DNA of 64,000 bases from Pratylenchus scribneri (Eukaryota; Nematoda; Chromadorea; Rhabditida; Pratylenchidae). The stretch spans positions 1,426,001 through 1,490,000 of the forward strand of contig JAQSEB010000045.1 of assembly GCA_030063045.1 (NCBI GenBank), in the 5' to 3' direction. The notes below the pieces were generated by a model. That model made no database searches and was not told the DNA's origin. It saw nothing but the letters and a program-made list of their open reading frames with translations. Below are positions 1-64,000 of this stretch, piece after piece (positions within the stretch are counted from its first letter, which is position 1; every line of letters starts with the position of its first letter). Made by a program: the position numbers and the translations under genes.

Positions 1-409
1 TTTTTCAAAAAGTTTCTTATTTCGGTCGCACATATCAAATAAATGCCTTTCTCCCAAAACCCAGCCGGCGTTGGAGATATTGGTCAAAACCGGTTTAAAA
101 AGTGAACATAATGAATGGCGCTTTAATCTACATTAATTGTAAGTTTAAAGAAGACTAAAATTCAATTTAAAAATTGGAGCACATATAAATATTGCAAAAC
201 TATTTGTTTATTTTCTTTATTTTATAATTTTTCTTGCTTTAGTTCATTAATTAAACACATTTATTCATTTAAACAATTTTTCATTATTTTTGCATAGTAT
301 TTTAATTTAAAATTTTGTGCCTATCATAAAAAGGAAATAATTGAAAATTTGTTAGAATATAATAAATCTTGCGAAAATAAATACAATAAATATTAATTCA
401 AATCTGTTC

Positions 410-1255
410 CTAATTCCCTCGTCGAACAGTTTGATTGTAGCAGAACACTTCATCAATTCGAATTGGCGGCATTTTCTCTCCATCAGTTCCATTCAAACGT
501 AGAGCCCAAAATGGTGTGCCATGACTGTTAATTCCATCCTATTTTTAAATATATTTTAAAATATTTTTATAAAAAACTTATACCAGACAATTAAGTGTGA
601 TCATCAGCACTGCACCCAGAAATATTTCCTTTATTTTTTCGCCTTTATCATTCACTATAATAATATTTATTATTTAATACTATTTTTGAATTTTGATTGA
701 ATCGATCGAGTAGAATATGGAGAAATTAATACTGAACTTCATTGGGTCGGAGTTATTCGGAAATCTTAATGAATTTCAACTGTCATTTAAAAATAAGTGA
801 AATTTCAACAAATTTTTTTTATCAGTAATGTGACAATTTCACGCAGTTTTATTAAAATTTGCCACTCAACCTATTAGCCTACACCAGTCTTGCAAAGCTT
901 GAGAAACTTTAGAAAATTGTACCATATTGGACCCTATTAGATCAAAAATAAATTTTTTCAATACCTATAATCATTCGATCAGTGATTCTGGCGGTTTTGT
1001 TCATTTCAAGTGAATTAAACTTAAAAAAAATGCATTATATTATTAAAAAATGCATTGAAACCAAAAAGTGCGTTTCAATATTCGGGTCAGGATGGTCGGG
1101 AAGTTTACAGAAAAAATTCACATTTTCTGTGCATTCATCCTGATTATTGTAAGCCCAACTAGCTTTCACATTTGGCTGACGTTCACTTTTCCAAAGTGCC
1201 ATAGGATCAGGGCAATCACAGGAAGAGTTTGTTTTGAGTATATCTACGTAAATAC
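410..1255 (-). CDS. 3' exons of a Cys-rich secreted-type protein, family unknown
   Basis: I read at least three leftward exons. The one near 1255-1070 encodes a Cys-rich stretch containing SSCDCPDPMALW and DECTENVNFFCK. One near 680-598 contains GEKIKEIFLGAVLM. The last, about 540-410, contains DGINSHGTPFWALRLNG and ends at a TAG at 410-412. GT/AG borders fit the last two. Smaller possible exons lie near 1010-970 and 790-720. The segment could be the C-terminal continuation of the astacin gene just upstream (same strand, about 300 bp away) or a separate gene. I do not recognise the domain. The spaced cysteines and Asn sequons suggest an extracellular product. Confidence 0.4.
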
Positions 1256-1539
1256 ATAATAAAAATAATGTTTTAAAATTTAATTTATATTTTTCTAAAA
1301 TTTAATTTGGAAAAAATAAAATTTTAGATAATATAAAATATAAATGAGATTATAAAAATGACGGGCTATTCAAATTTTAGGATTATTTGTGAATTTTTAA
1401 ATGAATTTCCATTTTCTGCCCTTAATTTCAAATTAAATTTAAAATATACTTACAAAGCTAATATTTTTATATTTTGGCAAAATTATCAAAATAAGAAATA
1501 TTTGTTTCTATCAATATTGATAATTTATTTAATTTAACC

Positions 1540-4135
1540 TGTGCTAATTTCAATTTCAAAACCAATATGAGGATCAATTCCTTCATCGGTTATTTGTAGA
1601 TCCAATAAAACTTGGTTAATTGTTGTACCATTTTCCTTTTCTTGCTCATCCGTAATCACTAACGGAAGTTGCTGTTGACAACAAACACGTGCACCTTTAG
1701 AATATAAAAAAATATTAAATATATAATAATAAAAATAATTTGCCTGAAACTATCTTCGATGGTTGAAATTGGATTCGCAAATAGTTGGAACATGGATAAA
1801 TCCATTTGTTGGTGCCGCAATTTTTCTCCTTTAAAGTGCTGGCACAATTGGTTCCACTATAGTGTTTGATAGCAATTCCCTTGATTTTAACTGGATTCCC
1901 TTCCGGGTTGAATGGCTAAAATTTTAAAAAAATCAGTAAATTAACATTTTAATAGCAATCATAATAATTAATTAAAAATAATTTTGAACAATTAATTTAT
2001 TTTTATTGTTATAGTATTTTTTATTTATAAAATTCTAGAAAATCTTAAACTAAATTATAAATTTATAATATTCAAACCTCTATTATCCAATAGCAATTCC
2101 CATTTCCTGTTATGCTCCCCTCAAATTTAGTTATCATACCATTCACAGGTCTGATAAATTGTTTTTCTATTTGTTTTCCATTGATTTGACCTTTGCATTT
2201 TTTAAAATCTGAATTAATCAAGTATAAAAATAAAGATTAAAATTTATTGACAGACCATTTTTGATTATATCTCCACAATTTATTTCGCCATAACCACGTG
2301 GGCAACGGCATTTTGAACAATCTAATGGATCTTGGTAGCCATCGTTCATGCATTGAATTTTTCGATTATTCTCACAAAGAACTATAAATTTGATTATCAC
2401 TTAAAATTGTATTAAACAATTGTCATTGCTTTTTATTTACCTAAATAAAAATAAATCGCCATAATTTGTTTTTCCTTTATATTGATATAAATTTTAAAAA
2501 AACCAAAATTATTATAATTTTAAATTTATCATTCATTCTCATTATTACTTACATATATTATAAAATATATCATTTAAATTTTTTATTGATTTAAGAGTAT
2601 TTAGAATAATAAAAAAACTTACAATTTATTTTTGTAAAATTATTACAGTAGAATCGATTAAGCAATTTTGCATCTCTAAATGACAGTCCACTCTTTGCAT
2701 CATTTCCGATGGCATTTTGATATGCGCGCAAATAAGGAATATATTTATAAACATTTTTGCTGATTAAGTTAAAAATAATTAAACAAAAAGAATTTTTAAA
2801 TGAGAAAAAATCTACCCATTCCTATCTTGAATCCATGTGGATTGATAGTGCATCACAGAGCCATAATCATAAGGCAATCCAAAATTATTTAATGACTCCT
2901 TGGGAATTCCTTCTTCTATAATCTCTTCAATTGATATTTTTGAATAACCCATATACTACAAATAGCAAAATTTTATGAAAATGGATATATTTACCATATA
3001 AATATATTTATCCACGTCTATGCGTCCCATTTCATGTAATAAACCCAATGCATGCCCAATTTCATGTACTACATCCCCAAACTGTGTGTGTGTATAATAT
3101 GCAATTAAGTTTTAAATTTTCTATTCCTACCTTGTTTGTTTCCACATAAATTTCATGTTTTCCGCCCTTTCTTCCTATACCCCCTACACTTTCACAACCT
3201 CCACCAGGTATAAAATACATATGATCCGAGGAGGAATTGGCCGAATCGTTAAAGCTGAATCTAATGCATGTTTGATTCCTTAATAAGAATATATTTAATT
3301 TGTCAAAGTTTTGTATATGAATTTTAGATTAATTGATTTAAAAACGAATTATACAAAATTAGAATATGAAAAACCAACTCAATATCATCCAGTGCAGTTA
3401 ATATGATCATATTCAATGTATCTATAAAATATGCAATTTTTAATATAAAGAAAGAAAGAGAGATTAAGCATAAAGATAATTATTAAAATTTATTCTTGTT
3501 GTAAATACCATCAATTTCTGGTGAAAATTTATATTGAATAAAATTTTTCCATCGCCATTCCCAAAATGCTTGGCCATGTTTCTTTTCTGCAGGCGACAAT
3601 TTCTGCAGGAAACTGCGTTTCATACGATTTCCATTCATATTTTTAATTTCTAGCATCCGAGCACATCGATCCCCACGTCCACATTCTTAGAATTTTTAAA
3701 TGTAAAAAAATGTTTAAATTGTTTTTGTATATTTAAAATAATTTAAATAAATGATAAAAAGCATTTTCAAAACTAAACGCTTCTTTGTGGAAAACGTATA
3801 GAGAAAAAAATAAAACAAGGACATTCGGGCTTGACTCCGAAGAATTTAATTTTTAACCCACAAAACCGGCTTGGCAAATTCATAAAACACAAATTTCTGA
3901 TGAACAAATCGATTTTTGCGCTCGCTTACTCTGTTCCCAATCTTTCCATGCTTTTGTTGCACTTTCAGTCGTCATCTTTTCGTGGTCATTATCTGCGCGA
4001 GGGTATAACAAACTGTCTTCCTTATCGCAGTTGTTATATTTATAGAATTCTTTTCGCAATTTATCATCAGTGTTTCCAGGCTCCAAGTCATTATCATCAT
4101 CATATATATGAACATAATCGGGCACATGAAATTTG
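1540..4135 (-). CDS. Astacin-family zinc metalloprotease with EGF and CUB modules (NAS type)
   Basis: This is a multi-exon secreted metalloendopeptidase. Reading leftward, a prodomain-like part lies at about 4135-3510. The catalytic domain follows: an exon at about 3290-3130 with CIRF and a GGGCES loop, then the zinc site HEIGHALGLLHE near 3074-3035, which matches HExxHxxGxxHE. The Met-turn SVMHY is near 2860, and the end of the catalytic domain (NAIGN...LSFRDAKLLNRFYC) at about 2740-2640. An EGF-like exon with CRCPRGYGEINC is at about 2375-2260, and a CUB-like region runs from about 2210 to 1550. The order astacin-EGF-CUB is that of nematode NAS proteases used in cuticle and matrix processing. 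All catalytic residues I looked for are present. The 5' end and signal peptide were not resolved, and the last exons may extend below 1540. Confidence 0.85.
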
Positions 4136-4204
4136 AGAATAAATTTTGATAATTATTAATTAATATTTAATTTTATAGTTATAATATTAAAATAATTATA
4201 TTTA

Positions 4205-5273
4205 TAAATTGACCAAATTATCGGGGGAAGACGGCACTGCATCCGCTGATAAATTCCCATAATTTTGCTTTTCGCACAGCCACATTGATTCACAAATGCA
4301 TTGTCGTAAAATAAGCAGCCAATTTTGATCTTTATCATTACGGTATTGTTCCACTCTGTTGTTTCCCTATTATTCAATTTTATTAGGTGTTTAAGAATTT
4401 TAGAATATATTTTGGTCAAAATAAAATTTTTTTTATAACATTTTTCAATTCATTCTCAGCTAAAGTGATTATATAAAAATCTATACTACGATTATGTTAA
4501 ATTTTTTATCAACATATATAATTTTAATTATCAATAATAATAAAAATAATAATAATCAATCATTATAAAATTAAATATAAAAAATTGCATATGTTTATTT
4601 TTATCAAACCTCACAGCCTTTTAACTTGATATCCTTCTTTTGCCATTTATCATGTAATTTCATTTTCGAAAAAATATTACAAATATCCCTCCCATTTGCA
4701 CTTTCAATGGAGTAAAGCAAATGCAATGTTCGTTTATTCACGTTACCATTTTCATTTACCATTTTTTCCATTCTCATATCTATCAATCCAAACCCAAGGG
4801 CATCCTATAATTTTTAATTGATATATATCTATTTTATTGGCCAAAGCCACTAACATTTTCTATAAGATGTCCTAATGCGGAAGGCAGTATTGGAAGATGA
4901 TTAAATGAAAGTGACTCATCATTATTTATGATTTCACGTTTATTATCATCTCGATTGATGAATTGTATGATTGCGGGTTCAGATTTGAACAATAAGAGTG
5001 AATTCATTGCAATCGATGAACCCCCAAGCATTGGACTATTTCTCGGCATTGATATATTTTTTGTCGATAGAGAATAGCTGAAAAAACGCTTTAAAACGAT
5101 TTAAATTTAAGAAAATGCCTTTTATCAGAGTATGACGTTTTCAGTGTTGTGTGAACAGAAAAAATGCCATCCAATTTTTGGACACAAATTCCAATGCCTA
5201 TACCATGCATTTGATGACCAATTGATTCACAGGCACGAGTTACTATATTTTGCTCGCCTGGCTTATTTTTTAC
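4205..5273 (-). CDS. Leftward exons of an unidentified host gene beside the Polinton
   Basis: Open, protein-like leftward stretches are separated by short AT-rich introns. They lie at about 5268-5150 (ACESIGHQMHGIGIG), 5049-4834 (MPRNSPMLGGSS...), 4800-4604 (DALGFGLIDMRMEKM...) and 4400-4205 (CLFYDNAFVNQCGC...). The last is Cys-rich, so an extracellular product is likely. I do not recognise the family, and the splice phases were not all solved. The first of these exons starts only a few bases from the Polinton end at 5281, so the transposon may sit in the intron just upstream. They could alternatively be 5' exons of the astacin gene. Confidence 0.35.
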
Positions 5274-5274
5274 C

Positions 5275-5280
5275 TATATA
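5275..5280. repeat. Target-site duplication TATATA, left copy
   Basis: TATATA immediately precedes the first base of the left terminal inverted repeat and is matched by TATATA at 25045-25050. Six-base duplications are the Polinton norm. The sequence is self-complementary and low in complexity, so on its own it is weak. It is convincing because both TIRs end exactly beside it. Confidence 0.85.
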
Positions 5281-5748
5281 AGTAGTATATAGTACAATTT
5301 TTCCACAGTTTGATCTTTGATCCCTTAGCTCGATCCTATCGAGCTAAGATTGATCATTGATCACTTAGCCCAATCCTATCGAGCTACTTTAGAAGATTGA
5401 TCTCTTAATTACGTCAATTAATTAATTGACACATTGTGTCTTTTCATTGAAGAGACACAATTAACTTTTTAATCTTTAATTTTTTAAGAAATTAATTAAT
5501 TTTAAATTAATTACTAATTATCTTTAGACAATTTTGAGTTACCATTGGCAATTCAAAAATTCCTCGACCCGACCGGGAATTGAACCCGAGCCGAGCCGAC
5601 CAAAATAAATCCATAGCCTTCACCTTTCGGCTATTCGGCCGTTGGATGAGGGAACATTCAATTTTGCTCATATACCATCCACTACCTCCAACCAATTCCC
5701 CTTTTTCCCTCATGAGTGAAAAGGAGGACCATTGGTCTTTGACATAAG
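5281..5748 (+). repeat. Left terminal inverted repeat (468 bp)
   Basis: Starts AGTAGTATATAGTAC and ends at GACATAAG. It matches the reverse complement of 24577-25044 without gaps, with about seven mismatches by eye. The outer 120 bp hold short palindromes (GATCGAGCTAAG-type and its complement). The inner part holds a tRNA-like segment in reverse orientation. Confidence 0.95.
5564..5644 (-). other. tRNA-derived (Pol III promoter-like) segment inside left TIR
   Basis: On the minus strand there is a B box-like GGTTCAATTCC within a T-arm-like hairpin (TCGGG, loop TTCAATT, CCCGG). About 55 bases before it is an A box-like GGCCGAATAG. No matching 5' acceptor strand is present, so this is not a functional tRNA gene but a tRNA-derived sequence as in SINE heads. 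The identical copy in the right TIR lies on the plus strand. Confidence 0.55.
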
Positions 5749-6250
5749 AATACAGAAGGGATATTGAACATAGGGGAAGCAACGCAGGATAGGGGGAAGC
5801 AGCAGCAGGATAGGGGGAGAAAAGAGAGAATACAGGATAGGGGGGAAGCAGCAGCAGGATAAGGGGGAAACAACAGCAGGATAGGGGAAAGTAGCAGCAG
5901 GATAGAGGAGAAAGGAGAGAATAACAATTAATAATATTTAGGCCATGTAAGGAATAATGTGGGCACGAATAGGAATGTAGTGGGAAGGGAAGGACTGTAG
6001 TGGGCACAGATAGGATTGTGCGTGTCTGTACGAACGGACACGCATTGTGGAATAAATAAAGAGACTGATAACTAATCTAATTTTGATTATTCAAAAATAT
6101 TATGCATCTTTATATTGAAAGAAGAGATAAGGGCATAAAGACTGAATGTGGGGGAGAGTAGAGTTAGGGGGAAACAAGAAGAATTAGGGGCGCAAAAGCT
6201 GATGGAAAGAAATGTTGTGGGTAATAATAAATATGGACAAAGGATGAATG
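5749..6250. repeat. Left subterminal region with GGATAGGGGGAAGCAGCAGCA minisatellite
   Basis: No gene is seen. About 5785-5910 consists of imperfect repeats built on an AGGATAGGGG unit followed by a GGAAGCAGCAGC unit. About 5955-6020 carries an inverted, diverged copy of the roughly 80-bp repeat found next to the right TIR (GTGGGCAC...TAGGA...GTAGTGGGAAG). 6130-6200 is purine-rich with runs of GGGG. Confidence 0.7.
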
Positions 6251-6256
6251 GATGGT

Positions 6257-6265
6257 CTATTTAAG
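6257..6265 (+). promoter_or_regulatory. TATA-like box before the packaging ATPase
   Basis: CTATTTAAG lies 40 bases before the ATG at 6297. It resembles the CTATATAAR boxes before four other gene sets in the element and supports choosing the downstream start. Confidence 0.5.
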
Positions 6266-6296
6266 CAATCAATTGTGGTCAATTACACTCATAAAA

Positions 6297-6914
6297 ATGT
6301 TCTTTTCACCCTTCACCCTAATTTTAGCCGGAGCCACCGGTTCTGGAAAAACACAATGGTTACTGAAGCTTCTAAAGCATCGAGAACAATTGATCGATAC
6401 ACCACCCCAGAAAGTACTCTATTGCTATGGCGAATTGAATGACGCAATTATGCGATTGAAAACCGAAGAGGGAATGGAAACACATAATGGCGTTCCTGAT
6501 GAGGAAATGATAAAATCCATGCCAAAACCTTTGCTCCTCATTTTGGATGATCTAATGCTGGACACAAAAAATGATTTCCTTGACCTCCTATTCACACGTG
6601 GTTCCCATAATTGGAACACCAGCGTTGTGTTTGTGACTCAATCCATATTTGGAAGGAATATTCGTACGGCACGGAGCAATTCCCACGTGCTTGTTTTGAT
6701 GCGTAGCCCTTCCTCACAATTGCAATCAAAAACAATTGGTTCACAATTATTTCCCGGGAGATTGAATTATTTTTTGGAGGCTTGGACAGATGCCACTCAT
6801 GAACCCTTTTCATATTTGGTAATCAATATGCACCCAAATGCACCTGAATATTTGCGTTTGTCAACGGACATTTTTCCTGGGGAAAAGCAAAAAATTTATC
6901 TTCCCATTGATTGA
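6297..6914 (+). CDS. Polinton genome-packaging ATPase (FtsK/HerA, A32-like)
   Basis: This is the P-loop ATPase that would pump element DNA into capsids. From the start at 6297 the product is 205 residues. Walker A GATGSGKT is at residues 12-19, Walker B LLLILDDL at about 79-86, and a FVTQS motif at about 112-116 fits the sensor/glutamine strand of this family. An in-frame ATG at 6252 would add 15 residues. I prefer 6297 because it lies 40 bases after a TATA-like box, the same spacing as the next unit, and because Polinton ATPases have Walker A near the N-terminus. The gene is first in the rightward set and is followed by a separate promoter-like box. Confidence 0.93.
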   Translation: MFFSPFTLILAGATGSGKTQWLLKLLKHREQLIDTPPQKVLYCYGELNDAIMRLKTEEGMETHNGVPDEEMIKSMPKPLLLILDDLMLDTKNDFLDLLFTRGSHNWNTSVVFVTQSIFGRNIRTARSNSHVLVLMRSPSSQLQSKTIGSQLFPGRLNYFLEAWTDATHEPFSYLVINMHPNAPEYLRLSTDIFPGEKQKIYLPID

Positions 6915-6932
6915 ATTGGATTGATCAGGGGT

Positions 6933-6940
6933 CTATATAA
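6933..6940 (+). promoter_or_regulatory. CTATATAA box, second transcription unit
   Basis: CTATATAA directly abuts an ATG at 6941 and lies 41 bases before the in-frame ATG at 6974, which makes 6974 the more credible start of the following gene. Confidence 0.6.
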
Positions 6941-6973
6941 ATGCAAAAAAATCAATACAAAATCCAAAATAGA

Positions 6974-7333
6974 ATGACATATCAATTCAGTCCATATATA
7001 AAAGATAATTTAGAATTTTTGCAACAACTCTCAAAAACAAAATCTGATAAAAAGAAAAACTCACTTATATTGAACGCAAACGCTGATCAAATTTTGGCCA
7101 TCGTTGAAATTTGCGCAAACATTTTGCGCTATAATTTCATTTTGACTCCCCAACAGAAAAAACGCTTAATAAAATTTGCCGATTATTATCGGGCAATCGC
7201 TAGGGCACGTACCGAAAAGACTGCGCGAAGGCGTATTCAACAGGGTAGTGGCTTGGCATTGGGTGCAATTCTGTTGCCCATTGTCGCAACATTGGCTGAA
7301 CATTTTGTCAAAAAAATATTGCCACAACAATGA
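6974..7333 (+). CDS. Small basic Polinton protein with C-terminal hydrophobic helix
   Basis: 119 residues from the preferred start (130 from the ATG at 6941, which touches the TATA-like box). The middle is basic with LTPQQKKRLIKFADYYR, followed by an Arg-rich stretch and the tail GSGLALGAILLPIVATLAEH, a Gly/Ala-rich hydrophobic segment. This layout (an N-terminal block with Ile/Cys-rich ICAN-type helix, QQKKRL, a basic stretch, then a QQGSG hydrophobic tail) is what I recall of an unnamed family common in metazoan Polintons. Function is unknown; a membrane-active or DNA-binding virion part is a guess. Its TGA overlaps the next ATG (ATGA). Confidence 0.75.
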   Translation: MTYQFSPYIKDNLEFLQQLSKTKSDKKKNSLILNANADQILAIVEICANILRYNFILTPQQKKRLIKFADYYRAIARARTEKTARRRIQQGSGLALGAILLPIVATLAEHFVKKILPQQ

Positions 7334-8211
7334 GACACACCCGAAAAATGGTCATAATTCCAGAGGCAGAATACCGGACCCTTTTGAATTTGATGACTCG
7401 TACATCGGGGGATGATTTACAAAATGAGAAGACCAAATTGGATGCAAAAATAGCCAACACTCTGGATAATGCTAAGCTGGATCCTGACATTAAGCAGAAG
7501 CGTTATAACGTCCTCTACAAGCAAAGGAGACAAATGAAAGATTTGATAGAGAACAGGCCACAAAAAGTGGTGATACAAAATCCTGAAACTGTACCACCGA
7601 ATGTGGCTCCATATTTGGGTCTAAGCAAACTTCCAAATGTAATTGATCCAAAAAGCGCAGATGATGATAGGAAAAAGGTTATCAGTAGATCATCCACATT
7701 AGCATCAACATCGGGAACAGAAAGATCTTCCATGTACACATCATCGGCACCTGAGGATGAAGGAGCCTCTTCTCAATATGAAACAGTGGAATCATCCATG
7801 GAGCAATATCAAATGCCGTCTGCGACAAGAAAAAAGCTGATTGAATTGGTTCAGTCAAATCCCAAAAGATTTGCCATTGCCCCGAATGGTGAAATCCTTA
7901 GCTATAGGAAACTAAATATCAAGGATAGCAACTTTAAAGCTTCAATAGACTATATTGCTGGCTTACGCGACTCTCCACCCAGAGGGCATAAATTTTTCGA
8001 GCAAAAACTCCGGAAAGATCCAGAGGCACAAAAAATTATCATGGGAAATTTTGCCGGACAATCCGGTCAAGGTAAAAAGCATCATAAAAAGGTAAGATTT
8101 GCTGCCACCACCAAAGTCGGGATTATAAAAACACCAGGTCTTCAGAGAATTGCCGCATCTCAAAAACAAAACAAGAAAAAATTTAGACCACAATTATGGG
8201 CAAAACTCTGA
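7330..8211 (+). CDS. Polinton conserved protein, possible virion component
   Basis: 293 residues. A predicted helical N-terminal third (EAEYRTLLNLM..., a coiled-coil-like charged stretch) leads into a Ser/Thr-rich disordered middle at about 115-160. A conserved-looking C-terminal block follows, with the pattern NGEILSYRKLNIKDSNF... and PRGHKFFEQKL, ending in a Lys/Arg-rich tail. A similar block (NGE...I.GSN..D...PPG...F) is widespread in unnamed Polinton proteins, as far as I recall. It starts in the ATGA overlap with the previous stop and overlaps the integrase start by 16 bases, so these three genes are probably expressed from one RNA or from very close starts. Confidence 0.7.
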   Translation: MRHTRKMVIIPEAEYRTLLNLMTRTSGDDLQNEKTKLDAKIANTLDNAKLDPDIKQKRYNVLYKQRRQMKDLIENRPQKVVIQNPETVPPNVAPYLGLSKLPNVIDPKSADDDRKKVISRSSTLASTSGTERSSMYTSSAPEDEGASSQYETVESSMEQYQMPSATRKKLIELVQSNPKRFAIAPNGEILSYRKLNIKDSNFKASIDYIAGLRDSPPRGHKFFEQKLRKDPEAQKIIMGNFAGQSGQGKKHHKKVRFAATTKVGIIKTPGLQRIAASQKQNKKKFRPQLWAKL

Positions 8212-9278
8212 TTAACAATTTGCTGACCACACTTTTTTACAAGTTAAAATCCCCGGCTAGTTATAGTGGAATACAAGCCCTTTATACGGAAGCAAAGAAA
8301 CACAATCCGGCAGTTACAATGAAAGATGTTGAAACATTTTTACACAATGAGCGCACATGGACTTTATACAAACCTGCCAGAAAGCGCTATAAGCGACTAA
8401 AAACCATTCCCTCGGGACTGAACACGGATTGGCAATGTGATTTATGCATTTTCGATGACCTCAAAGATCAAAATGACCAATACCGTTATTTGCTGGTTTG
8501 TATTGACGTCTTGAGCCGAAAAATTCATGTGGCACCCGCAATGACGAAGCGGAGTGAGGATATGATTGATGCATTCAATAGGATATTTGCAAAATCCAAA
8601 GTCATACCACATAAGCTTTATTCCGATTCGGGGGTGGAATTTCAGTCCAAAAAAATGTTGGAATATTTCCAGCAAAAGCAAATTTTAAAGAGGGTAATGT
8701 ACAGTCCTCATTTGCATGCTGGAGTGGTGGAACGGGCCAACAAGACAATAAAGCTTCGGCTGTACAAATATTTTAGCCAAAATAACATTACGCGATGGGT
8801 GGAAGCAGTTCAAAAAATTGTGGATGGCATAAACAATAGTGTGAATCGCACAATTGGAATGACTCCAAACCAGGTCACATATGAAAATGCTCAAGAACTT
8901 TGGCAGAGGCTATATAAATCAGAAGAAGAAGAGGAAAAAAAGTTTCAAAAACGAAAAAACAAATTTGCGCGTGGAGATATTGTACGTATCGCTAAAGAGA
9001 AGGGCACATTTGGACGATCATTTCATCCAAACTATACGGACGAACTGTTTCGAATCACAAAAGTGAATCCCACCAATCCCCTATCCTATAGAATTGAGGA
9101 TTTGGAGGGTAACAAAATTTCAGGCATTTTTTACGCACCCGATTTGGTCAAAACCACATTGGACACAACACATCGTATTGCCGAAGTGTTGAGGACACGA
9201 AAACGCAAAGGAGTAGAAGAGCATTTTGTACGCTGGGTGGGATATTCCGATAAATATAACAGTTGGATCAAAGACTGA
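8196..9278 (+). CDS. Polinton integrase (RVE/DDE) with C-terminal chromodomain
   Basis: A retroviral-like integrase of 360 residues that would join the element ends to target DNA. An N-terminal helical region is followed by the catalytic core with D82 (WQCDLCIFDD), D144 (YSDSGVEF) and E179 (VVERANKTIK), all three acids intact. A small SH3-like/linker region with FARGDIVRI lies at about 256-320. A chromodomain-like end at about 326-360 has the aromatic pattern HFVRWVGYSDKYNSW. A chromodomain at the end is known in Polinton and gypsy integrases and is thought to steer insertion through histone marks. No frameshift was seen. It overlaps the preceding gene by 16 bases and is 36 bases from the next. 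Confidence 0.96.
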   Translation: MGKTLINNLLTTLFYKLKSPASYSGIQALYTEAKKHNPAVTMKDVETFLHNERTWTLYKPARKRYKRLKTIPSGLNTDWQCDLCIFDDLKDQNDQYRYLLVCIDVLSRKIHVAPAMTKRSEDMIDAFNRIFAKSKVIPHKLYSDSGVEFQSKKMLEYFQQKQILKRVMYSPHLHAGVVERANKTIKLRLYKYFSQNNITRWVEAVQKIVDGINNSVNRTIGMTPNQVTYENAQELWQRLYKSEEEEEKKFQKRKNKFARGDIVRIAKEKGTFGRSFHPNYTDELFRITKVNPTNPLSYRIEDLEGNKISGIFYAPDLVKTTLDTTHRIAEVLRTRKRKGVEEHFVRWVGYSDKYNSWIKD

Positions 9279-9314
9279 TTTGGTTACCACTCCAATAGCT
9301 GAATAATTGCCCAA

Positions 9315-11123
9315 ATGGATTCATTTTACATTACCCTACCCAGCAATGATCCCTCTTATGAGAATAATAAGACGAGTCATTTCACCGTTAGGCTACCTGA
9401 AACACTGGAGTTGGACAATGCATGGACCGTATCGCTTTCCTCAATCATTTATCCAATCTCATTTGCTACACTCGGTGCTGAGGATGAGCAATATATCATT
9501 GTCAGTTATTTGGACCCGGAGGATAAGCAACAATCGGAAAAAATTATGATACCCTCTCTGAATTTCCATACAATCAAAGAGATGGAACAGAACATAAATG
9601 CCCTTATTCATCAGTATTTTACGCGCCGCTCCGCAGAGAAGGGCACAACCTCTTTGGGCTATACAGAAACCACCACCACCAACAATAATAATCCAACTAG
9701 AATGAGAAGATCTGCGGCAGAAACCCAACAGCAACAACAACTCACTCAAATTCAAGAAAACCCCGAAATTGTGGCAAAGGTGGCCGCAATAAAGCAAGCC
9801 AATCAACAACAAATTCCACAACAGCAGCAAACTTTGACTCCAATCCAGGAAACGGCTGATATACAGGCCAGAGTGGAACGGGAAAAAGTTGAAAAACTTA
9901 AAATGGCAAAAGGTGCAGCAGAAAGAGCTTTGCGAGACACTGGGAAAAACTATCAAAAAATGCTGGAATTCATCACAAAAGCAACAAACGCGCTTGACAA
10001 AATCAATTTGCAATTAGCCGAGAAGCGAATGGGAGAAAACACTGCTGCACAATTGAATGAAAAAATTAAAAAAATCCGTGAGGAATTGGCCAAGCTACAA
10101 TCCCTAGGCCTGACACTCTATGCCCATCGTGACGCTACACAAAAGGCAAAAGATGAAACTTTGCGAGAGGTTGAAGCAAAAGATTTACCAGCTGCAAGAC
10201 GTGGGGCAGACAAAGCAAAAAAGATTCTGGCAGACTCGAATGAAACCCTCCAAAATGGAACAGCAACATTTGAGCAATTGAAAAATTTGAGTGGAGAGGT
10301 CCAAACCATACTCCAATCAATGCCCAAGAGACAAGAATCACCTATTGCGATTGGTCAGCAACCAACTGGTGGTGGTGGTGGTGATAGAAAATTGGAACCA
10401 ATTGACGAGAAGCAATCCATAAAGGATCAAGTCACTGAATTGCAGCAACAACGTAAAAAGCAGCAACAGCAACAGCAAAAACAATTGGTACAAATTGAAG
10501 AAGACGAACGAATCCAGCAGCAATTGGCAAAATTACAGCAGCAGCAGCAACGGGAATTACTCAAATTTTCCGAAGATCAACAATCACAACCCGAACCACC
10601 TATAGCATTGGCCCAATTCAAAAAGCCAATAGAAGAGGACCGATTTGCGGATATACGCAAATTGTTTCATACTGACCCAAATGCAAAGGTCATTTTCCGA
10701 TTTGATGACATAATGCAAAAATTTATTGCATTTTTTGAGGACCGTATCCAACATGTGGAACTCTCACCCGAGCTAGCCTATGCGCTGGGATACAGTAATC
10801 AATTGTTTGTAATGAGTGGATTTTACGCTCAATTTATGCCCACCCTATCGGGTGGAATCAAACAATTGTATGTGTACAGTCCAATTGTGGAACAATCAAT
10901 CGTAGGCAATGAGAAGGCGCCACTTTTGCGGGTGGTTAACGTAATTGGCGAGCCGGGTCAAGTCCAAGAGGCTATATATAGCTCAGAATATCACTACCGA
11001 TTGCAGAATAAACGCATTTCTGAAATTACAATTGAAATTCGTTCAGCAACAGGAAAATTGGTAAAATTTGCGTGGGGAAATACCCTCGTCACATTGCATT
11101 TCAAAAGATCACTTTTCATGTGA
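9315..11123 (+). CDS. Penton-like minor capsid protein with large Gln-rich coiled-coil insert
   Basis: 602 residues in three parts. The N-terminus MDSFYITLPSNDPSYENN...HFTVRLPETLEL is the hallmark start of a conserved Polinton protein. Its C-terminal third (about 440-602) has APLLRVV, then EITIEIRSATGKLVKF and LHFKR, which also match that family, generally taken as the minor (penton) capsid or a vertex-associated protein; that role is inference. Between them, about 110-440, lies a long Gln-rich, heptad-like insert with polyGln runs and Lys/Glu-rich helices (KKIREELAKLQ...). I would expect a much shorter linker, so the insert makes this protein unusually long. It sits directly after the integrase and 12 bases before the next gene. 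Confidence 0.8.
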   Translation: MDSFYITLPSNDPSYENNKTSHFTVRLPETLELDNAWTVSLSSIIYPISFATLGAEDEQYIIVSYLDPEDKQQSEKIMIPSLNFHTIKEMEQNINALIHQYFTRRSAEKGTTSLGYTETTTTNNNNPTRMRRSAAETQQQQQLTQIQENPEIVAKVAAIKQANQQQIPQQQQTLTPIQETADIQARVEREKVEKLKMAKGAAERALRDTGKNYQKMLEFITKATNALDKINLQLAEKRMGENTAAQLNEKIKKIREELAKLQSLGLTLYAHRDATQKAKDETLREVEAKDLPAARRGADKAKKILADSNETLQNGTATFEQLKNLSGEVQTILQSMPKRQESPIAIGQQPTGGGGGDRKLEPIDEKQSIKDQVTELQQQRKKQQQQQQKQLVQIEEDERIQQQLAKLQQQQQRELLKFSEDQQSQPEPPIALAQFKKPIEEDRFADIRKLFHTDPNAKVIFRFDDIMQKFIAFFEDRIQHVELSPELAYALGYSNQLFVMSGFYAQFMPTLSGGIKQLYVYSPIVEQSIVGNEKAPLLRVVNVIGEPGQVQEAIYSSEYHYRLQNKRISEITIEIRSATGKLVKFAWGNTLVTLHFKRSLFM

Positions 11124-11135
11124 ACAACAATTAGA

Positions 11136-11579
11136 ATGACGCATGTTTTCATTGATCCAGACAATTTGAACTGGTTAGGAATGGTGGCGGCCCAAGAGGG
11201 TCGAGGTCCAGCATTGGCCTCCCAACAGCAGCGATATTTTCAGGGTATCCGGTATCAAAGGGGTACTGGGGTATTGGGTGCGATTGGTCGCTTCCTGATG
11301 CCAATTGCCAAAAATATTGTCTCCACTATTGGAGAGGAGGGTTTGGCTGCAGGCACAAAAGCGCTTAGCGACATTTCTCAGGGCAAAAATGTAAAGGAAG
11401 CGCTGATGGAACATTCCAAACAAGGATTGGCCAACATTGCCGGTAAATTCCAGCAATGTGGAAAAGGAGCAACAGTGAAAAAACAAAGAGGTCGCCCAAA
11501 AGGATCGACTACTTTAAAAAAGCTGGCAATGATAAGGCAAAATAGACGACGATTCGATCAATTGTCCCCATATTTTTGA
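11136..11579 (+). CDS. Small Gly-rich/basic Polinton protein (pVI-like candidate)
   Basis: 147 residues. After a short N-terminus comes FQGIRYQRGTGVLGAIGRFLMPIAKNI, an amphipathic, Gly-spaced stretch. Next is AAGTKALSDISQGKNVKEALMEHSK, and the tail is basic with an AT-hook-like RGRPKG. The YQRG-G-Gh-x-h-hR-hhP and D...G.NVKEA pattern recurs in a Polinton family located beside the major capsid gene. By position and amphipathic start it could act like adenovirus pVI (membrane lysis or capsid cement). That is inference. A CTATATAAG box follows before the major capsid gene. Confidence 0.72.
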   Translation: MTHVFIDPDNLNWLGMVAAQEGRGPALASQQQRYFQGIRYQRGTGVLGAIGRFLMPIAKNIVSTIGEEGLAAGTKALSDISQGKNVKEALMEHSKQGLANIAGKFQQCGKGATVKKQRGRPKGSTTLKKLAMIRQNRRRFDQLSPYF

Positions 11580-11596
11580 TCTGACAGCTCGCTTGT

Positions 11597-11605
11597 CTAT
11601 ATAAG
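11597..11605 (+). promoter_or_regulatory. CTATATAAG box before the major capsid gene
   Basis: Located 62 bases before the ATG at 11659, in the only sizeable gap of this gene cluster. It likely starts the capsid-protease transcription unit. Confidence 0.65.
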
Positions 11606-11658
11606 GACAAAAAATGAGTTTATTGTCTAACATTTTCATTTTTTTTTAAATTGCAAAA

Positions 11659-13035
11659 ATGACTACCCTCAAAAAAATTGATTCTGAAAGTAGCGAAGGT
11701 GTGGATGTTGGCCTGATAAATTTTTTCGAGCTTCCAGCCACAAATGTGGCAGTAAACAAAACCACAATTAGGCAACTCCTTCCAATTGCTGCCCTTTCCC
11801 AAGAGGGCCCGTACACTTTCCGACTGTTTGCCGATAACCAGTTTATTGATTTGGGTCGCACTTACCTTTATCTGGGTCTATCATTACAAAAAAAGTCTGC
11901 CGGTAATTGGGTTAGCATTTCGGATACGGTAGAAGATGATAAGCACGCCGGAGTGATCAATAATTTGGGCCATAGTTTTGTGAAATCGCTGAAGCTGAGC
12001 ATCAATGGAACGGAATGCTTCGATTCGGGTCCGCTCTATGCCTATAGGGCCTACATTCTACAAGAGTTGGGTCTCTCGCATGAGGTGCGCAATGGGCTGT
12101 ACGAAGCAAATTGCTATGCCCTAGACGACTCACCGCAAAACCATTTTAATGGCTCAGGATTCCGGAAACGGGCGAAACGATTCACAAATGGACAATTGTG
12201 CGAAACCATGGTCAAACTCAATTTTGATTTGGCCAAGCAGAATAAGTTGATGCTGAACAATGCGGACTTGATTTTCACAATCCATCGGAATTCTGATGAT
12301 TTTCTACTCCTCACACCTGAATATGTGATAAAGGGTGTAGGTCAAGCTGCAGATACCACACACCAAAATGCACAAGAATATCGGATAAAGGTGCATGATG
12401 TTCAGCTTTTTGTAGCTTGTGTGGATTTGACTCAATCGTTGCAAAATGCAATCGCAAAACAAATGGAAACCTCACCAGCCAAATTCCCAATGCGCCGAAT
12501 TGAGTGCCGTAATGTGTATTTGGATAAGGGCAGAATAGATTTGGCCCATAACATTTTTGTTAACATTCTACCCCGTCGTATAATCATTGCATTCACTGCG
12601 GCAGATGCTTTTTCCGGGAACAAGAAGAAGTCGCCTTTCGAATTTGTTCATGCAAATTTGCGCTCATTTAGTGTGGAGGCAAATGGAAATAGCTATCCCG
12701 CTACGCCATATGCCCTCGATTTTGACAACAATCGCTATTTGCGCACATTTATCGATATGTATGCCGGTTTAGGAATGGACGAAGGCGACCGGACAATGTC
12801 CATCAACTTACAACGATTTTTGAATGGTTGGTGCTTCTATGTGATCCCGATGCAAAGCACACTGGAAGACTATGGTCAAAATTTCGAGATCATTCGCAAC
12901 GGGACCACGTGCATAAAGCTACATTTTAAGGAGGCTATAAAGGATTCGATGGAAATGCTGGTAATTGGAGAGTTTGATTCCATTCTCTCAATCGATTCGG
13001 CACGTGTACTCAGCTCAGATAATAGTGTATTTTAA
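11659..13035 (+). CDS. Polinton major capsid protein (double jelly-roll)
   Basis: 458 residues. Landmark stretches of the Polinton major capsid family are present in order: a Leu/Pro-rich start around LINFFELP, IDLGRTYLYLGL at about 63-74, the SFVKSLKLSINGTE hairpin at about 106-119, GPLYAYRAYI at 124-133, a KRAKRF site near 170, IKVHDVQLFVACV at about 243-255, PMRRIEC at 277-283, and PRRIIIAF...AFSGNKKKSPF...HANL at about 305-333. Two tandem jelly-roll barrels forming pseudo-hexameric capsomers are expected from published structure predictions of the family. The reading frame is intact. A TATA-like box lies 62 bases upstream, and the protease follows after 3 bases. Confidence 0.93.
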   Translation: MTTLKKIDSESSEGVDVGLINFFELPATNVAVNKTTIRQLLPIAALSQEGPYTFRLFADNQFIDLGRTYLYLGLSLQKKSAGNWVSISDTVEDDKHAGVINNLGHSFVKSLKLSINGTECFDSGPLYAYRAYILQELGLSHEVRNGLYEANCYALDDSPQNHFNGSGFRKRAKRFTNGQLCETMVKLNFDLAKQNKLMLNNADLIFTIHRNSDDFLLLTPEYVIKGVGQAADTTHQNAQEYRIKVHDVQLFVACVDLTQSLQNAIAKQMETSPAKFPMRRIECRNVYLDKGRIDLAHNIFVNILPRRIIIAFTAADAFSGNKKKSPFEFVHANLRSFSVEANGNSYPATPYALDFDNNRYLRTFIDMYAGLGMDEGDRTMSINLQRFLNGWCFYVIPMQSTLEDYGQNFEIIRNGTTCIKLHFKEAIKDSMEMLVIGEFDSILSIDSARVLSSDNSVF

Positions 13036-13038
13036 GAG

Positions 13039-13515
13039 ATGATTATGGAGGGCATGAATGGAAAACAACTTGAGCGGATTTTACACTCAAATCATCACAC
13101 ACGCCAATATTTTTTGGGAGTTTTTGCTGCCGATAATTTACCGCACTCGAAAAAATATCCCCATTGTTTTGTGGCAAACACCGATCCGCACTATCGAAAA
13201 GGCCAACATTGGGTTTCCATTTGGGTTCAAAATCCTCATAGCGCCGAATATTTTTGCTCACTTGGTGAACCGCCTAATGCAAATTTCCAAAAATATTTGA
13301 GCACATTCCAATCGGTCAAAATCAATAATAGGCAAATTCAAGCAAATTTGGAAGACACATGTGGACATTACTGCATCTATTTTTTGGTTTGTCGTGCCCA
13401 GGGGCAATCATTCCCCCAAATTATGCAAACCTTTTGGCGAACGCGTGCAATGGCGGATATGTTGGTAAAATTTTTTGTTCGGCATTTGATTATTCCCACA
13501 ACACTTAGCATTTAG
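13039..13515 (+). CDS. Adenain-like cysteine protease (Ulp1/C5 fold), catalytic acid replaced
   Basis: 158 residues, expected to mature capsid proteins. His57 lies in GQHWVSIW, the oxyanion Gln101 lies seven residues before the nucleophile, and the nucleophile Cys108 lies in DTCGHYCIYFL. This spacing equals that of adenovirus protease (Gln115/Cys122). The third triad member is expected as Asp/Glu in a F(D/E)S-G strand, but here the strand reads EYFCSLGEPP with Cys73 in that position (codon TGC at 13258-13260). Either a nearby acid (Glu70 or Glu77) compensates or activity is changed. It starts 3 bases after the capsid stop, so it probably shares its mRNA. Confidence 0.9.
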   Translation: MIMEGMNGKQLERILHSNHHTRQYFLGVFAADNLPHSKKYPHCFVANTDPHYRKGQHWVSIWVQNPHSAEYFCSLGEPPNANFQKYLSTFQSVKINNRQIQANLEDTCGHYCIYFLVCRAQGQSFPQIMQTFWRTRAMADMLVKFFVRHLIIPTTLSI

Positions 13516-13520
13516 CCTGC

Positions 13521-13529
13521 CTATATAAG
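13521..13529 (+). promoter_or_regulatory. CTATATAAG box before the membrane glycoprotein
   Basis: Fifty bases before the ATG at 13571, immediately after the protease stop. Confidence 0.65.
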
Positions 13530-13570
13530 AAAATGCAAAAAAAAATCACAAAAATTTTATAAACTTAAAA

Positions 13571-14602
13571 ATGAAATTTTTTATTCCATTTTTATTTTTT
13601 GCCACCATTTTTCCTCAATTATTTCCATTCATAATTGGGCATAGAATCTATCGTCTATTTGAGGGCGAAACCATTATAGATCAAAACAATAGTTTTGATC
13701 ACCAATATTTGATCCATTCAAAATGCAATAGACCAATGATATTTCCATATAACAATAGAGCGGTATGCATATTGACGCAAAAAAGTGAAACTGAAGGACC
13801 CATCCAAATTCAATTGGAATCTGCATACACATTTCATACATCTGCGCCAAGAATAATGGAACTCACCCCATTGACGGATTCAATATTTCATGCCTGCTTT
13901 GAATATGATCATCATTCATTTTTAATTTACCAAAATGGTGGGAATAATGAGACGCATATCATTCGAAGTGGAAATGAAAAGGTGTTTAAATTTTTTGACA
14001 AATATGAACGGTTTATCTTTGATCATATACAATCGCGTTTATACATTCAAATTGATGATCAATGGTTGTATAGACTAAATCTCGATAAGCTTGTTTCGAA
14101 ATTTTGGTCGCCTTCCATACAATGGGGAAGCAAAAATGCTCGAATCCTCTTAGAACCAATTACTCAATTATCCTCTAATTGTTGCCAAGATTTAATGATT
14201 GCGAATGGTGTATTGTATTGGATTGAGGAAGATTCCATCTACCGACGGCATTTACATTTGAAACAGGAGAGGATATTTGTATCAAAAATTGGCGCAAAAA
14301 TATTTTCTTTCATCCCATTTCCTCATGCCAAAGATAAAGATATTCCAGTATTGCTTTCAACCACCAAAAATAATTTTCATAATTGCATTGCAATTTATTT
14401 AGCCATCATCAAAGCGTGCGTAATTGCGCTATTAGTGTGGCTATACGGTAAGCCAATGATGGAGAGCATTAGAAAAAGATTTAAAAAAACGCCCTCCTAT
14501 GATTCTGAGGACGGACAATTTGAGCTATCTGGTGGCATTTATCCTACTGCGCCATTATTCCTGCAGCAGAATGAGACAAATAATCCAATTAGAGCAAAGT
14601 GA
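13571..14602 (+). CDS. Type I membrane glycoprotein, envelope-like, with PTAP tail motif
   Basis: 343 residues. The hydrophobic start (about 1-22, Phe-rich after MKFF) is a signal peptide. An ectodomain of about 250 residues follows, with six cysteines and NxS/T sites at N39 and N126. A single transmembrane helix at about 272-292 (CIAIYLAIIKACVIALLVW) is followed by a basic stop and a roughly 50-residue cytosolic tail. The tail contains YPTAPLF with PTAP at 325-328, the late-domain motif that recruits TSG101/ESCRT-I in several enveloped viruses. Ectodomain segments such as LYIQIDDQWLYRLNL and VLYWIEEDSIYRRHL resemble strands of YWTD-type propellers, which is a weak impression. I saw no fusion-peptide or furin-like site. 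Its own promoter-like box suggests separate control. The envelope role is inference. Confidence 0.78.
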   Translation: MKFFIPFLFFATIFPQLFPFIIGHRIYRLFEGETIIDQNNSFDHQYLIHSKCNRPMIFPYNNRAVCILTQKSETEGPIQIQLESAYTFHTSAPRIMELTPLTDSIFHACFEYDHHSFLIYQNGGNNETHIIRSGNEKVFKFFDKYERFIFDHIQSRLYIQIDDQWLYRLNLDKLVSKFWSPSIQWGSKNARILLEPITQLSSNCCQDLMIANGVLYWIEEDSIYRRHLHLKQERIFVSKIGAKIFSFIPFPHAKDKDIPVLLSTTKNNFHNCIAIYLAIIKACVIALLVWLYGKPMMESIRKRFKKTPSYDSEDGQFELSGGIYPTAPLFLQQNETNNPIRAK

Positions 14603-14792
14603 AAATAGCATCAAAAATTTGAGGTCTTAGAGAAGCAGAGGGATGGACCAAACGTCATTTTAGGATAAAAAATCAAATAATAATTTTGGATTTAATGTCG
14701 TATTTAATTTATTAATGATGCCAAAATAAGAGTAATGTTAAATTTTGCTGGAATGAGAATTAGACAAAAAAAGATAAATTGTCTTTTCAAAT
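14603..14792. other. Intergenic spacer in the Polinton
   Basis: AT-rich, with no ORF or repeat seen. It ends at the next CTATATAAG box. Confidence 0.5.
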
Positions 14793-14801
14793 CTATATAA
14801 G
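14793..14801 (+). promoter_or_regulatory. CTATATAAG box before the last rightward gene pair
   Basis: Ninety-five bases before the ATG at 14888. Sequence is identical to the boxes at 11597 and 13521. Confidence 0.6.
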
Positions 14802-14887
14802 TAAATGATCATAAACCCATTTATTAATTAACTGAGTAAATAAATTAATTGGCGAAAAATATAAAAAAATATATTTTCTTAGAGCGG

Positions 14888-15271
14888 ATGCTAGGAACTG
14901 AATTTTTTCTCCAATATTATTCCCAAGAATTTTTTCGACACCTTTCCACAAATCCTGAAGCTCAAATTCCAATTCCCGCCCATCTCTGTGTGCATCCATC
15001 TCCCACCTATTTGCGGCATATAAAAGAGTGTGCAATCATCGATTTTGTTCGACCCTACGGTGATCAAATAAATTCACTCATCTGTATCTGCTTGCCCACT
15101 ATCATCGATCCGCCAATCTATTCGCTCTGTCCATTGGATCTTTTTGAAGAAATCCAATCCGCTTGGAACGAATACATTTATTTGCCTCTCGATCAAATTG
15201 AAATATGCCCATACAACGAGGAAGAGCTACAACAAATTTGTCAATTTCGAAGGACTCATCGCCTCCAATGA
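14888..15271 (+). CDS. Unknown Polinton protein, 127 aa
   Basis: The first ATG in frame is at 14888 (MLGTEFF). The frame is open further upstream but lacks an ATG. The product is Cys/Pro/Tyr-rich (VRPYGDQINSLICICLPTII, YSLCPLDLFEEI), without signal peptide or clear domain. Its stop overlaps the ATG at 15268 of the PAZ-like gene (ATGA). The two genes share one promoter-like box and lie together at the end of the rightward set, where Polintons carry accessory genes. A joint function in host interaction is possible but unsupported. Confidence 0.6.
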   Translation: MLGTEFFLQYYSQEFFRHLSTNPEAQIPIPAHLCVHPSPTYLRHIKECAIIDFVRPYGDQINSLICICLPTIIDPPIYSLCPLDLFEEIQSAWNEYIYLPLDQIEICPYNEEELQQICQFRRTHRLQ

Positions 15272-15877
15272 AGCAAAAATTAATTAAACTCTTATGCGAA
15301 TACAATAAAATCAATTGTGATGAATATTACCCACCAATATTGGAGGAAGCAATCCGCAAAAGTTATCGAAAACACAATGATTTTGTACGGAAATTGGAGT
15401 TGTGCACAAATCATCTATGCCCAGCATGGAGGAATATTCCCCTTCAAGCAGCATTCATTACCCACAAATCGGCACGCGCTCTGTTGGCATTCAAAGGGGA
15501 AATGCGCGTTTCAGTTTATCAATACTATTTTTTGCGTCATCGTCAACGTCTACTTTTCCCCCAACTCCCATGTGTGGCCGTAAAGGTTGGCAATGGCCAT
15601 GTGTCATTCTATCCATTGGAAGTGCTAGATGTAATCATCAATCCCACAAATGATCAAGAGGAAAAGGTAAAATAGCCATGGGAGTTTTTTGAATAATTTT
15701 TCCCCAACAATTTAGATGTCCATGACCACAGCTGAAGCGACAACTCAAACCGATGAGGACAATGGCAATTATGAATTTGAGGAAGAATGTGCATCAACTG
15801 CCTTTGAGGAAGAAGAAGAAGAATTTCGCCAAGAAGAAGGAAAGATCATAATCAAGATGGCCTCGATGACATTTTAA
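15268..15877 (+). CDS. PAZ-domain-like protein (Argonaute-related), possible RNAi interference factor
   Basis: Two exons, 15268-15666 and 15716-15877 (intron GTAAAA...TTTAG, 49 bp), 186 residues. Residues about 60-125 read like the second half of an Argonaute PAZ domain: a Ser-Ala-rich turn (THKSARALLAFKG), VSVYQYYF, then LLFPQLPCVAV and VSFYPLEVL. These correspond to the V.QYY....L.yP.LPC..V....yfPlEv signature. In PAZ this segment helps hold the 3' end of a small RNA. No PIWI or MID domain is present in the element. The second exon begins MSMTTAEATTQT and is strongly acidic. An in-frame ATG at 15205 would add 21 residues. A decoy or competitor for host small RNAs is my inference; the alternative is a chance resemblance. 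Confidence 0.7.
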
Positions 15878-16065
15878 ACACAAATAATGATAAATTCTCC
15901 AACACTATTGTTAACAATCATTTTTTAATTGGATAAACTTAGTTGGGTTTGTGCCCAATACAAAAAATCATCCATTATTTTTGAACTATAATTAACAACT
16001 ATTTATTCATAATATATGGACAGTTATAACAGTAAACTAAGAAAAAACAATTGAAAAAATTCATA

Positions 16066-19000
16066 TCATTCATATCCAAAGGGTAGAATAGTCAACTCTT
16101 CATTGATTAATCCTTTGTGCAATACGGGTAAATATCGTTTGGTCATTCGGCGAGTGACAATTCGGGAATTGGCTTTTGGCTGGATTCGATCATAATAAAA
16201 ATTGGCGGGTTCATTTCCTCCTTCTTTGCCAAAATTAAGAACCATGTCACGAAAATGGTCATATTGGAATTGTTGGCAATTATTTTTGTCCAAAGTAATG
16301 CCCTTAAACATTATTATAATACGAATTCAAATAAATAAAAACTCACCCGAATACGGAGAATGAATTTCTCCTCGCCATTCTTTCGGCTTTTCAATTTGAG
16401 GCCATATTGTTTGGCACCACCGCATGCATATTCCATGATATGCCAATCTTCATATTCCCTTTGCATTTCTCCCAACATTTGCCCACTTTTGATTGGTTCA
16501 CTACCTTTGGCATGCTGGACGATGATTGAATCGGTATCGGAAAATGCACAAGAAATATTGTTATTCTTAAAAATTTACCAGTATAGAGTAATTTCGCTCC
16601 TGGCATTTGCAATACTTGCTGCATGTATTTGAGGAGGACCAATCTTGCAGCACTTGTTGTCCATAAACTATATTTTTATTATTCATTTTATTGAGTTTTT
16701 AATAATTTTCTTGCAATAAAATTGTTAATAAAGGTTTATTTTATGGAAAGGATATATCAATATTAAAATGACAATAAAAAATACCTGATCACAATGTTGC
16801 TGGCCGGATTTTCAGTGATGAATTCCTTTTTCGTGGTCGATTGGACCCGAATGGCTTCCGATGAAACGCGCATTATTCGATTGATTTGCCGACGATGGTC
16901 ATAATAGAGAGTGAAAAATTCGCCGGGATCACGGATCACCTCACTTTTTCCAAGATTGTTGCGTTGCCCAAATTTGCCCTAAAGTTTAACTCCTTTTGTG
17001 GAAGACCCGATTTTTCACTTACCCATAATGAGTTGAGGCATATTTTACTTAAAAAATAATTGTCAAAAAATATTATTTTTTAGCTTACGCAATATAGCGG
17101 AGGCCGGGATTTTTTTTCACTTTTGATGGATCAATTTTGACACCAATCGCTGCATACATTGCCAAAAATTGAGCCTTTTGTTCTTCCGTTTTGCATTCAG
17201 GTGGCCATCCACTGGCCTGCACTTTGAGGGCCAAGAAATGCCGAACATAACCAGTGAACAACTCTTTTGACCATTTCTTATAATGCCTAAGTAAATTGTT
17301 GGAACTTTCATGACTGAAAATTTCACCAATCCACTTACCAAGCCCTTATGAATCGATCCACTCGATAGCCATTGGACAGTGCTTCCTCCAATTCAATATG
17401 GGTGACGGTTGGGACAAATGCGCGTTCCCGATCCGAATGGGGGCAATTGTGTGACTTTCGGGTATTGATCTTTTGAAATTGACGGGCGCATTTGTAGCAA
17501 CAACCAAAAATGAGTTGCTCATCAATTTTCATTGGCAAAACAGGCAGCTGCAATCCCCTAGGCGGAATGATCCTCACTTTGAGTAGCCCTTTGTAGGGAA
17601 TATGTTCAGGGCGTGTCCATTCCACGTGAGTTTCTGAAGGCACAACAATATCGGGCAATCCAATGGGATATTCGGTAGAGAAGTTGATATATGGATATAA
17701 GCTATAAAATTATAATGTATTTTTCCAAAAAATTCCATTTTTCTATAGTCATATCCGCTTAGTAAGAGGGAAAGTTTAGAAGGGAGAATGGCGAGGCAAG
17801 GAAGATGGGCAGCTAGTGGCTAGCCCTAAAGGAATAAGGGAATAGGGAGTGAATAGGGAGTAAGAGAAATCAGCAACTATGAGCATTGCAAACTGGAAGG
17901 AGAGAGAGTTTCACTAATTGGTATCCGTCCAATAGGATAGTGGGACGGACAAAAAGTAGAGATGGATTGGGGGAGATAGAGCGCAGGATAGGGGAAGCAA
18001 CAGGATAGGGGGAAGCAGCAGCAGGATAGGGGGAAACAACAGCAGGATAGGGGGAAGTAGCAGCAGGATAGTTGTAAGCAGTAGCAGGACTCTTAGCCAT
18101 GTCCGTTTGAATGGACAAATTTTTTACATAAATTGCACTCCCTTTTTACTTGTTTGTCATATCCGTTTAACCAACCTGATTATATCATAAACGGAAATTT
18201 CTGTAGCCTCATCTGCCTTGGCGAACAAAGCAAGAGGGCCAGTGCGGCCACCATGGAATGCATCTCTCTAAATAAATATAAGCATTTTTTTTCAATTTGA
18301 TTTGAAATTCCTACTGGATCAATTGGGCCCTTTTCACGGCCCAAATCGCTGAAAAAATCATGCATTCTTTTGGCCTCTTCAAATTCAGCTTGTGCATCTC
18401 CATCGGGATCAGTCACCGCCGCCACCGTCGATTGCATGGCATTTTTTTCGGCCTTTTTAAGCTCGGCCATTATTTGACATTCCCTATGCGCATTTTTAAC
18501 AAATGAAAAATTTTTTTTAAAAATTTGCTCACCAAATCTCCTCCACTTCAATTGTGCTGCCGTCCACATCTGGGCGTCTCAGAATGGCAAGCCTATTCAG
18601 GGTTTGTGCATTCAAATCCATTGCCCTCTTTTTGTCAACCAATTCATCAGTTGCAGCAAAACATTTTAGGCATCTTAAAAAACAAATATTCAAAAAAAAA
18701 AACAATTTGTAATTTACCCATGAAAATAACAGCCCAATACTTCCAAACATTTTTGCTGTTCCGGTATCCATCCATCCAACTTGAAGCCTTTGTAGCGCTT
18801 TTCCAATCCATTGCCCGCATGTTGAATATACACTCCATCTCGATGGGCGCGATATTCCAAATATTTGATTGCCAACACACTGGCTCGTTCATTCCTCTCA
18901 TAGCCACGCTCGGGGCAAATGGCAATTTGCTCCTTGCCCATGAACATTGAAGTGTAGATATTCATGCATAACTTGGCCAGAGTTGGGGAAAGAGGTAAAG

Positions 19001-21622
19001 GATCAGCTCCCTGCGTGACATTGGCAATGAAAATTTTTCGAAATGCCAAAATAGCCTTGAGCAAAATTTCCGTGTCATTGCGGGCATATTCTCGCAATTG
19101 ATCGGGCAAATAGAATGGCATGCTTTCGGCATTTGCATCGTACCAACGTTTGAATTCCCGGTATTTTTGCTCGCTCATTGAACCTATCAACATCATCAAA
19201 TTAATGAAATCATAAAATTTACCTGGGCAGTAGTCTTCCTCGGGAGGTAAATGAGTCAATTTTTTGGTATAATTCTCCGGACGATTGAACAAATGGGGAA
19301 AATGGTGTTTCGGTTGGACATCCAAAGCAAAAGTGGCTGGCAAATCGGCCAATGGCACGGACATTAGCAAATAACTGTCGCGAAATATCAATTTGCTGTG
19401 TTTCCGGCTCAATTTCATTGTGAATTCATAGATTTTGAGGCCAATCATGCTGGGCTCGGGTTTTCGCCCAGATGCTGCCAAATAATTGAACACAAAATGT
19501 GAGTCATAACGGGCGGCATTGTGTGCAAATATGATTGTATCAAATTTTTTGTCAAATGCCCGTAAAAGCCATTCGCTGAAATCTCTGATGCAGTCGGCGC
19601 CTTCTGCCTCACTCCAATCAAACATTTTTTGCGGGCCACATATGGGGCAATTGCCATCCGCTTCATTTTGTTGACCATCCTCGCAACGGGTACATGTTAT
19701 CCGAACACTGACATAGTTGACCACATGCAACCGAGTTCGTTTGTCCAATTGTTCATTCTGGCGGCACTCAAAGTCATAAACCTATACATGGGAATTTTAT
19801 TTGTCATACAAATCAATTTATAAAAATTACCAAAATTCGATAATCCCTCTTTTTTATTTTCAATTTTTGCACAAAACAACCCCGCTTGTCATGGTGAATT
19901 CGGCACCGGTGGCAATATTTGGTCCCGCATTCGTGGGGCTCACGCCAATCGAACAGGTAGACTCGGTGGCATTCCCCACATCTTCGCCATTTTTTGCAAA
20001 CATCTGCCTTATGGGCTTCATAGCATCTATTTTATCAAAAAAAAATCAATCCAAAAATTCCCCAAAAAACCTCTACTCACTCTTCATTGAAAAATTCACG
20101 ATGGCATTGGGGGCATTCAACGAAAAAGTCGCCTTGATCAGGGCAGGGATGCCCATAGCCCACACGGCAACAAAAATAGCATCTTGCCTTGCAATCCACC
20201 TTGTGATAAACGTCATGACTGTATGAGCTCTCGCATTCTGTGCACCATTGCCTTCCCATGCAAGGGAAGAAGCGGTTCACTTTTTTTATTGCCTCCCAAT
20301 GGTTGTCTTTCAAAAATATGTAAATGTTGTAAGGTCTAATGCGTCCATCACTCCAAATTGGGCGAACATTTATTTCGGGAGCATGCTCAAAGGCAAAAAT
20401 ACGGAATTTGTTGTCAAATTTCTCGTCCCAGTATTTTTGCACAGCTTCCAAATGATCAATTCCGTATGCTTTTTGATCTTTTGGGATGTTTGCCTCCTTC
20501 ATCATCACAAGAACTTCATTCAACACTCGTTGTTTGTTGTCCTTGAAACGTTCGAATTGGTTACTATTCATTAAATTGGCCGATTTCGATTGTCCCTTGT
20601 TTGCCAAATCTTTAAGTACTGCATCTTCACGATGACGTCTTGCCAAAATGAGGGCGTAGAAGAGACAAAATGAATCATTGTTGGACCATTTCACATGAAT
20701 TCTTTGTCCATCATTGTAGCCAAAATGCTCATTTGCATCGAATTTGGTGGCAGAGAATGCAATCTGTTCTCCCGTTTTGCCAGCACCCGTTGGAGGCGTG
20801 ACGCATGTGATGATCAGCTCTATTGGATAGGAGATTAGCAGTGACCGTTTATCCATGCCCTCCTCCCCATCACTTTGACCAAGCCGCTCTAATTCATTGA
20901 TCAAAACTTCGGCAGTATTTTGCTCAATTGGTCGAACTGGAAGAGTGATTGGCTGGTCCAAACCACGGCCAAATAGTAAAAGACTAAACTTTGTAACCTA
21001 AAATTTATAAAAATATTATAAAAAAGCGAATTAAAGAAAATACAAGATCTTCCTATGCACACCTACGTCTCACCCTTTATATTTTTGCATCCAATTTTTG
21101 CCCCTACGTCCTTCCTACGTCCCGTGAGTAAATATTCCACCCACCTTTCTTCCATTTAGCTTTTCCGTCTCACTAATGGCCAATGTGATTTGATCATCGA
21201 TGGCATCCAATAATTCATCCAACGGTTCCTCGATCATCGGGCTCATTGTGAATTTTGAAACAACATCGGTTAGGCCAAACTTTGGCAATCGGCTGGCCCG
21301 GACCGAATGTAGTGTAAAATGTTTGCCCGTGAATAATCTGTTGGAAGCAGTCTTAGAAGCGATAATTTAAATTTTACACTTACTCATTTGATGAATGATC
21401 AATAATTTGGTCATCAATATCACTTTCTTCCGTTTCGGATGGGACAGTCATTCGTCGTTTTTTGGAGGATGGACCTGACCCAAATTGTTGTTCATATTCT
21501 GCTTCATCATTTTGGTCGTCAGAATCGGAATATGGGACAAGAGGTGGATGATCAATTTGATTTGAGAAGGATTGATTTTGGGGGGAATTTGATTGGGAAT
21601 CTCCACTTTCGTAATTTTGCAT
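16066..21622 (-). CDS. Protein-primed family B DNA polymerase of the Polinton
   Basis: About 16 exons, leftward: 21622-21384, 21337-21145, 20997-20081, 20026-19831, 19781-19223, 19183-18718, 18673-18533, 18483-18315, 18267-18176, 17701-17339, 17286-17089, 17047-17023, 16978-16785, 16667-16579, 16537-16347, 16302-16066. The exon sum is a multiple of three (about 1422 residues). The order is an acidic disordered start, a CxxC-rich zinc region (about 20300-19870), ExoI (YDFEC, about 19775), ExoII (HNAARYDSHF), ExoIII (YARNDTEIL), motif A (D..SLYP, split by the 474-bp intron), motif B (NSLWGKFG, split), motif C (DTDS, about 16530) and a C-terminal basic block. The ATG at 21622 is chosen because the frame upstream lacks one. 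The acceptor at 16538 is CG, not AG. Confidence 0.92.
16538..16578 (-). other. Polymerase intron with non-canonical CG acceptor
   Basis: A 41-bp segment on the minus strand begins GTAAAT and ends TTTTCCG, where other introns of this gene end in TTTCAG, TTTAG or similar. Removing it keeps the frame into motif C; leaving it in shifts the frame. No AG at a usable position exists inside. It is either a splice-site mutation or a rare non-AG acceptor. Confidence 0.7.
17702..18175 (-). repeat. Long polymerase intron carrying subterminal-type repeats
   Basis: This 474-bp intron is ten times longer than its neighbours and splits motif A. Positions 17985-18080 repeat the AGGATAGGGGGAAGCAGCAGC unit of the left subterminal region in the same orientation. 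Short direct repeats GTCATATCCG lie near both ends (17749 and 18157). It looks like an insertion of element-end-derived sequence, now within an intron. Confidence 0.6.
20998..21144 (-). repeat. Polymerase intron with right-end-type repeat fragment
   Basis: This intron contains TTTTTGCATCCAATTTTTGCCC followed by CTACGTCC copies, the reverse complement of units found at 22790-23130 beside the right end. Confidence 0.55.
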
Positions 21623-21735
21623 TTTTTCTAAAATTTTATTCAACAGTGATTAAAATGTGGGCTACAATTAAATTAACAAATTATGCGCGATCGCAAATTA
21701 AATCAAATTTGAATAATCATTTATTCCTCAATTCC

Positions 21736-22059
21736 TCATTCTTTCATTTCTTCGTCGTTGACCGCTTCAATGTTGCTGCTCACTGATTGGCCAGTAGTCG
21801 ATTCATCCGTTTTGGTGAACGAGGACGATGATTGGCCCAAATAGCGCATTTTATAGCTCATTTCTTTATTGTTGAGACGGCATTTGGGACAGAAATGGAG
21901 CTCGATTTTGCAGCCACCATCCTCCCCCATATCCACAACCTTCGACAGCTTTCGGTCCTCGCGACACAACGCGAATGGTCCAACAAGGAAATGCATTTGG
22001 AGGAGGGTAAAGTCGGTTTTTGGGTTGTTCTTTTTGGGAACGGGAATTAAAGCACTCAT
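21736..22059 (-). CDS. Unknown Polinton protein, 107 aa
   Basis: Starts at MSALIPVPKKNNPK and is the first gene of the leftward set, upstream of the polymerase. It is a small, globular-looking protein with cysteines CREDRK, GGCKIE and HFCPKC, which could bind one zinc. It ends in a Ser/Thr/Glu-rich tail. I do not recognise it. By position it may be an early or regulatory protein, which is a guess. Confidence 0.6.
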   Translation of the reverse strand: MSALIPVPKKNNPKTDFTLLQMHFLVGPFALCREDRKLSKVVDMGEDGGCKIELHFCPKCRLNNKEMSYKMRYLGQSSSSFTKTDESTTGQSVSSNIEAVNDEEMKE

Positions 22060-24576
22060 TTTGTTTTGATATTTAATTTTCTGGAAAGGGAACTTTTTTG
22101 AGGAATTTTTTTCCAAATTTGAAAGAATATATTTGTTTTTTAATTAATTTATTATGAATAAATAATTAAATTAGGATTAATGAAACGTATTTTTAATATA
22201 TGGTTAAGAATAATTAAAATGTATAATGAAAATAATATATGGGTTGAATTTAATTTTTAAATATTTCTATAAAAATAAAAATTTTTTCCGAGAGGCAAAT
22301 ATTTTTAATAAAATGAATAAAAGGGTTTATATTATTATGAAAAAATGAGAAATATTTTTTAATTAATTAAATCGCCAATGCCATAATAGAATCATTCAAT
22401 CGATCAAACAAAATGGGACATCGTGCACCCGACGAAGCAGAGACCATCGAATAGATTGAGTAAATCCAATAATGAATTAAACCTTCCAGTGCCTTCCCTT
22501 CCTACAGTCCTTTGCCTGCCGCTACTCTTCTTTCCCGGCCGCTACTGGCCTACTAGTGCTTTCCCTTCCTTTGCCATTTGCCTGCCGCTACTTTGCCGCT
22601 ACTGGCCTACTAGTGCTTTCCCTTCCTATAGTCATTTGTCTGCCTCTACTCTTCCTTCGCAGCCGCTATTGATCTTCATCCTCTTCTTTCTCTAGCCGCT
22701 ACTCTCTTGTTGCTATTTTTATCTCTTCCTTAAGTCCAAGGCAAATTAGCCTTTTGCTCATTGCCTTATGATCTTAAAATGGGATAGTGGAAGGACGGAG
22801 GGGTAAATTTATGAAAATAAAAAAAATGGTTAGGACGTAGGAGGGACCTAGGAAAAAAAGGCTGGGACGTAGGGGGGACGTAGGGGCAAAAAAGGCTGGG
22901 ACGCAGGAGGGACATAGGAGCAAAAATTGGATGCAAAATTGAAAAGGCATGGATGTAGGGGTAAAATTTTGGATTGATAAATAAAAAGACTTGGACGTAG
23001 GAGGGAAGTAGAAATAAAAATTTGTATGGAAAATGTGAGATGTAAGAGGGACGTAGAAAGGACGCAGGGGCAAAATTATGAAGGGATAAATGCTGGGCGG
23101 AGGAAGGACTGAGGGGTAAAATTGGAGGTAAAAATGTTTGTTTAATTGTGGAATTTTTAGAAAATATGGGCGAATATTCATAAAGAGGAATCCATCTATA
23201 TATGACATTGTAAAATCATTGAAGTGTTATTAATTTTTAAAAACAAATCCGCACCCAATCCTCCATATTCATCTATTTGCGTATTCCCCTCTTACAAAGT
23301 GTTCGCCAATTTATGGCAGAAAGGGAACATTGACGCAATAGACTGTAAATTATTGGCCATAGATTTGGATATTAACGATTTTTTTCTATAAAAGAATAAT
23401 GGTTCCTCTTTGAGTTTGTAAGATTTAAAGATTAAGGAGTATAAAGAAAAAGAAATTCTTGTTATTTTAAAAAGGAAAATGTTAGCGTTGAAAAAGAAAT
23501 GAAAGAGAAATAGGCTAATAGATTAATCGCCATTTTTTATTATAAATTAAGAGTAAGACAATGTTAAAAAATGATATAAAGAAAAAGATTAATTTTGGTC
23601 ATTGTCTTTATTGTCGATGATAGCGAACGGAGAAAACAGGAGAAAACCAAATTCATCTCTCATTCATAAAGGGGTATTGGTTGGGGAAGCAAAAAAGAAG
23701 GAAAGTCCCATTTTCTCCGTTCACCGAACAGAGAAAACAGGAGAAAACCAAATTCATCTCTCATTCATAAAGGGTTATTGGTTAGCTGAAGCAATAATTC
23801 ATAATTTTTCTGGATCAAAAGATGAATTAGCTAAATTATTTTTATTATTTAATTGAAAAGAATATACTCTAATTAAATATAATAATAAATCATTCATCAT
23901 TTATAAATTTTATTAAAAATATGCATAAAATAATTAAAATTGTACCAAATTTTTACATTTTAATAAACATTCATTTTTTAAAAATTTCCATTTTCCATGG
24001 AGACGGTCCACGCTTATTTATACACACTGTAAAAGTCCGTGTGTAGAGTCGAAACTACTGCTGGCTTTTTAAATTTCAAATAAATTTTATACATTTTAGT
24101 AAAGTTTCAAAATTTTTCAAAATTTCCAAATCGAAAAAAGAGACGGCAGGTTTCTAATTCCCATTTTTTATAACAAAAATTTTTCATTTCAATCACTATT
24201 GAATTTAAAATCTAAGAAGAATTGAATCATTGACGATTGATTTTGGTTGGCATTTGATCCCTCTATTTCTGCTTTTCCTTCTTCCTTCATGTTGTTTAGT
24301 CCAAATGATTCATTAAGCTTTTTTTCTTCTATTGTGAAAAATTATCCTTCCTTCATTTTGGTTCGTCCATAGCAGGTGAATTTCCCTTCTCACTACACTC
24401 CTATCTGTGCCCACTACAGTCCTTCCCTTCCCTTATGGTTCGTCCATAACAGGTGAATTTCCCTTCCCACTACAATCCTATGTGTGCCCACTACAGTCCT
24501 TCCTTTTTTGGCTCGCTTATAGCAGGTGAATTTCTCTTCCCACTACACTCCTATGTTTGCCCACTACTGTCCTTCC
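22060..24576. repeat. Right subterminal non-coding region with several tandem repeat families
   Basis: No credible gene. 22490-22700 has repeats containing TGCCGCTACT and GGCCTACTAGTGCTTTCCC. 22785-23130 has many GGACGTAGGAGGGACGTAG-like units. 23610-23790 is a duplicated segment of about 100 bp. 24350-24576 has three copies of an 80-bp unit (GTCCATAGCAGGTGAATTTCCC...CCCACTACAGTCC), whose inverted copy lies at 5955-6020. Positions 23790-24250 are plain AT-rich DNA. Confidence 0.7.
23620..23790. repeat. Tandem duplication (about 100 bp unit)
   Basis: GAGAAAACAGGAGAAAACC...TCATTCATAAAGGG(G/T)TATTGGTT occurs twice, at about 23632 and about 23732. Confidence 0.75.
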
Positions 24577-25044
24577 CTTATGTCAAAAAGCAATGGTCCT
24601 CCTTTTCACTCATGAGGGAAAAAGGGGAATTGGTTGGAGGTAGTGGATGGTATATGAGCAAAATTGAATGTTCCCTCATCCAACGGCCGAATAGCCGAAA
24701 GGTGAAGGCTATGGATTTATTTTGGTCGGCTCGGCTCGGGTTCAATTCCCGGTCGGGTCGAGTAATTTTTGAATTGCCAATGGTAACTCAAAATTGTCTA
24801 AAGATAATTAGTAATTAATTTAAAATTAATTAATTTCTTAAAAAATTAAAGATTAAAAAGTTAATTATGTCTCTTCAATGAATAGACACAATGTGTCAAT
24901 TAATTAATTGACGTAATTAAGAGATCAATCTTCTAAAGTAGCTCGGTAGGATTTGGCTAAGTGATCAATGATCAATCTTAGCTCGATAGGATCGAGCTAA
25001 GGGATCAAAGATCAAACTGTGGAAAAATTGTACTATATACTACT
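24577..25044 (-). repeat. Right terminal inverted repeat (468 bp)
   Basis: Gap-free inverted copy of 5281-5748, ending GTACTATATACTACT. It is directly followed by the TATATA duplication. Confidence 0.95.
24680..24760 (+). other. tRNA-derived segment inside right TIR
   Basis: A box-like GGCCGAATAG at about 24685 and B box-like GGTTCAATTCC at 24739-24749 are spaced as in tRNA genes. The T-arm can fold (TCGGG/CCCGG). The 5' acceptor strand is absent. Confidence 0.55.
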
Positions 25045-25050
25045 TATATA
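25045..25050. repeat. Target-site duplication TATATA, right copy
   Basis: Immediately follows the last base of the right TIR and equals 5275-5280. Confidence 0.85.
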
Positions 25051-25370
25051 TATAAGGTATTGAAATTAAATTTTTAAATAAATATACATTTTTCGTTATG
25101 ATTCTGATAACTCTTGGTATAATTTAAGCATTATTTATTTTTAAATATTATTAGCCATTTCAATTTTTTTAAGTTTAAAATTTCAATTTTATTGTAAAAT
25201 TTCTATTTCAGCGCAAATTAATTATCTAAACCATTAAAAAATGACTTTATTGTTTTTATTATCGATCAAAATAATTGAATGATATAATAATATGCATAAT
25301 TTCTTTTTTATAAATGATCTAATATTTTATAATACTTATCGGCAAATAGAATTAAAAAATGATGAAATTC
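25051..25370. other. AT-rich host DNA right of the Polinton
   Basis: Nothing recognisable. If the host gene spans the insertion, this is intron. Confidence 0.4.
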
Positions 25371-25374
25371 TCAC

Positions 25375-25920
25375 ATAAAATTGCGGCTTTACCATCCCTG
25401 TCTGAAATCGGCTTTCCCAACAAATAAAAAGCATTACAGTATTGTTACTAAAAATTGAAAAAAAAAGATTAAGCTTTAAATTTTTTGAAATAAATATTTA
25501 AAAAAAAATATTCATTTTAACTTTGAAAGCATTTAATTTTAAGCTTCTTCAAATTTGAATAATTGCATTAAAATATATAATTGCATATTGCAACCTTGTG
25601 CAAACATTCTCAGGACCACTCCATTTGTCTGGTTGCATGCAATATTTTTGGCGTGCTTCTTGCAACATTTTTGATAAAATTCTTGTTGTACAAGGTGAAT
25701 TCTGTTTATTGCATTCCTCAGCGATCGATTTAAACAATTTTGAATTGCAAGCAATATTGCTCGCTTCGATTGGACCAAAATCCAAAAAGAACAATGGAAG
25801 ATCAGCACCGGCACTATTGACAAAAAGGGATGCAGCCACATCTTCATCAGCTTCATCGGCTTCGCTACTGAATAGCTCAACGATTGTTTTTTTATTCATT
25901 TCCAATTTCATAAAGTCCAT
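25375..25920 (-). CDS. Leftward exons of an unidentified Cys-containing protein
   Basis: One exon at about 25920-25549 starts at MDFMKLEMNKK and has an acidic stretch (SSEADEADEDV). A Cys-spaced part follows: ACNSKLFKSIAEECNK, QKYCMQPDKW and ENVCTRLQYAI. A possible next exon near 25440-25385 reads NAFYLLGKPISDRDGK after a TTTTTAG acceptor. The same strand as the exons at 5268-4205 on the other side of the Polinton makes one interrupted gene possible, but the splice phase across the insertion could not be matched. Family unknown. Confidence 0.35.
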
Positions 25921-27221
25921 TCGATTAAACCTGTTAAATTTTACAGAGTGAAAATTATTTCAAAATTAATATTTTAAAATTTAATGTATGTATTGTATAA
26001 AATCTGTTTTATAAAAAGCTGGTAATTATTTTAATAAAATGTTGTAAATCCTATGCATATATATAATTTTAGTAAACGGCTTACTACAGCATAGCGGAAG
26101 TACAATTCATGGGTCATACTATATACTATTCGACTCCTCTCGAAGAGCTGAGTTCAATGCTAGCAAAATAATATCCCGATCTTTACTGGTTGAAAAGTTA
26201 TGACTTTATGAAAATTGTAAAAGTGAAGGGTCTCCCCTATGGGACAAAACTTGAAAATTTTTTTGGCATTTTTGGCCAGATTATAGCTCAATCGACGCGG
26301 CTCGATGAGCAGAGTCCGAATCTCTCATGGTTTCGTGTAAAACCCAAAACTAAAAAAGCCATAGCCATTTTTGTCTCGCTGGAATGTGATTTTTTATCAC
26401 AAAATAATCTAAATATCAACCATTTTACTGCTTTTTATCTTATTAATAAATGATAATCTGTGAATTTTTATTGTAAATTTATTAAAATTACCAATTTGGA
26501 GATGGTGCCAATGCTGAAGAATACTGCACCACCCGAAAAGGTGAATGAAATTGGTAAAACAACGAAACGAAGAAAATTAGCAAAATTTGATGGAAACTGC
26601 GGCACATTTTATTTACTGTATTTGGGCTTGTGGAAAAAAATATAAATTGAATAAATAATTTTTACATTACTTTTTCAACGAATTAATGGAAAATTTAATG
26701 GGAATGGTTTTTTCGGGAAAAGCAAATACTTCTTTTTTTGGTTGGGTGATTCATTAAAAATAGTTTTATGTTTATGGGCACGTAATCCATAATCATATTT
26801 TTTACTTGAAAAAAAATATAAATTATTAAATTAATTGTATAAATTTCACAATTTTAATTAAATCAATGGATTTTTAAATTGTGACTAATGTGAAGAAGTT
26901 GGAATCAAATATATTTTAATTCAATTTGAATACTATATTTTATTTCATTTTCAAACATTAAAATTCGATTTATAAAATAAATAAATGAATAAATTAAATG
27001 CAAAACATATTTCTGTCGAAGAGCATTCCCTACCTTCATCAATTTGTCGCTTTTGGCAGCCCACATCTTTTACTTTGTATTTGTATGAAGAGATAAAAGT
27101 TTAAATGTTGAATATTAAATTAATAAATAATTCAAAAAAGAGAAGCAATAAAATCGTTCTCACTTTTCTTTATTCATTTCATTTTTATTCCATTTATCAA
27201 TCTAAAATTTTAAAAAGATCA
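25921..27221. other. Intergenic, with a fragment of a foldback element
   Basis: Around 26095-26165, ATTCGACTCCTCTCGAAGAGCTGAG resembles an end of the foldback element at 43062-43935. The rest, including short open frames at 26190-26640, shows no convincing coding signal. Confidence 0.5.
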
Positions 27222-27539
27222 ATGCAATTCCTCCTCTTTGCCACCTTGATTTTTATTGGCCAAACATTGGGAAAGATTGAACTTGCGGAAATCACTATGG
27301 CAGAAAACGAAAGCCCCGAGTAAGTGATTACGAAAATTAAAATTTCGCTAAAATATTCAAATTTGAAATTAAAATTTTTCTGTCGATTTTTCCTTTAGCT
27401 CTCTCCGCCTGCTGACTGCCAATTAAATTATGAATGTGCTGATATTTCTTGTCCTTGCGACAAAAAATGCCATATTTACGGCCAAAATGGGAAGGGGTAT
27501 GGATTTTGTGTGGATAAGGATGGAGTTGCGGGAAAATGA
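27222..27539 (+). CDS. Small secreted Cys-rich peptide locus, possibly frame-disrupted
   Basis: Exon 1 (27222-27318) encodes a signal peptide, MQFLLFATLIFIGQTLGK, then a short acidic spacer, and ends at a good GTAAGT donor. After a TTTAG acceptor, 27399-27539 encodes six cysteines in the pattern C-x5-C-x4-C-x-C-x3-C-x12-C with a GYGFC end, reminiscent of small defensin- or knottin-like peptides. Joined by the obvious splice sites, however, the exons are out of phase: the spliced frame would soon meet a stop. The locus is therefore a recent pseudogene, carries a sequence error, or uses an unseen splice. Function unknown; I make no toxin claim. Confidence 0.4.
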
Positions 27540-28810
27540 GAAGGAAACGATGCAATGAGTAGAATGAACGAATGTAGAAGAACGAAGAAAAGTTTAGAGA
27601 AATTTTAACAAATAGAGAAGAATAAAGATTTTTAGAATTTTCGCTATATTGTCATTCAAATCTTCAAATCTTCAAATTCATATTCTCGCCATTTTAGTCC
27701 CACTGTACTTGAAGCTTGAAATCCAATTTTCTCCTAATTTCCGATCATTTTCTGATTGGAATTTATTATAATTTTGGATAGACAATATATGGAATGGATT
27801 CGGAAAAGGGGCTAAAAATTAGATGCAATTGCGCGCAAAAAATGATTATTTTGTTACTTTCAGTTACTCATTGTAAATTTGTTATGAAAATTACGATGGA
27901 TGGGGGAAATGTAGACAAATTAACATTGTGCCTTGGGCAGCATATTCTATTTATCTAATCTAATAAAAATTGATCAGCGATCGCTTCCCTAGCATATTTT
28001 CGAGAAAAATAAACAATAATATCTTCTGGAATTCGCCGAAATCATTAAATATAAAAAATAAAAATAATTGTTTGAGCAGTGATCACTTAATTTTGTTTTT
28101 TTACAATATAATTTTCGCGCACCAAATTTGGAAGGAATTTCTGAAACTCGCAACTATCAATCATGTCTTAATTTAAGACTTTTTCTTTTTAAAAAATTGG
28201 ATTTATTTTTTATGAAGAAATGTTAATTTTATAAAATTTGATTAACCAAAACATCTTCGAATAATTCCATGGCCAATTATTGTAACATTTTTCAACCCCT
28301 TTATTATCAATTCGTTAAATATATTTAAATGGAAATTAAGAAATTTAATGAAATCAAATGTTCGAAATCCAAATAAGTATAAATTAATATTTAAAGAATA
28401 ATGAGAATAGGAAAAATTATAGAATTTGATTTATAAAAATATTTAAAAATTTAATCTCAACAAGATTAACAAATTATTTTGAGAAAATCTCTTGGCAAAT
28501 ACAATAGTTAGTAACATTTTTTAGTTTTTGCATACAAATCGATTTACCAATTTTCTTCACTGATTATAGCTAAAACAGCAAAAATTATTTTAAAATCCTT
28601 TTAATGTGGCCATGGACCAATGATGGTGAAAATAAATATGATAATAAAGAGTTTGGGAATTGGCATTGGCATTGGAAGGCAAAATGGAGATTAATAAATT
28701 GAATTTTTTTTTTGCAATTGTTAACTTTTTTTAGTCATTTCTAAAATGACGAAATTAAGAAAATAAAAATTAAAAAGTAAATAAATTTAATTAATTTGAA
28801 TTCTACATGG
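27540..28810. other. AT-rich intergenic DNA
   Basis: No coding stretch, RNA gene or repeat recognised. Confidence 0.5.
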
Positions 28811-28970
28811 AATTTTACTCAATTTAATCAAAATAAATTTAATAAATAGGCCTTTAGGATAAAAATCAGACTTCCAATAATGGAATATAGGGAAAATTAA
28901 GTGAATCTCTGCCTGCAGCTATGGTAAGAAGAAACAACCGCTGATTTACTTGGAAGTTGGGGCTTTCTTC
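28811..28970 (+). repeat. Dispersed repeat, copy 1 (left of the SPRY gene)
   Basis: Shares TTTTACTCAATTTAATCAAA, then GCCTTTAGGAT, then TCTCTGCCTGCAGCTATGG-like blocks, in order, with 31478-31648. The copies are diverged and in the same orientation. Confidence 0.7.
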
Positions 28971-29869
28971 AAATTTGATTACTCTTATAAGCTATTTCAG
29001 TTATTCGATGCCATTTTTTTTGCCATAGTTCAACAAGGAAGCAGCTACCAATTTGTAAGGCGGTATATACTATACACCATTAGAAAATACTTTAAGGCCT
29101 TTATTATAAAACAATTTGAAATATTCTATTCTGCTGGTGCCATTCATTTGCTTCAATTCCCAATTGTCCATTCCAAAAATTGAAAAAGCAACCGATTAAT
29201 TTTATTTTCATTTAATTTTACACATTTTCACATGTGAAATGTGATTCATTAAATTCGTCACTTTCATTTCCATTTCAATTTTAGGATTTCTATTAAAAAT
29301 TAAACCCAATCGACCAAACCATCCAAATATTCATTTGGAATCGATTCATCATTCATTTTCATTTTACATATTTTTAAATTCATTTTTTAATTGGCCAAGA
29401 GGGTGTTTAAATTAAAAACTATCAAAAGCCTAAATTCTTTTAGGCAATAAAATGAAAAAAATTCATTAATTACTGCGGCATTCACAAATCACAATGATTG
29501 CCATTCTATAGCCCTAAATCACCTCTAAAAAGTAGCTTTAATAATTTTTTGAAAATTTAAAATAATTTGTTAAATAATTGGCTTTTCCACAAAAAATTCG
29601 AGTTTATAACTCAAATATATGTGTAAAGTGTAACCTTTTGTAATGAATGAATTTAAAAAATTTTAGAAAGCGAAATTTTAGGGAATAGTTTGGGCTCTCC
29701 AATGGTAAATAATATTCGGAATAAAGTTATTTTCTTGTTGGGCTATTGTCCAAAAAACAATGCAGTTGCTGAAATGGCATTATTAAATTTTTCCCTTTCT
29801 TTATTAGCCAATAAATTTTGCCATTTAACTCCCCAAATTATTATCACTTAGCCAATTTGTAGCTCGACA

Positions 29870-31034
29870 ATGTCTTTTTGGCGGCTTATATTGACGATTA
29901 TGGCAATATTCTGTGCTATTGCCTGCCGGAAGATATTGGACAAATTTGACAAAATTCAGAATGAAATGAAAGAAATGAATATGGAAATTAAATTTTTGAA
30001 GGAAGAACTATCAAAAAAGGATCTTGAAATTGAAGGATTGAAGAAAACAATTGGAGAATTGGTAGCGGCAACAAAACATGAAGGAAATCACAGAGCAGTC
30101 GAGGTTGGAAAAATTTTTTACACTTTTTAATCAAAAATATAATTTATTCCTCCATTTTTTAACATTCGAGAATTAGTATTTTTTATGGTTTCTATTTTTT
30201 GCTGCCTTTTTTATTCATGCTCTAGATATTTTTAAGCTTTAAATTAAAAAAATTCTTATTAGCATTTTCTCATTCTGGAAAATATTCTGCATGTAGGATT
30301 ATTTTATATAAAGGCAATTCAATTTAAGCATTCTGGCCCAGATGGTAAAAAATTAAAAATCTTATTTAAATTCAATAATTTTTTAGGATGGAATACCATT
30401 CGTGCAATTTTGCCATTTCCATCATTCAATTCGGGGAAACTGAAAATTGCGTACTTTGAAGTGCAGATTTTGAAGTAATTTTTAAATTTATATTTTATTA
30501 GTTTAAAAATGAAAATTAAACACATTATTTGATGTTATAAAAAATAAATAATTTTTTCATTTAATCAGCTCATCTCTGTTATTCTTTTAAGAATTGAAGG
30601 ATATGGCCTTATTATCATTGGATTCGTTGATGAAAAATTATTTAAGAACAATTCAATTGGAATTACGGACAAATACGGAATATTTATTGATGAATCCCTC
30701 ATTGATTTTGAAAATGTTCCCAATGGCCAATTCAGAGAAGGGGATGTAATCGGAGTTGGAATTGCCAGTGGGCCAAATTCATTGTTGCAATGTTTTGCCA
30801 CATGCAATGGCGAATGGATTGGTAAAATAATTGAAATGAGCAAAATTTTAAAATAAATATTCAAATTCAGGGAAAGTTAAATTGCCGCAAAAATTTGCTA
30901 ATGTTCAACTTTTTCCGGCTGTCACATTATTCGAGGCTGGCAATTCAATCCGCGCAAAATTTGACAAGGACAAATGGAGCTTTGAAGAATTCGAACGTGT
31001 CTTCTATAAAGAATTTGGGGAATTGATGGAATGA
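29870..31034 (+). CDS. Secreted SPRY-domain protein (SPRYSEC-like) with coiled coil
   Basis: Exons are about 29870-30103, a 16-bp microexon 30329-30344, 30387-30474, 30592-30821 and 30871-31034. All phases fit. The N-terminal hydrophobic segment (LILTIMAIFCAIA) looks like a signal peptide. It is followed by a 50-residue coiled coil (EMKEMNMEIKFLKEELSKKD...). The SPRY domain follows, with SGPDGWNTIRAI, KIAYFEVQILK, EGYGLIIIGFVDE, REGDVIGVGI and LFPAVTLFEAGNSIRAKF, which match family strands in order. Secreted SPRY proteins are large effector families in cyst nematodes and act inside plant cells. An effector role here is inference. The coiled coil between signal and SPRY is unusual for that family. 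Confidence 0.8.
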
Positions 31035-32413
31035 AAAAATGAGAAGAAGGATGAATCATTCAAATATATTTTTAAATTGAATTTATTCCATTTTTTTGGA
31101 AATAAAAATTTGAATAAACAGTAAATTTTAGAAAATTAAATATGTAATTAAAAAAGTTTTTATTCAAATATTGCTGATTTATTTTTCGCCTCCCAAATAT
31201 TATTGCCCAAAAAATATGCCTTAAAAATGTGTACGAATTGAACCTTTTTGCAATTATTTCTTTCCTTTTCAATTTTATGGCCATATGGCCAATAATTTCA
31301 TAAAGTTCGTTCCATCATTAATTAATGTTTTTTGCCGAGTTTTATTTAATAAATTTTAATTTCAATAATGACATCATTTTTCCTTGTGCCATATTCAAAG
31401 CCAGATTTTCCTCTACTAATAGTTAAATATTTTATTTCAATATTAAAAAAATAAAACTAAATAAAGGGTATAAAAATAATTTTACTCAATTTAATCAAAA
31501 TAAAACTACTAGATATGCCTTTAGGATTAAATTAGACAACAATAAATGGAATCGAGGCGAAAATTGAGTGAGATCCCTGCCTGCAACTATGGAAATTGGA
31601 AAGAGAAAATCACCGCCAATTTAGTACTTAGGAGTTAGGACATTCTTTAGTTTATAGCTCACAATCAGTGGAACAAAAACTATTAAAAAAGGCGAAATCC
31701 ATTTGAAAGCCCTCCTAAAAATCCTTTATAATTTGATTTTTATAATTTCTTCAACAGATGAAACTCTTTCTAGAAAAAGCGGCCTTTTTCTTTAGATTAT
31801 TATAGCTATTTATTTATATTAATTTTATTAAAATTTATTTAAAATTGATCGAATTATGCCCTCATTTAATGCCCATTTTAGTTATGACTTATGAGAGGGA
31901 AAATCAAAAAATCTCCATCAAAATTCACATTTATTATAAAAATAATGCACAGGCAATTTCCCATTCGCATTAATTTTCTCAATAAATTTTCCAATTTTAT
32001 TTAATCTGAGATTGGGATTTGACGATTTTCCATTTTAATTCGGAATATGGACATTCTTATTACATAAAATAATTTTTTTCAATACATCAATCGAATATTT
32101 CCCCTATTCTAATTCAAAATTGCCTCCAAATCCATCATTTTGATTGACCCTGAAAAAGCGGCGAGTATAAAACGGCGGTGAATTCATTCCTAAACATCTA
32201 ACAATATAAATTAACTTTTCTATTTTTATTTATAAATTTTATCCATTATTCGAATAAAATATCAAATATTTATGCAAAGTTTAAAAAAAATATTTCTCAT
32301 AAAAATATTTAGTTCAGTTTAATTTAATAGTTAATTATTAATTAATTAAATTTATTTTTTTTATTAAAATTAATTTATAAAATCAAATCCAAAAACATCA
32401 ACAAATTCGAAAT
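31035..32413. other. Intergenic with dispersed-repeat copy 2
   Basis: 31478-31648 is the second copy of the repeat at 28811. The remainder is AT-rich. The 32160-32200 stretch with GAGTATAAAACGGCGG is a plausible TATA region for the next gene. Confidence 0.55.
31478..31648 (+). repeat. Dispersed repeat, copy 2 (right of the SPRY gene)
   Basis: Diverged direct copy of 28811-28970. Together the copies bracket the SPRY gene. Confidence 0.7.
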
Positions 32414-34368
32414 ATGATAAAATTCGGTCGACCATTGCCGCCTGAATTACATAGCGAAATTCATAAATGTTTGCCATTGGCTAATGCCATCTATGTTTTG
32501 GTGAATGTACCATCTCGAGTAATTGCCTTCAATAATTCGCCCAGAATGCGTCGATGCATTCAACGACTCAAAACGGTTTAAAAATTAATTTAGATTTTTA
32601 TTAAAATGGGAAAATAAATTTAAAATAAACTATGTGTAGATTTAAAATTAAATATTATTAAAATTTTTCCATAATTATTTCAGTCTTTGAATGAATATAT
32701 TGAAAAATTGGCCACTGATGAAAATGAGATGGCTCGAAACGAAGAAGAAGAAATAGAAAATGATGAAGAAGTATTGAAAATTTGCAAAGAAATTGAATGG
32801 AAACCGCAATTGGACGCATTGTTTCGTTATGGAGCCTGCATAACAACAACAAAAGAATTTGTGATGGAAAAAACCATTTCTGGGGTGCCTAAAAATTTTG
32901 CGGGAGAATTGTTTTTGCACTTAGCAAATTCACGGTAGCTTTACATATTTTTTCAATATTTTTATTTATTGAATTCATGGAAATGGGGATTTTTTTCTTT
33001 ATTTTTATATTCATTCTTCCATTTAATTTAAAAAAAATATTAAAATTTTATTTGAATAACAACTTTTAATATATTTTAGTTCAACACAAATGATGCTTGA
33101 CTATGTAGAAATGTATTTTGATTTTGAAGTACTTCCAATTCCAACATTTTTAAAACCATTATTTGAAATTGCTGATGAAGATAATTTGATTGATGGCCGA
33201 ATTTTATTCGACTCTCTGCAATTGGAAATTGAAAATGGACAATTTTTTTGCATTTATGAAGGAGAATTGAGTCGAAATAAATTTGATGGTTATGAATTTA
33301 TATTGAATGTGGTGAACAAAATGGATAAAGAAATGCTGTTTCAAATTAAGTTTTGTGTGGATTCTTCCAAGGAATTCATTCATTTTCTTGAATACACCAA
33401 ATGGGAAATGCAGGTTTATAAATATTTTCGACAAAATTTTAATTATTATTTTAAAATTTAGTCTTTGGATGATTTTGTAAATTCATTACTTGCCGATGAT
33501 CCAATCGAACAATGTGGCGACAAATTTGAGGCAAAAAAAAATATTTATTGGGATACGGAATTGGATTTGTGGCTGCGTCGTGGAGCCGGTTTAAGCACAT
33601 TACGACATTTCAAATTAAATCAACAATATAATTTTAATCTGCGGTTCTACAATTGCAATATTGATTATATTGATTTTTTGATCAGTTATATGGCCAATAC
33701 AAAGTAAATTAAATTGCTCTGATATTTCGATTTTTATTTTAGATACCCGGAGGAATTCCTTGAATCCATTGAAATGAATTTGGAGCCAAAAATTCGATAT
33801 TCATTATTAATTTATGGTTACATTTTGAAAATTTGTCTCGAAGGCATACCACAAGGTATAAATAAATTATATAATTTATTTAATTACTACAAATTTAAGG
33901 TGGAATTATTACAAATTTTCACAAGAAAAATTTGCATATTCTCTCGGCAAAAATTGTGGAACCAAAAAAACAATGGCTGGACAGCCCTTATGATATGGAA
34001 TTTACTTTGGCAAATATACCAACGAATGGGAAATATTTGTTCGATATTGATTTACAAATCGGAAATCAACTCAATCAAATTCTTGGAATCACAATCAAAA
34101 AACGAAAGGTATTATCAATTGAGAAACCTATTTATTAAAATAAATACTATTTTTTTATATAAAATTTTTAAAAAATATTTTTGAATTAAAAAAATCAACA
34201 TAACCATCTATAAAATTACAAAAATAATTAAAGATTGAAAACATTGTTGAATTGGAGTTGGAGTGCAATGATCAAATTGGGCTTGGAAAGAAGAGGAAAG
34301 CGACAAATTATGATGATGGAAAAGATGAAAATATACCGTCATATTCCGGAAAAATAACCAGATTTTAA
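32414..34368 (+). CDS. F-box-like protein of a nematode-specific type, function unknown
   Basis: About seven exons with consistent phases: 32414-32577, 32684-32937, 33080-33412, 33462-33704, about 33743-33855, about 33900-34108 and 34231-34368. The N-terminus FGRPLPPELHSEIHKCLPLANAIYV resembles an F-box start (LPPEL..EI...L). An acidic linker follows (ARNEEEEIENDEE), then a long domain with repeated Trp/Tyr-containing blocks such as WDTELDLWLRRGAGLSTLRHF and WKPQLDALFRYGACITTTKEF. These two look like tandem copies of one module (about 32804 and 33549). A basic tail ends it. F-box proteins bring substrates to SCF ubiquitin ligases; that assignment is tentative. The repeated module is clear. 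Confidence 0.6.
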
Positions 34369-35336
34369 TAGGAGGAAAATCAAAAATTTAGATAAATTCG
34401 ATAGTGCATTTATTCGAACAATATTATTATATTCCACATTAATTATTTTTTTTTATTTATTATTTAATTTTGTTAATAATTCTCAACATAATATAAAATG
34501 TATTTTCTATAAATGCAATTATATTATAAAAATTGAATTCTTATTTAAATATATTGGCAATTCATTAATAGAGAATTAAATACAAATTGTTTCAAATTAA
34601 ACTGAATAATCTTGCAAAAATATTATAATAATTTTTTGTCCATCTAAACAAAGAATAAAACAAACCGAAAGAATGCCCCAGCAGATGCCCGACAAGCCAT
34701 TGCCCCATATTGGGAAATGGCATTTGGTGATTCGCAAACAGTGCACGATTTATTGTTTCTTTTTCGTCCCATTTATTGGTTAATTTGTTTTTAAATTGGA
34801 ATTAAAAAAATATAATTTGGATAAATTAATAGCTTAATAAGCTATGTATTTTATTTATGAAGAGGAATAAAATTGATGAATATGGAATTGAAGGGTAATT
34901 TACACAAAATAAAAATTGGAGACTAGACTAGAACTAGATTTACCCAAATGCTATAGATTAAAATTATGTTTTTTTGATGAGTGAAAATGGATGTGGAATT
35001 GAATTGAATATAAATTTGCTAATTTGACAATTAATAAATGAGAAATATTTCATTCTTTCTATCTTTTTTTTCTAAGCAGCATCCAATTCGATTGAATTGT
35101 GAATATTTTATACAATTGGAGGGACGAAAAATCTCAGGAAATTAAATTTAAATAAATCTTATTTTTAGTAAATTAAATTAAATTAAAAGAGCCCAGATTT
35201 AATTGAACGAAAGTCAACCACGAAATTTGCTAATTTGAGCTCGCGAATTGCGAGAAGATTTTATTTATTCAGAATGACAAAAAGAATAAGAATAATAAAC
35301 TTTGCATTAGCCATTTTTCTGCTTGTTGACATAAAA
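34369..35336. other. Intergenic with an orphan nuclear-receptor exon
   Basis: AT-rich. The only recognisable item is the zinc-finger relic at 34675-34786. Confidence 0.5.
34675..34786 (-). pseudogene. Orphan nuclear-receptor first zinc-finger exon
   Basis: On the minus strand, MGRKRNNK.C.VCESPN and AISQYGAM.CRA are nearly identical to the first exon of the nuclear receptor at 54590. The fourth zinc ligand is lost: the site RACGAFF has become RASAGAFF, with one extra codon. No second finger or ligand-binding exons lie nearby. It is a duplicated, inverted and dead exon fragment. Confidence 0.8.
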
Positions 35337-35965
35337 TCAATCCAAATCTTCCTTTGATGAGGTGCCATCCTTCAAATCGTCAAATTCGCTGCTCATTGCC
35401 ACTGTTATGGTCACCTCGACCAAATTTTCATTAGGCAATCGGGGATCGAAGCCACCTCAAATTAAATTGCAAAATTAAAGAAGAAAATGTAATAAATACC
35501 TCGAAGTTTGATCCGTTCCGCATATTCTTCGTCAGTCGGTTTCCATGCATTTCGAATTGTTTCAAAAATTGCCAGGGCATTTCGTCGGGATTTAATTTCC
35601 AAGCGTCTATTTTCTTCCAACAACAAATTTGTCCTTTCTTCTTTCAGACGAATGCTTTCGAGTAGTAGATCCGTTTCTTCTTGCATTTTACGTATTTCTT
35701 CCTCTTGAATACGCATTTCTTCTTCTCTAATAGCCTCTTCTTCGTTAATTCGGTCAAAATATTCCCATAATTGTTCTTCGCCTTCATCATCTTTGCCTGC
35801 TATTTCTTCATCATTTGCCATTTCTTCATCATCATTTTTGCTCATCATCCGGTTGATTTTGTCCAGTAATTGGTCTTTCTCTTCGCACAATTGTTCTTTT
35901 TCTTCCAATTCTTCTTCCTCATCCTCGTCCCACACATAACCATCATCATCATCTCTGTCAGCCAT
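35337..35965 (-). CDS. Acidic coiled-coil protein
   Basis: Exon 1 (35965 to about 35500) starts MADRDDDDGYVWDEDEEEE and continues as Glu-rich heptad-like helix (EAIREEEMRIQEEEIRKMQ, LKEERTNLLLEENRRLEIK). It ends near TDEEYAERIKLRG. After a short intron the last exon (about 35455-35337) encodes FDPRLPNENLVEVTITVAMS and an acidic end. About 190 residues, no signal peptide, so probably cytosolic or nuclear. The family is not recognised and low-complexity charge limits comparison. Confidence 0.65.
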
Positions 35966-36473
35966 CTAAATTTAAAGATTTTCGGAATTTTGTTGAAATT
36001 AAATTTGCCTTATTAAACTTGATTTAGTGCTGTTGGAATTGTTTAATGAAAATTTGTTTAAATGAAATACTGCCTTTTCGAATAGGGAGTTATGTGAAAC
36101 GATTGAAATATTTAAGCGAAAAAAATTATGTTTAATTGGAAAATCTCCATTTGAAATGTGAATCATCTCCGATTAATTGAAATTAAAAGTCGCCCAAATA
36201 ACCGACAATAATTTTTTGCCCTTCATTTCCTTGCAAAGCCTCTCTCAATCGATTGTAGGTTCAATAATTTCTGGTCAAAAATTTTAATATAAAAATGATG
36301 TAGTATCTAGTATTTAAATTGATAATTGAAAATGAATAAATAATGGAATGTGCAAATTTATGTAAAAAATACATTTTAATTAAAATCGAGGCAAATCGTA
36401 AAATGGGTTATTAATAAATAAATAATAACAATCAATTCATCGATTATCATTTCCTTTTAATTCATTTATCTAT
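35966..36473. other. Intergenic, AT-rich
   Basis: Promoter region of the coiled-coil gene and downstream region of the RdRP. Nothing specific seen. Confidence 0.4.
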
Positions 36474-39400
36474 TCACAAATTGATGAGTCGATCATAAAG
36501 TTGTTCAGCCATTTGTGTGAATATTTGACGGCAATCACCGACCAAATTCAATGGTGCTGTTACGGCCAAAATCTCACGAAGATTGTTCAATGCTTGCGGA
36601 GTTCCTTTTGATGAGACCCAAATGCGAATCATATCATTGCCGGAAAAATAGATAAAATGTATAAAATGTTTTTGTTTCCCAAAAATTATTTACTTTTGAA
36701 TTTGGATGGCAATGCTCGTAAAACGATATTGTCGCAACCAGTGGCAATGCAAAGCTTATTCAACATTTCCGGATTGTATATGATTCGTTTGTGACTAATT
36801 TTTGGCACTTCAATGATGAATGGTTCACCCTCTCGCACTTGGGTGGTTGATGGTCCACATTGAATGCGTTGATCCGAATTACTGGGAATGCAATCGAAGC
36901 GAAATGTAAAAGCCAATTTATGGAAAACTTGAACAGCATACTATAATTATATTAAATTTTTCAATCGATCAAAAAGCTTTGCTGTAAATTACTTTATGAA
37001 TTAGTCCAAGTTGTGTTTGCGTCAACAATGATTGAAAACCCATTTCAGGTTCACTGAAATCCACAAAAGGAAGCAGTCGAAATTGTCGTGATGAAAGGAA
37101 TTGGAGGAATTGTAGAAACTTTTTGCCCAGTCCACCATGCTGTTTTTCAAGGTTCAAACGAATGTTCGATTGTTGATCGTTTTGTTGGATCTAATAGAAA
37201 ATTTAATACAATTGGGTCAAAATTTAATTAGAAACCTGTTCAAGCCAACATGGATTTGATTCAATTTGCTCGCAGGGCAAATGATTGAGTCCGAATTGAA
37301 TGACCAAAATGCAAATATGTAATTGGTTGAGCATTCCATTCCCATGACCGTTTTCTTCAATAAGAAGTCCTCCCATTTTTGCCCATTTCACACAATAAAA
37401 TAATAATTTTACCAACCCTAAACGGATTAAACTTAAATAAATATCTCACATATTTATTTACCATCATAGCGTTGACAATATTTTTGGATATTTAAATATG
37501 CTAATTGTTCCTCAACTGGTGCGTTTATTGGATTGCAAATTAATTCAAAGAATTGTCTAAAAATTTAAATTATTTTTATGAATTCAAATTGTTTAATTTA
37601 ACCTGAATTGTTTAGTCTTTTTTCTTTTTTCCATATAATTGTTGATATGTTCAGAGAGTTTATCGCTTAATGGATCAAATGTGAAGCGTTCAATGGGGCT
37701 GAGTTTGTTCATTGAATTGGTTCGACGGACGAAATTGATAACATCCCAAGCGAGCCATGGGAATGAAAGTAAATGACGAGAATGAGAATCTTAAACATTT
37801 TTTCCAATAGAAATACAATATTAATTCTATTCAAAATACCGTATGCACATTTATAGTATGCACATGCCATTTTTTTGTAATCCTCTGATGGTTCTACACA
37901 AACACGTCGGAATATATCCTTTTAGATTTAATAATAGTAAAATTTTTAGGTAATTTATTTATACTTTGGTTCCATCGGCAGAACGATATAGAGGTACGGT
38001 TACTTCTTCATAACGAATTTTTGGCCTCCCATTGAGCGATGTTTCAAAAAATTGACGTCTGAAACGACTGAAAACACTGAATAATCTCTGTTCAATAGCA
38101 TTTGTTGTATTGTAGAAACTCATATCATCGGAATCCTAAAAATTAATATATTACAAGTTTTTCCTAATAATTTTCACTTTGTCACTAAGACGATTTCGTA
38201 AACCGGTAAAATGTCCGGAGAAGAGTTCACCCTCTGTTTTGATTCCATAAGTATCCAAAATACTCTAAAAATTAATATTTAATTATGGAATTATATTTAT
38301 AAACAAGCATGAATATTCGCTGAATAGGATTCATAATGTTGTTGGACTAATTTACGCAAATCTAAATCATCGCATCCTCTCCATGTGATTAATGGGTCCA
38401 ATTCAACAATATTTGCATTTTCTTCATCTGCTGTTGCAATCGTCAAAATGTCATCAATTTCTTTTGCACGTCTAATTTTTAATTTTTTAAAATGATTAAA
38501 AATTTGAATTTGAACCTGTATAATTGACCATTCAGTCTCGATGAAATATACATTGGCTCATGGTTTTTCTCCATAAAATCCGGAAGCCGTTCTGCCCTTT
38601 CCGGTGGCATCGCCGGTGTTGCTGGCCCGTCCTCGTCAGCTTCTTTGGCAGCTATCCAATCTATTTTGAGTGGTTTAGGTGGTTTGCCAGTTTTTGGAAA
38701 ATCTACAGCTTCCATGTGTTTGGCTGCAATCTACATATAATATAAAATGAATATAATTTATTTTAAAAATATAATTTACTCTCATGCACACTTCACTTTT
38801 GATCCCATAAAGGTCTGAGTTGACCAAAAAGGCATTGGCAATTTTCCCTATTGAATCCTGTTTGATATAATCCACAAAAAATGCTGTCATTTTTTCTCGC
38901 AAATCTTCTTGATTAATAGCTTCGGATTCAGTTAATCTATGGATAATTAATTTTTATATTATTTATAATTAAATGATAATATCCCCTACTTGCAAGTATA
39001 ATCAAATGCTTCTTCATTCCGATCCAAGTAGAGTTGTTGATCCCATATAACCTTAATTTTTCAGTAGGAAAATAATTTTAATCACGAAAATATCCATCTA
39101 TTTACTAACCGTATATTCATCGCCATCCAAATCAGAACCTTAATATTTATAATGAGTCTTTTAATCCAAATATAATTATCCAAACCAGCCATCACGTCCG
39201 TATGAGGCCTTGGCCCATAGCGAGGAAAAACGACCACATCACAAAGATAATGCAATGCGGGAATATCAACAGCGGTAAACATTCGAATATCGCCAGCGAC
39301 AATGGATGGATTTTTTGTGATCATTACAGGCCCTTTTATTATGATTTATTAATTTTATATAGATAAAAATTACCTTTCAAAACTTGACGTTCCGCTGATG

Positions 39401-42400
39401 GTCCAGGAAGTTTAAGCGAACAATTTTTTGTATATCTTATGAATACTTGCCCTTAAATTTCAGAAAATATATAAATTTAATTGATATTTTAAACCATATT
39501 GAAGTTGTCCACTCTCATCAACCACACCGAACATTGCCCGGCCCATTGATGTTGGAATGGGAATTTGAAGTTTGTGACGCAATTTCTCTACAAAAAAAAC
39601 TTTTTTTTTCTCAAATAATTTACTTCAAACTTACTCAATGAAGCGCGAACGGATGCCCTGATCATTGAACGAAAGAATGGTTCTTTTGTCAAACTAAGTT
39701 CAGTTAATTGGTCATAAAGTATCTAAATATTAAAATTTAGGATACAATTTTTTTATAAATTAAAACCAATTTTGGAAATTCGCCAAGCCGATTGCGTGCT
39801 TTTGTTTCATCAATAAGAGAACGTGTCAACATATGTAACTGTAAATCCATCAACCAATGAATACGATTGCAAATTCGTTGATGAGATGCCTTATTTTGTA
39901 GGGCAGAAACCTAAATTGTATTTGGATTAAAATGAATAAAATTAATTTTTTAACCTGATCAAGAATATTGTTCACTGGACGATTTAGACAGATTGGTACT
40001 GGAGATGAATATTTGACTATTTCCAATTTTGAATTCGTTCTTTGGGCCTTGAACTTCCTTTGCGAAGGACGAAATTGGATTCGTAAATCGAGCCAACAAT
40101 CTCGATTTTGTTTTACAGGATCTGTTTTATCCACAAGGCCATTGCGCTTTCCCCATTCTCGCATCTCATCCAGGGATTTGTCAACAGTGAGCACTCCTTT
40201 ATAGCCTCGGAATCTGATTTGGAAACAAGATGGGACGCATCCTTCCAATTTGAGTTCTTTGCTAAGTTCGTGGGCAGTTTCATAACTGATTCGGCCAACA
40301 CCATCAGAGAAATTGTATGGCTCATTTTTGCTATCATTTCCACCCAAATAATCGTGCACTGTACCATAAAATCGACGGTCTAATTTTATTGATGTTTCCT
40401 ATATAATTTTGATATATTTTTTTATCAGTAGAGGGTAATAAACCCGCGCTTGAGTGAAACATTGAGCAATTCGAGACATCATTTTTGGTGCTGATTGAAT
40501 TTTGAAAGCGCCAAGTGTTTCGATTATCTCTTGAATTTGTTGAAATGTTGCTTCGATGAAATAGCAACCATTATCCCGCATTTGTGAATTCGATGAGCCA
40601 AAATAATTGAAATGGCGTCCTAATTAGATGAAAATTAATATATTTAATTTTTATCACCTGCAACATTTATTCCTTTTCGTAATTTTAAACCAATAAATTT
40701 TTCAATAAGAATATCGGGAACATTTGTTGCATGAACCGGTTGTCCATCATCATCTCGGAAAACAACCCGTAAAAATTTGTCCACTGGATAATTGTCACAA
40801 TCTAGCCGCAAAACTCGATTGCCCATCAGCAATTCGGGTGCGACAAACAACATTCTGGTTGGAGTTATAACAACCTAATAAAGTAATTTAAAATTACGGT
40901 AGCATTAAAATTTTAACCTTTCGGACTCTGACATATCCTTCTCGCTTTATTTCATCATGAATTTGACGCATTGCATCGACATTTCGATTAATCTTATTAA
41001 AAATCCATTTGTAAATTGTCAGCGGTTGTAAACTAAAAGGTGATTAAAAATTAAATTTGTTAAAAGTTTTTCACATGCTAAGATTGTAAATGTGTTTTCA
41101 CATGCTAGGATTGTAAATGTGTTTTCGCTAGCTAAGATTGTAAATGTGTTTTCGCTTGCTAAGATTGCAAATATGTTTTCGCTTGCTAAGATTGTAAATG
41201 TGTTTTCGCTTGCTAAGATTGTAAATGTGTTTCGCTTACTAAGATTTTAAATGTGTTTTCGCTTGCTAAGATTGTAAATGTGTTTTCGCTTGCTAAGATT
41301 GTAAATGTGTTTTCGCTTGCTAAGATTATAAATGTGTTTTCGCTTGCTAAGATTGTAAATGTGTTTTCGTTTGCTAAGATTGTAAATGTGTTTTCGCTTG
41401 CTAAGATTGTAAATGTGTTTTCGCTTGCTAAGATTGTAAATGTGTTTTCGCTTGCTAAGATTGTAAATGTGTTTTCGCTTGCTAAGATTGTAAATGTGTT
41501 TTCGCTTGCTAAGATTATAAATGTGTTTTCGCTTGCTAAGATTGTAAATGTGTTTCGCTTACTAAGATTGTAAATGTGTTTTCGTTTGCTAAGATTGTAA
41601 ATGTGTTTTCGCTTGCTAAGATTGTAAATGTGTTTTCGCTTGCTAAGATTATAAATGCGTTTTCGCTTGCTAAGATTGTAAATGTGTTTTCGCTTGCTAA
41701 GATTATAAATGTGTTTTCGCTTGCTAAGATTGTAAATGTGTTTTCGCTTGCTAAGATTATAAATGTGTTTTCGCTTGCTAAGATTGTAAATGTGTTTTCG
41801 TTTGCTAAGATTATAAATGTGTTTTCGCTTGCTAAGATTGTAAATGTGTTTTCGCTTGCTAAGATTGTAAATGTGTTTTCGCTTGCTAAGATTGTAAATG
41901 TGTTTTCGCTTGCTAAGATTGTAAATGTATTTTCGCTTGCTAAGATTGAAAATGTGTTTTCGCTTACAAATTAAAAGTAATGGATATGCCCTAATATTCT
42001 TAAATGCTTATAATAAATTTTTAATCAAACCTATCTAGTCTTTTGTCAATTTCAGCCAATAATTGCTCCATCACTTCCAAACAGAGCTAAAATTAATTAA
42101 AATTATTTTTTGAAAAATGATTTTTTTAACAAACAGCTTTGTCATTTTTGAAATCCGTTGCGATTCGCTCAATGAATGAATTTCGGTCGCATTCCGATGT
42201 CAACAAATAATCCTTGACGACAGCTCCCCTTGACAATAATGCTTCGACCATATACATCAGCTCATAATTGTTGCCACAAATATGTTTGCATTGTTCATTT
42301 TCCAGCGGAGATTGTTGATATTTGCCGAATGGATATTCCGTATCCTTTTGTGTAAATGTTCGGAATTCGATAAATTGTTCTGTGCTCATTGCGAGTCGAT

Positions 42401-44371
42401 TTAAAATTTGACAATATAGGTCGATATCCTGTCCGCAAAGTTTGATTCGGAATATTGGCGATTCATTCACTTCCGCTTCCAAAAATTGATCCCGTAAATT
42501 CCTAGTTATGAATCGAACTTCTTTTTTAATTGGATCATTGAGTCGTATACGTCGAATTGTTGGCGGGGAAGACAAATGGAAATACAGCTCCCTTAAAAGG
42601 GTATAATTTATAAAATTTAGGTTAGATAAGTAGCAAACAAATTAAATTGGTTTCCTTCATTATCAAACTGCAAATTGGCCAAAATACGTCGAATTTGTTT
42701 GTATCTTACTGTCAGCGAAATAACATAGTCCATGTCCACAAAGCCTGCCTCACCTTTGTCTGAATTATTAAATTATAAACATTTTATAAATCGAATAAAC
42801 TTTGTCTTTCAGTGTATGGAAATCGAAGAACCAATTCACGTTTGTCATGTACCAAATCTGTAATCATTGCTGAGCCAACATTTTTTCCATAATATCGACT
42901 CAAAATTCCTCGAATATCTCGTTCAATTTTTAATTTACGATGACAATAGGGAGTTGAACGTTCTATTAAATTGGCGAATGTGCAACTTTCGGTTGGAATT
43001 TCGGAATGGGCCGAACTGAAATCAAAATTTTCTTTTATTTTTGTTAATTAAATGAACAAAGGGTCTGTCAGCTGAGAGCACGAATTAGGCACACCATTCG
43101 ACTCCACAACCGACGAGCTGAGTATGGATTTAAGGATTTCTGCTGCAACTTTCTAGAAAAATGCAATAGAATGAAAATTAACAAGTGAGAATTGTGAATC
43201 GGCTGTTAAGGATCGAAAACCGAAATAAAAATTTTACAGTATATAGCTCAGTCTATTTGTCTCGATTAACTGAGGAATCAGGACCGCAAATTTTGAAAAT
43301 CTTTAAGAATCTACATACCTAAATTTTTATTAAAAAACATACTTCCTAAGATAAAAATTAAAGTATTTAGGTAATTGGAACATCCATTTTGTCAAAGCTT
43401 ACCATCTTATTAATATAATGCCGATATATACCAAGAAAATACCAAGAGGATCAAGGCCAATTTTCAAGGAAATTTTTCAATAGACAGTACTATATTTAAA
43501 AAATAATGAGATAGTAATACACGAGTTATTTGTTATGCCAAAAAAATCCCACTTGATAGAATATTTGACTTATAAATTGTATAAAGTCCAATATTATTTA
43601 ATTAAAAATAGTACCATTCTATTCAACTCGCTGAGCTTCGTTGATTGAGTTATTATATTTCTATAAATTTTTCACCGAAAATCCGCTTGGTCTTGATCCA
43701 ACTTTGTATTTTCTTGGGGGAAGCCCGCATTTTGCTATCAAGATGGTATGACAAAATTGGTGACAGATTCGAATTCTTCGACATCAATTACCAATAATTA
43801 CTTCAATTTTACCTAGGAAATAATTTTTTTGAATTTTAGGGATGCAAATTTTTAGATTGTCCAATTTTTGCAGCAGATTTGATTTTAGCTCTTAGAGAGG
43901 AGTCGAATGGCATCATTCGTGCTCCCGAATTTGAGAGTCAGATACTAAAGCCTAAACAAACTTGAAATCAACTGCAAAAAACTCCTTTGAACAAAGTGAT
44001 ATTGCGCAAGTGAATGTTTGTTGTTCTGCTGCTTTCACATGATGTTGTAAAAAAATGCTGAAGAAATTAATCATATGCAGAAGATGCTCATTCGTTTTAA
44101 TATCATCAATCTTCAAAGAGTATTCAATTCGTGCATCAAATTCTTCTTCTCCCAAATATTGTAGATCTCCATCTTTCGTAATTTTCAATTGCAGATTGTT
44201 GATCAAATAATTTTCCGTAAGTGCTTTCTGAAATTATTAAAAATAAAAAACCTTATAATAAATCAAAACCTCAACAATTTCCCTTGTTTTTCCTTCAAAT
44301 CCAGGTGGAATTTTACTGTATTCGTGATCCGGCCAGAATATTATTTTAAATTTCTTAGAATTATTTTCCAT
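36474..44371 (-). CDS. Cellular RNA-dependent RNA polymerase (EGO-1/RRF-1 type)
   Basis: A leftward gene of 20 or more exons that makes secondary small RNAs in nematode RNAi. The start ATG at 44369-44371 begins MENNSKKFK; the stop is at 36474. Conserved blocks run in order: [20 protein letters not shown] (about 40870-40800), [17 protein letters not shown] (about 40610-40555), FSDGVGRIS and [13 protein letters not shown] (about 40310-40200), [32 protein letters not shown] (about 39240-39115), then a long C-terminal helical part to about 36480. The catalytic signature DLDGDEY is intact, split from its upstream block by a short intron. Introns at about 42020-41040 and 43930-43020 are enlarged by a minisatellite and a foldback element. 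It could be an EGO-1, RRF-1 or RRF-3 orthologue; I cannot tell which. Confidence 0.93.
41065..41970. repeat. 27-bp minisatellite, about 33 copies, in an RdRP intron
   Basis: The unit GCTAAGATTGTAAATGTG plus TTTTCGCTT repeats almost perfectly, with occasional A/G and T/C changes and two one-base-shorter units near 41229 and 41551. Because 27 is a multiple of 3, the plus strand reads as a 9-residue repeat (VFSLAKIVN), which is a by-product, not a gene. Confidence 0.97.
43062..43935. mobile_element. Foldback/MITE-like element in an RdRP intron
   Basis: The ends are imperfect inverted repeats: GAGCACGAAT, CCATTCGACTCC, GAGCT and TCTGCTGCAA blocks occur in order from 43076 and, complemented, from about 43925 inward. 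Inner blocks also pair (CCAAGAAAATAC...GGATCAAG near 43430 and near 43700), so much of the element can fold back. No coding capacity. Confidence 0.75.
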
Positions 44372-45443
44372 TTTAATCTATTGAATTATTAAAATATTAC
44401 AAAAAAGAAATTAATAATAACAAATTCGCGATTGAATAATACAATATTCTTTCTAATGGGTTTATGAGATGTTATTTGTTTTCACAAAAATTGCAATTGC
44501 ATTAAATTAAAAATCTCAAATGTATTCCACAGTCCTCTTATTACTTTTACTTTTTTAAAATATATATTTCTAATTATAATTGAAAAAGGGGATCGATAAA
44601 AAGCCAAGCCAAATATGTATAGAGGAGTGGATAAAAAAATGGAGGAGTAATTATTATTTTAGTCTCCATCCAAATTCCAAATTGAGGTCAATGGTCAAAA
44701 AGCTCAGTCAGAATACAGAACCCTCAAATGCCAAATTGCCTACAGCCATAATTGAATATTATCCTTTATCTAATACAAATATTTGCCAGAATAAAAAATG
44801 TTGCATTTGATATAATGGAAAAAGAAATAAATTCATAAATTCACTTATGGGCAAATATTGAATGAAGAATACAACAATCTATCTATCAAAAACGAGTTCA
44901 CAGACTTATTCATAGTTTTAGTGGGAAAATATTAATTTTTCTTATTGTATATTGTTTTAATTCACTTGGAGAATTAATTTTCAACTCTGATTTATGAAAA
45001 ATTTTTAATCAATGATGTTTTTTATTGATGATTGTATTTAAATTGTTCTGATTATTTGTTTTTTTTTTTGTCAATTTTAAAATGATAAATCGTTGAAATA
45101 AAAATTTAACAATAATCTTTTAATTTAAATAATTTTAAATCAACATATGAACGAAAAATCCCTTCGTTCATTTTCCATCAAATAAGAAAAAGAAAGAAAA
45201 ACTTTAGAAAATGGATGAGAAAATTGTGACATATAATAATAATAAAAAAATAATAAATTGAAAATTCATCACATATTAACTTTAAACAAATCTTCTTTGG
45301 CAACTTTTTGATCGAATTTTGTTTTTCCTTTTAATACAAATTATCATCCAAACCACGGGTTATCAAATGTCCATCCTCCTTCTGTTGATTTAATATTGCA
45401 AAAATTATTTAGAAAATAGGTAAAAACTTGTGTTGAGCCGTTT
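44372..45443. other. Intergenic, including a diverged copy of the UGT 3' region
   Basis: 44701-44870 matches 47315-47475, and 45286-45395 matches the 3' end of the UGT gene (48385-48480), same orientation and same order. The segment is an old duplication of UGT downstream sequence. Confidence 0.65.
45286..45395 (-). pseudogene. Relic of a UGT C-terminal exon
   Basis: The minus strand shows KST.GGWTFDNP and, further on, VAKEDL-like remnants of the UGT end (TVKSATEGWTFDSP...VAEEDLS). Frames are broken. Confidence 0.65.
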
Positions 45444-46124
45444 TCATAAATTTTCCTCGACCAAAGGTCGATACTCATCCAGCCTTCGATGATTTTGCTG
45501 TTGGTGATGGGCATCTGTAGGCGGAATCCAATTTCTGCGAGTTCGACTTGGAGCCGGTGTAATTGAGGCCGATAATTTGGGCGAACGTGAAGCAGAAAAA
45601 AGGCTTTAAAAGAGAATTAATATTTATTTAATTTTTGGATATACATTGCTGAGTAAAGGGTAAAAGTGATGCAAACACTCAAATAGCTAAAAAAAAATTA
45701 GTAAGCGAAATTCAAATATCTGAAAAACAGACCAAAACCATTCTTCCGTATGATAGGCCAACGAGAGGAGTTGAATGAGTTGGACAAGGATTGAGGCAAT
45801 TAGAAGCAAATGAATAGCAATGAGAGAAAGCAAAAAGGAGGAGAGGAACAAATGAAGGAATAGAAAGGCCAATGCAACTAATTGGAGGAGTATAAAATAG
45901 AGCGAAATACAAAGGAAGGCAAAATTAAAGGAGGAAATTGGTGGGAATGGCATCAACAATGGCCACATGAATCTGATTTCCAAATAGGTGTGATACATCA
46001 AACGGAGGGCCTGACGAAAATGGTGAAAATTAGATTGATTGAAATCGTTTTTTTTTACTTGAAGAAGGAAAATTGCCTTGTTCGAGAAATCTGGACTGGG
46101 CAGCAAAGACAATATTCTGGCCAT
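45444..46124 (-). CDS. Multi-pass membrane protein, family unknown
   Basis: From ATG 46122-46124 (MARILSLLPSPDF), the frame runs into strongly hydrophobic helices: FNFAFLCISLYFILLQLVAL, FLHLFLSSFLLSLIAI and LLLIASILVQLIQLLSL. EEWFWSVFQ follows. A short exon near 45690-45650 (YLSVCITFTLYSA) and a last exon near 45605-45444 then encode a Pro/Arg/Gln-rich polar tail ending YRPLVEENL. Three or four transmembrane helices with a cytosolic tail are likely. Splice phases at the two small introns allow another reading of the tail. Nematode genomes have many such four-helix proteins; no function assigned. Confidence 0.5.
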
Positions 46125-46567
46125 TTTTAGAGAGGAGAGAAAATGCTTTTGGATGAATAAGGACGAACAAAATGGAGGGAATGGCGGCTAAATCTAAGGA
46201 ATGGATGGAGAGAGGGTCAATTCGGCGTGGAATTGAAAGGGCATGCAATTCAGAGAAATCAAATTAGCAATAAAATATATTTTTATTAAGAAATTTTGGC
46301 GCAAAATGTTGAATTATTATTAAGCTTTTAGTGGGAATATAGAAAGAATAATTGACGAATATTATTTTCTGACTTTTATTAATGAAGTGTAAATTGACCT
46401 TTGACAATTTCTGATTGAGTGAAATTCAAAGATTCTGGTTTATAGGTAAAGCAAAAGACGATGACAGTTATAGGGAAGAAGGCTCCATCGATTTAATCAG
46501 TCCTTTGCGCGGCCACAATCACAACTCAAATTTAAGCTACGCACGCATCTTTTTTGGGCCCTAAAAC

Positions 46568-46753
46568 AGTCTCTCTCTCATTCAAATAGAGTAGAAAATG
46601 CCAGCATGGCAACGCACGCTGTTGAGGGATATGGATATGGGCGATGGCCAATTGATGAGGCATTATTACGTGAAAGAATTTTTGAGCTAGAGAAAATACT
46701 AAATAAAAAATAATAAGATATAATGTGGAAAATGAAACTACAAAAGCAGAGAG
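46568..46753 (+). repeat. Dispersed repeat, copy A
   Basis: Shares AAATAGAG(T/A)AGAAAATGCCA, CAACGCACGCT-like, GAGCTAGAGAAAATA-like and ATATAATGTGG blocks in order with 52201-52383. Confidence 0.7.
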
Positions 46754-47185
46754 GGTTTCTGGGAAACCCCGTCCACGGGGCTGCAAAGTGCAAACCTAGT
46801 CTAAAGTCGAAATTTTTGATTTTTTTTTCTATTTTTCTTGCTTTGATCTAAATTATTTATTTTTTTTTATTATTTTACAAAAAATCAATGGAAGGGTGAT
46901 GAAAAAAATATAACAATTTTTAACAATGCATATTTCATTTTTAACTTTTATTTAATAAATAATCAAAATTTAAATCATTTGTAAAATATTCTTTTCCATT
47001 CCATATTATCCTTTTTTATCCCACACTAATATTTCAAGTAAAATTAATTGGATATTGGATGCCTTTTTAACTTATATTTTCGAGTTTTTGAAGAGAAATA
47101 TTATAGTCTCTCTTCAAATTGAGACCATTGGTAAAAGCTCTACTCTAAAGAAGCAAACTTTCCAAATGCTAAAATAGTTTAATCC

Positions 47186-47300
47186 CGCCTGTTCTGATTT
47201 TTAATTCCGCCTGGTTAGAATAATTCCGTTTGTTCTGATTGTAATTCCGCCTGATTAGGATAATTTCGCCTGTTCTGATTTTAATTCCGCCTAGTTAAAA
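47186..47300. repeat. Short tandem repeat with AATTCCGCCTG units
   Basis: About 2.5 copies of a roughly 50-bp unit built from CCTGTTCTGATT, TAATTCCGCCT and GGTTAGAATAAT. Confidence 0.7.
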
Positions 47301-48384
47301 TAATTTAACCTATTAGCTCAATTAGAATACAGAACCCTTCAAATTCCAATTTGCCTATAGCCATAATTGCGTATTTTCCTTTATCTAATATTTTAGATAA
47401 TAAAAAATTTTTATTTGATAATTAATGGAAAAAGATAAAAGAATGAATTCGCTTATGGGAAAATATAGAATGAGCAATCCCCCTCCCATTCACAAACAAG
47501 AGAAAAAAACTGACTTCTTCAAAAATTTGGTGGATGTGGACAAAGGACAACACAATTTATCGTATATATATATATGTCGGGGCGAAAGTTGAAATTTTCT
47601 AACTATTTTTGTCAGAAAATCAGAGAAAATTGGGTTGACAATGACTAATTCTGTTCATTTAAATAAATAAAAAATTCGTCCCCCATAAAAAACTCTACTC
47701 TTAAATATTGAGGAAAAGTAATAGAAAATTGTCTAACCCTAATTATCTTACGTACAAAACAAATAATTTGTTCTATCAAAATTCAGACTTGAATTCACAA
47801 TTCAGTTAAATAGAAGGTGAAAATTATAATTAAATTCAAATATATGAATTCAGCCATTTTGCAAATCAAATTTGATATTAATCAAAAAGTAAACACACAA
47901 AATATGATAATAAATAGGCAAAAATGCTATATGTAGAGTTGAGTTTTGGGGAAATTTATCAAGATTTCACTTTTATAGGCAATTTTCAAGAAAGAAATTA
48001 CATTTAGCTTTCTTCAAAAGAACTTTTTCATTGGAAAATAAAAATATGTGATTATTGCTATGATAATCAACTCGGAAAAGGAAGATGAAAGAAGATCGGA
48101 TTTTGTGTGATCAACTATTTTATCATGGGCTAATTCCGATTTAATTTAAAATAATCTTTCGATGATTAAAAAAGAAGGAGAGAGCAAATTTGGAATTGGG
48201 ATTGGGCCAACCAAAAATTCATCCACACCAATTTCTTTGACAATTCTCCAGGACTAATTAATGATTTTTTTAAACAATTAATTAAACATTCCGAATTTAA
48301 TTTTAACCATGAAATTCTTTTTTTAAATGATGAATTTAAAAATAATAAAAATAATCAAATAATTTAAATTCATCCTATTTAAAT

Positions 48385-51300
48385 TTAAGACAAATCTTCT
48401 TCAGCTACTTTCACAAAATTGTCATCCAAAATTGGACTATCAAATGTCCATCCTTCCGTTGCAGATTTAACAGTCAAATTCGGCATTTCATTCTGCTCTA
48501 GTTCCAAAATTGCCTTGTCAACAACCGAAATGAATTCGCCGCTTCGATCCGGAGAGGCCATAATCATTTCCTTTAATTTTTGGGCAATTCTTCTGTAACT
48601 GTTTTTCCTAAATTAAAAATTTATTTTAGTAATCTGTCCAAATTATAAAATTTTGAACTATTTTAACCGCCTTTCCATTCTTTGATTCAAAACTATGTTA
48701 AATTTGAATAAACCTAAAGCCAACAAAAAATCAAAAGATGCATCTCGACTAAATCTATTGATTGCATAAATAATTTGGAGGTCTAGAATGAAATTCAGAA
48801 CCATTACTATTTTTTTTCCAAATTTAATAACCTTTATGATATTTCCATTTTTTTAAATTATAAAATTTCTATAGAATATTACAAAAAAAAAAATAAAAAA
48901 TAACTCGATTTTAAGCATTTTATTTAGAGTCCTGCGAAATGTTTTTTTAACATTTTGATATTTTAAAAATTTTCCATTTCCCAAAAATTCCACAATGGCC
49001 GCATTATGGAATTGATCAAAAAAGAAGGGGATGCATATTATTGGCACACCGAAATAAACAGCCTAAAAAATAAATATTTTGAATTATATAAATAAATACA
49101 TTTTCACCTCATTCAAACTATTCTGGCCACAATGGCTGATGAATAACCGCAAATTTGTTTGGGCTAAAATATTGAGGAATTTTTAAAAATTATAACAAAA
49201 AATGTTGAAAATTTTATTTAAAAAACTAAACATTTTTAAAATTTTTAGAATCAATCCAATTTTTACCTAATATCTCTTTTTGCTGCACAAATTCTTTGAA
49301 TATTTTAATATTTTTGTGGCGTTGTAAAATCTTTTTATTTCCCTCCGTTAAATGTTGCTCATCAAAATTGCTCACAATGAATTGACATTGATGAGATTGT
49401 CCAGCAAAAGCCTTTAATATAGGCTTCATGAATGAATTTTCCTCTATGAGGGATTTTATAGTGCCAAGGCTGAATAGAACCAAACAATCGGACTGGAAAA
49501 TTTCATATTTTTACATTTTATTTATTTTTCTAAACGGGAATATAAACATTGGACAGGGAATAGCTCAAATTTAACCAATTTTGATGTTTTGATATGAAAT
49601 TATAGAGTAGATTATTGGCTAATTATAAAATATTTATATCCAGCATTAATAGAATTAATTGCAAAAAATTATTGAAAAACTTTATAAAATAATTTTAAAT
49701 GATTTTAGGACAGAACTCCATCAATTCTTTTTCAATTAAATTAAAATAATATCTTTAAATAACCCAACAATTTGCTTTTATTACAAATTGAATGATTTTT
49801 CTTTTAAATTTTCCAAAATTACTCATTTTTTAATGGAAGAATCTATCCAATCTTTGATAATGGAATCGCAAATTTCACGAATAAATTGCTTACTTCTGGA
49901 TATAATAATTTCCTATTATCATTCTCCTTCATCTTAAGGGCAAATTCTTCAATATGAATTCCACCAATGAATTTCAAGAAAGGCGATGGCGACCGATTTA
50001 GCTGATGAAATTGGACAAGTGGATGCTGATTGACAAGCACATAACGGACTAGCTTTAAAAAATGTTGATTCCCAGAATTACTATTAATTCTCGACTATTT
50101 AATTGAGATAATAATATTAATTATGAATGACAAAAATAACGAACATCGATTAATTATATTATTTTATATGGAAAATGATTTTCGATTTCTTTAGTATATT
50201 TTGTCCATATTTATTAAAATTTTTAATATTTTTTACATATTCTATTTTTCAAATGATTTTGTCTTTTAAAAAATCAAAAATCACAGAATTAATTTTTTTT
50301 ATAAAAACATCGAAAAAATATAAATCAAAATAGTAATCTAAAAATTGTTAAGATATACACCTACCTTTGCAAATTTGTTTGGATCTACCGAAGAAGCAGA
50401 AGAAGCATCCTTCCGAATTTGAAATTTATATTCCTCAATGTTCTCATCTTGTCGTGGAGAAAATGGTTTTCGAATGCCCGAATTTCCATTGCCATCGCCG
50501 GGTATTGCACGCGAAAATTCTAAATAATTTTAAGGAATATTAAATTTATCGAAGATGTTGCCCAAGACTCAAAATAAAAGGAAAAATAAAGTTAATATTT
50601 TACGAATTTTTTGAAAAAAAATGTTCGAATTTTTGACAAACTTTCTTGTTTAATCAATATACTGATTGAAAATGCAGAAAAAAATATTTTACCATTAATT
50701 TTGTAAATTGCCTATTATGAAAATTCCATCGTAAATATATTTATATATTTAAAAAATTTCTTATTTTTTTTATGGAAATGCAATTCCAAAACATAAATTA
50801 TTTAGAATTAAATATGTAGTAATTGTTTCAAAATGTGTTTGCCATTGATTGGAATAATTTACCTGGAATTGTGTAAGGTAAGCTCATTCCCAATAAATGT
50901 AAAATTATGGATTTGAGTGGTGACGCCGATACAATTATGCTGCCTCGAATTTGGAGTTTGTCAAATACATCTAAAGCCTCTTTCAAGAACTCAATATCTG
51001 CCATTCCCAGTGCATAATTCTGCCCATGAAGCCAATCCGCAAATGGATGTTTTTCTCCCATAATTTCGATCATTTGATCTAAAAAGGAAAATTAAATTTC
51101 CATTTTTATTTAATATTTATCTAATTATGCCTAAAGGCAATTTATTTTAATAATTATCACAAAATGGCACTCTTACTTTGCCCAAAAATGAGCATGAAAT
51201 ACGATCGAATTGAAATGCACACAATATTCGGATTCAATTTTGGTAAGTTCAATTCATTTTCTCGTAGCCTCCATCTGTAATTATCGTAGGCGTTGGCAAT

Positions 51301-51683
51301 AATTAAATGCTTAATTTTTTAAATTATTTTTCCATAAATTTATTCCCCCTAATACAAACCACAATATATCCACTGTCATTTAATTTATTGGCCAAATTCA
51401 CCTAAGGTCAAATATTTAAGAGAAAAAATTTAAAAAATTAACTTACAAATATTTGATAGTTGCTAAAATGAATATTTCTGACAATAAAAAGAATCTTTTT
51501 CCCGTTCCGCTCCAAATTGGTAGGAGAAATATTCTCCTTTATTTTTGCTTTTCCTTTTTCCTCGTTGGTATTTTCGTAATTAGAACTTGTCAATGACGAC
51601 GCACTTTTGATCATTCCATTAACAAAATTTTCATATTGCGATAATAACAAATAGCAAAGATAATAAAATAAAAATAATCGCAT
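48385..51683 (-). CDS. UDP-glycosyltransferase (UGT, GT1)
   Basis: A leftward multi-exon gene starting MRLFLFYYLCYLLL (signal peptide). N-terminal acceptor-side strands include GKKILFIVRNIHFSNYQIF and VNLANKLNDSGYIVV (about 51400). An acceptor-domain part with SASPLKSI...LGMSLPYTIPG lies at about 50930-50860. VNQHPLVQF...KFIGGIHIEE is at about 50030-49945. The donor-binding domain has LVLFSLGTIKS (about 49485), FKEFVQQKEIL, LRLFISHCGQNSLNE (about 49150) and GVPIICIPFFFDQFHNA (about 49055), the UGT signature. A C-terminal helix and a cytosolic tail ending VAEEDLS complete it. Such enzymes add sugars to small lipophilic compounds in the ER. An Asp/Glu-rich insertion follows the signal peptide. 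Details of exon borders were not all resolved. Confidence 0.88.
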
Positions 51684-52200
51684 TTTTAGCTGTATTTTTT
51701 TTCAGTTATTAAAAAGAATGGGTCAAGAGAGAATTTTGCGTTAAAATTTTTCGTTTCTTAAATTTTGTAAGCAAATTATGTCGCTAAAATTGGCTTAATT
51801 TTGATGTCAAAAATTTCGTTTTCATTTATTAGCAAAATTCTAGATTTTTTTAAATGTATATGTCTGTTAATTTAGGATTGAATTGATTTTGTGCCCAATA
51901 ACATGTTCCAATTGGCCAAGTTGTGTCTATGTTAGTTATAGGAAGAGATATTAAATCTGTTACACGGGCAACAAATATATAAATTGTATATTAATTTTTA
52001 TTAAAGAAGAGGAGAATGGCCCTGCGCAATTCCCTGACTGAGGAGAATCAAAAAATGATGCCCATAGTAAAAGTCAGAGAATATGCCCAATATTAGGGGA
52101 AAAGCAGTGCATCGATTGAATCAATTGAGCGCGATGCCGTAATCATCCCCTCTCGAAATCTTGCAAGCAATGCATTGAATTTGGGCTCAAAATCAAAAAC

Positions 52201-52383
52201 CGTTTCTCTAATTTAAATAGAGAAGAAAATGCCAACAAGGCGACGCACGCTTATCTATTGGATGAAAGAGTTATGGGCGGTGGCCCAATGATGGAATTTT
52301 TATGTGAAAAATTTTTGAGTTAGAGAAAATATTTTAGGGAATATAAAATATAATGTGGGAGATGAAGCCGAAAAATTAGAGAG
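52201..52383 (+). repeat. Dispersed repeat, copy B
   Basis: Diverged direct copy of 46568-46753. Confidence 0.7.
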
Positions 52384-53267
52384 ACTGTGAATGTCATTTG
52401 GGGATAGATTAAAAGAAATGAAAAAACAAAAATGCTCATTTGGAGATATAAATTTCTGCTGATAGGGAGGGCAACTTTTAGTATAAATAAAAATTATTAA
52501 AATTCATTTTCCCCACTTCAATATGTGATGGTGATTCGAGGGTATTTTGCTCTTTTTTTGATACATTATTCAGGATTCAGAAAACATTCCATTCCTCTGC
52601 AAAGTGTCATCCCGATAACGATGTGAAAATAAAAAAAATGAAAAAAAATATTGGAGAGTGAGAATGAGGATTTTGCCTATTCCATTTTCTTAAATCATTT
52701 ATGATATTTTGAATTAGGCAAAATTTCAAATGTTTCAATTTCAATCGCGCAATTATACAAGAAAATAAAGAAATAAAATAAAAGATGTTGAAATGAATTC
52801 TTGAATTTTGATTTATTTTTTTAATGATAAAAATTCTTTAAAATACAATAATTAGAGCAAAATCTAAGATTAACAGTAAAATAAATGCCAATTTTTCAAA
52901 AATTACTATCAAATTAAATTTGTGCATCCAAAAATTTTTTACAATGCGAAATTTCAGTCAAAATAATAGAATTACTAAATTCATTTTTGTTAATTTCTAA
53001 ATTTTAGAAAAATTTCATCATCATTCAGTAAAGTTCTTCAACAAGTTTTATTTAAATTAAAACTTTTTTTCATTTATTTATTTACGAAAATATCAGAGAT
53101 ACAATTGCAACATAAACTCAATTTAAAATTTAAACATAATTTATTATAAAACAATTTATTATAATAATATAATAAATAATAAATATTTTTCATTTTGAGT
53201 GTCTCCGTCCGGGTCAATTCCACAAAAGACAAAGAGCTGTGCAAATATGGGCGATTCCACAAATTCT

Positions 53268-53551
53268 GCAAATATAAGTTTTTGACTTATAATAAATCAG
53301 AAATAGGTTTTAGACCTAACAAACCTTATATTTTGTAGATCTCATCGAGACGCATCGAATTGTATATAAAATATTCCAAAAGATAAACTGTTAAACCGTT
53401 TAAACTATTTTTTTATGTTTTTGGTTTAAAACTCTTTAACCAGACATTTTTTTATACCATTCGATGCATCTCGATGAGATCTACAAAATATAAGGTTTGT
53501 GGAGTCTAAAACCTATTTCTGATTTATTAGAAGTCAAAAACTTATATTTGC
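53268..53551. mobile_element. Foldback MITE-like element
   Basis: Arms of about 95 bp, 53268-53362 and 53458-53551, are inverted copies (GCAAATATAAG, AAATAGGTTTTAGAC, CTTATATTTTGTAGATCTCA, GCATCGAAT and their complements). The AT-rich centre contains a second pair around TTAAACCG. Confidence 0.85.
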
Positions 53552-54179
53552 ACCATTGTGGAAAAGACCTAGCACCGAATGTCTCTATCTCCCTGCTAAT
53601 GATCAAGCGTTTTCGTTTTCACATTCGATCAGACTGAGATCATCCGTAAATTTTGTAGTGAGCAACCATTCATTTTAAGAGAGTAAAAGCAGAGGGAATA
53701 AGGCCAACAGAGCAAAAGGCAAATTGAATAAATCCAAAGAAAATAAATTATAAAAGCCATTTATGCTTATTGACCTAATTTTGTTTATATTTATTTCAAT
53801 AAAAATTCAAATTATGAAACATTGGAATTGATGCTTTTTTTGCCATGTATTTTACTTAATTTCAATTTAATTTTATTGAAAATTTAATTTCCCCGAGAAT
53901 TTTTCTTCTTCCATCAATTGTATTAATATTGATTATTCAGTCAGTTGTCTCTTTTAGTTGGCTTATTTGAAAATTGGTTTGCTCCTTTTTTGAAAATGAA
54001 ATATTTCTCATTTATTAGCGGTAGCCAACTGCGCAAATTTTCTCCCAAGTCCCAACTCAACTTCATATTCAATTTCATTCTCGCTCACATATGTAAATAA
54101 ATCCGTATTCTATTAAAACTATCGCAGGAGCAAGTCTAGTCTCATATGTTAATTTTTATTTGTATTTATCTATTATCCC

Positions 54180-54440
54180 GGAACAAATTGTTTTTGGGTT
54201 ATCTGGAGGGAAAATAAAAGTTAACCCATGGGTCCATCAATCCTGTATAGGATTAGGGTCATCTAGGGAGTGGTTATTATCATATAGGGTTAATTATCCG
54301 TGGGCGGGACGGGTACGCGGGACGGATATCCGAAAAGTTTTTGGGTTATTATCAGTCCCGTTATCCGCATCTTGACTATCCGCACTATCCTTTATCCGCT
54401 TTTTCATTATCCGCTCGCGGATAATTAAGCCTAATTATCA
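54180..54440. repeat. TTATCCGC-rich degenerate repeat block
   Basis: Many TTATCCG/CGGATAA motifs in both orientations and a GGGACGGGTACGCGGGACGG core. It stands out by base composition; origin unknown. Confidence 0.5.
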
Positions 54441-54589
54441 ACTCACGTATCTGTAATCCTAATGGCCATCGCCCATAGAAAGAACCTTTCATTTCTAAAA
54501 AAAATCTGCCCCGACCTTTTTATTTGCTTAAATGAAACTCTAGTATTAATTTATTTAATTCCAATTTAAAAGCAATTATTAATTAACAA

Positions 54590-56625
54590 ATGGGTCGAAA
54601 AAGAAACAACAAATTGTGCGCAGTTTGTGAATCACCAAATGCCATTTCCCAATATGGGGCAATGACTTGTCGAGCATGCGGGGCATTCTTTCGGTTTGTT
54701 TTGATGGCAATAAAAATTAGTGAAATATTTAATTTGCTGATAAAATATTGAAATTGCCTAAAAGAATATTGAAAATACCGAAAACCAGCTCGTCCTAGAC
54801 ACAAAACCATAAAAATAATCGATAGAACTCATCAAGTTGCGTCGATTGGTATATAATTTTTCATAGTTTAACCTTAGTTTTGAACCAAAAATTAAAAAGG
54901 TTTAAATGGTTTACCTTTAATTTTTGACCAAAGTTCGGCTAATTATATACCTTTCGATGCATCTTGGCGAGATCTATCAATTGGATAGATATATGGTTTG
55001 AGTGTGTAGGGCGAACCACAAAACCGTTATAAGCTTTTTCGGCAGTTCCAATATTCTTTTCGGCATTTTCAATTTTTTTTTGGCATTTTCAATGTTTTTC
55101 ATCAAATTAAATACTATCCATATTCCATTAAAATTATAACATTTTTGAAGAATGTTTATTTTAATTTTAAATTATTTGTATTTAATTCTCTATTAAATAA
55201 TTTTATATTTTTATAGACGTCTTGTAGATAGTAATCGTAAATATCAATGCGATTGTGAGGCGAGATTGAAGGGAAGGATGGAAAGTGAAATTGAGAGAAA
55301 AGTGCGAATTTCCAAATGTCGTGGATGTCGAATGCGTGGATGCCTTGGGGCAGGGATGAAAGAAGAACGTTTGAATAAATTTGAAATTAAATAAAAAATT
55401 ATTATTTTTTAAGTTGTTAAAAATCGTGAAAAAAGACAACTCATAAAAATGGAGAATACTGGTTAAATTAATATTTTTAAATTAATTAATATTAAAATTA
55501 AATTCATAGAAGATGCCAAAGATTTTAATTTCCTAAAAAAGTTGTTAAACATTGAAGAAAAGCCAACCTTGTTTTCCTCAATGTTTTTGGATTTCCAAAC
55601 AGTTTTATTGACCATTTCGAATCATTTGAAGAATTGATCCAAAGTAAAGATAATTTGTTGGCTCATGCTGAATTGTTTAAGGTAAAATCAACAAAAATAA
55701 ATGATTTGTCAATAATTATTTTTTTTCAGAAACAGCCGATCAAATTTTATGACAAGGAAAAATTTGAAGAAAACATCGCAAAATATGGCATTTTTCATAA
55801 GGAACCATTAACCTTAATCAAAACATTGCTAATTTCAATTGATATTGCAAAAATATTGCCGGCATTTTCTCGACTAAATCTGAATGATCAGGCAAGAATA
55901 GTAACTTCATAATAAAAAATTAGCCAAAAATATTTTAGTAATTTTGTAATAAAAGAATTAAAATTGAGACTAAAATTAAATACAATTATTTTAATAATTT
56001 TTTTTTAAAGTTGGTCTCGGTAAGTAATTTTGCACTTGCAGCAGGCTTTCTATTTGGACGTTTAAACTCAATGAAATTAAATTCTGAGACGCAATTGATG
56101 GAAATTATCGATTTTCCTTTTATTAAATTATATAATATACCAACAAATTCCCAAGAACCTGTGTTCGAATTTTTAATTTTTATAAATCATATAAAAATAT
56201 CTTCAGAATTAAAAATTTGACAGAAACTATTTTCGGTTTGCCTATGAAAAATTTTTTTCAAATTGCTCCCAGCCGTGAAGAATTTGTACTCATTTTGGGA
56301 TTGTTGTATACAAATTCAGGTAAAATATTCAATTCAATAAAAATTAATATTTATTTTTTAAGCAATCTCATCTCTTTCTAAATATGGCCAAGAAATAATG
56401 AATGAAGAGACAGAAAAATGTGCAAAAATATTACTTCGATTCCAACAAATGAAATATGGTGACCAAAAGGGCGCAATTCGATATGCGGAATGCCTTCAGC
56501 TGCTTTGGAGCACAATTTACTCGACTCAGAAGCATAAAGAATTAATTATTTACATTGATACCATTAGTGAACAGGGAACATTTTCAGCAGTGATGCCAAA
56601 AATATTGCTACCATTGATGATGTAA
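54590..56625 (+). CDS. Nuclear hormone receptor, divergent nematode type
   Basis: Exon 1 (54590-54693) encodes the first zinc finger: CAVCESPN...MTCRACGAFF. A 523-bp intron containing a foldback element follows. The exon from 55217 restores FFRR and gives the second finger (QCDCEA...ISKCRGCRMRGCLGAGM). Ligand-binding exons at about 55510-55680, 55731-55889, 56011-56200 and 56235-56625 include LLISIDIAKILPAFSRLNLNDQ and SVSNFALAAGFLFG, typical of helices 3-5. A 32-bp intron near 55570-55602 and a GC-AG intron at 55890 are needed for the frame. It would be a DNA-binding transcription factor of the expanded nematode NHR family. Confidence 0.85.
54821..54978. mobile_element. Short foldback element in intron 1 of the nuclear receptor
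   Basis: GATAGAACTC...GGTATATAATT at the left pairs with AATTATATACC...GAGATCTATC at the right. An inner TTTAACCTT/AAGG pair adds to the stem. Tip motifs (GATGCATCTxGxCGAGATCTA) are shared with the element at 53268, so they are one family. Confidence 0.75.
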
Positions 56626-57411
56626 AAAATTGGAATGGAAAATAAAATGAAGATATAAATTGAAGATATAAATTGAAATATTCTAGTCATTTTTTATTAA
56701 TGAACATTAAATGCATTCTTTATTTTTCAATATTTACTGATGAATTCATTTTATAATACAATTAAATTTATTGCAAATATATTTTTTCAAAAAAAATTAT
56801 AATTATATAATTTTTCAAACTAACTTTAATTTTTTTTGATTAAATGAATGATAATACAAAACTCAGCCAATTACTAATTATAATTACTCTTAGCCTGTGA
56901 TGAGTCCCATTTTCTCTTTATGGCTCAATTAATTCTTAATTTTCAAAATTTTTATATGAAGATAAAAATTAACAAAATTTTTCAAATTTCTGTGTACCAT
57001 TTTTCATTTACCAAAAAATAATATTTGCTTAATTTAATTAATAAAACTGAAATTTTCTCTTATTAGTCGTATATAATGAATGCATATTTATTGCACTAAT
57101 GTAAATTGAGGAATTTTATGAATTGGAAAATTGATGGGAAATTTGACCTTGAGTGAAGCAAACATTTTGAATATTTTCCTTTTAATCGGGGGATTGTAAT
57201 GGAAATTTGAGAGAATTTTGTTTTTATTATTTTTGAATTCATTCGGCCAATATTACCCCCACATTCATTCAATTTAAAACTTTCGAATTATTGAAGAAAA
57301 TGATTGGAATATTGTGAAAACAGATGTTTTTTATTCTAAATAATATTTTTGGGCAGAAAAATACATAAAATTAACATTTTCATTTCATCAAATGTGTTTC
57401 ATCTTTATGAT
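56626..57411. other. Intergenic, AT-rich
   Basis: Nothing recognised. Confidence 0.4.
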
Positions 57412-58297
57412 TTATAAAAATAGGCAAAGGCATGCCAATTGAACCGCCCCAAAACAAACAGGAGCCAATGGGCCCAATGCCTCACATGCCGTGTCCGCAG
57501 CCACTTCACAAGCGGCAACAGTGGCAGGTCCAGCGAGAACAACAGCACAAGCAGCCTAAAATTTTCAAAAATTGTAAATAAAAAATAAAGTTAATTATGA
57601 GTAATATTAAAATAAATTTGATATTTTGAGTAACTAAATTGAAATCTTTTCGAATATTTTTACATATTTTAATAATTAAAGTTATTTAAAAAATTTAGGT
57701 TTTGAAAAACTAAATAATTAATCTTATTAATTTTCCTTGTTTAAATCATCTAAAAATGTCATTATTAGGGACAAAAAATAACATGAAATCATTATCATTA
57801 AACAATATTGGATATTTAAAAAGTTATAATCCAAAAACTGTTTGTTTGTTTGTTTGTCTAAAAATATTTTTCTGGCAATTTTGATTATAACTTGGTAAAT
57901 GGTAAATATAGCACAATGTCCATAATATTTTATTTATTTTGTAACTAATTTTAGCCCAATAAAATGCATAAATAACGGAATTCCTTTTATAACTTTACTA
58001 TACTAGTAGCATATTTTATTTCTCATTTAAATTAGTAAAAATTTTAACCATGATTAATGTAAAGTAATGGCCCTGATGAAGATTCTTTTATACATATCGT
58101 ATTTAAATAACCTGAAAAGCAGCATAACATGGAGCGAACCATATGATTGTGGCTGTGCATACAGCTGAGGCAGTTGCTTGACAAGCCGAATAGCAAATTG
58201 GGCCATTCACTGCCCGAAACAATCGCCCTGTTCCCGCTGGCATTGGAAGAAGGGCAATAAGGAAAAGTAAAATAAAAAATCGGCGATGAGCAAACAT
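57412..58297 (-). CDS. Small secreted Ala/Cys-rich protein
   Basis: Two exons, 58297-58112 and 57555-57412, joined in phase, give 109 residues. The signal peptide FFILLFLIALLPMPAGTG follows a basic start. The mature part has about ten regularly spaced cysteines within Ala-rich helices (CYSACQATASAVCTA, PATVAACEVAADTACEAL, PVCFGAVQLACLC). The spacing of three to four or seven residues suggests disulphide-stapled amphipathic helices. No known family comes to mind; similar short Ala/Cys proteins exist in nematodes. The intron of 556 bp is long for this region. A secreted or cuticle-associated role is a guess. Confidence 0.65.
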
Positions 58298-60419
58298 TTC
58301 TTTTAGAAAATTAGTGATTAAAAATTAAAATTTCAAAGGTTAAAAATTCAATTTTTAATAAAAATAAAAATGAAAGATGGGAATGGGAATTGAAATAACA
58401 ATGTGAATCGAAAATCGATTGCGTATTTTAATTTCCTTTAAAAGTTGAAGACAGGAATATTTTTCCTTATCTTAATATTTCGCAAAATAATTCCTCTCAT
58501 CATTTCTAACTAACAATGGAATTATGTTAATAGATAATTTTTAAAACAAAAAGGAATTCGTACGATAAGGCGATTTTTATGGAAAGATTAAAAATCATGA
58601 ATGCTCAATTGCTGATAATCTTTTTGTGATCAAAAAGAAGTAGGGAGCAAATTTGGAATCAGAATTGGGCTAAAAAATTCATTCACACCATTTTCTTTGA
58701 CAATTCTCCCGGCCTAATAAAACTTGATTTTTTTAAACAATTAATTAAATATTCCGAATTTAATTTTATTCTTGAAATTGAATTTTTTCAAATGATGAAT
58801 TAAATAAAAAAAGATAGTTTTGAAAAACTTAAATTTTCATCAGATTAACATTTACTCATTTCCCTTTATTCTTTTCCCAAAGTGATGCCGACGATGAGGG
58901 CACCATTCGTGTAATAAGTGGTTTACACATTTTCTTCTCGGATCCAAATCCAGTCAAATTCTTTCCCATTTGATTCGGAAGTTGAAGTTGATCAATCCAC
59001 AAACAAATTGATTGTAATGGTTCCTTAAATTTAGAAAATAAAAATACATATGTATTAAAAATATTTTTTTGACCTTCACATTTCTCTGATTTAAAAAAAA
59101 TTATTATTTTTTTTTTGATTACCCACTTTTCCCTACTCTTATTTTTGGCAATAGCCAAATATATCAAGTATCAACAAAATTTTTTAACCTAAATTTTATA
59201 TTATTTGCTATTATTATTTATGGAGTTGGATATTAAATTTGCAACATTTTTACCTATTTTTCCATTTTTCATTCAAATTTTTTTTTGCAAATTTTTCTAG
59301 AATTTACCCATTCTTGCCATTCTAAATGTATTAATATTAATATTCACTTGAAATTTCAAGTGCTCCATTTCTAGTCAATAAGTAAAAATTCTTTTATGCC
59401 AAGTCCAAGTGCCAAAAATTTGTGAGACAAAGGACAATTGACCCTTTCCATATTTATTTAAAAGTAATTCCCTTTTATCCCTTTAGCATTTTATTTAATT
59501 GTTTCCCCATTATTTTTGTTGTTAATTTCATTCATAATTGTTGTGTTTCCAAGCATAATAAAAATAAAGCTTTTGGACTTATTTCTACTTTAATTTATTG
59601 GAATTTCTCACGAATTTAAAAATTAAATTATAAAAAATTCCTTTATCCCTCTATCATTTTCATTTTATTATCCAAAAATTTATTAATTATATAATAATAA
59701 TAAGGCATTTTCTCTAGCTTTCCACTTTGACGTTTACCCTTTATCAAGCTTTTTTATTTAAAGAATATTTAAATTTTTATATGACCATTGATTCATAATC
59801 TTGAATGCCTGTTGCCATGCAAATTGATGAGACTGACGAAGACTTGGAATTGGAAATTGGGTTGCATAAATTTCTCATTTGATTTGAACAATTCGAAGAA
59901 ATAATAGTTGTTAAATTCACCACATGGATTTTCTGAAAAAATATACTATATGTACAGTGCATTTTTTATTGAAATTTATTTTAATATATATTTTCAAATT
60001 TCAATAGCAAACCATTTGAGTGTTGTTGCCATTTTCACTTTGATTCCAAGTCCAGTGAATTACCTGTGGGTAAAAGTTTCATATTAAATAATTGGTTCGA
60101 GGAAATTAATCAATGAATTTATAAAAAAAATTTTAATAATGTCGAAAAATTTGCATCATTGTAAAGTATCTAAATATATTGGTGGTAAAATTTTTTAATA
60201 CTTAATAAATATTAAAATTAGGCTAGGTTTAAAGCTAGGATTAGTATAAGGATAATTATATATTTAAAAAGGAAGTCTGCATTTGGCCATTTTTAAATGC
60301 TACAAAAAGAATAAATTTTCGACAATTATTTTTCATATAAATTTAATTGTATTTATTGTTATATTACAATAATATACTTTTTACATATTTTTAATTGATC
60401 AATTAATTTAATTTTTTAT
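58298..60419. other. Intergenic, with repeat copy and weak coding traces
   Basis: 58635-58790 is a diverged direct copy of 48175-48330. Just after it, minus-strand 59030-58856 reads KEPLQSICLWIDQLQLPNQM..., possibly a last exon of something unresolved. Another weak minus-strand stretch lies at 59960-59800. Otherwise AT-rich. Confidence 0.45.
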
Positions 60420-61852
60420 TTATTCTACCATATTATTTCCACTGTTTTCGTCACATAAATATACGATTTGCATGAGCATTCGTAAATTTTGGCTCTGCGG
60501 TATTTTCACAAATTGTATATGGCTACCATTCAATAAAATTATTGAATTTCCATTTTCAGCTGCTGAAGTTTCTTGTTGTTTTAATTTTAAGTCACCTTCA
60601 TCATCATCAGTATAATTAGAGTACAAATTTGTTTCAAGATAGTCAAGGTCTGTGGGTAGAATAGCCGGAGAACAGCCAAGAACATAAAAATAAAAAGTTC
60701 TTTTTGAGTATTTAATTTTAAAAATATTTTTAATATAAATAATATTATATATAATTCACACAACTTTTTCTTTATGGCTGAACACTAGCATATGACCGAT
60801 CAGACCCATTTCGGGATCCATTAATTGCCCTGTTGTTGAATTCATTTTATTTACATTGACCTCATCTCTTCGTGGCAACTCAAGAAAATTTGCGAGCTAT
60901 AATGAAAATGAAATTTTTTTAGACAATATAAGATTTTAAAATTGCATTTTTTGCCACCTATCATATATTATGGTCATTATTTTTGGTTTCCTAACGAATT
61001 TATTTTTAGAATTAAACTATTACTTATTAAGATTAAATATAGAATTAAAGTAGGATAGGAATATAATTATGCACTGTTTCCGTTTCCTAATAAAATTATT
61101 TTAAATATTTTATTTTTATTTCTCACCATTCGTTTTTGCTTGTCAGCAATTTGCTCTCCATTTGAATGTATTGTTTTATTGATTAAATTATTGTTTTCAA
61201 TTTCATTAATTAAGCCTGGGGATGGGAAAGTGAAATAATTTTTGCACCATTCGTCAGCAGAAAAATATGCGGATTGAGGAATAAAATAAAGTTCCACATT
61301 GGATACATTGATTTTATCAACCTTAATGGAAATTTTTAAATTAATACATAATATGTGGATTTAGGCTGCATTAAATGTATATTTATTTATATGTAAATTA
61401 TATAATTGAAAATACCTCACTATCGACGTCAACAATTAAATTATAATTTATATAATACATGGAACGAAAATACCAATTTGTCCATAAAAAGCCGGTTTCT
61501 CTGATTAACTATAAAATTTGAAAATTTTTTTTAATTTTTAAAAATTTAAAAATACTCGAATTGTTCCATTCATTTGATCCGATCCAACAATGTCAATAAA
61601 TGTTGCCTGAGATTCTTTATGCGCAAGCTTCGGCTCAAGCTCAGTATGGATATAACCAAAGAGAATTTGTTTGCCATTGGCATTATTATTATTATTGTAA
61701 ATGCCAAAAATACTAATAATGCAAATCAAGGCATATAAGAACATGGATGATTTATTAATGATAAAAATTTTACTGAAATTAGTGAACAATTCATATATAT
61801 TTTTGTAAAAAATGCAAGTATTATTAAAATTATAATGTATCAGCATGTTCAA
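60420..61852 (-). CDS. Secreted or membrane protein of unknown nematode family
   Basis: Leftward exons: about 61752-61560 (hydrophobic MFLYALICIISIFGIY, then KQILFGYIHTELEP...FIDIVGSDQMNGTIR), about 61510-61420 (RETGFLWTNWYFRSMYYINY), about 61325-61135 (VSNVELYFIPQSAYFSADEW), about 60896-60770 (LELPRRDEVNVNKMNS...MGLIGHMLVFSHKEK) and about 60690-60420 (a last acidic exon with NGSHIQFVKI, ending NSGNNMVE). The aromatic-rich LWTNWYFRSMYYINY block and charged ectodomain-like parts are distinctive, but I do not recognise the family. The first ATG of the hydrophobic segment is the likely start, giving a signal peptide or anchor. Confidence 0.55.
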
Positions 61853-62648
61853 TTGGATTATTTAATGTATAATTTTGATAAAAGTAAATTTAAAAAAAAG
61901 TTATTTTAATTTCTTATAATTTTATATTATTATAAATTATATATTTTTAACAATCTATATAGCGAAATTAATGTCTCGCTATTGATAGGAAATTTTTTTC
62001 CTAAAATTAATTAAATAAAAGTCTCAAATTTGTATTTTAAATGTAGAAAGTCGCAAAATTCTAAAATTCTTTTATCATTATTATAAGAAATTTTAGGGAA
62101 CAAAATTTGGGTCATCTCATCACGAATATTATATTTATTTTACCTATCTTTGTTTATCATTGATATGGTCACTCAAATTATATTATTCACTGCCATCGCC
62201 CGATAGGGCGTTGTTTATCTTATCTTTATGACGAGGAAAATTGAAGGTTAAAATTATTGAAGATGGTCAAAACATTCATTTATGTATAATTTTCATTCAA
62301 GGTCAATTATTTACAATTATGTAAGACATTAATGTAATAAATGATGAGATCCATTGACTTTCCATTTAAATATTTATTGTCAATTTGGGCTCTAATGTCA
62401 ACCCCAATTCTTTTATAAGTTCCAAAAATTCCTCGTTCATTCATATTCAATTTCAATCCATAAATAAATTGTTGTTAAGTTTTATTTCATTTTATTGAAT
62501 AAATCTTTCTTAATTAATTGTGGAATTATTATTGGGTTTGGGCTCAGTAGCTTCAATAAACTGCGCACGATTGCATTTGGTAGCACCTCAGGACGATTCA
62601 ATCATTTCTTCAATAGAGTTAAGCTCTATCAAATCTGCAAAAATTGAC
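61853..62648. other. Region upstream of gag, possible 5' LTR
   Basis: About 62340-62590 could be the end of a 5' LTR and leader. TTTGGTAGCACCTCAGGACG at 62577 starts with a TGG as primer-binding sites do, but the tRNA match is unconvincing and the 3' LTR is outside the window. Confidence 0.3.
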
Positions 62649-64000
62649 ATGTCGAGAACCAGAGACAGCAAAGGGAGGTTTGTGAGCAACGCAAAAATTT
62701 CGGAGGTTGAAAACAGTGATGATAACAATTCAAACACTGAACAAAATCCGGAAGACAATTTGCAAGCCATTGAAAATCCTATAACTGACAATGGTCATGA
62801 CAATGGAAATAATTTGTTGGATGAGATGAGGACTTTAATTGGACGAATTGAACAGAACCAAAATGAGCATGCACAAGCAATGCAAAATCGATTGCAACAA
62901 GTTGAAACTGTGCAACAAACGATTCAAGATCGTTTTCAACAATTTGAAAATGTTCAAGAGAATAGGATGGAAAATTTGAGGAGAGAATTAAATGACCAGT
63001 TGAGCGAAAAATTGGAAAATTTGGAAACCCGTTTAGCGGGAAGAATTGGCAATGATTTTGGAGAAGATTTGGATAATTTTGGAAGAATTAATGATGGAAT
63101 TGGTGTTGGGAAAAATAATGGCAATGGAAAGAAAAATGGTGGCATGCAAAATACGATGTTTGATGGTCAAAATCCACCCTTGAATTTCGGGTTAATGGGA
63201 AAATCTCGACAGACAGAATTATTTGTTGGTGGAACAAGCAGTTCACAAAATCAAGGTGGAGCGAACGAAATTGTCGGCGCACTCAAAGAAATGGTTTTGG
63301 GCATGGAAAAGCGAACATCCGAGCTTATAAGAGCCAACGAATGCCAACAATTTGCCCAACTTTCCGCCACAATAAAAGATTTGTCAGGCAATGAAGGACG
63401 CACCCAAATTTTGAATTATTTTTCAAACCTGGAGACCATAACTGAAGGTTGGACAAATCAGCGAAGAGCCAAATTGGTTGGGACACATCTGATTGGTCAA
63501 TGCCGAGTGATTTTTGAAGGTTTGAGTGCCGCAGAAAGAAATGATTATACCCAAATTAAAAATGCCATTTTGCGAAGCGGTGGTGGAAATAATGCACTTC
63601 GTTATTCGGCACAAGGAAAGTTATATTCGGGTTTAAGACCTGAACTCAATGAAAACCTTCGAGAATTTGGCATTAAAATTTTGGCAATTGTTCGCGATTC
63701 ATTCATGACAAATGTGCCCGATTCGGCTGTGGAAGATATGGCCAAAGCATATTTTCTCAATTCTATGACAAACCTGCATATTCGAAATTCATTGTCCATG
63801 ATCCACGACAACATGAAATACCACCAGCTTATAGATAAGGCAGAAGAAATGCGGGAAAGATCAATGATTAATTTTGGAATACAAAATTCAAACCTGAATT
63901 CACTGCCAATCTCAAATAATAGAATACCGAATAATTCAACAATCTCATCCGAAAACAAGTTGAATGGCACTGAACAATTCAAAACCAGTGCCAATACAAC
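62649..64000 (+). CDS. LTR-retrotransposon gag-like polyprotein, cut by window edge
   Basis: One long open frame from ATG 62649 (MSRTRDSKGRFVSN) to the end of the window, at least 450 residues with no stop. The N-terminal part is acidic and Asn-rich. A coiled-coil stretch follows (RIEQNQNEHAQAMQNRLQQ... to ENLETRLAG). Next is a Gly/Asn-rich linker, then a helical capsid-like domain: GNEGRTQILNYFSNLETITE, WTNQRRAKLVGTHLIGQC and YSGLRPELNENLREFGIKI. This resembles the gag capsid region of nematode Ty3/gypsy- or BEL-type elements, where a coiled coil precedes the capsid. Protease, RT and nucleocapsid knuckles would lie beyond the window. A domesticated gag gene is an alternative. Confidence 0.7.
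   Translation, partial: MSRTRDSKGRFVSNAKISEVENSDDNNSNTEQNPEDNLQAIENPITDNGHDNGNNLLDEMRTLIGRIEQNQNEHAQAMQNRLQQVETVQQTIQDRFQQFENVQENRMENLRRELNDQLSEKLENLETRLAGRIGNDFGEDLDNFGRINDGIGVGKNNGNGKKNGGMQNTMFDGQNPPLNFGLMGKSRQTELFVGGTSSSQNQGGANEIVGALKEMVLGMEKRTSELIRANECQQFAQLSATIKDLSGNEGRTQILNYFSNLETITEGWTNQRRAKLVGTHLIGQCRVIFEGLSAAERNDYTQIKNAILRSGGGNNALRYSAQGKLYSGLRPELNENLREFGIKILAIVRDSFMTNVPDSAVEDMAKAYFLNSMTNLHIRNSLSMIHDNMKYHQLIDKAEEMRERSMINFGIQNSNLNSLPISNNRIPNNSTISSENKLNGTEQFKTSANT

Follow-up and report, generated by a model that had tools for sequence, protein, structure and literature searches.

The PAZ Gene and the Element That Carries It

The window analyzed here, a stretch of 64,000 nucleotides from the nematode Pratylenchus scribneri (GCA_030063045.1, contig JAQSEB010000045.1, positions 1,426,001 to 1,490,000), contains a Polinton/Maverick element, spanning positions 5270 to 25055, in which DNA polymerase B, integrase, ATPase, protease and capsid genes are enclosed by terminal inverted repeats (Table 1). 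The target-site duplications of these elements are short (6 bp); none that matched was found immediately beyond the called ends of the repeats, and the exact ends are uncertain.

Table 1. Features of the Polinton and of its PAZ gene, in window positions
Feature	Position	Strand	Remarks
Left terminal inverted repeat	5270–5748	+	479 nt, 98% complementary to 24577–25055
Packaging ATPase (A32-like)	6252–6914	+	Pfam Pox_A32, E 5e-7, over cut-off
Integrase, chromodomain-like tail	8196–9278	+	Pfam rve, E 1.6e-9, over cut-off; Chromo, E 0.0012, below cut-off
Major capsid protein	11659–13035	+	Pfam DJR-like_dom, E 3e-4, below cut-off
Adenovirus-type cysteine protease	13039–13515	+	Pfam Peptidase_C5, E 0.0035, below cut-off
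ORF A, partner gene without assigned family	14888–15271	+	directly upstream of the PAZ ORF
PAZ gene, exon 1	15205–15666	+	complete PAZ domain; probable start 15205, alternative ATG 15268
PAZ gene, predicted intron	15667–15715	+	49 nt, GT...AG
PAZ gene, exon 2	15716–15877	+	acidic tail; stop at 15877
DNA polymerase B, part	18714–19625	–	Pfam DNA_pol_B_2, E 6.8e-14, over cut-off
Right terminal inverted repeat	24577–25055	–	partner of 5270–5748

The initial annotation had placed a PAZ-like frame at 15268 to 15877, and its position is as claimed, with two exons, a predicted intron and the stop at 15877. All of the 15 copies compared (17 copies, less L006 and L014) share an ATG equivalent to the in-frame one at 15205, and therefore the gene likely starts there and encodes a protein of 207 amino acids. 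The intron donor and acceptor are found at the same site in copies L001 to L005, L007 and L009, and matches to exon 2, with 58–98% identity, adjoin 14 of the 17 subfamily copies. In one copy (L010, C132:869103-870904) exon 2 lies about 1.2 kb farther downstream than in the others, as if an insertion had split the gene.

With this start, the first 67 nt of the PAZ gene overlap ORF A in a different frame. ORF A has at least 55 matches in the same genome, 31 of which lie no more than 15 kb from a PAZ match, and its window copy has no match in Pfam. Farther upstream (13571–14602) lies an ORF of 343 amino acids with, as judged by eye, a hydrophobic N-terminus and a hydrophobic stretch near its C-terminus; it might be a membrane or envelope protein, and Pfam and NCBIfam gave no match. 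In copy L006 (C195:200560) the corresponding ORF continues in frame into the PAZ ORF, with the PAZ start absent and ORF A apparently absent too.

Identity of the Domain

The gene was originally described as encoding an Argonaute-related PAZ without PIWI, on the strength of a likeness to the C-terminal half of the domain; the match to that half stands, its extent was understated, and the domain is present over its full length. The window protein by itself scores 24.6–26.2 bits against the Pfam model PF02170 (PAZ), below the cut-off of 28.8, while the copies on C13 and C132, which belong to the same subfamily, exceed it with 37.0 and 34.9 bits. A PAZ fold is predicted for the window protein, and none of the 16 distinct window ORFs scanned matched a PIWI family. 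The claim of an Argonaute-type PAZ without PIWI is supported, and a short acidic tail follows the domain; it differs from the PAZ of animal Argonautes (PF02170; human AGO1/AGO2, 1si2, 8thq, 6ra4) both in standing alone, without PIWI, and in the addition of the acidic second exon.

A Recurrent Gene of Polintons

The whole genome (227 Mb, 276 contigs) was searched with the window protein and with the Pfam PAZ model, giving at least 154 and at least 143 matches, respectively, which were merged into at least 200 PAZ loci after omission of the rows for second exons and exon 2 only. Polinton ATPases gave at least 153 matches, of which 150 were used, and capsid proteins at least 107, corresponding to at least 91 loci. 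These counts are lower bounds because the best candidates alone were scored (for instance, the best 150 of 266 for the window protein and the best 92 of 326 for the capsid). A PAZ match lies within 15 kb of 107 of the 150 ATPase loci, where a uniform density would give about 2.6%, and of 49 of the 91 capsid loci; conversely, a match to the ATPase, the capsid or ORF A lies within that distance of 120 of the 200 PAZ loci, and 80 have no such marker, among the matches listed. Out of 20 PAZ loci of 10 kb that were read, 16 have at least two further Polinton genes, with the place and the strand of the PAZ differing between lineages, and of the other four, three are retroelements and one is the end of a contig. 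On two contigs PAZ matches recur in tandem at regular spacing, each accompanied by an ATPase match (C63:11883, 32028 and 52172, spaced by 20.1 kb; C138:42327, 80736 and 119145, spaced by 38.4 kb).

The gene is a recurrent one of many Polintons and, as far as seen, not a universal one. Among the matches listed, no PAZ was detected within 15 kb of 42 of the 91 capsid loci and 43 of the 150 ATPase loci; the capsid loci concerned include most of the 54–55% group and 23 of the 35 in the 39–41% band, and family profiles gave no match in 8 kb around a capsid gene of this kind or in 3 kb of another element.

The absence of PIWI extends beyond the window. The Pfam PIWI model has 105 matches at about 60 places in the genome, and these lie within 10 kb of 2 of the 107 Polinton-linked PAZ loci, as against 30 of the 93 without a link to a Polinton ATPase. 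The exceptions are a stop-ridden PAZ on C19, probably of the host and near an element, and a Polinton on C139 (561641-584779; ATPase at 582240, PAZ at 572379) that is flanked on both sides by PIWI matches, as if it had inserted into an Argonaute gene of the host.

A Second Carrier: Probable BEL/Pao Retroelements

At three loci (L029, C223:247481; L030, C110:695480; L031, C46:1066770) the PAZ is part of a very long open frame of what look like BEL/Pao retroelements. In the pieces scanned from C46 and from C110, reverse transcriptase and integrase are accompanied by an envelope of the phlebovirus G2 type, with a Pao peptidase in addition on the former and DUF5641 on the latter; on C223, where only the corresponding pieces were scanned, envelope and PAZ were found. 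In all three the PAZ comes after the envelope within one open frame, and it scores 28.5, 31.6 and 31.6 bits, two of the three being over the Pfam cut-off. These domains join a branch with the group of the window (97/98), and a kinship with host PAZ was not rejected (p 0.21). Further PAZ matches in long frames, on C21, C30, C46 and C234, may belong to the same type of retroelement.

Selection and Origin

The PAZ core is under purifying selection, with a median dN/dS of 0.20 over 45 non-independent pairs from 10 copies (those left from the 17 when six near-identical to included ones and one truncated were omitted). When 35 PAZ sequences were placed in a tree, a branch separated the nine from host Argonautes from all of the 26 from elements and databases (98/88), a split also found in an earlier tree of 36 sequences (92/86), and the elements may have captured the domain a single time.

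As for the donor, the likeness to nematode Argonautes noted at the outset is borne out by one group of non-ALG host exons and not by another. Six WAGO-like exons score 45–54 bits with one profile and 41–51 with the other, against 42 and 30 for the one ALG-like exon over the same stretch, the WAGO and ALG labels being putative; they are also the best host match for 127 of 145 sequences, the ALG-like exon being so for 18, and share with the element PAZ the T-x-H and YFPMEVL-like motifs. The third, likewise non-ALG group scores 13–21 bits. We infer that the source may have been a worm-specific Argonaute.

The 3′-End Pocket

PAZ domains can hold the 3′ end of a small RNA. In human AGO2 we take its conserved pocket to consist of H271, R277, Y279, Y311, R315 and H316, with the R315/H316 pair presumably contacting the 3′ end of the guide. 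These residues were mapped by aligning the window protein with AGO2, with the numbering fixed by 11gj, an AGO2 R315V/H316A mutant; in this alignment H49, Y86, R90 and H91 correspond to H271, Y311, R315 and H316, respectively, and it shows no clear counterpart for R277 and Y279. The pair is well kept in the family: of 108 sequences, 104 have His at the position of H91, and at that of R90 Arg occurs in 95 and Lys in 9. Since the Y311 position is mostly His (87 of 108), the H271 position mostly Tyr (82 of 105), and R277 and Y279 are unmatched, the pocket appears altered in most relatives compared with that of animal Argonautes. Invariant residues are the Cys at 102 (108 of 108) and the Glu at 118 (106 of 106).

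Possible Functions of the Free PAZ

How Polintons and retroelements survive small-RNA silencing in nematodes is the question on which this gene bears. In the reading that we prefer, with a probability of roughly 55%, it is a captured host-Argonaute PAZ, kept as an accessory gene of Polintons and working as a silencing suppressor. The domain would derive from a nematode host Argonaute through an ancient and perhaps single capture, and many Polinton lineages would have retained it; its pocket would bind the 3′ ends of the small RNAs made against the element, and by sequestering them the free PAZ would compete with the Argonautes, hindering their loading or the stable holding of the small RNA, to the benefit of the element. 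A PAZ without PIWI cannot slice. The RNAs concerned would largely be those of the worm-Argonaute pathway: in C. elegans the 22G-RNAs associate with worm-specific Argonautes (PMC4323106), and a study of two root-knot nematodes reports finding no orthologue of PRG-1 or ERGO-1 and a larger number of CSR-1-like genes (PMC5934874). The presence of the gene in two element classes that replicate differently, its apparent dispensability in some lineages and the purifying selection on it fit counter-defence better than a role in replication. Several observations tell against this reading: the altered pocket, the score of the window protein below the Pfam cut-off, the Polintons near which no PAZ was detected among the matches listed, the 80 PAZ loci lacking a Polinton marker there, the viral-contig scans that turned up no relative with a few peptide patterns each, and a host comparison of six WAGO-like exons with a single ALG-like one, in which a second non-ALG group scores far lower.

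Viral suppressors of RNA silencing include p19, which acts on small RNAs. For p122/p126, described as interfering with the methylation of small-RNA 3′ ends, and for B2, which binds the PAZ of Dicer (PMC4974542), the mode in common with p19 and with the one proposed here would be that small RNAs are kept from Argonaute; the passages cited present neither p122/p126 nor B2 as a homologue of PAZ, and B2 is reported there to bind a PAZ, not to be one (PMC4974542). That the stand-alone PAZ represents a new class of suppressor, in which the 3′-end grip of a worm Argonaute has been turned into a free small-RNA trap, shared by Polintons and enveloped BEL/Pao elements of plant-parasitic nematodes and carried by about a hundred element copies in one genome, we propose tentatively and at a little under even odds.

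First among the alternatives, and unlikely, is a protein decoy, in which the PAZ resembles a portion of a worm Argonaute closely enough to occupy a protein partner needed for loading or for amplification by RNA-dependent RNA polymerase, with no need for RNA. Outside the pocket, which is partly conserved, C102, P116 and E118 hardly vary; this would suit such a role, as would an acidic exon 2 serving as an interaction tail; however, the pocket's Arg-His pair ranks with the best-kept residues, and there is no known partner. PAZ folds can bind the ends of single-stranded nucleic acids, and the gene is element-encoded, recurrent and under purifying selection, all of which would also agree with a role in replication or packaging, the PAZ binding 3′ ends of the single-stranded DNA or terminal repeats of the element and aiding polymerase or integrase. 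This explanation, unlikely too and second in rank, has against it the capsid loci lacking a nearby PAZ (42 of 91, among the matches listed), the shifts of position and strand between lineages and the occurrence of PAZ in BEL/Pao retroelements, whose replication is quite different. It is improbable that the PAZ loads or shields small RNAs so as to exclude rival elements or temper its own in the host; the abundance of Polintons in one genome (at least about 150 ATPase and 91 capsid loci) makes competition plausible, but simple suppression accounts for the data in fewer steps. That the likeness arose by chance, or that the element carries a defunct piece of an Argonaute, is very improbable, since, in spite of a single-sequence score below the Pfam cut-off, neutral dN/dS and a background profile score were both tested and both came out opposite.

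If silencing suppression is correct, a free PAZ in two unrelated element classes would be a testable counter-defence made from the parts of the defence itself, and Argonaute domains would be shown to move from host to mobile elements.

Relatives in Databases

Full-text searches of the literature on Polinton/Maverick with PAZ, Argonaute, Meloidogyne or silencing yielded no description of such a gene among the matches listed, and scans of viral contigs with a few peptide patterns each found no relative. In profile searches across 5.8 billion proteins we obtained 92 and 79 matches, many of them nameless and those with a species name belonging to Meloidogyne, Globodera, Heterodera and Aphelenchoides (listed as A. 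avenae). The UniRef entries of the first three genera belong by profile search to the same family; uncharacterized, they bear only the automatic name “PAZ domain-containing protein,” with no mention of Polintons in the names as listed. Nematode genes so annotated can be genes of elements rather than Argonautes. In one of the matches (P0104, Aphelenchoides avenae) a standard and a degenerate PAZ-like stretch, recognized by eye, stand in tandem.
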